In this document: positions 1 through 64,000 of the stretch, piece after piece
How positions within the stretch are numbered: the stretch's first letter is position 1
Layout: each line of letters opens with the position of its first letter
Position numbers and translations under genes: made by a program
Assembly: GCA_036874045.1 (NCBI GenBank)
Contig: CM072336.1
Location: 14,193,001 to 14,257,000 of the forward strand
Origin: Cymodocea nodosa
Taxonomy: Eukaryota; Streptophyta; Magnoliopsida; Alismatales; Cymodoceaceae
Direction: 5' to 3'
DNA: 64,000 nt
Notes under the pieces: generated by a model
Databases searched by the model: none
Told to the model about the DNA's origin: nothing
Seen by the model: the letters and a program-made list of their open reading frames with translations, nothing else

Positions 1-1549
1 AATAAACACATATAGATGAAGGTGAGGGGATAGATGGTTATAATTTATCTAAAGATGAAGAATATCTACCTATAAAGTATGATGTTAATCTAACATATAT
101 CTATGACTTAGATGATAACGACGATGAAAGTAATAATATTTTTGACTTAAATTATATAGAACCTTTAGAAAGAGACTTACAAAAAATAAAGAAATCATTT
201 ATTGTAGAACTATCCTCTCTTGAATTAAAACTCTGACCGCAAGATCTTAAATATGCTTAGTTATTTTATCTTCTCACCTTACTAGTGGGCAAGAAAAGAG
301 ATTATTAGTAGTTCTTAGAAAACATAAGGAAATCATTAGTTAGACCGTGGGTAATATCAAAGGAGTTAGTCTCAACATTTGCTAACATAGGATTCATCTA
401 GATAGTGAAATCATTCCATCTAGGGACCTACAAAGAAGATTAAACCTAAACATAAAAAAAGTGGTTATAAAGGAAATTATTAAGTGACTAGATCATAATA
501 TCATCTATCCTATTTCTAATAGTATTTGGGTTAGTCTTGTTCAAGTTGTCCTAAAGAAGAAATTTGGTATTATAATCATAAAAAATAATAATTATGAACT
601 AGTCCTTACTAGAATGTAAATAGGATGGCAAGTGTGCATTGACTATAGGAAACTTAATACCACCACTTAGAAAGACTATTTTTCTTTGTCTTTTATGGAT
701 CAAATGTTAAAGAAGTTAACAAGGAAAGAATACTATTACTTTCTAGATGTTTATTCTAAGTATAACTAAATTCCTATAGTACCTTGCAATCAAGAGAAAA
801 CCACTTTCACATGTCACTTTTGCATTCCAACATATGCTCTTTGGTTTGTGTAATGCTCTTACAACCTTCCAAAGGTGTATGATCGAAATTTTTTCAAACA
901 TGATTGATAATTTTTTGAAAATTTTTATGAATGACTTTTCTGTGTCAGGATTTTCCTTTGATATTTGTCTTAAGAATTTAGAATTAATTTTAAAAAGATG
1001 TGTAGAGAAAAATTTAATTTTAAATTGAGAAAAATGTCACTTTATGGTGCAACAAGAAATTATGTTGAGTCATGTTGTCTCTAAGAAGGAGTTAGAAGTA
1101 AATAAAGCTAAAGTAGATTTAATAGTCAACCTCCCATCTCCTAAATTAGTTAAAGATATAAGAGCATTTTTGAGTCATGCTAAATTTTATAAAATATTTA
1201 TTAAAAACTTTAGTAAAATTACCTATCATTTAATAAATCTATTGTCAAAGGATCATAAGTTTGAATTTTCTAAAGAATGTTTAGATACCTTTGATGAAGT
1301 TAAGGGAGCCCTCACCTCTACACCTATTATATATCCACCTAATTATTCTCAACCATTGGAGTTGATGTGTGATGTATTGGATTATGCGATTGATGTCGTG
1401 TTAGGGCAAAGAATTGATAAATTACTGATGGTAATCTATATTGCCGCTAAAACTCTTAATGCAACTCAAATAAACTAGACAGTTATAGAGAAAGAATTTT
1501 TAACTATAGTTTTTACTCTTGAGAAGTTTAGATCTTACCTATTAGGCTT
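1..1549 (+). pseudogene. Degenerate Ty3/gypsy (Athila/Tat-type) pol fragment, RT to RNase H
   Basis: This is the remnant of a retrotransposon polyprotein that would copy element RNA into DNA. Scattered frames give, in order: an acidic protease-RT linker (about 1-230), RT fingers/palm (about 600-830, with a CIDYRKLN-like motif), the RT catalytic region (834-1028, GLCNALTTFQRCM) and the connection/RNase H start (1044-1478, motifs HVVSKKELEVNKAK and FYKIFIKNFSKI). These motifs are typical of the Athila/Tat branch and align with the pol of the complete element at 29379-31650. The catalytic YxDD-equivalent is FMND at 924-935, so the first aspartate is asparagine. There are many stops and frameshifts. 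The 5' end lies outside the window. The 3' side is cut at 1549 by the LTR that follows, and I do not see the rest of this pol resume later. Confidence 0.85.
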
Positions 1550-2466
1550 TGTTTGGTTGTTCTTTTTTATTTAAATGTATGTTCATATTTTCTTTTAGAA
1601 GTAAACAAACAATTTTCACGAATAAGATATTAAATTCAATTCGTAATTAACTACAAGTGCATAGTGTCTATTACATAAATGTGTAAGTACAGGTTGATCC
1701 CATAAAGAATGAGTAAAAATTTTAGACTATTTAAATTTTTACAACTAGAGATTTTTGTGTTCTAAATTACTCACTCCGTTGAATTACTACTCACTTAACG
1801 GACTCAATTTGTTAAGTTATAGTTATCTCAATGGACTATCCTTATAGAGTTAAGTTAACTCAATGAGTCTCATTAGTAATTTCAAATTAAAATTGTTGTC
1901 CATAGAGAAATATAATCATCCATTGAGCAATTCCACAAAATATAAACAATATCTATTAAGCTTTTAATGTTAGTTTATACAATATTTATCATTAATCAGC
2001 ATTAATATTCAGATATTTCAAATAGTAACTATATTAATCAAGATTTCAAAATTGAATACGAATTGGATTTAGTAATCAATAATATGATTTCTTATTTTTT
2101 GGAATGAAATAAACATAAAACATTCAACAATACCAACAATACTAATAATACTAACTATACTAACAATACTGACAATACAATACAAACGATATAACATAGA
2201 TTTGATAAATATAAAAACAAATAATGAGTTTTTGTTTTATTTTTGTTGTGATATGTTCCTAAAGATAAATAAAAGGTGAAAGGTAAAATTCTCTAATGAT
2301 AGTAAGAACTCCCATCACTATATGTAACATGATTACACTACTGAAAACTTAATCACTTACTATCACACATTTCTCTCCCTACAGAATCACAAACCAAGAC
2401 TTTTACAAGTTGATCTCCTCTTTAGTATCTTGGCATCAACCTGAAACCAAGGCTAGAAGCTTTATT
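1550..2466 (-). repeat. Athila-type 3' LTR, left part (element B)
   Basis: This is the LTR of a minus-strand Athila-type element, recognised by alignment with the solo LTR at 9774-11963 and the reverse complement of the LTRs of element G. It starts with TGTTTGG, the same end as the solo LTR. It carries the U5-type stretch with the AAGTGCATAGTGTCTATT word and the imperfect TTGAGTTA/TAACTCAA dyads around 1770-1880. It stops at 2466 where element A inserted and resumes at 13155. The flanking 5 bp (1545-1549, GGCTT) would be its target duplication, but the other end of B is not in the window. Confidence 0.8.
2462..2466. repeat. Target-site duplication of element A, left copy (TTATT)
   Basis: TTATT directly precedes the TG of the left LTR and recurs at 13150-13154 directly after the CA of the right LTR. 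With one copy removed, the two halves of the host LTR join correctly when compared with the solo LTR near 10676-10690. Confidence 0.9.
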
Positions 2467-4258
2467 TGTTAAGATCGATAGGCTCACCAAAGGGGAGGTG
2501 AATGGTGAAAGTGTGTATTTTTAAAATTCTTTAAATGTTGAATCGAATAATTCAACAAAAAATGAAATGAGATGAAACTGATATAATGCAAATTAACAAA
2601 GATAAGAAACACACAGCAAATTATTAGGTGGTTCACCAAATTGACTAGTCCACCCCCAAGGTTCACTTGGGCTTCACTAAGTGTATCAACACTTACATAC
2701 TTGCTTTCAGGTCAAAGCAAGAACCAACTACACAGAAGTTTTCAGGTAAAAACTTCAGTAAATCGACCTCTAGAGTTTTCAGGTCGAAACTCAAACCAAC
2801 ACTGTATGTAGCTTTCAGGTTGAAGCCACGAACCAATAGCTTTAAACCTTCAATGAGAGTTTTGGCGCAAGAGCTTTTTCTGCAATGGATCTTCTGAATG
2901 TTCTTCACTGTTTGTAGACTTAAGTATCAATGGAATTCAAGTGTAGCTCACTATATATCTCTGCCATATATCCATTGTCTGTATTTTGAATATATACTTG
3001 ATATGTACAACGATCATATTTTCCTCCAACGTATGTATTCTATTGTACTTGATTAGGATCAAGTCTCAATACGGCAAGTGACCGTTCAGAAAAATGTTTC
3101 AAGTCAACTTACCGATTTTCCTATTCTTTCGGATAGTTAGCTATGCAACTCTCCGAAGAGTAACTGTAACTCACCGAAAGATCACTTATCCTTTACTACC
3201 AGGTAGGATTCCAGAATATTTAAATGTGAGCTGTCATCCAATCGGATACTTATAACTGTAACTCACCGAACAGTTATATACTTGACTCTGTCAAATTTTC
3301 TGATTTAATTTAGTACGTGCATAAAAGATTGACTTAAATTTCGGAAGGTTATCTTGTAACTCACCGAAATTCTTCAAGATTTCGGATAGTTATTTTTCTA
3401 ACTCTCCGAAAACTTATTTGAGCCACTGTTTGGAATTCTACACGTGGGAAATTCGATGACTTAAGTTTCGGATGGTTAAACTGTAACTCACCGAAACTCT
3501 TTTGAAATTTCGAAAAGTTATCTTTCTAACTCTCCAAAAACCTATTTGAGCATCTGTCTGGATTTCTACATGTGGGAAATTCACTAACTTAAGTTTCGGA
3601 TAGTTAAAATGTAACTTACCGAAACTCTCTTTTAAATTTCGGATAGTTATCCTAACTCTCCGATTTTCCCATTTAAACTTTCAACTGCCGGCTTTCTCCA
3701 TTTTGCACGTGCATAATAAAATGACTTAAGTTCCGGAAAGTTATGTCTATAACTTACCGAAAAACTCGAATAGTTATCTAACTCTTCAGAAAAAAAACTC
3801 GGATAGTTATCTAACTCTCTGACAAGTCTTTTAAGCTTCTGTTTTGTATTTCTGCACGTGGTTTATTGAATGACTTAACTTTCGGATAATTATACCTATA
3901 ACTCTCCGAAAAGTCCTTTAAGCTTCCGGATAGTTATCTCCTTAACTATCCGATCATTCAATCCCTTTAACTGTCTAATTAAATAACTCTCCGAAGGCTT
4001 TTTAAAATCAGATAGTTATTCTTTTAACTGTCCGATAGCATTGCTGCTGCTTTAAACTTGCTCTTCGGATACTTAGACCTGTAATTGTCCGATTTTGTTA
4101 ACTCTTCTTGATCTGTTCATTTGGAACCTTCTCGATCTTTTCATCTGCCTAGAAATAGTTCTAACAGCCTTCTGATCTAATGCAGTAAGACTTAACTGTG
4201 AAATACAATATATTTCCTCACATAGGTTTTGCATTATTAAAATACTCGGGTACTAACA
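2467..4258 (-). repeat. 3' LTR of element A (1792 bp)
   Basis: Read on the plus strand it runs from TGTTAAGATCG to GGTACTAACA, and aligns along its length with 9289-9773 joined to 11969-13149. It has TG...CA ends and ends beside a polypurine tract at 4259-4273 (minus strand), which fixes it as the 3' LTR. About 3090-4105 is a dense array of short dyads with CACGTG and CTTAAG words (separate entry). Confidence 0.9.
3090..4105. repeat. Array of imperfect palindromes (TTTCGGATAGTTA...TAACTCACCGAAA) with G-boxes
   Basis: About a dozen dyads follow one another. Each has a left arm close to TTTCGGATAGTTA, a loop of a few bases and a right arm close to TAACT(CA/CT)CCGAAA. The outer CGG/CCG and inner AGTTA/TAACT pair, but the 1-2 bases between them are usually mismatched in the same way. 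Several dyads are packed into a longer unit of roughly 128-137 bp. It holds a CACGTG or CATGTG core (for example near 3443, 3571, 3706 and 3855), a GACTTAAGTT word and two dyads. The same array is present in the other LTR at about 12110-13000. Sirevirus LTRs in maize are known for palindromic U3 repeats, which fits. Confidence 0.85.
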
Positions 4259-4632
4259 ATCTCCCCCTTTTTGATAATGACAAAAACCTTTACATGTATT
4301 TCACTCCCTAGTGTATTTCTATACATTTAGTCACACAGAGAAACATAAAACAAGAATTTAACAAAACTATACTGACAAGGAGGAATTCCTCCCCCTGACT
4401 TTGAGCAGACTTCTCCCCCTATCTATGTGCTGAGTTTTTCTCTTTTAATTCTTGCTGGAAATACTGTGAGTGACCATATACATGACAAATTTCCAAATCC
4501 TTCTCCCCCTTTTTGTCATTATATAAAAAGGTGAGGACTGTAAAACTGATTTTCTGTAAAACTGATATAACCTACACGAGTAGGTTAGTAGAAAAACAAG
4601 CTCCCATATTGTGAGCTTGATGAATAAAATAT
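4259..4632 (-). promoter_or_regulatory. Multiple polypurine tracts and 3' untranslated region of element A
   Basis: The tract next to the 3' LTR reads AAAAAGGGGGAGAT on the minus strand (4259-4273), the position used to prime plus-strand DNA synthesis. Similar AGGGGGAG-type tracts recur at about 4389, 4413 and 4501. Such a multi-PPT is a known Sirevirus trait. I see no coding frame here; the short minus-strand ORF at 4445-4654 is chance. Confidence 0.75.
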
Positions 4633-6333
4633 TTAAAGATCTTGTAAAGAACATATTCCTAGATTTTGTCTAATATGATTAAAAGTTGATTCATTTAAAG
4701 GTTTGGTGAAAATATCTGCAAGTTGATTTTCTGTTGGCACAAACTTAAGTGAAATGTTCCCTTTCTCCACATGATCTCTTAGAAAATGATGTCTGATCTC
4801 GATATGCTTGGCTTTGGAATGAAGTACTGTATTCTTAGATAGACTGATTGCACTACTATTATCACAAAATATGATTGAATTTTGAATTTTCAGTCTATAA
4901 TCTGCTAGAGTTTGCTGCATCCAAAAGATTTGTGCACAGCACAATCCAGCTACAATATACTCGGCTTTAGTAGTAGATAAAGCTATACAATTTTGTTTCC
5001 TACTGAACCATGAGATTAAAGAACATCTAAGTAATTGACAAGTACCACTGGTGCTTTTTCTATCAGATCTGCTCCCTGCATAATCTGCATCACTATAGTT
5101 TGTTGAAATTAAACTACTGTCAACTAAGTAGAATAATCCGAAATCTTTTGTTCCTTGTAAATATCTGAAGATTCTTTTGACTGATTTCAAATGTGATTCC
5201 TTTGGTGATGCTTGAAATCTAGCACACAAGCATACACTAAACATAATATCTAGCCTGCTAGCTGAAAAGTATAACAGAGATCCAATCATACCTCTATATT
5301 GCCTTTGATCCACTACAACACTTGAATCATCCATTTCTATTTTAATGCTTGAGCTCATTGGAGTATTTACGGATTTGATGTTTTCATAACCAAATTTCTT
5401 TATCTCTTTGCAGTATTTTTCTTGGTTGACAAAGATACCATTATGCATTTGATGAATCTGTAATCCCAAGAAAAACTTCAATTCTCCCATCATGCTCATT
5501 TTGAATTTATTTTTCGTCAAATTCTGAAATTCATGACAAAGATCTTCTGAAGTGGCTTCAAAAACTATATCATCAACATATATCTGTACAATCAACATGT
5601 GCACATCAAAAGTTTTGATAAACAAAGTGCTGTCCACTTTGCCTATAGAAAAATTGTTTTCAATTAAAAATCTTTTCAATTTCTCATACCAAGCTCTAGG
5701 TGCCTGTTTCAAACCATATAGAGCTTTTCACAGTTGTTAGACATGAACTGGCTTGAGTTCATCTTCAAATCCAGGAGGTTGTTTAATAAAAACTTCTTCT
5801 TGAATTTCTCCATTTAAGAAGGCACTTTTCACATTCATTTGAAACAATCTTATCTTCATACTACTTGCAAAGGCAAGCAACATTCTGATAGCTTCAATCT
5901 TGGCTACAGGAGCAAAAGTTTCTTCATAGTCAATACCTTCCTACTGATTGTAGCCTTGTGCAACTAATCGAGCTTTATTTCTGAAAATGTTACCATCTTC
6001 ATCTAATTTGTTTTTGAAAATCCATTTAGTTCCAATGATGGATTTTCCTACAGGTTTTTCTATTAGTTCCCATACATTGTTTTTCTAGAACTGATTTAAT
6101 TCTTCCTGCATGGCCATTGTCTAGTAGGTATCCTTACAGGCTTTATCTACTGATTTTGGCTCTATTTCTAACACAAATGCACAAAAATTACAGATATCTT
6201 GTGCTTTGCTTCTGGTTTGTACCCCTTTGGATATATTTCCAATAATTTGTTCCTCGGGATGATCAGATCTAAACTTCCAACTGTTATGATTTTGATATCT
6301 AAGGTTGAGATTCTGGTCTAACACTTGTGAATT
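4633..6333 (-). pseudogene. Element A reverse transcriptase and RNase H
   Basis: Ty1/copia RT followed by RNase H. The longest open piece (4633-5712, 359 residues) starts within the RT palm (KQAPRAWYEKL) and carries the catalytic QIYVDDIVF, KMSMMGELKFFLGLQI, the RNase H signature DADYAGSRSDRKSTSG with ALSTTKAEY, and the usual ending KHIEIRHHFLRDHVEKG...ADIFTKPL. The stop falls about 375 bases before the 3' LTR. The upstream part (5713-6333: linker, then the GTKWIF-like RT start) is interrupted by several TAG/TAA codons, so it cannot be translated intact. It shares its layout with the other Sirevirus pols at 20818-22320 and 43900-45384. Confidence 0.92.
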
Positions 6334-7503
6334 GGTATTCTACTTGCTTTTATCATCTTCAAAGTCTTCATTTTCACTATCATCATTAATCTTCAGCTTT
6401 TTGAAATTCTAGAACAGATCTTCATCAAACTGAACATTTATACTTTCCTCCACTCTTCTATCTTCAGCAAAATATACTCTGTAAGCTTTGCTTCTTGAGG
6501 AGTAACCAACAAGTATGGCAGGTTCAGACTTAGCATCAAACTTGTCTTTAGCATTTCCTGTATTTAAGACATAACATTTGCATCCAAATGTCTTAAAATA
6601 ACCCACATTTGGAGTTTTATCGAACCAAATTTCAAAGGGTGTCTTATTCAATATGGATCTAATGTGAGTTCTGTTGGAAATGTGACAAGCTGTTCCTACA
6701 GCTTCTGCCTAGAGAAATTTAGGTAGATTCGTGGCACTTAATATAGTTCTAGCCATTTCTTATAATGTCCTATTTTTTCTTTCCACAACTCCATTTTGAG
6801 TAGGAGTTCTAGGACAAGAGAATTCATGCAAAATTCCAAATGAATTGCAGAGGTTTTCAAATTCATAGTTTTCAAATTCACCTCCATGATCACTTCTAAT
6901 TTTCTTCACTGTTAGTTCCTTCTGATTCTGAACTCTTATGCAGAAATTCCTAAACTCATTGCAAGTTTCATTTTTATGTGTCAAAAATATTACCCAAGTT
7001 AATCTAGAGAAGTCATCAACAATAACAAAGGTATATTTTCGACCCCCAAGACTTGATACTTGAGAAGGACCAAACAAATCTAGATGTAGCAGTTTTAATG
7101 GCCTTTTGGTGGAAACAACACTTTTGCTGTAATGAGCAATTCTCTTCTACTTCCCTAGCATACACTCACTGCACACTCTATCCTTCTTAAAAGTGAGTTT
7201 AGGCAGACCCCTAATAAGATCACCCGTAGATAGCTTTCTGATATTCTTCATGTTGATGTGACCAAGTCTTCTATGCCACACCCAATTGTCTTCACCAGTT
7301 GCTACCAAACAAGAATTGCTTGCAGAATTTTCACATGGAAAGTTTAATGTATATATTGAGCAATTTCTAATACCAGTAAATTTTGTTTCATTTGTGGCAG
7401 GATCAATAATGTAGCAGTTTTTAGCATTAAAAGAAATAGTATAGCCTTTATCACATAATTGTCCTACACTTAACAAATTTTGTTTTAAACCATTTACATG
7501 CAA
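6334..7503 (-). pseudogene. Element A integrase with pre-integrase zinc domain
   Basis: Copia integrase in three open pieces. 7147-7503 holds the HHCC zinc domain (WHRRLGHINMKN...CSECMLGK). 6760-7077 holds the catalytic core (SSLGGRKYTFVIVDDFSR, then RSDHGGEFEN, then NGVVERKNRTL), so the D, D and E motifs are visible. 6409-6651 is the C-terminal part (NKTPFEIWFDKTPNVGYFKTFGCKC). Stops at the junctions, for example near 7146 and 6711, break it. The enzyme would insert the cDNA and leave a 5-bp duplication, which agrees with TTATT. It lies between protease and RT as in all Ty1/copia elements. Confidence 0.9.
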
Positions 7504-7707
7504 GACATTCTCAATTATACCATTTTCAGATGTAATATTTCCTATTGCAGTTATTTTACACTTTTCATTATTTCCAAACTTAACAGATCCTGAACTTAAG
7601 TTTTTAACTAAGTCAAGAAGCTTTTCTTACCTATCATGTGCTTTGAGCATTTACTGTCCACAATCCATTTAGTTGAACGTGCTTGAAACTCCTTGTCACC
7701 TTGCAAA
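7504..7707 (-). pseudogene. Element A protease remnant
   Basis: The reverse complement around 7627-7672 reads as the copia protease active site KWIVDSKCSKHMIG. The invariant DSG is DSK, so the glycine after the catalytic Asp-Ser is lost. The rest (toward 7504) continues into the pre-integrase domain but is out of frame with it. The protease would cut the polyprotein. It lies between gag (7708 onward) and integrase. Confidence 0.75.
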
Positions 7708-9240
7708 TCATATTGAAATTAAAGCTTTTGGTACCCAAATCTTCTTGGGTCTAGAGGAGTTAGTCCTTAAAACATTAAATCTATTGCCTCTTGGCAGCCA
7801 CATATGACCTGATCTTCGTTTGATGGCAAACACAGTGGTGTCATCTCTATAAGATCGAATCACTCCACCACAATAAGGTATTTCCTGTGGTGTAGCATAC
7901 CCTAGGCCATATTTATTCCCATTTGATCGTTGAGATCCTATTATTCTATTTAATCCTTTTTGTCCTTGAGTAAATTGACATACAATATTTTTCAAATCTG
8001 ATATAGTAGTTGATAGAATTTTATTTTCATCTTTGAATTTACAGTTATCACAACTATACTTATCTAAATTTGATTTTAGATTCCTATTTTCAACTATAGT
8101 TGATTCTAATTCAGCAAATGAATTTTCTAAGCACTGATTTAATCTTTTAATTTCTTTCTTAAAATCTCTACACTTCACATATAAATTATCTACAGTAGAT
8201 AAAAGACTACTTATGTCTAGATCATCATGCTCATTTTCTGAACTAGAGGAAGTAGAGAATACCTCTTGTGCTGCAAAACAAACATTTGCTGCAGCTTCTT
8301 CTTCAGACTCTGATGAACAACTTGAAGAGCTACTGTCATCCCACGTAGCTTTAAGATCCATTTTCTTTTTGTCTTTCAATCTCTTCTTCTTATCTCCTTG
8401 ATCCTCTTCTGTCTGAAATGGACAAAAGGTCTGTATGTGCCATTGCCTTTTACATTTGAAACATGTAGGAACAGTTCTTTTAGAGTAGCTGAGCTTATTC
8501 TTTTTCTTCATGAATTTTTTGAAATTTCTTACCAGCAACATCTCATCATCATCTGAGCTAGGAACTTCTTCTGTAGATGGAAATGCTATTTCCTTTTTCT
8601 TTTCAGCTTTCTTTTCAATAGTTCCTTCTTGATCTTTCCAGTCCTTCATCTGAGCTTCGTGGGCTAGAAGATTACCCAACAATTCTTCAACTGTGTAATT
8701 GTTGAGATCCTTGGACTTCTGTTTCCACTCAACAGTTAAACTCCTCAGGATCTTCTGTACCTGTTCATGTGAAGAGAACTCCTTTCCCAAGCCTTTCAGA
8801 TTGTTAATGATTTCAGTAAATTTAGAAAACATTTCAGTTATATTTTCATTATCATTCATTCTAAACAGTTCTAGTTTTCTCAAAAAAATACTAATTTTTG
8901 TATCCTTAACTTGGCTTGTACCTTCATGAGTAACTTGAAGGATTTTCCAAGCCTCATGAGCAGATTTACATGTAGATACCTTATTATATTGATCAGCAGT
9001 TAGTGCACAATAAATGGCATTCAGCCCTCTAGCATCTAGTTGGATGATTTTCTTATCCTCCTCAGACCAGTTCGAAATATCACTGGTTGGAAGTGTAGTT
9101 CCAAGAACAACAGTCTTCCAGAGTTTAACATCTGAACTCCTAAGGAAGCACTCCATTCTATTCTTCCAATAGTTATAATTGGAACCATCAAATAGAGGAG
9201 GCCTGTGGATGTTTTGTCCCTCAGCAAATTGAGCTATAAA
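7708..9240 (-). pseudogene. Element A gag (UBN2-type) with CCHC zinc knuckle and coiled coil
   Basis: This is the nucleocapsid protein that packages element RNA. The open piece from 9156 encodes 482 residues and the same frame stays open upstream to about 9240 (AEGQNIHRPPLFDGSNYNYW, the typical copia gag start). No ATG is visible there, so the original start is probably mutated. Features in the 482-residue piece: the UBN2/gag helical domain (residues 1-170, with LNNYTVEELLGNLLAHE), a basic stretch, a CCHC knuckle CFKCKRQWHIQTFC at 232-245, an acidic Ser-rich region, then a coiled coil. It ends near GLGYATPQEIPYCGGVIRSY. The PBS and 5' LTR lie directly upstream. The length and coiled coil fit Sirevirus gag. 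Confidence 0.88.
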
Positions 9241-9270
9241 TCTAGATGGTTAAATCTTATGAAGGATTAA

Positions 9271-9287
9271 CCTTGCTCTGATACCAA
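9271..9287 (-). promoter_or_regulatory. Primer-binding site of element A (initiator tRNA-Met)
   Basis: On the minus strand this reads TTGGTATCAGAGCAAGG, complementary to the 3' end of plant initiator tRNA-Met, with one base between it and the LTR end at 9289. It confirms the element is read on the minus strand. Confidence 0.92.
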
Positions 9288-9288
9288 T

Positions 9289-12200
9289 TGTTAGGATCGA
9301 TAGGCTCACCAAAGGGGAGGTGAATGGTGAAAGTGTGTATTTTTAAAATTCTTTAAATGTTGAATCGAATAATTCAACAAAAAATGAAATGAGATGAAAT
9401 TGATATAATGCAAATTAACAAAGATAAGAAACACACAGCAAATTTTTAGGTGGTTCACCAAATTGGCTAGTCCACCCCCAAGGTTCACTTGGGCTTCACT
9501 AAGTGTATCAACACTTACACACTTGCTTTCAGATCAAAGCAAGAACCAACTACACAGAAGTTTTCAAGTAAAAACTTCAGTAAACCAACCTCTAGAGTTT
9601 TTAGGTCGAAACTCAAACTAACACTGTATGTAGCTTTCAGGTTGAAGCCACGAACTAACAGCTTTAAACCTTCAATGAGAGTTTTGGTGCAAGAGCTTTT
9701 TCTGCAATGGATCTTCTGAATGTTCTTCACTGTTTGCAGACTTGAGTATCAATGGAATTCGAGTGTAGTTCACTGTTTGGGTTTTTCTAGTACTACACTA
9801 GAAAAACTTGGAGTTGTTACTTCTGTTTTTACTTAGTTAATTTATCTTTATGCCTATTCTCTCTTTTAGAAGTAAACAAACAACCTTTAATACAATTTAG
9901 ATATTAATTTCAATTTGTACTTTTAACTGCAAGTGCATAGTGTCTATTGTATCAATGTGCAAGTACAAGTCGATCCCATAGGGAATTGTAGACGAACTTG
10001 AGAACTGTTCGTTTGTTAAAAATCAAATTTATATATTCAATAAGCTCTCTGTTGATTTATAGTTAACCCAACGAACTAAGTTCGTTGAGTTATAGCTAAC
10101 TCAACGGACTAACCTCGTGGACTTAAGTTAACTCCACGAGCCTGTCATTTCTATTTAATACTGCTATTTACAGAGGAATTCAGCCAACCATTGGGCGATT
10201 CCATAGATTGTAAATAACACCAATTAAGCTTTTTAATGTTAGTTAACATTGAATTTATCATTGAGCAATACTAACATTCAGATAATTCAAACAGTAACCA
10301 TTAAAATCTTTAAGTCTTTTGAACGAACCAATTTAAGTAAACTGTAAAACTAAAATAAACATAAAACAATCACAACACTAACAAAGATAACATTAATCAC
10401 GATACAACACAAACAATACAACACTCAAATACAACATATAAACATAGATAAATTGTTTTTGGTATTTTTGTTTTAATATGAACATGGAAATGGGCGACAA
10501 GTGAAATGTAAAGTAATCTCACTTGATAGTAAATACTTCCGACACTACTTGCAACGTGATTACACCACTGAAAATTAAACCACTTACAATCTTGTCTCCT
10601 CTCCCTATAGAATCGCAAGTCCAGAATTGCAAGATGATCTCCTCTTCAACATACAGGCATCAACCCGAAGCCAAGGCTAAAAGCTTTACGATCTCCTGAA
10701 ATATGAGTCGGCGCTTGGTGAAAATGGCTTCCCTTCCCGTGATGCGATCACTCCTCACAGTGGTTGTCAAGCACTGTGTTTGGCTCGGAATCGACCCAAC
10801 ATCAGGCAAGTATTCTCACAGACCTCCGATGGTTGGTGATTATGGTGGTGATGATGGTGATGATGATGGTTGGTGTGGTACATTAGAGAATTGCGACGCC
10901 GATCCTCCTCTGCACACACTGTCCGTCCATCGATCACACCTCTTCTTTTTTTCTTCTTTTCTTTTATATTTCTTCAGTAGTAACTACTTCTGCTTGAATG
11001 GTCAATTGGATTTCCTTCATTCGTATCAACGATGATAATTTCTTTCCCTACGCGATACGTGCAAACGTGGTTTTTCTCTTCCAACTGTCTATTCCTGCAA
11101 CCGCTACAGTGGCATATTAGAAAATATATAGTCCGTGAAGTTACAAATAACCCAACGGACTTTCTTCGTTGATTTAACTATAAAACACATGCATAAATTT
11201 AACTATCCGATGCTCAGATGCATTTCAGATACTTATAAACTTAACTATCCGATGCTCAGATGCATTTCGGATAGTTACAACTACTCACCGATATATAACT
11301 TAAGTAAATCTACCAGATCTCGACACGTGTCAGCAGCAGTTTAATCATAAAATAACATTTCGAAGAGTTACAGGTTTAACTATCTAATGCTCAGATGCAT
11401 TTCAGATAATTACAGCTAACTCACTGAAAATCCACTTAAGTCAATTTCCTAGAACATGACACGTGTCCTCAGCTATTTTATAAATAAAAAGAGATTTCGG
11501 AGAGTTACAGAGATAACTATCCAATGCCCAACTACAATTTCGGATAGTTATAGATAACTCACCGAAAGTTCACTTAAGTCATTCATTATGGTTTCGACAC
11601 GTGTACTTCAGGAAATAATAAAATATTCTCTCAAAACATAAATGTTCAGTAATTTAAACATAACTATCAGATACATATTCGGTCTGTTAAACATAACTGT
11701 CCGAATTTGTTCGGTATGTTAAACATAACTATTCGAAATATCAGAAAATTCGGATACTTAAGAATTTCACAGCCTGCAACTTACCAACAGTTCATAAATG
11801 TACTAAATTAACATTAATTCCCCCCAAATTAAGCAGATTCTTCAATTAAAGTGTATAACAGTGCAGTTATAACATAATGGCTTAATTCTTATATGATAAG
11901 CTAAATATTATGCAATTAACCATCATTTAACCGTTAATAATATGCACTTTTTCATTCTAAACACTCACTGTATATCTCTGTCGTATATCCGTTGTCTGTA
12001 TTTTGAATATATACTTGATATGTACAACGATCATATTTTCCTCCAACGGATGTATTCTACTGTACTTGATTAGGATCAAGTCCCAATACGGCAAGTGACC
12101 GTTCAGAAAAATGTTTCAAGTCAACTTACCGATTTTCCTGTTCTTTCGGATAGTTAGCTATGCAACTCTCCAAAGCGTAACTATAACTCACTGAAAGATC

Positions 12201-13149
12201 ACTTATCCTTTACTGCTAGGTAGGATTCCAGAATATTTAAATGTGAGCTGTCATCTAATCGGATACTTATAACTGTAACTCACTAAACAGTTATATACTT
12301 GACTCTGTCAAATTTTTCGATTTAATTTAGCATGTGCATAAAAGACTAACTTAAATTTCAGAAGGTTATCTTGTAACCCACCGAAATTCTTCAGGATTTC
12401 GGATAGTTATTTTTCTAACTCTCCGAAAACTTATTTGAGCCACTGTCTGGAATTCTGCACGTGGGAAATTCGATGACTTAAGTTTCGGATAGTTAAACTA
12501 TAACTCACCGAAACTCTTTTGAAATTTCAGATAGTTATCCTTCTAACTCTCCGAAAACCTATTTGAGCATCTGTCTGGATTTCTACATGTGGGAAATTCA
12601 CTAACTTAAGTTTCGAATAGTTAAACTGTAACTTACCAAAACTCTCTTTTAAAGTTTCGAAAAGTTATGTCTGTAACTTACTGAAAAACTCGAATAGTTA
12701 TCTAACTCTCCGACAAGTCTTTTAAGCTTCCGTTCTATATTTCTACACGTGGTTTATTGAATGACTTAACTTTCGGATAGTTATACCTGTAACTCTCCGA
12801 AAAGTCCTTTAAGCTTCTGGATAGTTATCTCCTTAACTATCCGATCATTCAATCCCTTTAACTGTCTGATTAAATAACTCTCCAAAGGCTTTGTAAAATC
12901 GGATAGTTATTCTTTTAACTGTCCGATAGCATTGCTGTTGCTTTAAACTTGCTCTTCGGATACTTAGACCTGTAACTGTCTGATTTTGCTGACTCTTCTT
13001 GATCTGTTCATTTGGAACCTTCTTGATCTTTTCATCTACCTGGAAATAGTTCTAACAGCCTTCTGATCTAATGCAGTAAGACTTAACTATGAAATACAAT
13101 ATGTTTCCTCACATAGGTTTTACATTATCAAAATACTCGGGTACTAACA
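9289..13149 (-). repeat. 5' LTR of element A, interrupted by a solo LTR
   Basis: 9289-9773 plus 11969-13149 aligns with the 3' LTR at 2467-4258. The 2195 bases between are the solo LTR and one copy of its duplication, so the true length is about 1666 bp. Relative to the left LTR it lacks about 110 bp (the part matching roughly 3640-3750), which removes one dyad unit. The dyad array is at about 12110-13000. Confidence 0.9.
9774..11963 (-). mobile_element. Solo Athila-type LTR inserted in the 5' LTR of element A
   Basis: 2190 bp, starting TGTTTGG and ending CTAAACA on the plus strand. It is the reverse complement of the LTR type of element G (which begins TGTTTAGAATG), with nearly the same length as the G LTRs (2197 and 2189). 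It is flanked by TTCAC (9769-9773) and CTCAC (11964-11968), a 5-bp duplication with one change. The uninterrupted LTR has CTCAC at this point. There is no internal sequence, so it is a product of LTR-LTR recombination. A TATA-like TATAAAAG lies on the minus strand at 10961-10968. Dyads of the CGGATAGTTA type lie at about 11130-11780. Confidence 0.92.
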
Positions 13150-13154
13150 TTATT
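13150..13154. repeat. Target-site duplication of element A, right copy (TTATT)
   Basis: This is the partner of 2462-2466, directly after the terminal CA of the right LTR. Confidence 0.9.
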
Positions 13155-14030
13155 GTCTCCTAAGAGATGACATTCCTTCTTGCGACATGATCATTCCTTA
13201 CAATGGTTGTTAGTCACCGTGTTTGGCTCGAAATTGATCTGACATATGAAAAGTATCCTCACAAACCTTCGATGGTTGGTAATTGATGGTGGTGGTGGAG
13301 TTTCAGGGAATGACCGATGCTTGCTGCAGTTAGCATGGTTCTCCACCCCCTTCTTCGTTCTTTTTCTTTTCCTTTTATATTTCTTTCAATAATAATTACT
13401 TTCGCCTAAATGACTAGTTGGATCTCCTTCCTTCGCATCGACGATGGTGATTACTTCTTGTGTTCATGATTGAAATCATGGCATGGTTTGTGCGACGTGG
13501 TTTCCTTTGAATTTCTTGTTCCTACAACTACTCATAGTTGAATATTAAAAAATAACTAGTCTATGGAGTTAGTGTAACTCAACAGACTTACTCCATTGAC
13601 TTAACTGTAACTCAACAAACTAACCTCGTTGAGTTAAGCTTACTTACTTAACGAACTTATTCAATTCTATAGTTTAATAAAAAAATACTTTTATAACATT
13701 TAGCATTTAATATGTAAAAGAAATAATTCTTAATCATTCAAAAGTTGACATGTGAAATAATTCTTAACTTTACGAGGTTCCATAAACTTACCTTCATAAC
13801 TTTACGAAGGTCTATAAACTTACCTTAATAACCTTATGAGCTTCCGTAAACTTCTCTAAAACCACATGTACTAGGCTTTCAAGCTTTTAATGCTAATTCC
13901 TTGAAATTATGCATATTCTATAATTAAGGCATGTAATCATATATTTGTAGCATAATGACTTAATTTTCATATGATAAACTAAATATTATACAATTAACCA
14001 TTAATATTATGCACTTTTTCATTCTAAACA
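13155..14030 (-). repeat. Athila-type 3' LTR, right part (element B)
   Basis: This continues the LTR interrupted at 2466. The sequence TCTCCTAAGAGATGAC and onward matches the solo LTR from about 10692. It contains a minus-strand TATA-like TATAAAAG (13372-13379) and ends ATTCTAAACA at 14030, the mirror of the TGTTTAGAAT start of the G LTRs. Both parts together make about 1793 bp. Dyads at 13555-13870 include TTACGAGGTT- and GTTGAGTTA-like words. Confidence 0.82.
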
Positions 14031-14197
14031 CTTCCCTTGTACCTATGTTTTGCTAGTCCTTTAGCAAACTTACTATGATCTAGTTAAAAATGATCTTCAT
14101 AAAGTGTTAGGACTATTTCTTTCTTTTATAAATTTGCATACTTTTTGAAAATATCTATTCATCTTGGATCCTCAAGATACTAAAGTTAGATTAATAT
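14031..14197 (-). mobile_element. Internal 3' end of Athila-type element B (truncated)
   Basis: The reverse complement of this stretch matches the polypurine tract and preceding internal sequence of element G (about 41060-41268), including the GCTAAGGGACTAGCAAAA-like word. This shows that the LTR to its left is a 3' LTR and that B extended to the right. Only about 167 bp remain before the LTR of element C. No further part of B was found. Confidence 0.75.
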
Positions 14198-15491
14198 TGT
14201 TAGGACTTGATGGCTTACTAGAGGGAAGGTGAATGGTAATATTTTGATTTTTTAAATGCAATTTCAAGAGATTAACAATGAATGACTAATTGACAATGTA
14301 ATTTAGCAAGCACACAATAAAAGATAATGCACACAGGGATTTTAGGTGGTTCACCACTAACGGTTAGTCCACCCTCAAGAGATACTTGGGCTTCACTAAG
14401 CTTTCAAGACTTACAAACACTTGCTTTAAGGTCAAAGCGAGAATCAACCAATCAAACTGAGCTTTCTGGTCGTAGCTCCAACCAACCTATCTTTGAAGTT
14501 TTAAATTGGTGCACTTTAGTAAACCACTAGCTTGAAGAAATCAGAGTTTATTGTGTGGAGAGCTTCTAGACTTGAATTTTCCTTTTGCAGAAGATTTGAT
14601 CTTGAAGATTTTCCACTATATGTGTGGAGCTTGGTGTATAGATTTGTATATGCAAAAAGCTATCTAACTTTGTTATCTACTATTTGTATTTATAACATTA
14701 TGCATAACAATCATATTTACTTCCAATAGATGTATTTTGTTGTACTTACTGAAATTGCAGAACCAAATATGGTAAGTTACCATTTTATACTATTCAGCTT
14801 GTAACCTTCCGATTCCCTTTAATTTTCGGATGGTTAGCTATGTAACTCTCTGAAGGACAGTCGTAACTCACCGAAAATCCACTTAAGTCCTTTCGTCTAT
14901 GTCACGTGGGACTTTAAGTCAAACATGTGAGGTGTCATAAGTTCGGATGGTTATAACTATTAACTTACCAAAATTTTCAACTTTCGGATAGTTAGCTACA
15001 GTAACCTTCCAATTCTTCTTCAAAGCTTCCGACTGCTTTCTTATTTCTACACGTGCAAAATAGAATGACTTAAGTTTCGGATAGTTAAATCTGTAACCTT
15101 CCGAACCTTCTAGTTTTTCGGAGAGTTAGAAAGCTAATTATCCTTTTAAGCTTTTATTCTAGATTTCTACATGTGGGAAATTTAATGACTTAAGTTTTAG
15201 ATAGTTAACTTTCCAATTTCCTTGAACATCTGGATAGTTAGTGCCTTAACTTTTTGATTTTCCATATAGCCATCTTTCTAACTCTTCGATACAATTCCTA
15301 CTACTTTAAATTGCCTTTCAGATACTTAAGCCTGTAATTGTCTGATTTTCCTATAGCTCTATAGCAACAATTTCTAAACTACCTGTATCTATTTATCTAC
15401 CTCTTGATTTTTGCTAAACTATCTTAACTATGAAATACAATTTGATTCCTCACCTTGATTTTTGCATTATCAAAATCTAGAGGTCCTTTCA
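14198..15491 (-). repeat. Sirevirus-like 3' LTR (element C, 1294 bp)
   Basis: It begins TGTTAGGACTTGATGGC and ends CCTTTCA, followed by a purine tract on the minus strand. The left 250 bp resemble the LTR of element A (the same AGGTGGTTCACCA and GTCCACC words), but it is shorter and clearly diverged. About 14790-15360 holds the dyad array (TTTCGGATGGTTA, CACGTG and GACTTAAGTT words). The matching 5' LTR is not in the window. Confidence 0.8.
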
Positions 15492-15781
15492 ATCTCCCCC
15501 TTTTTGATAATGGAAAAAACCTTATAATATATTACATGTATTTCTCTCCCTATATAGTTGTATAGATAAACGCATAAAGAAGAAATAGGATATAGAGTTT
15601 GAAATTGAAATTGCTCCTCCTATTTTTCTGAGTTTACTCCCCCTGAGTTCTCTCCTTACTTTACTACAGCTTGCTGAAATGATATTATGTTTTTCTCCCC
15701 CTATTTTGCCACTTGTCAAAAGGAGTGAATATTATGTAACTAGCTTTATGGAGCAATTATATCTAGATAGTTCGTGGCTGG
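15492..15781 (-). mobile_element. 3' internal remnant of element C with polypurine tracts
   Basis: The minus-strand tract AAAAAGGGGGAGAT (15492-15505) borders the LTR, and two more ctccccc runs follow at about 15639 and 15695, the same multi-PPT layout as 4259-4632. The stretch ends at 15781 where an Athila LTR begins. The remaining body of C is not seen. Confidence 0.7.
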
Positions 15782-17761
15782 TGTTTAGAATGAAAAAGTG
15801 CATAATGTTAACGGTTAAATGATGGTTAATTGCATAATATTTAACTTATCATATGAGAATTAAGCCATTATGTTATAATTGCACTGTTATATGCTTTAAC
15901 GAAGGAATCCGCATAATTTCAGGGAATTAATGTTAATTAAGTATATTTCTAAACTGTCGGTGAATTGCAGGCTATGAAATTCTTAAGTATCCGAATTTTC
16001 TGTTATTTCAGAGAGTTATATTTAAATTACCAAACAGTTATGTTTTAAACGCTAAAAGAATATTCAGGTACACAGTAACAACTCGTTGAGTTACTGAGTA
16101 AAAATCGTAAGTTGTATATCTGAAATCGTTAAGTTAGAATTATGCACGTGTTAAATTTAAATGCTTTATTACATCATGTGAAATGCACATATTTAACTCG
16201 TTAAGTTAGCATAACTATACACGTTAAGTTACTTGAATATACACTAAGGTAACACATTGTATTAGTAGTTTATAAGCTATTTTTTTATTGCACGTGTTTT
16301 ATAGTTAAATCAACGAAGTAAGTCCATTGAGTTATCTGTAACTCCACAGACCATTTATTTTCTAATATGCCACTGTAGTAGTTGCAGAAACAGGACATTC
16401 GAAGGAAAACCACGATTGCATGTATCACACAAGAATTCACTCGTGGAAGGAAGAAGAAATTACCACCGTTGATATGAATAAAGGAAATCCAACCGATCAT
16501 CTAAGTAGAAGCAGTTACTATTGAAAGAAATATAAAAGAAGAGGAGAAAGAGGAAGAAAGTGTGTGTGCAGAAGTAGAGGACCACGCTAACTGCAGGCAG
16601 CGTCAGAAGTTCCCTGAAACTCCACACCACCACCGAAATCACCAACCATCGAAGGTCTTTGAGGATACTTTCCTAATGTCGGGTCGATTTCGAGCCAAAC
16701 ACGATGACTGACAACCACTATGAGGAGTGATCGCGTCGTAAGAAGGGAAGCCATTTTCACTAAGCACTGACTCATATCTCAGGAGATCGTAAAGCTTCTA
16801 GCCTTGGTTTCGGGTTGATGCCAGTATGCTGAAGAGGAGATCATCTTACAATTTTGGATTCACGATTCTATAGGGAGAGGAGGCAAGATTGTAAGTGATT
16901 AAGTTTTCAATGGTGTAATCGTGTCGCATGTAATAACAAAAGTTTTTACTGTCAATAGAGAACATTTCACCTTTCATTCATCTTCAAGAACATATCAAAA
17001 CAAAAATACCAAAAACAACAAATTATCTGTGTTTACATTTAGTATTAAAGTGTTGTATTGTTTGTTTTGTATCGTGATTAATGTTATCATTGTCAGTATT
17101 GTGAATGTTTTATGTTTGTTTGATTCAGAAAATAGTGTTATTGTTTACTGAAATTGATTCGTTCTAGATACTTAAAGATTTTAATAGTTACTGTTTGAAA
17201 TATTTGAATGTTGGTGTTGCTTAATGATAAATCTAATATTAACTAACATTCAAGAGCTTAATTGATGTTATTTACAATCTATGGAACTGCTCAATGGTTA
17301 GCCAAATTCCTCTGTAAATAGCAGTATTTAATTAAAAAGATAGGCTTGTGGAGTTAACTTAAGTCCACGAGATCAGTCTGTTGAGTTATCCATAACTCAA
17401 CAAACTAAGTCTGTTGTGTTAACTGTAACTCAACAGAGTGCTTACTGAACACATATAAACTCCAATATAAAAATTAGAACAGTACACAATTCTTACTCAA
17501 TCTCTATGTGATCGACCTGTACTTGCACACAAATACAATATACACTGTGCACTTGTAGTTAAAACACAAATTGGAATTAATATCTAATTTGTGTGAAAGT
17601 TTGTTTGTTTACTTCTAAAAGTAATTATTTATTTAAGCATAAAAGCAAATTAAACAAGCATTTCTAGCACCGTTTAACAAATATAAGTTCACAAATCCAA
17701 TACAAGTCTTCTGGTGTCGTTGTATAAGCAAGTTTAAGAATTAACTTAACAACTCCAAACA
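15782..17761 (+). repeat. Athila-type 5' LTR (element D, 1980 bp)
   Basis: It begins TGTTTAGAATG and ends in CA at 17760-17761, seven bases before a tRNA-Asp PBS, exactly the spacing in element G. It aligns with the G LTRs. TATAAAAG at 16531-16538 is a plausible promoter TATA box. Dyads lie at about 15950-16340 (CGTTAAGTTA and CGTTGAGTTA types) and 17340-17440 (perfect TTGAGTTA...TAACTCAA types). Confidence 0.87.
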
Positions 17762-17768
17762 AGTTTTT

Positions 17769-17786
17769 TGGCGCCGTTACCGGGGA
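17769..17786 (+). promoter_or_regulatory. Primer-binding site of element D (tRNA-Asp)
   Basis: TGGCGCCGTTACCGGGGA, complementary to the 3' end of plant tRNA-Asp with one change (A for G at position 11). This primer is typical of Athila/Tat elements. Confidence 0.88.
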
Positions 17787-17864
17787 TTGAGAAGCTAAGC
17801 AACTGTGACTACTGTTTTGTTTTAATAGCAGGAGTATTGTGTGTTTTATTCTATAATTGAGAAT

Positions 17865-18179
17865 ATGGCATATGCTTATGCTCAAAAATTTCTGAAACCT
17901 GTAGTTAGCATATGTGAATTCTGCAATTTGAAAGGTCATGACATCTCTAATTGTTTGAAACTAAGACGGTTGCAGATTGTTAGATCATATGAACAACAAA
18001 TGAATTATCTTCAATATAATAGAGTTGAGTACGAGAATCCTATGGTTTACCCAATTGATGCTCAGTTTAGAATGTGTAATATGTTAAGAGATAAGGAAGT
18101 TTGGGATAGGTATGACAAATTGGAGCGTAGCTTAGAGCAAAACATGGACAAACTGGAAAAATACATGTGGCAGCAATAA
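17865..18179 (+). CDS. First ORF of element D: CCHC zinc-knuckle protein, N-terminal part
   Basis: The ATG lies 78 bases after the PBS (an upstream in-frame ATG at 17841 is also open). It gives 104 residues starting MAYAYAQKFLKPVVS, with a CCHC knuckle CEFCNLKGHDISNC near residue 18, then an acidic/Gln-rich helical region ending in WQQ and TAA. Element G has the same ORF at 28404. A zinc knuckle in this family normally follows the capsid domain of gag, but no capsid-coding sequence lies between PBS and knuckle in either copy. The stop at the end sits at the same codon region as a stop in G, so the two ORFs may be separate by design or share an old mutation. About 50 bases further on, the element is cut. 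Confidence 0.75.
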   Translation: MAYAYAQKFLKPVVSICEFCNLKGHDISNCLKLRRLQIVRSYEQQMNYLQYNRVEYENPMVYPIDAQFRMCNMLRDKEVWDRYDKLERSLEQNMDKLEKYMWQQ

Positions 18180-18228
18180 GAAGTCAACCAATTAAACTAT
18201 AAGGAAGAATATTCAGAACCTAAAATTG
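18180..18228 (+). mobile_element. End of element D remnant and truncation point
   Basis: This matches element G from about 28713 to 28765 (CAATTAAACTATAAGGAAG word), then similarity stops inside a TATAT-like string and the LTR sequence shared with 47980 onward begins. A few bases of microhomology at the join suggest illegitimate recombination rather than clean insertion. Confidence 0.65.
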
Positions 18229-19583
18229 ATATATTTTCTGTATCATGAACAGCGCACGTTTAGACAACTCGTTAAGTTAGAGTTTTGTTCGTATAGAGAT
18301 CATATGAGAACTCGTTAAGTTAAAGGCTTAAAGGTTAAAATAGGTCACGTGAGAACTCGTTAAGTTAGTAAGTAAAAGAAGAGACGAACTCATTAAATTA
18401 GTATTGTACACGTGGTGAAATTATAAGTTACAAATGTTATATTGTATCATGTGAGGTGCACATATTTAACTCGTTAAGTTAACATAACTAAACACATTGA
18501 GTTTCTATATTGAATACTAAGGCAACGTGTTAGGTTAGCGTTATAAACTTATGTTGTTATTTTTGCACGTCGTAAAATTCTTATTATAAAAACATTTGTT
18601 TATTACTGGTTTGTTGAGTTATCTGTAACACAATGGAGATGGTTCGTTGAGTTATCGTAATACCACGAAGCTAGTTCGTTGAGTTAGCGTAACACCACGA
18701 GCTCTGTTCGTTGAGTTAGCTATAGTACTTATCACGTGAGTTGGCACATAAGGAACTCGTTAAGTTAATATCTACTTGTGTTACTCGTTTAGTTAACATT
18801 AAAGTAACAACTTCTTATTACACTAATGAAAAATTTTAGAAGAGAAAGTTTATTTTGTAGGAAATTTTTCAGAGATCTAGGATTGATAAATAAAGAAAAT
18901 TTAAAATGTAAACGTGGGTCAGAATGTGTGTATTTTGATGAAGGAAAAAGAAAAGACGTGAAGAAGTGGAGAACTAGTAGTGATTAAACGTGGAGGATAT
19001 GCATGAAATGAAGATACAGTATAAAAGGCATAGAATTCTCATTGATCAACTATCCTTACACATCAAACGAAAATTTTTTTCAGAGATCAAGCTATCCTTG
19101 CACACCAAAAGAAAAATCTTTTCAAGGATAAAAAACACCTCTTCGGGGAAAACTCTCAAGTGGAAGAAAATTCAATGAAGCATAAAAAGGTAAGATATAC
19201 ATCACTGAAGATTTAAAGTATCAGAAGAAAGTAAATTCGGTGAAGCAGAGAAAGACAAGATATTCGTCACTGAAGAATTGCTGAAGAATAAAGAGAAGAA
19301 GAAGAAGAAAGATCTTAAATAGAGAGAAATATTTTAAATTTCACAAATTAGTTTTCTTTGTTTATAGTTATGAAATTGTATAGATGAAACATGGTATCGA
19401 TATATAATTACATCTACAATTTCTAAGGAGAATTGAATTGTATATTGTAATTGAAACCTTAAATAAAAATGATTTTATGAAAACAGTGTCATAACTTGTT
19501 TTTGAGTTTTAAAAGTTCAATTATATTCGAAAATATTGAAAAACACAATTCACCCCCCTCTTGTGTAGTCATACGATCCTACA
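18229..19583 (+). repeat. 5'-truncated Sirevirus LTR (same family as 47740-49363)
   Basis: It aligns with the 3' LTR of element F from about 47980 to its end (CACCCCCCTCTTGTGTAG...GATCCTACA) but lacks the first roughly 245 bp. TATAAAAG is at 19020-19027. It has about two copies of the 45-bp unit that is fourfold in the other LTR. Dyads of the CGTTAAGTTA and CGTTGAGTTA type lie at 18250-18800. It is plus-oriented but is not followed by a recognisable Met PBS; the next sequence is the 3' region of the minus-strand element E. Confidence 0.8.
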
Positions 19584-20817
19584 ATATCATCTTGAGAACA
19601 TTGTAAACTATTCTAATATTCCTTTTATGAATCTAAAATAGTTTGTTTGTCTTTTTAATTGTTTCATCAAGTTCTTAAGAGGACTAAACTAAGATTAACC
19701 AAGATTTGTATTCTGAATTATATTAATTTATTTTGGACATTGTTATTCATCCCCCTACAAATATACTTCAAATATATTTAATAACATACAAAATATATTT
19801 GTATAAAATAGATGTTAATTATAACTACACATTTAAATTTTCTTTTCAAACGATTTCTGTCATCCTTAATTCATCATAAATGATTTCAAGAATCAACTTC
19901 ATTTGTATATGAATCAAAACATAACTTTAAACTTAATATGATTAACACAAGAAGAATAAAGGATTGTATCTCAAATAAACATAGTCAAAAGTACTAATGT
20001 TGATTCAATAAATCAGCAGTCATATTGGTAGAAACTATATTTGATTCAAAGATATCTGTAATTAATGAAACAACTTTTTCTTTTCAAAACAGTAAATATT
20101 GATAATTTTCTTTGAAAGTTAGTTTGTAAAGCTTGAATCATACAAGAGCTTTCTAATGTACCTGTGTAATGAGCTTTTAGTCAACAATCCCAAATCTGAT
20201 TAGGACCTTAGGTTGCCAAATTTAAAGAATCCTTTTATCAAGATAACAATCCTTACATACCTATCTGCTCAAGTACAAAAGGCTTGTGATCAAACTAATC
20301 AATAAACTCTTAAAAATTTTCACTTTGTAAGCAATTTTCATTTTAAGCACAGTATATATGTATTCCATTAATACAAATGCAATAAAACACAAATCTCATA
20401 CAATTTTTACGTCTATGATTTTACTAAAAATATGAATCAGTTTCAATAAGCTCATACTTTTGATTAGTAGTTTAATATGATTTACATATAAATTATTCTA
20501 CAAGTTTAATCAATCAAGTCAAATTCATGCATGATCATATGTTTTGTCATTGATCCAAAGAAAATCACTTAATCAAAATTTCAAGATTTCAGAGAAATTT
20601 AATGTTTTTCATTGACACTTCCACTTAAAATTTTGAAAACCATTTAAAATTGATAAAATACGTAAAATCAATAAGATATTACTATAATTTTATAATAAAT
20701 ACATAGTATCTTATGCAGTAGTTTAGATATTACTTAGATATTTATGATAAGTATATAATATTTATGAGGTAAACAACATCATCAACAAAATTTATCTTTT
20801 TATGGAGTTTAAGCATT
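19584..20817 (-). mobile_element. 3' non-coding region of Sirevirus element E (shared module)
   Basis: No ORF is seen. Read on the minus strand from 20815 to about 19740 it aligns with 45385-46260 (downstream of the element F pol) and, more surprisingly, with about 40000-41125 inside the Ty3/gypsy element G. The 19584-19740 part has no match that I can see. The corresponding accessory ORF of F (46348-47249) is absent here, so E is truncated at 19584. Confidence 0.75.
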
Positions 20818-22320
20818 TTACACATCACATAGCCTACAAATACCTAAATTTAATCTTATGTTGTAGAATGTATTTTCATTTAGAGGTTTTGTAAATATAT
20901 CAGCTAATTGATTTTTACTAGACACAAATTCTAATTTAATTTTTCCTTTAATTACGTTATCTCTTAGAAAATGATGTCTAACCTCTATATGCTTTGCTCT
21001 AGAATGTAATACAGGATTTTTGGAAAGATTTATTGCAGAACTACTGTCACAATAAATCTCAGTTGTATCATAAGATAATCCAAAGTCTTCTAAAGTTTGC
21101 CTTATCCACAAAATCTGAGTGCAACACGATGCAGCAGCAACATATTCAGCTTCAGTGTTTGAAAGTGTTACACAGTTTTGCTTTTTACTAAACCATGATA
21201 CCAAATTATTTCCCAATAATTGACATGTGCCACTGATACTTTTTCTATCAGACTTAGATCTTGCGTAATCAGCATTAGTATATTCTATAAGATCTATTGA
21301 ACTATCCTTAAAATAATGCAGTCCAAAATTTTTAGTTCCTTGTATATATCTAAATATTCTTTTAACAGCAATTGAGTGTGATTCTTTAGGATTAAATTGA
21401 AATCTAGCACAAGCACACATAGCAAACATAATATCAGGTCTACTAGCTGTCAAATAAAGTAAAGAACCAATCATACTTCTGTATTTTCTTTGATCTGTTG
21501 ATTTTCTTATGTCATCAATATCTAACTTTAAAGAAGTACTCATAGGAGTTCCTTAAATCCTTGTATCACTAAAATTAAATTTCTTAAGCATTTTATCTGC
21601 ATATTTTTCCTGATTTAAAAATATACCTTTATCCATTTGCTTAATTTGAAGTCCTAGAAAATATGAAAGTTCGCCTATCATACTCATTTCAAACTGACTA
21701 GTCATCTCTTCAGAAAATATTTTTATCAGTTTATCAGAAGTTGCTCTAAAGATTATATCATCCACATATATTTGAACAACAATCTAATCTTTATCGTCTC
21801 TCTTGATAAATAGAGTATGCTCTACATTTCCCATGATATATCCTTGTTCTATTAGAAAAGTAGATAACCTTTCATACCACGATCTATGTGCTTGCTTCAA
21901 ACTATATAAGGCTTTCTTCAATTTATACACAAAGTCAGGATTTTTAATATCTTTAAATCTAAGTGGTTGTTTTACATAAACTTCTTCATTAATTAAACCA
22001 TTTAGAAATGCACTCTTGACATCCATTTGATATAGTTTAAAATCCATATAACAAGCATAGGCCAATAATATTCTAATACTTTCTAACTTAGCTACAAGAG
22101 CAAATGTTTCATTATAATCTAGTCCTTCCTATGTATACCCTTGTGCAACTAATCTAGCTTTGTTCCTTATAACTTGACTAGTCTCATTAGTTTTGTTTCT
22201 AAAGATCCACTTTGTACCTATTATGGACTGATTTTCTAGTGGAGAGACTAATTCCCAAACATCATTTCTAATGAATTGATTTAGTTCTTCTTGCATTGCC
22301 ACTATCCAACTTTCATCAGA
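20818..22320 (-). pseudogene. Element E reverse transcriptase and RNase H
   Basis: Copia RT-RNase H in three open pieces: 21784-22065 (FKLYQMDVKSAFLNGLINEEVYV...LKQAHRSWYERL), 21553-21765 (DDIIF...FEMSMIGELSYFLGLQIKQMDKG) and 20818-21543 (RNase H: YTNADYARSKSDRKSISGTCQLLG, TLSNTEAEYVAA, KHIEVRHHFLRDNVIKGK, ADIFTKPLNENTF). The RT start (GTKWIFRNKTNE) is at the 3' end of the 22129-23094 frame. Stops at 21544-21552, 21781-21786 and 22126-22128 inactivate it. Asn replaces the first RNase H motif aspartate in TNADYA (compare TDADYA in element F). It is nearly the same protein as 43900-45384 on the plus strand. Confidence 0.92.
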
Positions 22321-23639
22321 TAATGTTTCTTCTATATTCTTTGGTTCCACCATAGAAATAAGCATACACATACTATTTAAATTTACTAAAGCTCTAGTTT
22401 TAACTCCCTCATTAATATTACCAATGACTTGAGTGATGGGATGTGATGAAGAATAATGCCAATTTCTCTGATTTTCCTTAATATTCTCATCAACATCGAA
22501 AGGTACATCACTTTCATCATTTGTTTGATCATTTAAGTTCATATTTTTGATTTTCTCAGATAAATCTTCAATCTCTCTATTGATCTCTAACTCTTTTGGG
22601 AAATTGATCATATCATCATTATCAGCTTTAGATTGAGATTCTCTAAAAGAATTTTCATTGAAGCTTACATGGAGGGTTTCTTCAATAGTTCTAGAAGTCT
22701 TATTATATACTCTATAGGCTTTACTTCTGGTAAAGTAACCTACAAAAATTTCTTCATCCGCTTTAGCTTGAAATTTATCTCTTTTATCCTTAGTATTAAG
22801 AATAAAACACTTGCAGCCAAATGGTTTCATATAGGAAATTTTTGGAACCCTATCAAACATAATTTCAAAAGGAGTTTTATTAACAAGAGGTCTTAAGTGA
22901 CTTCTGTTAATAACATAACAAACTGTATTCACTACTTCAGCCCAAAGATTTTGAGGTAAATTATGTTCATTTAATAAAGTTCTAGCCATTTCTTGAAGTG
23001 GTCTATTCTTTCTCTCAACAACACCATTTTGAGATGGTGCTCTTGAAAAAGAAAATTTGTGATCAATGCCATGATCTATACAGTAATTATCCATTTGATC
23101 ATTATCAAATTCAATACCATGATCACTCCTAAGTTTTTGAACATAGACTTATTGTTCATTTTAAACAATATTGCAAAACATTTTAAACTTTTCAAAAACT
23201 TCTGTCTTAGATGCTAAAAAGTATACCCAAGTGTATCTAGAGAAGTCATCTACTAAAACAAATACATACCGTTTACCACCAAGACTCATGATTCTTGTTG
23301 GTCCAAATAGATCCATATGTATAAGTTCTAAGACTCTCTTGCTTGATATATCAGTTTTGGATTTAAAAGAGTTTTTATGAAGTTTACCTAACTCACATGC
23401 ATCACACATAAAGTCCTTTGAGTATTTAATCTTTGGTAAACCTCTCACTAAATGTTTTCTAGATAATTTATGCAATAATTTCATATTTATATGCTCGATC
23501 CTTCTATGCCACAGATATGCATCATTAGTTTCAGCTAGAAAACATGAATTTAAATCAACTGCACCAGAAGGTAAAGATAAAATACATACAGAACCTTTTC
23601 TTTTAGTAATAAACTTAAGTTCATCTGTACTTTTATCAA
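22321..23639 (-). pseudogene. Element E integrase
   Basis: It contains the pre-integrase HHCC domain (WHRRIEHINMKLLHKL...CDACELGKLH), where the usual LGH is IEH; the catalytic core (SLGGKRYVFVLVDDFSRYTW, then NDQMDNYCIDHGIDHKF, NGVVERKNRPLQ); the C-terminal KTPFEIMFDRVPKISYMKPF; and an acidic linker with KIKNMNLNDQTND. A stop at about 23158 splits the core. 22736-23782 is the inverted counterpart of 25059-26105. Confidence 0.9.
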
Positions 23640-23930
23640 TAATTTTACATACATTATCTTCAAATAATACATAATATCCATTATCAGTTAGTTTTATAAC
23701 ACTCAGCAAATTAAATCCTAGGTTTTCTACATATAATACATTCGAAATAACACAAGTAAGAGTTATTTGAACATTGCCCATACCTATGATTTTATCCTTG
23801 CTTTTGTCCAATGTAATATTTCCTTCCTTGGTATTTGTAAAATTTTTCAGCAGACTTTTCTGTCCAATCATGTGACTTGATGCTCCACCATCCAAGATCC
23901 ATTTTAATGTTGTTTCCTCCTGCAACACAA
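23640..23930 (-). pseudogene. Element E protease
   Basis: The frame opens with TTLKWILDGGASSHMIGQK, the copia protease active site, in which the usual DSG is DGG, so the serine or threonine after the catalytic aspartate is glycine. It continues through GMGNVQITLTCVISNVLYVE into the pre-integrase domain in the same 255-residue frame (23161-23928). The last part, from GNVQIT, is exactly where the plus-strand element F starts at 25059. Confidence 0.85.
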
Positions 23931-25058
23931 ATTAAGAAGAACTATTTCTTGGTACCTAATGTTGTTGAGGACCAAGTTCATTATACACATATTTCTTCTT
24001 TTTGTTTAAAAATAGTTTAACATTATCATTTACATTCTTATTAGTTGTAAGTAATAATGATTTATCATTAGCATCATACTTACTTATAGCATTATTGCTC
24101 TTATAATCATTCTTTTTATTTTTAGATGTAGTATAACCAAGACCAAGTCAATTTTTATCAGATGTTAATTTATTTTGGTCATGCTCATACATTTCAGTAA
24201 GTTCAAACCAAGATTTTGTACTTGTATTTGAATTTTCATTACATACAAAATCTTTTTCTACACAAATTTTCAGATAAAGAACATGCAAAATGAGTAATTG
24301 GTCTAACACCAAAGTTTTGAATTTCATGCTCAGGTTTCTGAATTTTCAGTTTACTATGATTGTTTGACATTTTTGAAACATTAGTAACTGAATTTCTAGA
24401 ACAAGAAACAAGATTTTTAGAAACATTAATAGTCATGTTAGAAGTACATTTAGATAAGTCGCATTGATTTATATTATTAATGCATGATTCATCCCTTGAA
24501 CTACCTACTTCTATATATTTATTACCTTGTTTCATGATAAAAGGAATTTTAGTCTTAGATTTACTTGAACTGCAACTAATAAATCCTTTATTGGCTTGAG
24601 ATTCAGGATATTCAGGATAATCAAATCCTAAGCCTAATTTATATGACATCGTAGGGGTACTATTTAGTTTGTCTAACTTAGTTTGACTTAAATTCCATTT
24701 CTCAATGGTGGAATTTAAATCTAGCTCTCTCATTTTTAATCTATCAATCTCTAACTCAAGATCATTTATATTGTTTCTCAATTTTTCATTTTTAGACTCT
24801 ATCTTTAATTTTTCAGCATTTGTATTCTGTATTTGTTCATGCAATACTACACATTCATTAAATCTAAATTTATGCAAATCTCTAGCATGATTTTCATTAT
24901 CACATTTCAACTTTTCTAAAGTAGTAGACAGAAAATAATTTTCTTCTTCCAAAATGTACAAAGAGTTTCTAATATTCTTATTTTCCAATTTACAAACTTT
25001 AAGTTTTAGTAACAATGCATGATAAGCACAAACTTTAAGTTTCCAATTTACTTTAAGT
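23931..25058 (-). pseudogene. Element E gag C-terminal part (coiled coil), truncated
   Basis: The open piece 24239-25066 encodes a Lys/Glu/Asn-rich, leucine-heptad coiled coil (LKIESKNEKLRNNINDLELE) followed by GLGFDYPEYPES and a Ser-rich basic tail, the layout of Sirevirus gag C-termini. The helical domain and zinc knuckle are missing because the sequence stops at 25058. 23931-24238 is an interrupted continuation towards protease. No LTR or PBS lies upstream, only the inverted element F. Confidence 0.78.
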
Positions 25059-26105
25059 ATGGGCAATGTTCAAATAACTTTGACTTGTGTTATTTCAAAT
25101 GTACTATATGTAGAAAACCTAGGATTTAATTTGCTAAGTATTATAAAACTAATTGAAAATGGATATTATGTAGTGTTTGAAGATAATGTATGCAAAATTA
25201 TTGATAAAAATACAGATGAAATTAAGTTTATTGCTAAAAGAAAATGTTCTGTATGTATTTTATCTTTACCTTCTGGTGTAGTTGATTTAAATTCATGTTT
25301 GCTAGCTGAAACTAGTGATGCATATCTGTGGCATAGAAGGATTGGGCATATAAATATGAAACTGTTACATAAACTATCTAGAAAACATTTAGTGAGAGGT
25401 TTACTAAAGATTAAATACTCAAAGGACTTTATGTGTGATGCATGTGAGTTAGGTAAACTTCACAAAAACTCTTTTAAATCCAAAACTGATATATCAAGCA
25501 AGAGAGTCTTAGAACTTATACATATAGATCTATTTGGACCAACAAGAATCATGAGTCTTGGTGGTAAACGGTATGTATTTGTTTTAGTAGATGACTTCTC
25601 TAGATACACTTGGGTATATTTTCTAGCATCTAAGACAGAAGTTTTTGAAAAGTTTAAAATGTTTTGCAAACTTGTTCAAAATGAACAAAGTGTCTCTATT
25701 CAAAAACTTAGGAGTGATCATGGTACTGAATTTGATAATGATCAAATGGATAATTATTGTAATAAGCAAGGCATTGATCACAGATTTTCTTTTCCAAGAG
25801 TACCATGTCAAAATGGTGTTGTTGAGAGAAAGAATAGATCACTTCAAGAAATGGACAGAACTATGTTGAATGAACATAAGTTACCTCAAAATCTTTGGGC
25901 TGAAGTAGTAAATACAGCTTGTTATGTTATTAACAGAAGTCATTTAAGACCTCGTGTTAATAAAACTCCTTTTGAAATTATGTTTAATAGGGTTCCAAAA
26001 ATTTCTTATATGAAACCATTTGGCTGCAAGTGTTTTATTCTTAATACTAAGGATAAAAGGGATAAATTTCAAGCCAAAGCGGATGAAAGAATTTTTGTAG
26101 GTTAC
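25059..26105 (+). pseudogene. Element F protease end and integrase, 5'-truncated, split by element G
   Basis: A frame of 349 element residues before the insertion: GNVQITLTCVISNVLYVE, the HHCC domain WHRRIGHINMKL...CDACELGK, then the core SLGGKRYVFVLVDDFSR, KLRSDHGTEFDN, NGVVERKNRSLQ, and KTPFEIMFNRVPKISY. D, D and E are all present and this stretch is uninterrupted. At 26100 the frame is broken inside FVGY by the LTR of G; the remainder (SKAYRVYKKTSKTTEET) resumes at 43463. It is nearly identical to the minus-strand copy at 22736-23782. The sequence before 25059 belongs to the inverted element E, so F lacks its own LTR-adjacent 5' portion here. Confidence 0.92.
26101..26105. repeat. Target-site duplication of element G, left copy (GTTAC)
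   Basis: GTTAC precedes the LTR start and is repeated at 43458-43462. Removing one copy together with 26106-43457 restores the element F reading frame through integrase. Confidence 0.95.
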
Positions 26106-28302
26106 TATTTAGAATGAAAAAGTGCATATTATTAACTGGTTAAATGATGGTTAATTGCATAATATTTAGCTTATCATATGAGAATTAAGCCATTATATCA
26201 TAATTGCACTATTATATGCTTTAATTAAAGAATCTGCTTAATTTCGGTGAATTAATGTTAATTTAGTACATTTCTGAACTATCGGTAAGTTGCAGGCTGT
26301 GAAATCCTTAAGTATCCAAATTTTCTGATATTTCGGATAGTTATGTATAACATACCGAACATGTATCGAAGAGTTATGTTTAAATTGTCGAACAATTATG
26401 TTTTAAAAGAATACTTTATTATTTCCTGAAGTACACATGTCGAAACCATAATGCATGTCTTAAGTGAACTTTTGGTGAGTTATATATAACTATTTGAAAT
26501 TGCAGTTGGGCATCGGATAGTTATATGTGTAACTCTCCAAAATCTCCTTTTATTTATAAAATAGCTGTGGACATGTGTCATGTTCTGGGAAAGTGACTTA
26601 AGTGGATTTTCGATGAGTTATCTGTAACTATCTGAAATGCATCTGAGCATCGGATAATTAGACCTATAACTCTCCGAAATGTTTCTTTTATTATTAAACT
26701 ACTGATGACACGTGTCGAGATCTGGTAGATTTACTTAAATTATATATAGTTAAGTTTGTAAGTATCTGAAATGCACCTAAGCATCGGATAGTTAAATTTA
26801 TGCATGTGTTTTATAGTTAAATCAACGAGGTAAATCCGTTGAGTTATCTGTAACTCCACGGACTATTTATTTTCTAATATGCCATTGTAGCGGTTGCAGA
26901 AGCAGGACAGTTGGAAGGAAAAACCATGATCGCATGTATCACGCAGGGAGAAGAAATCATCGTCATTGATATGAATGAAGGAAATCCAACCGACCATTCA
27001 AGCAAAAGTAGTTACCACTGAAGAAATATAAAAGAAAAGAAGTAAAGAGTGTGTGATCGATGGGTATGGCTAGTGTGTATAGAGGAGGAGCACTGAACTT
27101 TCTACAGACAGTGTCGACAATTCTCTAAAGTACCACACCAACCATCATCACCACCACATTATCACCACATTATCACAACATTACCACCACATTATCACCA
27201 CCACCATAATCACCAACCATCGGATGTCTGTGAGGATACTTTCTTGATGTCAGGCCGATTCCGAGCCAAACACAATGTCTGACAACCACTGTGAGGAGTG
27301 ATCGCGTCGCAGGAAGGGAAGCCATTTTCACCAAGCGCCGACTCATATTTCAGGAGATCGTAAAGCTTCTAGCTTTGGTTTCAGGTTGATGCCTATATGC
27401 TGAAGAGGAGATCATCTTGCAATTCTGGACTCACGATTCTATAGGGAGAGGAGACAGAATTGTAAGTGGTTTAATTTTCAGTGGTGTAATCGCGTTGCAT
27501 GTAGTGACAGAAGTATTTACTATCGACTGAGATTACTTTACATTTCACCTTTCGCCCATTTCCATGTTCATATTAAAACAAAAATACCAAAAACAACTTA
27601 TCTATGTTTGTATTTTGTATTTGAGTGTTGTATTGTTTGTGTTGTATCATGATTAATGTTATCTTTGTTAGTGTTGTGATTGTTTTATATTTGTTTTAGT
27701 TTTACAGTTTACTGAAATTGGTTCGTTCAAAAGACTTAAAGATTTTGATGGTTACTATTTGAATTATCTGAATGTTAGTATTGCCTAATGATAAATCCAG
27801 TATTTACTAACATTAAAGAGCTTAATTGATGTTATTTAAAATCTGTGGAACCGCCCAATGGTTGGCCAAATTTCTCTGTAAATAGCAGTATTAAATAGGA
27901 AATGCAGACTCATGGACTTAACTTGAGTCCACGAAGTTAGTCCGTTGAGTTAGCCATAACTTAACGAACTTTGTCTGTTGAGTTAACTGTAATTCAACAG
28001 AGAGCTTATTGAATATATAAATTTGATTATTAAAAATGGAACAGTTCTCAATTCTTAAGCAATTCCCTGTGGGATCGACCTGTACTTGCACACTAATACA
28101 ATAGACATTGTGCACTTGCAGTTAAAGTACAAATTGGAATTAATATCTAATTTATATTAAATGTTGTTTGTTTTCTTCTAAAAAGGAATAGGCATAAAGA
28201 TAAATTAACTAAGTAAAAACAGAACTTAACAAATCCAAGTTTTTCTGATGTGTTGCTAGAGATCCAAACAAGTTTTTTGGTGTCGTGCTAGCCAAGCGAA
28301 CA
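26106..28302 (+). repeat. 5' LTR of element G (2197 bp)
   Basis: It starts TATTTAGAATG (the 3' LTR has TGTTTAGAATG, so the terminal G is mutated) and ends GCCAAGCGAACA. Dyads of the CGGATAGTTA...TAACTCTCCG type with ACACGTGTC words lie at about 26230-26880, and perfect GTTGAGTTA/TAACTCAAC types at about 27900-28005. A CCACATTAT-rich simple repeat lies at about 27123-27220. Confidence 0.92.
27027..27034 (+). promoter_or_regulatory. TATA box of the element G 5' LTR
   Basis: TATAAAAG in the context GAAGAAATATAAAAG. It is conserved at the same LTR position in the 3' LTR (42190-42197), element D (16531-16538), the solo LTR (10961-10968, minus) and element B (13372-13379, minus), although flanking bases differ. 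Confidence 0.7.
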
Positions 28303-28309
28303 AGTTTTA

Positions 28310-28327
28310 TGGCGCCGTTGCCGGGGA
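28310..28327 (+). promoter_or_regulatory. Primer-binding site of element G (tRNA-Asp)
   Basis: TGGCGCCGTTGCCGGGGA, a perfect complement of the 3' end of plant tRNA-Asp, seven bases after the LTR end. Confidence 0.95.
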
Positions 28328-28403
28328 ATTAATATAAGCAATTGTTAGAACTGTTTTGTTTTAATAGCTAGAGTGTTGTGTGTTTTCTTCTGTAATTGAG
28401 AAT

Positions 28404-29290
28404 ATGGCATATGCTTATGCTCAAAGATTTCTGAAACCTATAGTTAGCATATGTGAATTCTGCAATTCTGAAGGTCACGACATTTCTAACTGTTTGAAAC
28501 TGAGACGTTTGCAGATGGTTAGATCTCATGAACAACAAATAAATTATCCTTAATATAATAGAGTCGAGTATGAGAATCCTATAGTTTACCCAACTGATGG
28601 TCAGTATAGAATGTGTAATATGTTGAGAGACACGGAAGTTTGGGATAGGTATGGCAGATTGGAGCGTAGTATAGAGCAAAACCTGGACAAATTAGAATAC
28701 TTTATGTGTTAGCAACAAGAAGTCAACTAATTAAACTATAAGGAAGCATATACAGAACCTAAAATGGATATAATTTATGAAACTAAAAAAACCATAATGA
28801 AAATTGATCAAAAATTGAATACAATGAGATTAAATGATCTGGAAAGAAAATTAAAAGCATTAGACAAATATACAATGAAAATACAAGTTATGCAACAGGA
28901 CAATGAAAATTATAATGTTATAGATCTGCATAATTTGCAAAATATACAGTAAACAAAAATTTCTAATGCAATAGAATTTAAAGAATGCACTTTAAAACTA
29001 AAAACAATTGAAGATCATAATCACGAAAATGATATACAAAAACATCATGAGAGTAATGAAAATCTAGAAGATGTTTGTGTAACATTAAGATCTGGAACTT
29101 ATATACCACCAAGAACTCAAAATGAAAATGATATGAAGGTGGATAAGAGTAAAAATCAAAATGATAGTGAAAATGTAATAGCTGAAAATCTAGAAATCAC
29201 TAAAGAACAATCTTAATCTGCTAATGAAGCTAAAAATGATCAAACAAATCAACTGAAAGAAAAAGAATCTTTTAAATCACAATCCTTAGC
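28404..29290 (+). pseudogene. Element G 5' ORF: CCHC zinc knuckle and coiled-coil linker
   Basis: It starts MAYAYAQRFLKPIVS 77 bases after the PBS, with the knuckle CEFCNSEGHDISNC (C-x2-C-x4-H-x4-C) near residue 18. In-frame TAA at 28551. The rest of the frame continues with an acidic helical part (28764-28952 open), the TLRSGTYIPP motif typical just before Athila/Tat protease (about 29083), and a Lys/Asn/Glu-rich linker. Stops at 28709 and 29214 also interrupt it. In known Athila/Tat gags a capsid domain of some 300 residues precedes this knuckle. Here there is no room for it, and a recognisable capsid region lies instead at 36664-38143. Nucleic-acid binding is the likely role of the knuckle. 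Confidence 0.82.
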
Positions 29291-30845
29291 ACCCTATCCT
29301 GAAATATTACAACAAACAATACCTGAAAAACAAGAAAAAATTAGAGAAATTTTTGAAAAAGTACAAGTTAACATTCCTTTGTTAGATCTATTGCAGAAAA
29401 TGCCACCTTGTGCTAAATTTCTAAAGGATTGGTGTACTAAGAAAAGAGAGCGAAAAGTTCTTAAAAATGTCTTTTTAGCTAAGCAAAGTAGTTCCTTATT
29501 TCTGCCACAAATTCCTAAAAAGTTATCTGATCTTGGAATCCTTGTTATATCATGCACCATAGGAAATACCATTCTAGAAAGAACCTTAATAGACTTAGGT
29601 GCAGGTATAAATGTTATGCCAAGTGATATATTTGCATCCTTAGGATTAGAAGGCTTAACTCCTACTAGTACGGTTATTCAATTAGCTGATAGAAGTATAA
29701 GATACCCTAGAGGAAAAATAGAGGATGTCTTAATTAAAATCAAAAATTTTATATATCCTATTGATATTGTAATTTTGGATTCCCAACAAATTAAGCATAG
29801 AAATAGTGATACATCTTTAATTTTGGGAAGGCCATTTTTAGCAACATCAGGGGCTGTTATAAATTATAAAACTGGAGAAATGAAGTTAGCATATGGTAAT
29901 GAGGATACTCACTTAAATATTTTCAAACCAGAAAGGTTTGAGGAATTAGAAATGTCCTTACATACCATAGATTTTTTAGAAGATGAAGGAGATATGTTAG
30001 ATGATGTGATTCAAGAAGAATTAAATAAGCAAATCAATTCTGAAACTTTAGAAGAAAGTGAAAGCATAAATATAGAAGGAGATCTGGAAGAAATTAAATT
30101 AGAAAATGATGATGTTCAATTAGGAGCTCTTACTTCTGATGGGCAACATTTAGAATTAAAACTTTTACCTCCTGAATTAACCTATATATTTCTGGAAGAG
30201 AAACGAACTTGTCCAATCATTATTGCTTCAGATTTAAAAGAGGATCAAATAGTTAAATTAAAAGATGTAGTAAAAGGTTATAAAGAAGCCATAGGATGGA
30301 CTATGACTGATATAAAAGGGTTAAGTTCAACTTTATACTATCACCACATTTATTTAGAAGAAAATGCTAAACTTATTAGAATTCTTGAGAGGAGATTAAA
30401 TCCAAATCTTAAAGAAGTAGTCAGGAAGGAAATAGTAAAATGGTTAGATAATGACATAATTTATACGATTTCTAATAGCTCGTGGGTTAGCCCAATCCAT
30501 GTAGTTCCCAAGAAATCAGGATTAACAGTTATTAGGAATGAAAGTCAAGACTTGATACCTACTAGAATTCAATCAGGCTGGAGAGTATGTATAGACTATA
30601 GAAAGCTGAATGCTGTGACTAGGAAAGATCATTTTCCCTTACCTTTTATAGATCGAATGCTAGAAAGATTAGCAGGGCAAGAATCTTTTTGTTTCCTAGA
30701 CGGGTATTCAGGTTATAATCAAATTCTAGTAGCATTAGAGGGTCAAGAGAAAACAACTTTCACCTGTCCTAATGGAACTTATGCTTTTAAGAGAATGCCA
30801 TTCGGATTATGCAATGCACCAACTACCTTTCAAAGGTGTATGTAA
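29291..30845 (+). pseudogene. Element G protease and N-terminal half of reverse transcriptase
   Basis: The frame is open from before 29379 to a TAA at 30843. The protease follows the LLDLLQKMPPCAKFLKDW lead-in and has the DLGAGINVMP active site (residues 72-75 of the 488-residue piece), with SLILGRPFLATSGAVI as the second flap-region motif. DLGA instead of DTGA is normal for Athila-type proteases. An acidic linker follows. RT begins near PPELTY and contains VVRKEIVKWLDNDIIY, SGWRVCIDYRKLN, FPLPFIDRMLERLAG, CFLDGYSGYNQI and MPFGLCNAPTTFQRCM. The TAA directly after that motif stops translation before the catalytic FMDD. Confidence 0.94.
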
Positions 30846-31650
30846 GGCATATTTACTAGAATGACTAAAGATTTTTTAGAAATATTTATGGATGATTTTA
30901 CTGTATATGGCAACTCATATGAAGTTTGTTTAAGCAATTTAGACCTAATATTAAAACGCTGTGTGGAAAAAATCTGGTTTTAAATTGGGAAAAATGTCAC
31001 TTCATGGTTAAACAAAGAATAGTCTTAGGGCATGTTGTTTCTAAGAAAGGGTTTGAAGTAGGTAAAGCTAAAATAGAAGTAATTTCTAATCTACCAGAAC
31101 CTAAATCAGTAAAAGATATTAGATCATTTCTAGGACATGCTGGTTTTTATAGAAGATTTATTAAATACTTTAGCAAAATAGCTAGACCTTTAACTAATCT
31201 ATTAAAAGATGTCCCATTTAACTTTGATAAAAATTGCAAAGAAGCATTTTTCCGACTTAAAACTAGCTTAATTTCAACTCCTATAATTCAAGCACTTGAT
31301 TGGAGTCATCCATTTGAATTAATGTGCGATGCATCTGATTTTGTTGTAGGAGCAGTGTTGAGACAGAAGATAGAAAAATCTCCTAGAGTGATTCATTATG
31401 CAAGCAAAACCTTAAATGATGCTCAAGTTAATTACACAACTACTAAAAAAGAATTATTAGCTATTGTGTTTGCCTTAGGAAAGTTTAGATCATATCTGAT
31501 TGGAGGTAAAGTAATAGTATACACAGATCATGCAACTTTAAAACATCTAATAAAAAAAAAAGAACTAAGCCTAGATTGTTCCGATGGATATTATTATTAC
31601 AAGAATTTGAACTAGAAATTAAAGATAAAAAAGGTTGTGAGAATGTAGTA
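30846..31650 (+). pseudogene. Element G RT catalytic region and RNase H
   Basis: The RT catalytic box FMDD (30885-30896, inside FLEIFMDDFTVYG) is intact. The frame then shifts near 30970. The 229-residue piece 30926-31615 contains VLGHVVSKKGFEVGKAKIEV, GHAGFYRRFIKYFSKIARPL, the RNase H start ELMCDASDFVVGAVL, HYASKTLNDAQVNYTTTKKELLAIVFALGKFRSYL and [15 protein letters not shown] shift in the A-run at about 31555 moves it to the next frame ([22 protein letters not shown]). Confidence 0.93.
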
Positions 31651-33050
31651 GCAGATCATTTATCAAGATTACAAATAGAAAAATCAAATATTGAAATTAA
31701 GGATAATTTTCCTGATGTACAATTAATGATCATCAACACAATGCCTTGGTATGTAGACATAGTTAATTACTTAGTTACTAGTTTAACACCTAAGGATTGA
31801 AATAGACAAGATAAGAAATTGTTTTTCTCAAGAGTAAAATATTACTATTGGGAAGACCCATACTTATTTAAGAAATGTCCTAATCTAGTTTTAAGGAGGT
31901 GTGTTCCAAAAACTGAATATTAGAGCATATTGTCTTTTTGTCATGACCAAGCTTGTGGAGGGCATTTTGGTTTAGGGAAAACTGCTACAAAAATTCTGCA
32001 ATGTGGATTTTATTGGTCAACACTATTCAAAGATGATCATAAATATTCCTTAAGTTGTTTAAGATGTCAACAAATAGGAAGAATATCAAAGAGGAATATG
32101 ATGCCTCTTAATCCTATTGTTGAGGTTGAAATCTTTGATGTGTGGGGAATAGATTTTATGGGTCTATTTCCTATGTCTAATCAATTTAATTACATATTGT
32201 TGGGGGTGGATTATGTATCTTAATGGATAGAAGCTATTCCTACAAAAAATAATGACAAAAAAGTGGTAATACAATTTATAAGAACCAATATATTTGCTAG
32301 ATTTGGAATACCTAAAGCTATTATCAATGATAGAGGAACTCATTTCAGTAATAGAAGTTTTGAAGCCTTAATGAAGAAATATGGAGTAAACCACAAAATT
32401 GCAACATCATATCATCCGCAAACAAGTGGACAAGTAGAAAGTGCTAACAAACAAATTAAGTTAATCTTAAAAAAGTAGTAAATCCTACTAGAACAGATTG
32501 GGCTAATAGATTGATAGATGCACTTTGGGCTTATAGAACTACTTATAAGACAAGCTTAAGTATGTCACCTTTTAGGCTAGTATATGGAAAAAGTTGTCAT
32601 TTATCTGCTGAAATAGAACATAAAGCTTATTGGGCATTAAAAACTCTGAATACTAATTTAAATCAAGCTTCTGAAAATAGAAAGATGCAACTAATTGAAT
32701 TAGAAGAATTTAGAAATGAAGCTTATTCGAAGACTGTAAGAGAAAAAAAGAAAATGAAATTCTAGCATGATAGGAAAATTATTCCAAAAAGCTTTGAAAT
32801 AGGACAAGAAGTATATCTTTATATGGCTAGACTCCATTACCATCCAGGAAAATTAAGATCTAGATGGGCAGGACCTTACATAGTTCGAAATATTTATCCT
32901 TATGGAGCTATTGAAATTGAAAATCCTAAAAATCAGAATATATTTAAAGTAAATGGACAAAGACTTAGACCTATTCTAAAAAATACCAAAAAGCTCCTTT
33001 GGAATTATAGAAGAAGTCAGAGTAGAGTACTACTCAAGCTTTACTTAGTA
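31651..33050 (+). pseudogene. Element G integrase
   Basis: The zinc domain is CHDQACGGHFGLGKTA...CLRCQQIG (31942-32085). The catalytic core has WGIDFMG (first D), IINDRGTHFSN (second D) and GQVESANKQIK (E). The C-terminal module is YGKSCHLSAEIEHKAYWALK, then YHPGKLRSRWAGPYIV...FKVNGQRLRPIL (32823-33000), the motif typical of Athila/Tat. Stops at 31921, 32221 and 32476 and one near 32763 break it into pieces. No chromodomain is seen, as expected for this branch. Confidence 0.93.
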
Positions 33051-33616
33051 AGAAATCACTTTTTTTTTTATGTAGATATAATAAAAAAAATTAATAAAAA
33101 AAAATTATTATTATAAAATATAAAAATCATTGCAGTTCAACTAACCAGATCCATTGGTATGACCGAAACATAAAATATCTGTATTAATTTTTAATAAAAA
33201 AATTTTTGGTTTTACCGAAACATAGTATTGGTTCAACTTGAAAAAAAATTAGGTCTAACTGAAACATAGTATCAGTTAAACTAGTAAAAATATATATATA
33301 TATATTATCTTAAGTATTTTTTTATATCTATTTGTACGGGAAGTCCGTTGAGTTAAGCGTAACTCAACGAGCTTACTCCGTTGAGTTTTGAGTTAGTCAA
33401 CGAGCTTATTCTGTTGAGTTAACTGTAACTCAACGGAGTACTATAGCTAAGATTGCGGATGAGAGAGCGAGATTTGGTTCGAGAAATGACCCGATTACCT
33501 GCCTAAACTTAGGGCTTATTTAAACTAAAACCTAGGGTTTTGGGGGCATTATTCGGCAAATCAGTTAGAATTTAGAGTAGTAGAAATCAGAGCGATTCGT
33601 GCTGCTGTGTAACTCC
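33051..33616 (+). repeat. Spacer after integrase with Ty3-internal palindromes
   Basis: No coding frame is supported. 33150-33280 has three degenerate copies of an ACCGAAACATAGTAT-like word. 33288-33304 is a (TA)n run. 33335-33440 contains perfect dyads, CCGTTGAGTTA...TAACTCAACGA and CTGTTGAGTTA...TAACTCAACGG, the same type as in the LTRs. Confidence 0.7.
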
Positions 33617-35855
33617 ACGATGAGGAAGATGACACCTGAGTTCTGGGAAAATATTGTTGACACATCAGAATTTCTGAAAGAGTTAGAGGAATGGCACATG
33701 TAGTAGAAGATCAGGAATACAACAAGAGAAAAAGAGCTACAGAAGGTAGAATCAAAACTTTTCAACTTCATAAGAGATTTAGTAGATTTGGGTATACAAA
33801 TACCTCAAATAATGGAAACAAGAATAAAGGTTGCAACAAAAATTGCTATAAGCAAAGAAAGAAAATAAGGCCAAACAACGAAGTTGCCCTAGAATTAATC
33901 CAACGTAAGTCTCGACTCTGGTTCAAAAGACGAATCTATAGACGAGCTAAATAGGCGATCTGGGAGCAAGAAAGGAAAGAAAATGAAGAAGAGGCAACTA
34001 AAGGACAAGACGAGCCGACTATTGAAAGACTTGTTCCTGAGGAATAGTAGTCATGACCTCCAGTTCAGCCAATAGAGTCATTGCCACGAGTAGCATTTGC
34101 TTGGCCGAGAACTAATGAAAAAGAGAAAGAGTTTACTAGCTTAGTTAAAACAGCAAGAGACCAAGGTGATGAAGAAAGTATAGCTATAGCTAAGGCACAT
34201 ATTTTATATGATAGCATTAAAAAAAGAGGGCTACAGAAAAGTTGAAAGCCTAATATAAAATCAAAATGGAACAGCATCAAGAAGTTACTGCCAAACCTAC
34301 TGCAAAAGGAGATGAAGCTGGTCCTTCGAGGCCAATAATTATAGAAAAAGTTAAACAGGAAGAGCTAGTACCTGTGGCTCAAAGGCCTATAGAGCCTATT
34401 TTTTTGGATTTAATTTCAGATGAGGAAGAGGAAGACTAGGCACAATTAATCACACGAAGGAAAGGAAAAGAGATAGTGCCTGAATGCCAAAAAGAGATTA
34501 AATCTGAAGCACCAATAGCAACAGGGCCTGTGGTGCCAATTTTTATAAACCTGCTATCCAATTCTAAGGAGGAGCAGGAGTAGCAGCAGCAAGAGCAAAG
34601 AAAAGAAGAAAAACAAGCTGAAATTAGTCTACAACCTGTACAAGAAGAAGAAACAGAAATTAGGGCAGAAACTGAATTGCCCGTGACTCCATCCCAATCT
34701 GCTACAGAATCAGAAAGAATAGTGACAAAGCAAATTGGTAGTTAGGAGGAAGAAGAAAGAATAGAAAATGAAGAAGCTGAACGAAGCTATTTGGACAAAA
34801 ATGACTTTACAGATCCCACTGAAGAGCAAGAAACTCTTCAACAATTTATGGAAAGAATTCAAGACAGAGTGGAGAGTTCTGTCGTCTCACCACCACAGAC
34901 AAAAGTAGAAGCAAAAATTAAGGAATCTGTAGAACATGTTCAAGTGCAGCCTATGTTAGAGGAAGATCAAGAACAAACCCCTCTGGAACAACAAAGTCAA
35001 ATTCCTAACCCGACTGAAACAACAATTTTAAATGAAATACATTTTTGGAGTCAAGAAGCTTATACTAAATACCAAGAAATTAGGGGTTATGATATCATTT
35101 ACAGTAGGCCAGTAAATTGGGACGGAATGCAAGAAATCAAAGAATTATTTGAATTCCAAGGTCTACTGAATTTTATTTCTCAAGAAAGAGGGCATGTAGT
35201 ATATGAAAATTTAGTGCCCTGCTTTTATGCAAACTTAAGAGAAGGAGAAGGAGGATTAATTTCCAACGTGGAGGAAGCTAATGTACAGATAACACCAGAG
35301 CTTCTCCACAACTTTTTTGGATTGAAGAATGAAGGACAGGAAATATTAGAAAGTACAACTGCCGTTGAATGGACAGAACAGGAAATTAAGGACAGTTTGG
35401 CTATCAATCCTGGTGTGCCTCTATTAAATAGATTGAAGCATTTAAATGGTAAAGCACACATAATAGCTAACATTTTGATTAAGAATGTCTATCAACGACA
35501 AGGCCATGACATAGAATTGAGTCAATTTGTCAAATGGGCCACGTTTGCAGTTGTAAAGAGAATTCAAATAAATTGGTCTGCAATTTTTATCTCCAAGCTG
35601 ATAACAGTAAAGAATAAATTGTTTTATGGAGATTTGATTCTACTGCTAATGGTGGATTGTATCGATTTCACTAAATGGGCATCAAAAAGGATCAAATCAA
35701 GAACCATTTCAGTGAAAGAGTACAGAAGTTTTGTAGCTACAGAGATTACTAAACCTTTTGGAGGCATTACAGGAGTTGTAGAGAGGATTAATTAATTAGA
35801 GCAACAATTAGAAAAACTCCAAAAGGAAGTAGATGAACTTAGGAATAAAGACTAA
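33617..35855 (+). pseudogene. Element G accessory ORF (putative plant transposon protein-like domain)
   Basis: A decayed ORF downstream of integrase, in the position where Athila elements carry an env-like gene. It begins around MRKMTPEFWENIVD (33617), has stops and shifts through 34740, then a 334-residue open piece (34791-35795). The N-terminal half is acidic and Gln/Glu-rich. The conserved half reads IYSRPVNWDGMQEIKELFEF, FYANL, ITPELLHNFFGLKNEG, IANIL, IQINWSAIF and KLFYGDLI. This pattern is what plant annotations call a putative plant transposon protein domain. It ends in a short coiled coil (QLEKLQKEVDELRNKD) before TAA at about 35853. I see no signal peptide or membrane segment, so env is not supported. 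A homologous ORF is present in the Ty1 element F at 46348-47249. Confidence 0.75.
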
Positions 35856-36663
35856 ATTGTATTGTTCGTCTACTTGTATATAATTGTATGAAAAATATCT
35901 GAATTGATTGTAATGTAAATTGATTCATATGAATGAATATAAATTTTCAGATATACTTTTCATATGTGTTTTGAATGTGAAATGAATGGAATATATTGAA
36001 TGTTATATAATTTGTGGAACATTATGAATGAATGTTTAATAGATTTACAATTTACTGAATGACAGGATAGATGTTTGAAAATTTCTACATGTTGCAAGGT
36101 AAAATGTAAATTCTGCATAACATAAAATGACCTACAAGTTAAATATTTATATAATGTTCAGATTTAAATGAATTTTGATTAGAATGAAGCATTAATGACA
36201 TAGATTTAACTTTATTTTAGTTAGCATAATGTAGGAAAAATTTATATTTAGAAGTTAATACGAGGAGTAAACTTAAAAGTTGCCAAGTGTTAACTCAACG
36301 AAGTAAGTTCGTTGAGTTAAACTTAACTCCACGAGGTCAGTAATATAATATAAGGTCACTCCGTTGAGTTATCTGTAACTCAACGAAGTTAGTCCGTGGA
36401 GTTAGCAACAGTAACCAACATTATTCCGTTGAGTTATCTGTAGCTCAACGAAGTTAGTTTGTGGATTAAACAGAATGGTAATTCTTTTAACCACGAACGA
36501 AACTTCGTCGGTTTAGCGGTGACCAAAATTTGAAATTAATAGTAGTACACGTACCCATAAAAATAGGAATCAGATGCACGTTGCAAGACACGTTCTTGTA
36601 ACGAGATTTATTCACTTTATGGATGTGCATTATATATATAAAATAGAATGTTATTTACGAGTT
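35856..36663 (+). repeat. Intergenic spacer of element G with palindromes
   Basis: AT-rich and non-coding. 36290-36470 has a run of perfect or near-perfect dyads (ACTCAACGAAGTAAGTTCGTTGAGT; CCGTTGAGTTA TCTG TAACTCAACG; a CGTGGAGTTA variant). Otherwise nothing recognisable. Confidence 0.65.
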
Positions 36664-38143
36664 ACCAGCACTTTTAAAAGAAAGGAGAAAAGCATTGGAG
36701 GAGCTGGAAGGAGAAGCAGCTGATTCGATTTCATCCGTCAACAAATATTTACTGAATGGAAAGCTTCAGACTGGTATGTAATTAATCTTCTGCTATTTAT
36801 TTATGAGCACATAGACTCATTCTCTGAGCACTAATCGATTAATAAGAACACCTACCCAAGGATATTCAACACAGAGGCACACTGAAACATTTTCTAAATT
36901 GGACTTTAACGAAATCCTTTGGGGTGTAGCTAACCTTTCTTTAAAAGAGAACGTAGAGATGGTTGTTCCAGTAGAAAAACCATTAGGAGAAATTCTGTAT
37001 CTGGAATTAGTTGATGAATCTTCATGTATTCGATTGCCAAACTTTGAGGGAGATAGGTTTGAATTGAAATCTAATTATATTAGTCAATTACTACATTTTC
37101 ATGGATTAGAAAGAGAGGATGCCTATTATTTCCTTAGAGAATTTAACGAAGTTTGTCAAATGATGAAAATGTCGAACATGACTATAGATGCTATTAAACT
37201 TAGATATATCCCTTTTGCTTTAAAAGACACAGCTAAGAGATGATTATATACTCTGTCGCCTGATTCAATTTTTGCATGGACTGAATTTTGCTCTGTTTTT
37301 CTGGAAAAATATTATCCAACACATCAAACGATTAAAAAGAAAAAGGAAATATTAATGTGTAGCCAAAAATAGGGTGAATCATTCTAGAAATATTTTGAAA
37401 GATTTAAAGATTTACTGACTCAATGTCCACATCATGCAATGAGTAAAGCACAATTAATAGGTATAATTTATGAAGGCATAGATGTTTCAACGAAATCTTT
37501 ATTAGAATCTACTTGTCAAAATGGATTTTTAAAACTATGTAGTGAAGAAGCATGGGCATATTTAGAAAACTTTGCAAAAAGAACTACATAGTGGGAAAAC
37601 TCGGCTGAAGCTATTGTAGATAAAAGAATATTACCAAGAGGAATGCATAAAATAGATTCAACTACTATGCTTGAGGTGAAATTAACTAAATTAACAAAGA
37701 AAATAGAAGAGTTATCATTAAATCAAAAGCTAACAGAAAAGAATGCAAACATAAATGATCTAGATATTATTTATACTAGAAACTAGAAAGATAACTTTGG
37801 AAATTCTTATAATCCTAATTGGAGAAATCACCCGAATTTGTCTTGGAGAAACAATTTCCAGGGAGGAGAAAATTTAAATGAGAAGAATATAAGTTATGAA
37901 GTATTACTTGAACAAGGATCTAGAATAGAGAAATTAGAAAAGATAATTCAATAATTAAACAATCGTCTAGATTTTGTATTTGGAAATACTGCAAATCAAA
38001 ATATAAATAGAAATATACCCCTTAGACAGAAGGAATCAATGGAAGTTAGACCTACTAGAGCATTGCCAATGCAAGCAGTACCTTACCTTGTCAATAGAAC
38101 TGTTAATGAAATTGATACCTCTTCTGTGAGGATAACTGAATGA
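36664..38143 (+). pseudogene. Element G gag capsid domain, located downstream of pol
   Basis: This is a Retrotrans_gag-type capsid protein in one frame from before 36899 to TGA 38141-38143, broken by stops at 37241, about 37369, 37384, 37588, 37783 and 37951. The order of motifs is that of Athila/Tat gag: FEGDRFELKSNYISQLLHFHG, EDAYYFLREFNEVCQMM, IKLRYIPFALKDTAKR, LYTLSPDSIFAWTEF, FLEKYYPTHQT, YFERFKDLLTQCPHHAM, LIGIIYEGIDVSTKSLLEST, EEAWAYLENFAKRT, and SYNPNWRNHPNLSWRNN. The first stop replaces the Trp of the normal AKRWLY. Upstream, a possible exon (about 36664-36777, LPALLKERRKALEELEGEA) ends at ACTG/GTATGT, and an acceptor-like AATAAG/A lies at 36846, so a small intron of about 70 bp is possible. 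It forms particles in normal elements. Here it follows integrase and the accessory ORF. Confidence 0.85.
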
Positions 38144-38338
38144 AGTAGTATAACTGAAGTAGCTATATATATATATATGTATATATAAGTTTATTTATAG
38201 TTAGTTGTATCATAGAATTAGTCTTTAACTCAACGAACTTAGTCCGTTGAGTTATGCCATAATTCCACGAGGGTGTGCAGTAGTTATGTTAATTTTTGTC
38301 TCTACTAAATTTTTGTATGTGTTATACAGAATCAACAA
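38144..38338 (+). promoter_or_regulatory. Gap between gag and F-box gene with dyad and acceptor-like site
   Basis: Contains an AT microsatellite (38165-38180), a dyad near 38226-38275 (AACTCAACGAACTTAGTCCGTTGAGTT and a CCACGAGG partner) and TTTTTGTATGTGTTATACAG just before the F-box ATG. This last looks like a splice acceptor, so the F-box protein could be made from a spliced RNA. Confidence 0.45.
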
Positions 38339-39477
38339 ATGGAATTGATGCAATTACCATTGGATGCACTAAGGGAAGTACTAAGTAACTTGTCAGCTAA
38401 AGATCTGTGTAGGTTGTGTTGTGTATCAAAGGAAATTAAAGACTGTATTGAAGAAAAATATTTTCAGGGACTACAAGCTGCAAAAATGACTAAGATTAGA
38501 GATGGATTCATATGGAAGTCATTTAATCGTAGTTCAATTAACCATGAATATCTGCCTATGGAAAAACTACTAGAATTCCACCCAATACATTAGAAGGAAT
38601 AGAACATATTATGGGGATAGATGAAGGATTAATCATATACAGAACCAGACCAAGGTATGCAAGTCTATTACCCGATATTTTGATAAGAAATCCTATAACA
38701 AGAGAAGACTGGTATATAGGAAGACCTAATAGATATGAAGTACCAACTGTAAATTGTGGGTTGGCTTTAATATTTTCTGATAAAAATTCGACCATTCCTG
38801 AAAAATTATATTATTGGAGACCTACAGGAAATTGGGGTGAAAATTTATGCTTAAGTGTGTATAATTTTCTGAATAGATCTTGGACTGAAAATACTATGAT
38901 ATATCTAAGACAGAAATCATTAATTAACAGCATGCATGTCATACTTGATGGATATATATATCTAGTCACAAATATATCAGTTGCGTTTAGATCTGATTTA
39001 TACATAGTAAGCATAAATAGTTATGATGATGAATTTGTAGAAATATTACCTATATTGAGTGAAATAGCTAAACCACCATCTGCAGAATTAGATAAAATTC
39101 AAATAGAGATGTGGTATAATAAATATGATGATCCTACTTTATGTCTAATAAGATGGTGGGATGAATTGATGAAATTTCAAATATGGATTATGAAAGACAT
39201 AAATGAATCAAAGTGGGAAGAGGAATATATTGAAATAGATGTAGAAATAGAAACTGCTACATTACCTTGGAACCAAAAAGGATCCATTTCTGCATTTCAT
39301 ATCATTAATGGTAATACACTTGTATTTGGAATTTATAATATATTACATGTTTACAAATTAAGAAGGAACAAGAATTACATTAAAACAGAATTATTAGCAA
39401 GAAGAATTATGCCTAAAAAGTTTGCTTGGACTGACACATTTATTCCATTTGTTTCTACTTATCAATCATGTTCTTAA
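38339..39477 (+). pseudogene. F-box protein gene carried inside element G
   Basis: The first piece (38339-38593, 84 residues) starts MELMQLPLDALREVLSNL and continues SAKDLCRLCCVSKEIKDCIE. This is a clear F-box (residues about 6-39), the motif that binds SKP1 in SCF ubiquitin ligases. The second piece (38611-39477, 288 residues; its frame is open further upstream to about 38570) lies in another frame, consistent with a single small indel around 38575. It has the style of an F-box-associated domain: LLPDILIRNPITREDWYIG, LYYWRPTGNWGENLCLSVYN, SMHVILDGYIYLVT, SAFHIINGNTLVFGIYNILH. Both pieces are otherwise free of stops, in contrast with gag and pol of the same element. The target is unknown. Such a gene is not part of standard Athila/Tat elements, so capture of a host gene is likely. 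Confidence 0.8.
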
Positions 39478-39999
39478 CCTGTGATTTTGTGTGTTTAATG
39501 TTGTGTGTATTCTATAGTTATTTTTAGAGAAAAAAAAAGAGAAATTTTTTTTTAGTTTTAATTTTATTTTATAAAAAAAAAAAAACAAAATATCAATCCA
39601 GTTTGTTGGTATCTATTCTAGGAAACCAACTGGCTTACTTATGAGCCACCAAAGGCATAGGAGCTTGGGTTCCATACAAGACAATGATTTATCAATATCT
39701 ATTAAATGTTATTTTGTTATATATTTTGCTTTTATCTATGAATGAAAAGTTTTTTAGAATCAAAAATCAGAATATGCAGAAGGAAATATAAACGAAACAA
39801 GGTATGTAACTGATTACTTATCCTGAATTTAAATTTAAACTCATTTGTTGAGTTAGGTGCTAAATCAATGAAACTGTATTCATGCAAACTGTATTTATTG
39901 TCAAATCTTTTACATTGAGGACAATGCAAAATGTAAGTATGGGGGGGAGGTAATTAAAGTAATAGCCATGTAAGTTTGTTAATTAAAAGAATTAAAATG
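39478..39999 (+). promoter_or_regulatory. 3' untranslated region of element G with internal purine-rich motif
   Basis: A-rich tracts at about 39528-39590. At 39912-39950 lies ACATTGAGGACAATG followed by GTAAGTATGGGGGGGAGG, a motif pair often found in the 3' region of Athila/Tat elements and resembling the PPT at 41252-41268. It may act as a second plus-strand primer. Confidence 0.65.
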
Positions 40000-41125
40000 G
40001 TACTAAAAAGTTTTGTGAAAATTGAAAATTTTTATGAACTTATTGTAACTATTTGATAATTGAGACTGTAAAATTTTTATAAATAGTAACTACTTGAATG
40101 TTGTATTTAGAAGACTATATAAGATGCTATAGAATTTACTATTTATATCTAGATATAGTATCTTATGTTTTTTCTGAATTTCATGAGTTTAACAATTTCA
40201 CGATTTTAAAATGAAATCAAAATGCTTAATGAAAAAAAAAAAAAATTTATTTAAAGTTCGGAAGGAGCTGAAATGTGAATTCTAGATTAAATGAAACACA
40301 TGATTAAAGATACATTTAATTTAACTGATTAAACTTGTAGAATGATTTATGTGTAGATTTTATTAAACTACATAAAAAGTATGAGCTTATTGTTAGGGAT
40401 TCATATTTACAATAAATGATAGAAGCAGGACTATATGAGATTGGTGTTTTATTGCATCTGTATTAATGAAATACGTATATATACAGTATGGGCTTAATGT
40501 TTTGTTTTGTTTTTGTATTGTGAAAAAAAAAAAAAAAAGATAAAAAGAAAAAAAAAGAAATTTTGAGAGTTTATTGACTTGTTTGATCACGAGACTTTTA
40601 TACTTGAGCAGATAGGTATTTAAGGATAGTTGACTTGAAAAAGGACTCTTGAAATCCGGCAACCTAAGATCCTGATCAAATCTGGGATTGTTGACTGAAA
40701 GCTCGTTACATGGGTACATTAGAAAGCTCCTGTATGATTCAAGTTTGTCAAATTAACTTTTAAAGTACAAAAAAAAAAAAAAATTATACTGTTCTGAAAA
40801 GATATAAGTGTTTTGTAAAATACAGATATCTTATGAATCGAGTATATTTTCTGTTATCTAGAATTGTTGAAATATGAATCTCGAATTAACTTTTGAAGTT
40901 GTTTAATGGAGATACAATTCTTTATTCTATTTGTCTTAATCATATTGAATTGGATTGTACTTTGATTCGTATGTTGTTGAAATTTCTTCTAGAAATCTTA
41001 TTGGAAAATTCAAGATGACAAATGATGAAAAAAAGAACAAACGATAATATAATTAATACCTATGTGATGATGATATACTTTGTATGTAATTTGCATATAT
41101 TTTAAGTATATTTGCAGGTTGATTG
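40000..41125 (+). repeat. Non-coding module shared with Ty1/copia elements E and F
   Basis: Long collinear similarity to 45385-46260 (element F) and to the reverse complement of about 20815-19740 (element E). Shared words include TTTATTGCATCTGTATTAAT, TTTGAGAGTTTATTGA, GTTTGATCACGAG, ATCTGGGATTGTTGA and TTAGAAAGCTC. It lies just upstream of the PPT and 3' LTR in G, and just downstream of the RNase H stop in the copia elements. There is no ORF. Poly(A) runs at 40241, 40525 and 40770 interrupt it in G. Confidence 0.85.
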
Positions 41126-41259
41126 CTAAAACATACAGAATATTTATATACTAGTTCTTATGCTGAATAGAAGAAAAAAAGGGAGAATTAATTCTAGCAC
41201 TTTTAGAATGACCCATTAATGAGATCTTAGTTTGCTAAGGGACTAGCAAAATTTAGGTA

Positions 41260-41268
41260 TGGGGGAAG
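41260..41268 (+). promoter_or_regulatory. Polypurine tract of element G
   Basis: TGGGGGAAG directly before the TG of the 3' LTR, in the conserved context ATTTAGGTATGGGGGAAG. The same sequence, reverse complemented, borders the element B LTR at 14031. Confidence 0.88.
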
Positions 41269-43457
41269 TGTTTAGAATGAAAAAGTACATATTATTAACT
41301 AGTTAAATGATGGTTAATTGCATAATATTTAGCTTATCATATGAGAATTAAGCCATTATATCATAATTGCACTGTTATATGCTTTAATTAAAGAATTTGC
41401 TTAATTTCGGTGAATTAATGTTAATTTAGTACATTTCTGAATTATCAGTAAGTTGCAGGCTGTGAAATCCTTAAGTATCCGAATTTTATGATATTTTGGA
41501 TAGTTATGTTTAACATACCGAACATGTATCGAAGAGTTATGTTTAAATTGTCGAACAGTTATGTTTTAAAAGAATACTTTATTATTTCCTGAAGTACACA
41601 TGTCGAAACCATAATGCATGTCTTAAGTGAACTTTCGGTGAGTTATATATAACTATCCGAAATTGCAGTTGGGCATCGGATAGTTATATGTGTAACTCTC
41701 CGAAATCTCCTTTTATTTATAAAATAGCTGTGGGCACGTGTCATGTTTTGGGAAAGTGACTTAAGTGGATTTTCGGTGAGTTATTTGTAACTATCTAAAA
41801 TGCATCTGAGCATCGGATAGTTAGACCTGTAACTCTCTGAAATGTTTCTTTTATTATTAAACTACTGATGACACGTGTCGAGATCTGGTAGATTTACTTA
41901 AATTATATATAGTTAAGTTTGTAAGTATCCGAAATACACTTGAGCATCGGATAGTTAAATTTATGCATGTGTTTTATAGTTAAATCAACGAGGTAAGTTC
42001 GTTAAGTTATCTGTAACTCCACGAACTATTTATTTTCTAATATGCCACTATAGCGGTTGCAGAAACAGGATAGTTGGAAGGAAAAACCACGATCGCACGT
42101 ATCGCGTAGGGAGAAGAAATCATCGTCGTTGATATGAATGATGGAAATCCAACTAACCATTCAAGCAAAAGCAGTTACCACTGAAGAAATATAAAAGAAA
42201 AGAAGTAAAGAGTGTGTGATCGATGGGTATGGCCAGTGTGTACAAAGGAGGAGCACCGAGCTTTCTGCAGATAGTGTCGGCAATTCTCTGAAGTACCACA
42301 CCAACCATCATCACCACCACATTATCACCACATTATCACCACATTACCACCACATTATCACCACCACCATAATCACCAACCATCGGAGGTCTGTGAGGAT
42401 ACTTTCCTAATGTCGGGTCGATTCCGAGCCAAACACAGTGCTTGATAACCACTGTGAGGAGTGATCGCGTCGCGGGAAGGGAAGCCATTTTCACCAAGCG
42501 CCAACTCATATTTCAGGAGATCGTAAAGCTTTTAGCCTTGGTTTCCAGTTGATGCCTGTATGCTGAAGAGGAGATCATCTTGCAATTCTAGACTCGCGAT
42601 TCTATAGGGAGAGGAGACAGAATTGTAAGTGGTTTAATTTTCAGTGGTGTAATCGCGTCGCATGTAGTGACGGAAGTATTTACTGTCGACTGAGATTACT
42701 TTACATTTCACCTTTCGCCCATTTCCATGTTCATATTAAAACAAAAATACCAATAATAGCTTATCTGTGTTTGTATTTTGTATTTGAGTGTTGTATTGTT
42801 TGTGTTGTATCGTGATTAATGTTATCTTTGTTAGTGTTGTGATTGTTTTATATTTTTTTTAGTTTTACAGTTTACTGAAATTGGTTCGTTCAAAAGACTT
42901 AAAGATTTACTATTTGAATTATCTGAATATTAGTATTGCCTAATGATAAATCCAATATTTACTAACATTAAATAGCTTAATTGATGTTATTTACAATCTA
43001 TGGAACCGCCCAATGGTTGGCCGAATTCCTTTGTAAATAGCAGTATTAAATAGGAAATGCAGGCTCGTGTAGTTAACTTAAGTCCACGAGGTTAGTCCGT
43101 TGAGTTAGCCATAACTCAATGAACTTTGTCTATTGAGTTAACTGTAATTCAACGGAGAGCTTATTGAATATATAAATTTGATTGTTAAAAACGGAACAGT
43201 TCTCAATTCTTAAGCAATTCCCTATGGGATCGACCTGTACTTGCACACTAATACAATAGACACTGTGCACTTGTAGTTAAAGTACAAATTGGAATTAATA
43301 TCTAATTTGTATTAAAGGTTGTTTGTTTTCTTCTAAAAAGGAATAGGCATAAAGATAAATTAACTAAGTAAAAACAGAAGTTAACAAATCCAAGTTTTTC
43401 TGGTGTGTTGTTGGAGATCCAAACAAGTTTTCTAGTATCGTGCTAGCCAAGCGAATA
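41269..43457 (+). repeat. 3' LTR of element G (2189 bp)
   Basis: TGTTTAGAATG...GCCAAGCGAATA; aligned with the 5' LTR it shows CA changed to TA at the end. TATAAAAG is at 42190-42197, a CCACATTAT-type simple repeat at about 42300-42385, and dyads at about 41420-42030 and 43060-43170. Confidence 0.92.
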
Positions 43458-43462
43458 GTTAC
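43458..43462. repeat. Target-site duplication of element G, right copy (GTTAC)
   Basis: This is the partner of 26101-26105, followed directly by the resumed copia integrase frame of element F. Confidence 0.95.
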
Positions 43463-45384
43463 TCTACTAGAAGTAAAGCATATAGAGTATATAAGAAGAC
43501 TTCTAAAACTACTGAAGAAACCCTTCATGTAAGCTTCAATGAAAATTCTTTTAAAGAATCTCAATCTAAAGCTGATAATAATGATATGATCAATTTCCCA
43601 AAAGAGTTAGAGATCAATAGAGAGATTGAAGATTTATCTGAGAAAATCAAAAATATGAACTTAAATGATCAAACTAATGATGAAAGTGATGGACCTTCAG
43701 ATGTTGATGAGAATATTGAGGAAAATCAGAGAAATTGGCGTTATTATTCATCACATCCCATTACTCAAGTCATTGGTAATATTAATGAGGGAGTTAAAAC
43801 TAGAGCTTCAGTAAATTTAAATAGTATGTGTATGTTTGTTTCTATGGTGGAACCAAGGAATATACAAGAAGCATTATCTGATGAAAATTGGATAGTGGCA
43901 ATGCAAGAAGAACTAAATCAATTCATTAGAAATAATGTTTGAGAATTAGTCTTTCCACTAGAAAATCAGTCCATAATAAGTACAAAGTGGATCTTTAGAA
44001 ACAAAACTAACGAAACTGGTCAAGTTATAAGGAACAAAGCTAGACTAGTTGCACAAGGGTATACACAAGAAGAAGGACTAGATTATGATGAAACATTTGC
44101 TCCTATGGCTAGGTTAGAAAGTATTAAAATATTATTGGCCTATGCTTGTTATATGGATTTTAAATTATTTCAAATGGATGTAAAGAGTGCATTTCGAAAT
44201 GGTTTAATTAATGAAGAAGTCTATATAAAACAACGACCTAGATTTGAAGATATTAAAAATTCTGACTTTGTGTATAAATAGAAGAAAACCTTATATGGTT
44301 TGAAGCAAGCACCTAAATCATGGTATGAAAGATTATCTACTTTTTTAATAGAAAAAGGCTATATCATGGGAAAAGTGGATCATACTCTATTTATCAAGAG
44401 AGATGGTAAAGATCAGATTGTTGTTCAAATATACGTGGATGATATAATCTTTGGAGCAACTTCTGATAAGCTGATAAAAATATTCTCTGAAGAGATGACT
44501 AATCAGTTTGAAATGAGTATGATAGGAGAACTTTCATATTTTCAAGGACTTCAAATTAAGCAAATGGATAAAGGTATATTTTTTTAAATCAGGAAAAATA
44601 TGCAGATGAAATGCTTAAGAAATTTAATTTTAATGATACAAGGATTCAAGGAACTCCTATGAGTACTTCTTTAAAGTTAGATATTAATGACATAGGAAAA
44701 TCAATAGATCAAAGAAAATACAGAAGTATGATTGATTCTTTACTTTATTTGACTGCTAGTAGACCTAATATTATGTTTATTGTGTGTGTTTGTGCTAGAT
44801 TTCAATCTAATCTTAAAGAATCACACTCAATTGCAGTTAAAAGAATATTTAGATATATACAAGGAACTAAAAATTTCAGACTGTATTATTCTAAGGATAG
44901 TTCAATAGATCTTATAGAATATACTGATGCTGATTATGCAGGATCTAAATCTGATAGAAAAAGTACCAGTGGCACATGTCAATTATTGGGAAATAATTTG
45001 GTGTCATGGTTTAGTAAAAAGCAAAACTGTGTAGCACTTTCTACTACAGAAGTTGAATATGTTGCTGCTACACTATGTTGCACTCAGATTCTATAGATAA
45101 GTCAAACTTTAGAAGATTTTGGATTATCTTATGATATAACTGAGATTTATTGTGATAGTAATTCTGCAATAAATCTTTCCAAAAATCCTGTATTACATTC
45201 TAGAGCAAAGCATATAAAGGTTAGACATCATTTTCTAAGAGATAACGTAATTAAAGGAAAAATTAAATTAAAATTTGTGTCTAGTAAAAATCAATTAGTT
45301 AATATATTTACAAAACCTCTAGACGAAAATACATTCTACAACATTAGATTAAATTTGGGTATTTGTAGGCTATGTGATGTGTAA
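43463..45384 (+). pseudogene. Element F integrase tail, reverse transcriptase and RNase H
   Basis: It continues 25059-26105. The acidic linker (43586-43942, KIKNMNLNDQTND) leads into RT: GTKWIF-equivalent at about 43975, ARLVAQGYTQEEGLDYDETFAP, QMDVKSAF, GLKQAPKSWYERL, the catalytic QIYVDDIIFG, and FEMSMIGELSYFQGLQI. RNase H has YTDADYAGSKSDRKSTSG, ALSTTEVEYVAA and LHSRAKHI, ending CDV and TAA at 45382. Stops at 43939, 44278, 44585 and 45094 break the frame. It is very similar to the inverted copy at 20818-22735. It encodes the enzyme that copies element RNA. Confidence 0.93.
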
Positions 45385-46347
45385 AATGCTTAAACTTCAC
45401 ATAAAAACATAAATATTATTGATGATGTTGTTCACCTCATAGATATTATATACTTATCATAAATATCTAAAGTAATATCTAAACTGTTGCTTAAGATACT
45501 ATGTATTTATTGTAAAATCATAGTAGTATCTTATTGATTTTAAGTAATTTATCAATTTTAATGGTTTTTACGATTTTAAGTGGAAGTGTAAATGAAAATC
45601 ATTAAATACTTCTGAAATTTTGATTAAGTGTTTTCTTTGAATCAAGGAAAGTGCATATGATCATACATAAATTTGACTTAATTGATTAAACTTGTAGAAT
45701 AATTTATATGTAACTCATCTTAAACTATTAATCAAAAGTATAAGCTTATTGAAACTGATTCATATATTTAGTAAAATTATAGAAGTAAAAATTATATGAG
45801 ATTTGTGTTTTATTGCATCTATATTAATGGAATACATATATACTATGCTTAAAATGAAAAGTGCTTACAAAGTGAAAATCTTTGAGAGTTTATTGATCAG
45901 TTTGATCACGAGCCTTTTGTACTTGAACATATAGGTATGTAAGGATTGTTATCCTAAATAAGGATTCTTTAAATTTAGCAGCCTAAGGTCTTGATCAGAT
46001 CTGGGATTGTTGATTGAAAGCTTATTACACGAATACATTAGAAAGCTCTTGTATGATTCAAACTTTTCAAACTAACTTTTGAAGAAAATTATCAATAATT
46101 ACTGTTTTGAAAAGAAAAAGTTGTTTCATTAATTATAGATATCTTTAAATCAAATATAGTTTCTACCAATATGACTACTAAGTTATTGAATCAACATTAG
46201 TACTTTTGAAAACGTTTACTTGAAATACATTCTTTTATTCTTTTGAAGAAGAGGTTCCTGAAGATGAATTAAACTTTGAATCAAGGCTTCAAGCATCACC
46301 TTCTTTGTGTACAATATTAAAAATTCAAGGTAATTTAATTCATTTTA
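45385..46347 (+). repeat. Non-coding module downstream of element F pol
   Basis: 45385-46260 is the plus-strand copy of the module found at 19740-20815 (inverted) and 40000-41125 (inside the Ty3 element). 46236-46330 may already belong to the accessory ORF (frame EEEVPEDELNFESRLQASPS), but no start is clear. Confidence 0.8.
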
Positions 46348-47249
46348 GATTTTAAGAAGCATTGCAAAAATATAATAATCTGATTACATGTCAAATTCTG
46401 CATGCTCGACCAATAAAATTCAGAAATTTGATAGAAATAAAAGATCTATTTGAGTATCAAGGCCTCATTCAATTCTTGCTAGTTGGAATGAAATGGAAGC
46501 AATACACAGAGCTTATTGCAGCTTTTTATAGCAATCTGGTCAAGAATGAAAATTTACTGAAAACTCAAATAAGTCAACAGGAGTTTATATTGTCTCCTGA
46601 GTTAATTTTTGAAGTTTTGAGATTAAAGAATGAAGGTGTTGTTACAAATAGATTTGATATGATTAGACAACTGAAATGGAACATTCAGTCTTTATCAAAA
46701 ATTTCAGATGTATATTCTTAAATGAGATTAATGGAAAATCTGAATGTAGAGGCAATGTTCATTGCAAATATATTACATGCAAATTTATTTCAAAGAGTTG
46801 GACACAATTTGGAAGACAGTAGAAGCTGTTTATATGCAACTTATGGTCTGTTGAATAGAATTCAAATAAATTGGTTTGATGTTTTCACTTCTCGACTACA
46901 ACATATGAGTTCAAAGTTATTTTATGGTGATACTGTATGTAGAATTCTTGCAAGCCAATTGAATTTATCCGACTGGCCCTCTGAAACTAAAGACATGAGA
47001 GCATTTAGTGTAAAAGATTTGCAATGATTTCAGGCCATGCATAACCCTCAATAACAACAACAACAACAACCTAATTGTACAGACCATATACAACAACAAC
47101 AACAACAAAGTTATTCAGTTCAAGCAGAACAGCAAACCTAGATACCTCCTAACCTAGATGATATACTTAACAACATCAGGAATAATATTAGGCATCTAAG
47201 AGATAAAATTTGTAATGCTATAAGTGATATACTTAGGAGGGGTCGATAA
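46348..47249 (+). pseudogene. Element F accessory ORF, homologous to 34791-35795
   Basis: Two open pieces in one frame (to 46721, then 46722-47027) separated by a TAA. Motifs parallel the Ty3 accessory protein: ARPIKFRNLIEIKDLFEYQG (versus RPVNWDGMQEIKELFEFQG), ELIAAFYSNL, LSPELIFEVLRLKNEG, MFIANILHANLFQRVGHNLE, LLNRIQINWFDVF and SKLFYGDTV. A TGA at 47025 is followed in the same frame by two polyglutamine runs coded by CAA repeats (47050-47110) and a helical tail DDILNNIRNNIRHLRDKI ending TAA 47247. Sireviruses often carry an extra ORF at this position, called env-like. I see no membrane segment here. Its function is unknown. Confidence 0.75.
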
Positions 47250-47739
47250 CTATTTTTGTTTGTATCTGAATACAAAATGTAATGTTTGTATTCCTTGTTT
47301 GATTCATTGAACAATACATTTTTCTGTAAATGTATTCAATTCTTATACTTGTTTATAGGAAGAGTTGTTGTAAATATATCTCTTACTATATATATTCTCT
47401 GTAATTATCTTTTTGATTAATGACAAAAAGGGAGAGAAATGTTATAAAAAGATGATTATGATTTTAATTGCATATAATATAAAAGGGAGATGATATTTAT
47501 GGTTATTGTAATCTAACAGATGATAATTAGAGAAATGATACTTATATAATTATTGACATCTAAAAGTTTTATTTCTGAGAGGTGAAATTTACACAAACAA
47601 TAGAAATAAGCTTAAGTGAACTTAAGTCAACAAATGTGTTTGTTGAATTAAAAGTTAACCCAACGAAGGTGCTTTATTGAGTTAAATATATTTCATAATT
47701 AATTTAATATGGTTTTGTCATCATCAAAAAGGAGGAGAT
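47250..47739 (+). promoter_or_regulatory. 3' untranslated region and polypurine tract of element F
   Basis: There is no ORF. AAAAAGGAGGAGAT at 47726-47739 borders the 3' LTR, and a similar AAAAAGGGAGAG tract is near 47425, as in the multi-PPT of element A. A CAACGAAGGTG word lies at about 47660. Confidence 0.7.
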
Positions 47740-49363
47740 TGTTGAGTATTTTGTTTTGATGATATGTGCTGAATGAAAATAATCATATTTGCTCAATTAC
47801 TATTACTTGTGAAAGGAAATTAAAATCATTAATTAAGACAGAAAAAGCTTACTGATATAAATACTTGTCTGTATTGGATCTGAAATTATACTAGTCGTTT
47901 CATTGCATTAATTTCTCATTTAACTAAATATTAAGTTAACGTATGTTTTTATTGAAAAGCATGATATGTTTTAAAGTTATATTTTCTGTATCATGTACAT
48001 TGCACGTTTGGAAAACTCGTTAAGATTAGTGAGTAAAAGAAGAGACGAACTCGTTAAGTTAGTATTATACACGTGGTAAAATTATAAGTTACGAATGTTA
48101 TATTGTATCACGTGAGATGCACATGTTTAACTTGTTAAGTTAACATAACTAAACGCGTTGAGTTGCTATATTGAACACTAAGGCAACACATTAGGTTTGT
48201 TATTTTTTGCACATGGTAAAATTCTTATTATAAAAACATTTGTATATTACTGGTTCGTTAAGTTATCGTAACACAACGGAGATAGTTCATTGGGTTATCC
48301 ATAACACAACGGAGTTAGTTCATTGAGTTAGCTATAGTACTTGTCACGTGAATTGTCACATGAGAAACTCATTAAGTTGAAAAAGCTAAGTTATATATAT
48401 ACTTGTGTTACTCGTTTAGTTAACATTAAAGTAACTACTTCTTATTATACTTGATGAAAAATTTTAGACGAGAAAGTCTATTTTGCAGGAAATTTTTCAA
48501 AGATCTAGGATTGATGATTAAAGAAAATTTGAAATGTAAACGTGAGTCAGAACGTGTATATTTCGATGAAGGAAAAAGAACAGACGTGAAGAAGTGGAAA
48601 ACTGGTAGTGATTAAACGTGGAGGATATGCATGAAATGAAGATACAATATAAAAGGCATAAAATTCTCGTTGATCAAATTATCCCTACACATCAAACGAA
48701 AAATCCTTTTTAGGGATCAAACTATCCCTACACATCAAACGAAAAATCTTTTTTGGGATCAACTATCCCTACACATCAAACGAAAAATCTTTTTCAGGGA
48801 TCAAACTATCCCTGCACACCAAAAGAAAAATCTTTTCATGGATCAAAAACACCTCTTCGGGGAAAATCTCTCAAGTGGAATAAAGTCCAGTGAAGAATAA
48901 AAAGGTAAGATATATGTCATTGAAGATATGAAGTATCAGGTGGAAGAAAGTTCAGTGAAGAATAAAAAGGTAAGATTTACGTCACTGAAGATTTAAAGTA
49001 TCAGAAGAAAGTAAATTTGGTGAAGCAAAGAAAGACTAGATATTCGTCACTAAAGAATTGCTGAAGAAGAAAAAGAAAAAGAAGAAAAAAGATCTCAAAC
49101 AGGGAGAAATGTTTTAAATTCCGTAAATTAGTTTTTTCTATTTGTAGTTATGAAATTGTTTAGATGATACATGGTATCGAGATATAATTGCATCTACAAT
49201 TTCTGAGGAGAATTGAATTGTATATTGTAATTGAAACCTTGAATAAAAATGATTTTATGAAAACAATGACTCAACTTGTTTTTAATTATTGAAGTTTCAA
49301 TTATAAACGAAAATATTGAAAAACACAATTCACCCCCCTCTTGTGTAGCCATATGATCCTACA
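47740..49363 (+). repeat. 3' LTR of element F (1624 bp)
   Basis: TGTTGAGTATTTTG...GATCCTACA with TG/CA ends, preceded by the PPT. It aligns with the truncated copy at 18229-19583. TATAAAAG at 48648-48655 is a likely TATA box. Dyads of the CGTTAAGTTA and CGTTGGGTTA type lie at about 47990-48420. It landed in the gag of element H, since 49364 onward is minus-strand copia gag. Confidence 0.87.
48665..48845 (+). repeat. 45-bp tandem repeat, about four copies, in the element F LTR
   Basis: The unit contains GATCAAACTATCCCTACACA then TCAAACGAAAAATCTTTTT and an AGG end. Starts are near 48672, 48717, 48760 and 48804. Across unit borders AGGGATCAAACTATCCCT forms a 6-bp stem with a 6-base loop. The truncated LTR at 18229-19583 has only about two units (19045-19130). 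Confidence 0.85.
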
Positions 49364-50113
49364 ATTTCTTCAACAGATTTTTAAATTTTCTGGTCAACAA
49401 AAGTAAATCGTCAGAATCACTAGTGACTTCTAAGACTTTATCAGCCTCAAAAGTCAGATCTCTTCTAGGATTTTCCCTTTTAGATCTAAATGTTATACTT
49501 CATAGGCTATCAAATTGCCTATGAGATCATCGAGAGTATATGTATTTAAATATTTAGACTCTTCAATAGATATTGTCTTTTAAGCCCAAATTTTAGTTAA
49601 AGATCTAAGGATCTTTCTTACCAAGTCTTTTTCCTCAAATTTCTTGCCTAAAGATTTTAATGAATTTACAATCTCAAGAAAATAGGAAAACATATTAGAG
49701 ATACATTCATTTTCATGCATTCTAAAAAGCTCATATTTATGTACTAACATATTAATCTTAGATTCCTGGACTTGGTTAATACCTTCATTGGTAACTTGTA
49801 ATGCATGTCATATCTCATATGTAGTTTAATATGCAGAAACTTTATTAAATTGATCATGAGATAAAGCACAAAACAAGATGTTTAAACCTTTAGCATTCAG
49901 TGTCATTCACTCCTTTTCATCAAAAGTCCAAGTATCATATAGAGTTGTAACTAACACTATAGAATTGCTAATTACATGCCATAATTTGAAATCAATTGAC
50001 TGAAAGAATACTTTCATCTTATATTTCCAGTAGTTGTAATTGCTACCTTCAAACATAGGAGAATGAGTAGTGGTCTGTCCTTCAATCATAACTAAAATCT
50101 CAATATTATCCAT
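49364..50113 (-). pseudogene. Sirevirus-like gag N-terminal part (element H)
   Basis: The start ATG is at 50113 (ORF 49907-50113, MDNIEILVMIEGQTTTHSPM, then FEGSNYNYWKYKMKVFF, the usual copia gag opening). Downstream, interrupted pieces include LNTYTLDDLIGNLIAYE (about 49495-49550), the UBN2 signature shared with element A. It is cut at 49364 by the LTR of F. Protease and pol of H are not seen on the other side of F. Confidence 0.82.
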
Positions 50114-50169
50114 TTTAAATAGATGATCTTAAATAAATGATAGGAAAAATTAATTCCAAAATAGACAAA

Positions 50170-51479
50170 TGTTTTAATACCAATTGTAGGATCGCCGTAT
50201 TACAAGAGGGGGGTGAATTGTGTCTTTAGCAATTAAAATTACTAGCGGATAAAACATGAGCACAAAACACTCATAAATAAAATTCTAATCTTTATAGACT
50301 TTAAAGAAAGAATTTACAATTTCTTATCAGCTCAATTCCCTACTTGTCGGTTCTGATACAATAAAGTCTGAAATACAATTCTAGAAGAAAATAAAATCCT
50401 TATTCTAAACTATTTTGCATTGTATAAAATCTGATCTTTATGCACATAGCTCTTTTTCCTTCCTTTTGCTCAACTTCTATATCTCTTCTTCTCTAGTTGT
50501 TGAATTTCCTAGACTTTTTACGTTGTATCTCCTTTTTTGAAATTACCTGGAATTTGAACCTTTTCTATTAGAATGAGATTGAATACTTCGATTTGGTGTT
50601 TGAGATTGGAATTAGAATGTGATTGAATATTTAGACTTGGTGTTTGAGATTGGGATTGAAATGTGATTGAATATTCAGACTTGGTGTTTGAGATTGGGAT
50701 GATCGTAGTGCAGCTCGTACCCTCTATTTATAGTAGTCAAACTATGACTTCACATTCAGCATGTTCATCTACTTAATCCATAATCCCACATGCTAATTTC
50801 AAATCCAAATTATCCACGATCTCCACTGTCTTTTTGAATTTCCACTATGTCCACTTATTATTTTGAATTTCCACTATCTCCACTATCATTTTGAATTTTC
50901 ACGATTTCATATCGTAGATCCATCAAAACTTTATCTTCCTAGAGATTTGTAGAATATCTTTTAAGTCACCACTTTAGTCGAACACTTATCCTTTGAGTCC
51001 TGTAAAAACTCGAACACTTATTTGTAACTCTTCGAGTTCTTGCACCTACAAAACACGTGACTAAAACAAGAAAACTTATCTATTTGTTAGTCACTTTATA
51101 AAACTTAAACAGTTATCCATCAATGCATATAAAAACTTGAATAGTTATCTAACTCTTTAATTTTCATTACCGAACGTACATGGAAAACACATGAAAACTT
51201 AAAACATTAAAAACACACGTGTAGATAACTTAACTATATAAGTTTTTAACATAACTTTTCGACTAAATCGAAATGTCAACTATCCGAAAGTTTAACTATT
51301 TAAAACTTAACTATCCAAAAACTTTAACTATCTGAAAATCTTAACTATCCGAAATTTAAATGAAACTTTCCGATAACTTGTCAACATTTAATTATGTGAC
51401 TATTATACTTAGAAAATATTATTTAGACTTATTTATAAACTTTAATAAAATATTCATCATCAAAACAAAATTCCCAACA
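50170..51479 (-). repeat. 5' LTR of element H (50185-51479) with degenerate Met PBS
   Basis: On the plus strand it runs TGTAGGATCGCC...TTCCCAACA. A degenerate initiator-Met PBS (plus strand GTTTTAATACCAA, 50171-50183) lies between it and gag. The region 50560-50700 has a threefold repeat of a GATTGAATATTTAGACTTGG-type unit (about 60 bp). Dyads and half-sites TTAACTATCCGAAA-like lie at about 51000-51400. Confidence 0.8.
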
Positions 51480-52299
51480 GTTTGTTATAGTGATAACAAA
51501 TAGGAACTTTAGCTTTTTCCTTTTCTTTTCTTAAAGATTCAGTTCTCTTTAAGTCCTTCCTTTTTCTCTAAGTTTTTTTGAATTTTCTAGCTAAAAGAGC
51601 AATATCTAAATCAAAATAAGAAATAATTTCTATATTAAAAGATACCTGAAATGCAATCTTTTTCTTCTTCTGATTCTTCTCCTTAGAGACTTGTTCAGCT
51701 TTAAGTTTAACCTCATAAGTAGAGAGGTTACTAATAAGCTCATCCAAGGTATAGGTTAACAGATCATTTGCTTCTTCAATTGTTGTAGCCTTTCATTTCC
51801 ACTCAGAAGACAATGATCTCAAAATCTTCCTCTACACACTTTCAACCAAGTGCTCTTAAACCATTAACTATGGTAAAGAATCTAGTAAACATGTCAGAAA
51901 TAGTTTCATTCTCATATATCATAAATAATTCATACTAGTGTACAATTAAAATTATTTTAGATTCTTTAACTTGATTCATTCCTTCATTTGTAACTTCTAA
52001 TGCATGCCATATTTCAAATGCAGACGTATATGATGAAACTTTATTAAACTACTCATATGATAATGCACAAAATAGAATATACATGCCTTTAACATTTAAT
52101 TGTTTAGTTTCTTTTCTTCATCTATCTAAAGATTATATGGTTTATTTAATTCAAGAACTTTTTCGATAAATACATTCTATAGTTCAAAATCTATTGACTA
52201 GATGAAAATAGTCATTCTCTGTTTTCAATAAATATACTTTGTTCCATCGAACAAAGTTGGCTTATGAAAACTATGTCCTTCACTTCCAAAACTAACCAT
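51480..52299 (-). pseudogene. Sirevirus-like gag N-terminal part (element I)
   Basis: The start is at 52297-52299 (MVSFGSEGHSFHKPTLFDGT), followed by a UBN2-type region with several stops. An LTYTLDELISNLSTYEV-like stretch near 51705-51765 and a Lys-rich tail are visible on the minus strand. It is cut at 51480 by the LTR of H, so H probably inserted into I. Confidence 0.75.
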
Positions 52300-52352
52300 T
52301 ATAACTTCAAAATTCTAGATTTAAAATACCTTTCCTAGTAGAAAAATGATCT

Positions 52353-53761
52353 ACCAAGGCTTTGATACCAAATTGTAGGAAAGCTTTATACTTAAGAAGG
52401 GGGGATGAATTAAGTATATTGCAAATTTTTTTAATTTTTGGTCTCTTTTTAAATCTAGTTAATACAAAAATGAAACAAAGATAAAAACATAAACAATTTA
52501 TAATGGTTCCCCTCAACTAGGGTACGTCCACTCCTTGAGTCTCTACTCAAGAATTCACTAATCCCAAAAGTTTTTGGTTCACTCAAAACCTTGTGTATTA
52601 CAACTTTACTCAAAGTAAAATTAACTTGACAAGATATCAATCCTTCGTCAAGTTCTTCTTTTAACTGTACGGACTCTCGTATAGTTATTATGCTAACTAT
52701 ACGAACTCTCGTATAGTTATCTACATAACTTTATGGACTCCCATAAAGTTGCCTGAAACTCTTTTGAAAGAAAATCTTTTAGAGTTTCTTCCATAACATC
52801 CCTTGTGGATAGGTTATCTCTTTTTCAATCTACAATGAAATGCAAAGAGGAATTAATTTAGAAAGTATAAACATAATAAAAACTTTTCTCTTGTAGATAC
52901 GGCAACACTTGAATCTTCAGGAAATAGCTTTGTTGTTGTTGAATTCCTCTAGATGACTTTTAACTCTTGTTCTCCAAAAATCTTCAAATCTTCTAAGAAT
53001 TTTCTCTAAAGTACTACCAAAAGAACTCTCTTCTCACTTTAACTTGACTCTATTTTTATTATACGAGGAACTCTAACTAATTGCACACCTTCTCTAGACT
53101 TTTTCAAATTAGAGTTTCAATCTTGACTTTGTCAAATTTATCTCTAATTGCCATTTGTAAATATTGACTAAGTCTTTTGAAATATGTTAAAGCTGTGTGT
53201 GAATGAGTGTGTGCCACATATCATTTGTAAAATAAATATTCCTACAACAAACTTTGATTAAATATAAAAATTATAACAATTAAATAAATCCATCAAAGTC
53301 ATAACATTATGACCCTTCGTAAAGTTATGCCCATAACTTTATGAACTTATGTATAATAGAATATGACAAATGTACATAAACTTATTCTAATAACTTACGA
53401 ACCTTTACAAGCTAACATGTGTAAAATATAATAACTTTAAATTATCCTTTTATTCATATATTCATAACTTACATATGTAATTTCACAACTTTATGAATGT
53501 CTATAATGTTATTCTCGTAACTTTATGAGTATCTGTAAAGTTATATACTTAGAGAATTTTTAGAGTTAAAAATCAAAGTTATGAATCAAATAAGTTTACG
53601 ATAGTCCGTAAAGTTAACTATATAATTTTACAATAGTTTGTAAACTTATGTATCTAGAAAATATTTTAAGTTCATTAAGTATACATAAATGTTGAATATA
53701 AATTATCTTGTCAATCATTAAAACATAAACATACTAATAGATAAGAACATCATTCCTAACA
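52353..53761 (-). repeat. 5' LTR of element I (52374-53761) and Met PBS
   Basis: The PBS on the minus strand reads TTGGTATCAAAGCCTTGG (52355-52372), an initiator-Met primer site with small changes. The LTR on the plus strand starts TGTAGGAAAGC and ends CATTCCTAACA, 1388 bp. Dyads here use another flank: CGTATAGTTA/TAACTATACG (52670-52720) and ATAAAGTTA/TAACTTTAT (52730-52760, 53290-53640). Confidence 0.8.
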
Positions 53762-53818
53762 AAATTCAAGAAAAAATTTAATTCCACTATCATACTCATT
53801 TTAAATACTTTTTCATCA
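53762..53818 (-). pseudogene. Scrap of copia reverse transcriptase
   Basis: The reverse complement gives YDEKVFKMSMIVELNFF, which matches the KMSMMGELKFF region of copia RT (compare 5480-5510). Only about 19 codons can be recognised. It is probably the element into which I inserted. Confidence 0.55.
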
Positions 53819-54703
53819 TAACGGCAAAATCATTACTTAGTAAAGAAAATTCAACTAAGAAAAGTTGGCATGGTAATACTTTTAGCTCATTGTAATTTGA
53901 AACTACTAAGCACATTTTTATGGATTGCATTAAATCTTTTTCTATTTGGTCTTTTCTTTTTTAAGAATAGATTCCCTTCTTCGTGATGATTTCTATAAAT
54001 AACTTCTCTCCTCTCTTTCAACCTTCCCAAATCTACTTGGTCTTCCTTCTCCTTGCTTTCTGTGAAATTTATGGATTAATAGAAACCATTAGTTTTTTAG
54101 GTCCGCTTTTAGGAATATCTCCTCGATATTCTTTAACTTTGTTAACTCTTTAGGCTTTTGGTTAAAAAATTTGGTTTAACTGTAGTAAGCACAGACTTAT
54201 TGAAAGAGGTTTAAGCAAATTGGAACATGCATTTGGCCAATACAAACATTATTTCTAACAAATTAATTTTCTTTTTCCTATGAACCTCTCCCCCGATTGT
54301 GGTCTCTTTGGTGGGACTTTTTTCCGTGAAAAAGAAAGGACCCTGGGACGTCGATGGCACATCCTTGCGTCTTCAAGCTACGAAGCATTCATGAGTTCAA
54401 AATGGAACGTTTGTCCTTATACTAGGTGTCTACCACAGGCCAGCACATTTAATGCATCGCTTGGGCCCATCATATGTTCGGTAGAGCGAGTAATACTCTC
54501 TTGCAAGTATCTGTTTCAGATTCATTAAAAAAAAATTGATTCTGATCATCGTATCAGATTAAAAATTGTAAATTTATAAGTTAAATTCCTGAAAATCAAA
54601 CTTGGAACAATGTGTAGTTCGCTGCCAATGTAGACTTTCAAAATAATGCTGATGATAGTTGCATAAAGCCACCCCATTAGACACCCAAAGTATAAAAACT
54701 AAC
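53819..54703. other. Non-coding boundary between the retroelement block and FPG1
   Basis: I see no gene, LTR or RNA here. A short plus-strand frame at 54280-54528 has no recognisable motif. Base composition becomes less AT-rich from about 54280, marking the edge of the nested repeats. Confidence 0.5.
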
Positions 54704-54876
54704 GAGCATGGCTGCCTGCAGACACTTCTTCCCTTACTTGAACCACACGAGAAACAAAATGTGCCATGCTCGTCCCTTACTGAATTTAGTCTGACGAGAA
54801 ACAAAATGTGCCATGCAGATGAAGAGCATGGCTGCCTGAAGAGACTTCCCTTACTTGAACCACACGAGACCCACAA
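54704..54876. repeat. Local duplications in the 3' flank/UTR of FPG1
   Basis: GAGCATGGCTGCCTG through CTTACTTGAACCACACGAGA occurs at 54704-54752 and again from 54823 (offset about 120 bp). ACGAGAAACAAAATGTGCCATGC occurs twice inside (about 54747 and 54793). It directly abuts the FPG1 stop codon. Confidence 0.8.
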
Positions 54877-57800
54877 TTAGTTTTTTCGTGATCTCTTCTT
54901 TGGCTGAAGTTTTGTTTCTGAAAACAATGATGCATCAGTTTTTACATTTGCTCGTCCTTTGGTGGTTGTCTTTGGAACGGCTTTCGGCAGTGAGTGTTCA
55001 TTACGTTTCCGTTTCTTGGTTTCTCTACTTTGATATCCAGTTTTCTTTGTCATGCACTTTACCTTTGTCTTATTCTTCAACTCCTCTTCATCTGAGTCTT
55101 CCACCCCATCACCTTCATCAGATTCTTTTTCAGCATCATCTTCAATGACCGACTCTTTCTCCACATCTTTAGTGATAGACGCCTTTTTAACTGCTGGCTT
55201 TCTACCAGATTTACCTTTGCTTGCTTCGGTGGATGCTTTTCTTGATGGGGTCCCACTTAGTTTTTGCAATTCTGGAACATAAGCTGAGGTCTGCAAAGAG
55301 AATGTACAGTGCAACAAATAAACCAGCAGGTAACTAAATTCAGATGCATTCCAAAAGTGTTTTAGAATGACCTACCCTACCACCAGCGGTAATGAATTCA
55401 ATTCTTTTACCTGAAAGAGGGAAAAAAGTAACTCAGTTTCAGGCTCAGGTGGGCAACAGCACTACACAAGCTATAAACATGAGAAAAAACTCAAAAAATG
55501 ATAATGCCAAACTTTTTATTCCATTAAAATTTCCTTTTTTTGGAGCAGCAAAGCAAGCAATCCATATATTAAGGAAAACAAAAACAAGCACAAAAGAAAG
55601 CTCATCAAGAAAAACAAAAACAAGTATTAGGGAAATGCTCATCAAGAAGATAAGTAGAGGGACACAAGAAAAAGAACCAACAAGGATCCAAAACTTGACA
55701 GACAGACAAACAAAAAGACCATACAACACAACAGTGCCAGAGGCATGAAGCACCCCACACTCCAACAAGAAACACCAAATAGTCAGAACCATATCAACCA
55801 CAGCCACCTAGCAACAGATCATCCTGCTCTGTTTGGTCCGACCTATCAAAAGTCCAAGAAATCAATTCCTCCGTCACCCACTCCTTTCATGGCAGAAGGG
55901 TCAGGAATCTGAAAAGGTCTTCTCTTATACCTCTCAAGCCATTTGAACCACCAACTAGCCAAAGGTATATAAAGCCCTAAATCCACTTCCTTCACCCCTC
56001 TAGCACAAGATCTTGTCCCCAAAATCCCAGAAAGCAACCACACTCCTACATTGAAGCCAAGTTAGACCCATTGAAGAAGCCCACCACCCTACCATGTCTG
56101 CACACTTGAAAAACAGGTTTCAGAGACTCCCTGACCCACAGAAGTAACATTTACTAGCCAAATGCATCCTCGCCCTTGTAATGCCTGCTCCATCAGAACT
56201 GCATGCTGCGTCATCAGCCAACCAAAGAATTGCACCTTCGTGGGAGTCAAAGTAACCCAGACGTGTCTGGCAACATCCTTTTTGGACCCCTCCATCGTGA
56301 AGGATACCATATGGGGAGGCTAATATCCCTGCCAACTCCAGCACCAACTAAAAGATTTTGGATTAGAGTTGAGAAAAGAAACATTGGAACTGAGAGTACA
56401 ACAGAGAGAGCAAATAAGAATAACCCATGAACACAGCATCACTAACATCCGGTCAAAAAGAATATCTCAAGTTAATCCTGTCGATTGACTCATAACACAC
56501 TCATAAACCTTACCAGAAGGCAAAGCTGCAATTCAAAATAGATAGGAGAAGGATACCTGAATTGGGCAGTCCCCACCCAACTTCCACTCCAAAACTCTGC
56601 CCATCTCCCATCCCCCACCCTTACCCTACTATCAGCCTCTAAGATCCACCCCAAGACCCTTTTAACATCCCTAATAGGGTGCAGACTTCCAAAACAATGT
56701 GCCACTATAGACATTATTTTGTGTCAACTAATGTCACATTTTTTAAGTCTGGACCCAAAGATAGAAAGCCCATGCTTATGGTCTCTCTTTGAGTCATGTG
56801 TCCCTGGTGGAAGCAAACTAGCGGTTGTGGAATAATAAATGTCACATCCATTGCTAGCATATTATCATCTTCAGCAACCACAACAAACTCCTCTGACAAA
56901 ACCGTCAGCCACAGATGCAAATAAAACTGGCTCCAAAGCTTGACCTTCATATTACATTGTACAATTCATCTTATTTATAATTTTATTTTAAATGGTTATC
57001 TTATCCTTCCTTTTGTAGCTGCTTTACCCTATCCATAACCTTTGAATTAGACTTCGGGAACTACCAGGAGATGCTTCTTATACCAAATTGAAAGGACACT
57101 ATGGATGAAGAAATGGTAGCAGGTTACAACAGTTATGGTTTGAATGTGAAGCCACTTCTACAAAAAAGAAGTGTAGAACAGAGTAAAATTTTACTTGAAA
57201 TTGGTTTTTATGAAGTTAAATAATAATAAATATAAATGAATGTTCTTGTCTGAATTTGAAGCTATTTTAGAAATAAAGAAGAGAATTGACATATATCCTT
57301 GACACCTAATACGTGGTTTATCTTACATCTTCCCCAGACGGAAGCAGGCTAAAATTAATGTTTGTGTTCTTTTTCTTCTTGTACGTGGAATTGAGGCTTC
57401 ATGTCATGACAAGTTATTCTATTTTCATATTCTAGCTTTAACAAAAATCTGAAGTTCAAACCTTGTAACAGATATAAAACCAATATCTCAGGTATATTAT
57501 TGGGGTTGAAATTTCAAATGTACCTTTGTTGTTATGTACATGGAAAAGCACTTAAAGGTAAGTGTCCAAACATAAAATTTGGATATCATGCAATTAGTGA
57601 ATAACTTTGCATTTTTAAAATGTCTACTGGTTTAGAAAAACAATGCTTACGGAAAACAAAATAATTTCACATTTCAGAAATGAAATAGAGTTAAGTAGAT
57701 TGCATTGCCTCAAAATAACAAAGAAAAGAGAAACATCACACATAAAAACAAGTTTGCTTCCAATAGATATAAATGATGCCATTTATAACTATCTCACAAA

Positions 57801-58240
57801 AGACAAACCATCAATAAATGCCTTCCCAGGTTTCTTTTCACGAGAATGGAATATCCAACTACTAGGAAATTGATTACCATCGGCATCAACTTCCACTGCT
57901 TTTTCAAGAACCTGTAAAAATCAATGTATTCATTGGTCAAAAAATCAGAAAAAAATTACCATTGACTTCTCCAGACTTTTTCCCCCACCGAAAATGGAAC
58001 AACCACTCAAGTGGAAAGCGGCTACAGTCAGCATTTACATCAACCGAATAATGAACTACCTAAAAGATACCATCTACATGTAGTAACAATTAGACTGCCT
58101 TTAACAAGATAATCACATTTTTTCCCTGATTCTATCTTTCTTTGCACTGGTTCAAGGCTGACCTCATAAATGCACTTGTGCAGTGATTCACAGTCCTCCC
58201 TGGACAGGTTTGAAGCAATTTGAAGAGGATGAATTTTCGC
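54877..58240 (-). CDS. FPG1: Plant formamidopyrimidine-DNA glycosylase, four 3' exons
   Basis: DNA repair glycosylase/AP lyase of the Fpg/MutM family that removes oxidised purines in the nucleus; plant FPG1/MMH. Exons in transcript order: 58163-58240 (AKIHPLQIASNLSREDCESL, 26 codons), 57809-57911 (VLEKAVEVDADGNQFPSSWI...FHSREKKPGKAF), 55375-55409 (KRIEFITAGGR) and 55290-54877 (TSAYVPELQKLSG then a long tail). Every join keeps frame, and donors (GAG/gtcag, GATG/gtttg, AGG/gtagg) and acceptors (gtag, acag, tcag, gcag) are canonical. Plant FPG lacks the bacterial zinc finger and has this basic/acidic Lys-rich tail. The N-terminal exons (catalytic Pro, helix-two-turn-helix) were not found up to 64000, so the gene is either continued beyond the window or truncated. 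The roughly 2.4-kb intron before the 35-bp exon holds a LINE. Confidence 0.88.
55445..56720 (-). mobile_element. L1-type LINE 3' fragment in an FPG1 intron
   Basis: Minus-strand pieces in shifting frames match the C-terminal part of plant L1 ORF2. 56490-56714 has VRVGDGRWAEFWSGSW. 56089-56347 has TLTPTKVQFFGWLMTQHAV with a CYFCG-type knuckle (zf-RVT). About 55846-56043 has SWWFKWLERYKRRPFQ, the usual end of these proteins. A 3' UTR follows toward 55445. The RT core is missing, as expected for 5'-truncated LINEs. It shares the strand of FPG1 but disrupts no exon I can see. Confidence 0.72.
56721..57808 (-). other. Remaining FPG1 intron sequence
   Basis: Intron between the exons ending at 57809 and starting at 55409. 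No further exon or element was recognised. The minus-strand frame at 56714-56950 does not resemble FPG and may belong to the LINE or be chance. Confidence 0.5.
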
Positions 58241-58672
58241 CTACATCAAATGCCAATAGTTTGCCATAGTTATACATCACTTGAACAGTGAAAAAGACAT
58301 CATATTCTGGAATACATACAAACACTCCATGAATTTAAAAATTCTTTGCAATATTGTCCAGAAATGAATAAGGCAATTTCTGTAAATAGTGTGAATTTTA
58401 GGTAATTTTTAAGAATTTCTATTGGCCAATAGTAATTTTCCTCAATTTGATAAGAAGAGGAAATAACAAATTCTTTAGTTTCTGAATTTTACTATGATTT
58501 ATTAGGCCAAAATAAAGAAAAACTTGGACTTGAAATAATTTGGTATTTTCAAGGGAATGTTAGTGTATTTTCTTCATGAGTAGCATTAAAAGTGTGGGCT
58601 TAAGGGGTTAAGTACAAACTTAAGAGGCTTTTGTTCTCTAATTGTTTAGGAATAGTCGTCACCAACCAATTG
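58241..58672. other. Upstream of the last recognised FPG1 exon, nothing identified
   Basis: In other plants this exon is preceded by one encoding the GYISGIGNWIADEVLYQ region. I looked on the minus strand and did not find it here. The sequence is AT-rich and non-coding. Confidence 0.45.
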
Positions 58673-59389
58673 TAAGGGTGCACATGGTTCGATTAGAACC
58701 ATTTAACCGAACCAAACTATTTTTGATGGTTTGGTTAAATGGTACGTTATGATTTGATTTCATTCTTTATTTTTGAATCCACTGAGACTAACTCGAATCT
58801 AGGTTCTTAATGTTGTTAAATGAATTGGAACTGATAATTTATTAATATTTCATTTAATATGTATACTATATTATATAGACTTCAAATGTTGATTGTTAAA
58901 TCTTATTTCTTAATCTACACCTTTCTTTTTAATACTAGAAAGGCTTATTTCAATGATAGTATGATACTATTATGCAATTTGAAGTGTTACCATTGTTGAC
59001 TTAACATCCATTTATTGATTAAGAGTTATTTTTCATGTTTAATAGACATTTAGTTATGTCTTAGACATTTAATTTCTGAAAATAATTAATTTGTTACTTT
59101 TTTGGATATATTGATGTTCATTAATGTCCTGTGCTTTATAACAAAATTTTGTTATCTAAGAGTATTGTGTTAATGGTAGACTTAGTTATTCACTATTATA
59201 ATTTGTTACTTGAATCATATCTTTATTTTTAGATTAGAACCAAGAACACATTGGAGCCAACAAATTTTTTAATGGTATGGGTTGGGAGATGAAGATGATT
59301 TGGTTCGATTCAATGATTTCTGAGACTGATATATATGGTTTCATCCATGGTTCCTGTCAGAATCAAATTGAATCATATACACACCTACT
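58673..59389. mobile_element. Possible MITE with imperfect terminal inverted repeats
   Basis: The left end GTAAGGGTGCACATGGTTCG resembles the inverted right end (plus strand ...AATTGAATCATATACACACCTAC). The interior repeats words such as GGTTCGATT/AACCGAACC. The ends resemble those of hAT-type non-autonomous elements. There is no ORF. The pairing is imperfect, so this is tentative. Confidence 0.4.
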
Positions 59390-60321
59390 CCATTGGAGAG
59401 TCATGATTAATTGGGTTTTTTAGTGTAAGACACATGGCTCTCTATTAATGGGTGTGTTAGCACTCTTAACTACATAAAAAATCCTAGTGACTAGTGAATC
59501 TACAAATAGGGAGGGAGAGAGGGGGGACAAATATTTTGTCCACTCCCATTCACTCAATTAGTGTCTCCAGTCCCATTTCAGCTCTCATATTGGATGATGA
59601 AGGAAAAATGAAGAGAAGGAGGTAGCCAGCAAGGGTGGTGACCAGACTTTGATTCTTTGGTGGTGACTCTTTAGATTTTCCTCTTTAATTATCTGACCTA
59701 TTATCCTCCCTATCCACTCTTATCTTCCTGGACGTTTCCTACTGGTCACTCCCTTAGCTGTCTAGACTTGTTGTGGAGAAAAAAGGTGACTGGATTGTTC
59801 CTCCGCCAATGGCCACTGCCTAATGTGGTGGAGGTGGCCATGGGGGAACATTTCCAGTCAAATTTCTCCCTCATTTCTTTCACCTCTCGGCCGTACTCAA
59901 CCTTCCGTACTCCACCTTTATCTCGTCTGATCTAGTTAGATTTAAGTAAGAGGAAGTGTTTAGAGGCCATCATGGGTTAGTACTGGCCAGAAATGAGTTT
60001 TTCCAGCCATTAGGCGAGGAGACTGGACTTCCTCTCCTTAGTCCAGCACGAAAATTGAAATTATGAGCTAGATCTAAGTCTGATTGACAAATTACACTGA
60101 TAATGTATGTGATTGTATATATTAGTTGAGTTCTTGCATGTTTCTTACAATTTTACTTGGTAGACTTGTGAAAAGATTTTGTTTCACATCTCTGAGGAAT
60201 AGTTTGTTAGTGCTCAAGTAGGACAAATTTGCCTTGAGAAAACTTGGAGAACTTGTGTGTTCATTTCATACAAATCATTTATTTGTATAGTAAGTATTTC
60301 CGATTTTCAAGCAACTTTGTG
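59390..60321. other. Unassigned sequence
   Basis: No coding frame, LTR or RNA gene recognised. 59510-59960 is richer in G/C and has short purine runs, but no gene can be supported. Confidence 0.4.
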
Positions 60322-60852
60322 GGGTTATTGATTTCTTAAAATCATGGAAAAAATAATATGTTGTAGATTTAAAGTCTACTTTCAGTATGTAAAATTTCAT
60401 TATGATCAAAGCACTTTGATTCAGATATAAAATCTAGTAGATGTAAGTGTTGATTTCAACTACAGTGCATGTCAATGAATCTCATATTAGTCATGATAAA
60501 ATAATGGCCTAAAATTTTGATAAAAATCATACTAAAATTTGAATGTTGATTAGTGATTTTGGAAATATTCACATAGATTTAAAGTCTACTTTCAGTAGTG
60601 ATCTTGGAAATATACATGGGGTTATTGATTTATTAAAATCCTAAAAAATTATATGTTGTAGATTTAAAGTCTACTTTCAATATGTCAAATTTCATTATGA
60701 TCAAAGCACTTTGATTGAGATATAAAATCTAGTAAATGTAGGTGTTGATTTCAACTACCACAAAGCATGCCAATGAATCTCATATTAGTTCATGATAAAA
60801 TAATGGCCTAAAATTTTGATAAAAATCATACTAAAGTTTGAATGTTGATTTT
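60322..60852. repeat. Tandem duplication with 297-bp offset
   Basis: GGGGTTATTGATTT at 60321 and again at 60618. The following roughly 235 bases are almost the same in both copies (GTAGATTTAAAGTCTACTTT, CAAAGCACTTTGAT, AATGGCCTAAAATTTTGAT), ending at TTTGAATGTTGATT. Each copy contains the short palindrome-like TAGATTTAAAGTCTA and CAAAGCACTTTG. Confidence 0.88.
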
Positions 60853-61410
60853 AAGGGGTGTTTGTACACCTGGAAAATGAAGAAAGGAAAATTTAGAAAA
60901 TGATGAAAATGAAAAATGTCTCATTTCATAATGTTTATGTAAATAACAAAAAATGAAAGAAGGTCAAATTTGAGTGTTTGTTATGGTGAAAAATGATAAA
61001 ATATGAACTTGGTTTATAACGTATTCTAATAAATCAATCATTTATAAAATATAACAATCATAAATTTTTTTAAATTCAAATGTATCAATACACAATCATG
61101 TATAAAATATATCATAATTTTTTTAAAATTCAAATGTATCAATACAAGTGGATAAAGTTCAAATAGAAATTATGAAAATTGTGTCAAAAATTTCTATTAT
61201 TCCACATAGATCTTATAGTATCATCACACATTTTATCAATAATTTCCTTCTTACATTCTATTGTTTGTCCACTAGTAATACATACTTCTCTCTCTCTTAT
61301 AGTTGGAACTTTTGGAAGATCAGCAATCTCAATTCTTTATAATTCTTGAAGATCATTAAGTAAATTTGTTTTATCCACTTTAGAAATAAAATCGTGAAGT
61401 GAAAGGTATG

Positions 61411-62235
61411 CTAAAACGATATTTTTCTATGTTGCAAATAAAAACGACATGCAACCTCATAATATTGAGAAACAATTTTTATTACTCCAAATGTGTATTC
61501 AATCATTATTCTTAATTGAGAATGTTTGTAATTGAAGTTCTTTACAACATTTATTAGAAGTTGATTTACATCATATTCAATCAAATGATATCTAACATTT
61601 CTAAACAAACAAATAAATTATAATTGATTTGGACAACTAACATCTACTAAGTAAAATTTACATACATAAATTTCAATACAAATGTAAATTAATACCTTAA
61701 AAGAAATGTATACAAATTTAAACCATGCACGAATGATTTTAAGTTATATCAAAGGTAACAAATGAACTGGTGGAAACTTAACGTCATTAGGTTAAGCTAT
61801 TATATCTTAAAGAACTTGAATATCAGTTATTGATCTCTCTCATCCACTCAAAACATAACTAATTTTCATATCAAAGTTAAATTTTTCTAAAACATTTTTT
61901 GACAATTCGCCATTCTTGTTTTTATATATTACAATTTCTTCTCTAAAATTTGTAACGTTGATATATGTACCATCAATAGCATCAATGCAATCTTAATAAA
62001 TCATATCAAAATGTTAATTTTCATATAATCAATTATTTTTTAGAACACAAATTAGATTATGTATAAAATTCCTTACCTAAGAATGGAAAAACAATACAAT
62101 TATTTTGAATCCCAATAGGAGCTGTTGAAGAAGGCTTCACTAATAGTATATTACCTAATTTTTTATACCATTCAGCATTTCATTAAAACATATACTAACA
62201 ATCTAACCAAATCAACGAAAATATTCCTTAGTTAC
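61411..62235 (-). pseudogene. PIF/Harbinger transposase (DDE_Tnp_4) remnant
   Basis: From the 5' side (right): FNEMLNGIK near 62180; DCIDAIDGTYINVTNF and IVIYKNKNGELSKNVL at 61880-61990 (first catalytic D in AIDGT); SYVLSG then stop then ERSITDIQVL near 61820; FYLVDVSCPN near 61640 (second acidic position); and FRNVRYHLIEYD with FNYKHSQLRIMIEYTFGVIK (61411-61608; the E in IEYTFG). The stop after SYVLSG replaces the usual Trp. At least two insertions or shifts are present. It catalysed excision and insertion when intact. Confidence 0.82.
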
Positions 62236-63344
62236 ACTATATCTTTGATTTTATCTTGGATTTACATGAATTTACAATACAAAGTGGAGTCTCACTTCAC
62301 AATGTTAAGGAGAATGCAACGATGAAGAATAGAATGCCCTTAGAGAGGAAGTCACACATGGAGAGAGAAAAGGTCACATGCAGTGGCCCTTGTGAACTTT
62401 AGTGATGATGGTCTGACAAACTCGTGATGAAAGATGCAAATGATAGTCCTGTAGTGGTCAATCAGTGCAAGCAACTCTTGTGGTGGATGGATTAGGGATC
62501 AAGATGGTTTTGATACTATATGAATAGGGTTGGAAAAGAAGTATTATTTGCTTAAACATAATAGGTTAGATATATATATAGGGTCATTTAATTAAATGGA
62601 TACTTAAATGGACATCAAACTAACCAAATAACTCAAATACATTCTTGACAATCCCTATGTTGAAGAAAGAACAAATTATCCCTATATTGATTATTATTGC
62701 CAATCACAGAATCAACAAAATCCCTATTTGAGTAAATTGTAAATTGTAAGAGTAAGAGCACTATTGCTGAAGAAACATGGTCATGTATTCTATTTGAATG
62801 CAAAATGGATTTATAAAATCATTAATCATTTCAAAAGCTTAGTTTTTTTAACAAAATATAGAAGATTACTCCTTTCATGTTGAAATGGCCAATATCTTAC
62901 AGCTTGCAAAGTAGCTCAAAATAACCTATGACTGAAAGTTTACTTTATGATTGATCTTGGATATTATTCTCCAAAGCATGCACTTTTCATTTTACATGCA
63001 ATTGTTTATAACATGGAGAGGGACCATTGGCACAAGAGTAATATTGCTTCTCCACTACGACATTACACTACTATATTAGTATTTTTCAAAATGTTTATAG
63101 TACAATACACCATTTATGACCAAATTTATTTGGCCATGATCGTGCCTTGAGATGTTGATAATTAAATATTGGTGGATGTTATAACATAATCCAAAAGAAA
63201 TGTATTAAGCATTAAGTCAGGATCCAAATAGTTAAGGTTGTCAACAATATACAAACTTTTGACTATTATGATTGTAACTCATAGAATAAGTGTTTTTATA
63301 TTTGACTTGAATCTACTTGAAAATCATTTCAATTAAACCTAGGC
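62236..63344. other. Interior of the Harbinger remnant, no gene recognised
   Basis: AT-rich. The plus-strand frames at 62125-62325 and 62947-63150 have no recognisable motif. A short (TA)n run lies at about 62570. Confidence 0.4.
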
Positions 63345-63840
63345 AATGGCATCTTCTGATAAGAAAAAGGTTCCAAGATGAACATATATTACATGAACTA
63401 AAGTTGATGAGATTATATTAGAACTTCTTTGTGAAGCTATCAAGGAAGGTAATGGAAAAAACTCAAATGGAAAGATTAGATGGGACACTTGAAATGAACC
63501 CATGAGAAAATATAATGAAAAAATAGGAGTTCATCTGAAAATGATGAATGCTGACAATCTTATGAAGACATGATGACAGATGTACAAAAATTATAAGAAA
63601 ATTATAAATCGAAGCAGATAGGATTAGGATTATATTTATGGTCACACAAATGTACCCAACAAAGAGTGAGATGAATTTGTGTAGGTTAAATTTGTTGAAC
63701 ATAGTCACTATCTCATCTTAATCTTATCTTACATATAACTGACAATTTATTTTTTTATTTTAGAAACATTTTGAATGTACTACCTGCAAAGGTAAAGCTT
63801 GTCCAATTTATGAGCACCTAGTAACTATCTTTGAAACAAG
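63345..63840 (+). pseudogene. Myb/SANT-like ORF1 remnant of the Harbinger element
   Basis: It starts MASSDKKKVPR. With several stops it shows KVDEIILELLCEAIKEGNGK, KIRWDT, KYNEKIGVHLKMMNADNL, QMYKNYKKIINRS and, after 63780, ACPIYEHLVTIFETSVATRM. This is the pattern of the plant Myb/SANT-like DNA-binding domain protein (ORF1) that accompanies PIF/Harbinger transposases. The stops make it non-functional. Confidence 0.65.
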
Positions 63841-64000
63841 TGTGGCAACAAGAATGACAAGCAAGCAAGCTCCATACTTTTAGGAAATCATTTCAATAAT
63901 GATTTTGCTTATAACTTCACTCCCGTGTATACATAGATACCTTCTAGTAATGATCTCGAGCAACAAACACCCTCTCCATTCAGATGAGAAAATGATGCCA

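What the first reader, a model, noticed from the sequence alone, without database searches (positions are those of the whole stretch)
40000..41125. A ~1.1-kb non-coding module shared by Ty3/gypsy and Ty1/copia elements
Collinear similarity links the region upstream of the 3' LTR of G (Ty3) with the region downstream of RNase H in elements F (45385-46260) and E (20815-19740, inverted). The two superfamilies diverged long before plants, and their pols here are unrelated, so vertical inheritance cannot explain this. The module may help packaging, plus-strand priming or RNA export, or reflect template switching in shared particles.
Basis: seen in the sequence. Interest (0 to 1): 0.88.

Follow-up and report, generated by a model that had tools for sequence, protein, structure and literature searches.

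The report
Retroelement tail shared across superfamilies
Two unrelated kinds of plant jumping gene in one genome, each abundant, carry the same roughly 1-kb non-coding stretch near their 3' ends, which points to an ancient swap of genetic material between lineages thought to have evolved apart.

Summary
Window 40090-41122, in Ty3/Athila-like element G, is 72-74% identical to the non-coding stretch after RNase H in Ty1/Sirevirus-like copies E (20742-19754) and F (45462-46242). It is not an accident of this locus. In the window's genome a 27-base core matches 6,889 times (reversed control 0). Of F-type Ty1 RNase-H ends taken without regard to the module, 53 of 53 carry it. Of 20 Ty3 3' ends, 18 carry it; the two without were included on purpose as motif variants and share another linker. 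Of 20 core hits, 14 are Ty1, 5 Ty3, 1 unclear. Module copies form two clades (within 0.05-0.11, between 0.34-0.39), so the exchange is older than the G insertion. Similarity falls to near chance at a Sirevirus PPT octamer (AGGGGGAG). No codon signal, unusual fold or Rfam match was found, but 150 bp are far closer between superfamilies than the rest. Best reading: ancient transfer of a 3' linker between superfamilies, most likely by reverse-transcriptase template switching, later fixed in both families. Route, direction and function are not shown.

The parts
40090..41122 (+). Shared non-coding module in the Ty3 element G
   Evidence: 20 of 20 fetched genome copies of this type have the Ty3 LTR downstream
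40597..40747 (+). Part of the module closest between superfamilies (difference 0.11-0.12 in three 50-column bins; the other 16 bins 0.21-0.43)
19754..20742 (-). Module in Ty1/Sirevirus-like copy E, starting about 75 bp after the RNase H stop
   Evidence: 20 of 20 sampled E-type copies have Ty1 pol upstream
19749..19756 (-). Sirevirus PPT octamer site at the module's 3' edge (AGGGGGAT in E; exact AGGGGGAG in 16 of 20 sampled relatives)
45462..46242 (+). Module in Ty1/Sirevirus-like copy F, 3' part lost by deletion
   Evidence: comparison with L030
46356..47027 (+). Env-like ORF remnant of F (two open stretches), homologous at 35% and 40% aa to the G ORF at 34746-35795
47740..49366 (+). 3' LTR of F, preceded by a Sirevirus-type PPT/LTR junction (match of 47713-47748 to the D junction 4285-4251)
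26106..43457 (+). Ty3/Athila-like element G, nested in Ty1 copy F, 5-bp direct repeats GTTAC on both sides
   Evidence: flanks read directly; LTR pair K2P 0.055
26106..28302 (+). 5' LTR of G, followed by a PBS-like site at 28310
41269..43457 (+). 3' LTR of G
39942..39950 (+). Extra polypurine tract of G, about 140 bp upstream of the module
   Evidence: an extra PPT in the linkers of Athila4 and Calypso is stated in PMC2829016 (passage)
41138..41268 (+). Ty3-specific pre-LTR linker and terminal PPT (GGGGGAAG)
34746..35795 (+). Env-like ORF of G (PF20167 match at 27.1 bits, below its cut-off of 45); codon-position constraint among copies
14018..14195 (-). 3' linker end of Ty3 copy H, probably of the type that lacks the module (its further linker is cut off by Sirevirus-like LTR S)
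43458..45385 (+). Ty1 RT/RNase H part of F, ending just before the module
   Evidence: E-F K2P 0.069

Best explanation
The module is a piece of retroelement 3' linker that passed at least once, long ago, between a Ty1/Sirevirus-like lineage and a Ty3/Athila-like lineage in this plant's ancestry and became a fixed part of both families. SHOWN: homology, fixed place in both backbones, two separate clades, absence from Sirevirus D and from two copies of a related Ty3 subfamily in the same genome, and a drop to near-chance similarity at a Sirevirus PPT octamer. INFERRED: the route, most likely reverse-transcriptase template switching between the two RNAs in one particle, with minus-strand synthesis leaving one template at the G-run of the PPT and returning upstream. 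INFERRED: about 150 bp are kept by selection as a cis-acting signal of the genomic RNA useful to either family. Not known: direction of transfer, number of transfers, and what the core does.
For: Identity far above chance. 20 of 20 fetched G-type copies have the Ty3 LTR downstream; 20 of 20 sampled E-type copies have Ty1 pol upstream; both samples chosen by module similarity. Not chosen by the module: 53 of 53 listed exact F-type RNase-H ends on C1 up to 10.9 Mb (36 by coordinates; 17 by sequence) and 18 of 20 Ty3 3' ends. 14 Ty1, 5 Ty3, 1 unclear among 20 core hits. Two clades, split support 1.0; distances within 0.05-0.11, between 0.34-0.37. No module in the linker of Sirevirus D or in Ty3 copies L106 and L110, which share another linker. 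The Ty1 edge has AGGGGGAG in 16 of 20; 21 of 21 Ty3 copies lack it there. Core closeness; no codon periodicity. Ty3 and Ty1 LTRs here also share U3 patches.
Against: Nothing seen contradicts the transfer itself. Against template switching: only one edge is well marked, and nested insertion plus deletion could also make it; 7 of 35 pairs beyond that edge score z 2 or more, so the edge may be less sharp than it looks. Against a selected core: diversity within the Ty3 copies is higher in the centre (0.074 against 0.055), though lower within four Ty1 copies (0.072 against 0.119), and window by window the between-superfamily difference does not follow within-group diversity (Spearman -0.21, 0.38, and 0.23 for the sum; p 0.39, 0.11, 0.35); a second, later exchange of the core would look the same. 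No unusual fold, no Rfam match.
Confidence: 0.6

Rival explanations
1. DNA-level origin: a Sirevirus inserted into the 3' linker of a Ty3 element (or the reverse), later deletions left only the inner linker piece, and the chimera then multiplied.
For: Nesting of these families in each other is seen here: G sits in F, and L013 and L015 show Ty3 LTRs abutting F-type Ty1 pol. In window copy H a Sirevirus-like 3' LTR (S) ends in a Ty3 3' linker.
Against: Needs two deletions that remove both LTRs and pol. Between the extra PPT region and the Ty3 LTR, 19 of 20 fetched loci show no match to Ty1 LTR, pol or env; in L018 Ty1 pol in reverse orientation abuts the cut module start.
Confidence: 0.27
2. Both families captured the same host non-coding sequence independently.
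For: G-family copies carry captured host-like sequence (F-box ORF 38309-39477; F-box E 3e-11), so capture occurs.
Against: Same orientation and nearly the same segment in both; 19 of 20 sampled core hits lie in one of the two backbones and the 20th is a truncated piece beside LTR-like sequence. A single host copy could still hide among 6,889 matches.
Confidence: 0.07
3. The module is a third mobile element that inserted into both families.
For: High copy number (6,889 core matches).
Against: Fixed place in each family; no inverted repeat pairs its two ends; 0 of 20 core hits clearly elsewhere, 1 unclear.
Confidence: 0.02
4. Ancient common inheritance of a linker kept by selection since before the superfamilies split.
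For: About 150 bp are strongly alike.
Against: Even the left flank aligns at 57-70%, while Ty1 pol of D and E differs more (K2P 0.46) and the D linker has no module; Ty3 copies L106 and L110 have another linker.
Confidence: 0.02

Closest known systems
Template-switching complex LTR elements of Triticeae (Sabot and Schulman 2007, PMC1950507; passages seen)
   Same: Chimeric plant retroelements explained by reverse-transcriptase template switching between co-packaged RNAs
   Different: In the passages seen the example complexes are Angela-like (Copia) with three LTRs; here the exchanged piece is an internal non-coding linker, between superfamilies, and fixed in two families
Sirevirus linker domain with multiple PPT octamers (Bousios et al. 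2010, PMC2829016; passages seen)
   Same: Ty1 copies here show the octamer AGGGGGAG between pol and 3' LTR, an env-like ORF and a long linker
   Different: No linker shared with Ty3 elements in the passages seen; the terminal PPT of F reads AGGAGGAG
Athila/Calypso Ty3 elements with env-like ORF and an extra linker PPT (PMC1142308 and PMC2829016; passages seen)
   Same: G has an env-like ORF, an extra PPT and a PBS of the type I recall for that lineage (recall, not a call)
   Different: G carries the Ty1-shared linker, a displaced gag-like piece and an F-box ORF between env-like ORF and 3' LTR
ORFs shared among highly diverse bdelloid rotifer retroelements (PMC5408684; passages seen)
   Same: Sequence shared between retroelement types; template switches proposed by the authors
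   Different: Coding ORFs, not non-coding DNA; animals
Ancient recombination among Ty1 lineages inferred from domain trees (PMC6317226; passages seen)
   Same: Chimeric origin of plant LTR elements
   Different: Within Ty1/copia and in coding domains

Membership tests
Sirevirus (Ty1/copia), for E/F and relatives | Ty1-type pol with gag pre-integrase, integrase and RVT_2 | tested here: met
   PF22936, PF13976, PF00665 (27.2 bits, below its cut-off of 32.6), PF25597, PF07727 on E ORFs
Sirevirus (Ty1/copia), for E/F and relatives | PPT octamer AGGGGGAG in the linker, terminal one next to the 3' LTR | tested here: inconclusive
   Exact octamer at the module's end in 16 of 20 copies and in L030; the terminal site of F reads AGGAGGAG, aligned to the D junction
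Sirevirus (Ty1/copia), for E/F and relatives | Optional env-like ORF between RNase H and 3' LTR | tested here: met
   L030 open frames 2983-4902 between module and LTR; F 46356-47027
Sirevirus (Ty1/copia), for E/F and relatives | Inverted repeat around the PPT/3' LTR junction; placement in RT trees | not tested
   No tree or junction analysis was run
Athila (Ty3/gypsy), for G | Ty3-type pol with RT, RNase H and integrase zinc domain | tested here: met
   PF00078, PF17919, PF17917, PF17921
Athila (Ty3/gypsy), for G | Env-like ORF and extra PPT in the linker | tested here: met
   ORF 34746-35795 and PPT at 39942; env-like by position and homology to the F ORF, function untested
Athila (Ty3/gypsy), for G | Athila clade in an RT tree, no additional RNase H | not tested
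   No tree was run; the label Athila-like rests on anatomy and recall
Template-switch recombinant | Chimera without LTR remnant at the junction that transposes as a unit | tested here: inconclusive
   21 of 21 Ty3 copies share the same kind of right junction and G has an LTR pair with matching flanking repeats, but a nested insertion with deletions could give the same
Template-switch recombinant | Direct evidence of co-packaging | not testable with these tools
   Needs experiment

The most novel reading that the evidence does not exclude
The core is a cis-acting signal that lets RNA of one superfamily use particles made by the other: the Ty3 family, whose gag-like piece in the copies seen is displaced and shows no codon constraint, may be packaged in trans by the abundant env-bearing Sirevirus-like family (or the reverse). 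This would explain why a linker segment, and also LTR patches, were exchanged and kept.
Probability: 0.13. Interest if true: 0.92.

Novelty: new variant of a known kind. Interest (0 to 1): 0.72.

Why it matters
The two LTR-retrotransposon superfamilies are normally treated as separately evolving. A fixed non-coding segment in abundant families of both means their RNAs or DNAs met and recombined, and that this part of the element could be replaced by a foreign one and still spread. A core alike in both makes an open question testable: which cis signals do plant retroelement particles recognise, and do superfamilies share particles?

Tried and rejected
Chance or AT-richness: rejected. One-off nested insert in the window's G: rejected. 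Copia LTR fragment: rejected, the module lies outside the LTR of both families. Third transposon: no inverted repeat pairing its ends, no clear third context in 20, one unclear. Coding remnant: substitutions flat over codon positions, 6 of 22 gaps a multiple of 3; among copies no codon signal, smallest of three frames p 0.05. Structured RNA: z about -1; Rfam none in 39400-41400. Low diversity of the module within the Ty3 family as a sign of selection: not used, because those loci were chosen by module similarity. Relatives outside this genome: none by three pattern scans and two protein scans of viral contigs (23, 24) and one pattern scan of genome contigs, collections where plant DNA is not expected. 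Protein search with the env-like ORF: none at 1e-3 among 1,020 candidates; with an E ORF: best 120 of 4,144 listed, 37-52% identity, where an organism is named mostly plants; host not identified. Print: searches showed no report of a non-coding segment shared by Ty1 and Ty3 elements; I saw listings, starts of abstracts and passages only, and the library holds open-licence papers only. Wright and Voytas 2002 was not held. The BLAST part returned nothing, probably because of unsupported gap settings, and looked for files under wrong names; neither is used. Sirevirus-like copy S is not used as evidence of absence, because only the last 290 bp of its linker are visible.

Full report
WHAT WAS CLAIMED. 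I tested the similarity, its limits, its setting in the genome, and its age.

THE SIMILARITY IS REAL. Self-BLAST gives 72.7% identity over 843 columns between G 40294-41118 and E 20544-19754, and 72.7% over 560 columns between G and F. Scores are 62 and 54 SD above dinucleotide shuffles. Weaker similarity extends left to about 40090 (z 7.0); beyond that z is 0.3 on the left, and 0.2 to the right of about 41120. With gaps left out, 983 sites give 73.6% identity and K2P 0.33 between G and E; G-F has 72.3% on 768 sites.

ANATOMY. G (26106-43457) has two 2.2-kb LTRs (K2P 0.055), a PBS-like site at 28310, 5-bp direct repeats GTTAC on both sides (read), and lies inside Ty1 copy F. F is a Sirevirus-like element. 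After RNase H (stop at 45385) come the module, an env-like ORF remnant (46356-47027), PPT-like tracts and a 3' LTR at 47740, whose junction matches that of Sirevirus D. Genome copy L030 shows the fuller order: RNase H, module 1188-2194, env-like open frames 2983-4902, linker, LTR from 5409. F in the window lacks about 1.7 kb between module and env. In G the order differs: pol, env-like ORF (34746-35795), a gag-like piece (36815-37243; my reading of the translation, no Pfam match), an F-box ORF (38309-39477, in two frames), an extra PPT (39942), the module, a 130-bp linker, the LTR. The env-like ORFs of G and F are homologous at only 35% and 40% amino-acid identity, so the non-coding module is much closer between superfamilies than this gene.

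FIXED IN BOTH FAMILIES. The window's genome (374.6 Mb, unnamed) could be searched. Of the 40 matches listed for the G module I fetched 20 besides the window's own. 20 of 20 have the Ty3 LTR downstream; 19 show the extra PPT region, 18 the F-box ORF, 15 the gag-like piece and 15 the env-like ORF, whole or in part, within the fetched stretch. Of the 41 rows for the E module I read the upstream ends of 20: 20 of 20 have Ty1 pol upstream, 19 of them up to the RNase H stop; L040 has a pol deletion and L037 an LTR insertion. These two samples were chosen by module similarity.

SAMPLES NOT CHOSEN BY THE MODULE. Two Ty1 copies reached only because Ty3 copies lay next to their pol or gag both carry it (L029, L030). 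A pattern for the RNase-H end of the F-type Ty1 family has 2,903 matches with up to 3 mismatches (control 0). On C1 up to 10.9 Mb, 53 exact ones are listed; 36 have an exact module core 500-1000 bp downstream by coordinates (shifted-coordinate control 0.285 links on average for both families together), and all 17 others show the module by sequence, one with an internal deletion and one cut by a Ty3 LTR: 53 of 53. This tests the F-type family only. A pattern for the Ty3 linker/LTR junction has 3,526 matches with up to 2 mismatches (control 0). By coordinates alone 14 of 32 exact ones have an exact core upstream. Of 20 that I picked from the first 100 and read, 18 carry the module. The two without, L106 and L110, I had included on purpose because their motif differs; they are the only two such variants among the 100 listed. 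They share another linker with each other (72% over 452 columns). Their last 59 to 85 bases also match window copy H (85-90%), whose further linker is cut off by another element, so H is probably of that kind. Sirevirus D, with its linker complete, also lacks the module.

HOW MANY, AND WHERE ELSE. A 27-base core pattern, up to 2 mismatches, has 6,889 matches; reversed control 0. Of 20 exact hits picked along the list, 14 are Ty1 type, 5 Ty3 type, 1 is truncated and unclear (L082); none is clearly elsewhere. The sample covers only exact hits on part of C1.

AGE AND CLADES. On 8 module copies K2P between the Ty1 and Ty3 groups is 0.34-0.37, within groups 0.05-0.11. For the 3' 400 bp of 17 position-picked copies plus G and E: between 0.387, within Ty3 0.090, within Ty1 0.052, split support 1.0. 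The G LTR pair differs by 0.055, so the transfer is far older than this insertion. It is nevertheless younger than the split of D and E, if pol at 0.458 can be compared; between E and F the module has changed more than pol (0.103 against 0.066-0.069), which strengthens that.

THE EDGES. In Ty1 copies the right edge reads TTTGTAGGGGGAG or close to it: exact AGGGGGAG in 16 of 20. In 21 of 21 Ty3 copies it reads like TTTGCAGGTTG. Beyond it, similarity is at or near chance: z 0.1 to 2.3, and -0.6 to 2.9 in 35 pairs, 7 of them at 2 or more. AGGGGGAG is the Sirevirus PPT octamer (PMC2829016, passages). An edge at a G-run PPT fits reverse-transcriptase pausing and strand transfer, but this is inference from general knowledge. 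The left edge is diffuse.

CONSTRAINT. Identity along the module is clustered (p 0.0005). Among 21 Ty3 and 4 Ty1 copies in 19 bins of 50 columns, between-superfamily difference is 0.11-0.12 at 40597-40747, 0.36-0.43 in the four left-most bins and 0.21-0.41 elsewhere; net of within-group diversity 0.04-0.05 against 0.12-0.35. Within-group diversity does not tell the same story throughout: in the centre (40300-40760) it is higher for Ty3 (0.074 against 0.055) and lower for Ty1 (0.072 against 0.119), and neither follows the between-group difference significantly. So either selection acted during the active life of both lineages, or the core was exchanged again later. No codon signal, no unusual fold, no Rfam match.

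OTHER SHARED PIECES. Ty3 and Ty1 LTRs in this window share patches: the LTR of Ty3 copy C and the F LTR share 146 columns at 77.4% (E 2e-29), and 11-base boxes TCGGATAGTTA/TAACTATCCGA occur 4 and 4 times in two Ty3 LTRs (G, A) and 6 and 2 times in two Ty1 LTRs (D, S), none in 50 shuffles each; they are absent from the C and F LTRs. So exchange, or convergence of repeats, is not limited to the linker.

MECHANISM. I hold transfer between elements as close to certain, template switching as the likelier route, and a cis role of the core as possible but untested. Because the module lies before env in Ty1 and after it in Ty3, a role tied to env translation would not fit both; packaging, export or stability of the genomic RNA would. 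In the window's G, and in a partial Ty3 copy in the flank of L018, the 5' UTR runs straight into the pol ORF. The displaced gag-like piece shows no codon constraint (p 0.59), while the env-like ORF does (p 0.0015). If this holds for the family, it would need Gag from elsewhere, which would put its RNA into foreign particles; the missing gag rests on two copies.

KNOWN AND NEW. Template-switch complexes, chimeric Ty1 lineages and ORFs shared between retroelement types are known (PMC1950507, PMC6317226, PMC5408684; passages). My searches showed no non-coding linker shared by Ty1 and Ty3 families. I file it as a new variant of a known kind.

Noticed in passing
window 38309-39477; [quoted passage not shown] codon positions vary equally (p 0.38 and 0.48), so it looks like a captured host gene carried as a passenger.
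   Followed up: partly
window 36815-37243, 28302-29217: A gag-like N-terminal piece sits after the env-like ORF in 15 of 20 fetched Ty3 copies, while the 5' UTR of G (and of a partial copy in the flank of L018) runs directly into the pol ORF; the family may lack a working gag.
   Followed up: partly
window 16122-16258 and 48047-48192: A Ty3 LTR (C) and a Ty1 LTR (F) share 146 columns at 77% (E 2e-29), a second patch shared across superfamilies.
   Followed up: partly
window 2466-4258, 14196-15490, 41269-43457, 9775-11965: Ty1 LTRs D and S and Ty3 LTRs G and A share repeated boxes TCGGATAGTTA/TAACTATCCGA and TAACTCNCCGA, absent from their shuffles; perhaps related to the CGG-CCG repeated motifs described for Sirevirus LTRs (PMC2829016 passages).
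   Followed up: partly
L106, L110; probably window 14018-14195: A Ty3 subfamily with the same LTR start but another linker of at least 400 bp in place of the module.
   Followed up: partly
window 14196: The 3' LTR of Sirevirus-like copy S ends in the Ty3 copy H linker, by a loose alignment within about 20 bp of the place where the module ends in G; possibly coincidence.
   Followed up: no
window 18230-19586: An F-type Ty1 LTR, truncated at its start, stands in + orientation against the 3' side of E, which runs on the - strand; the local rearrangement is not resolved.
   Followed up: no
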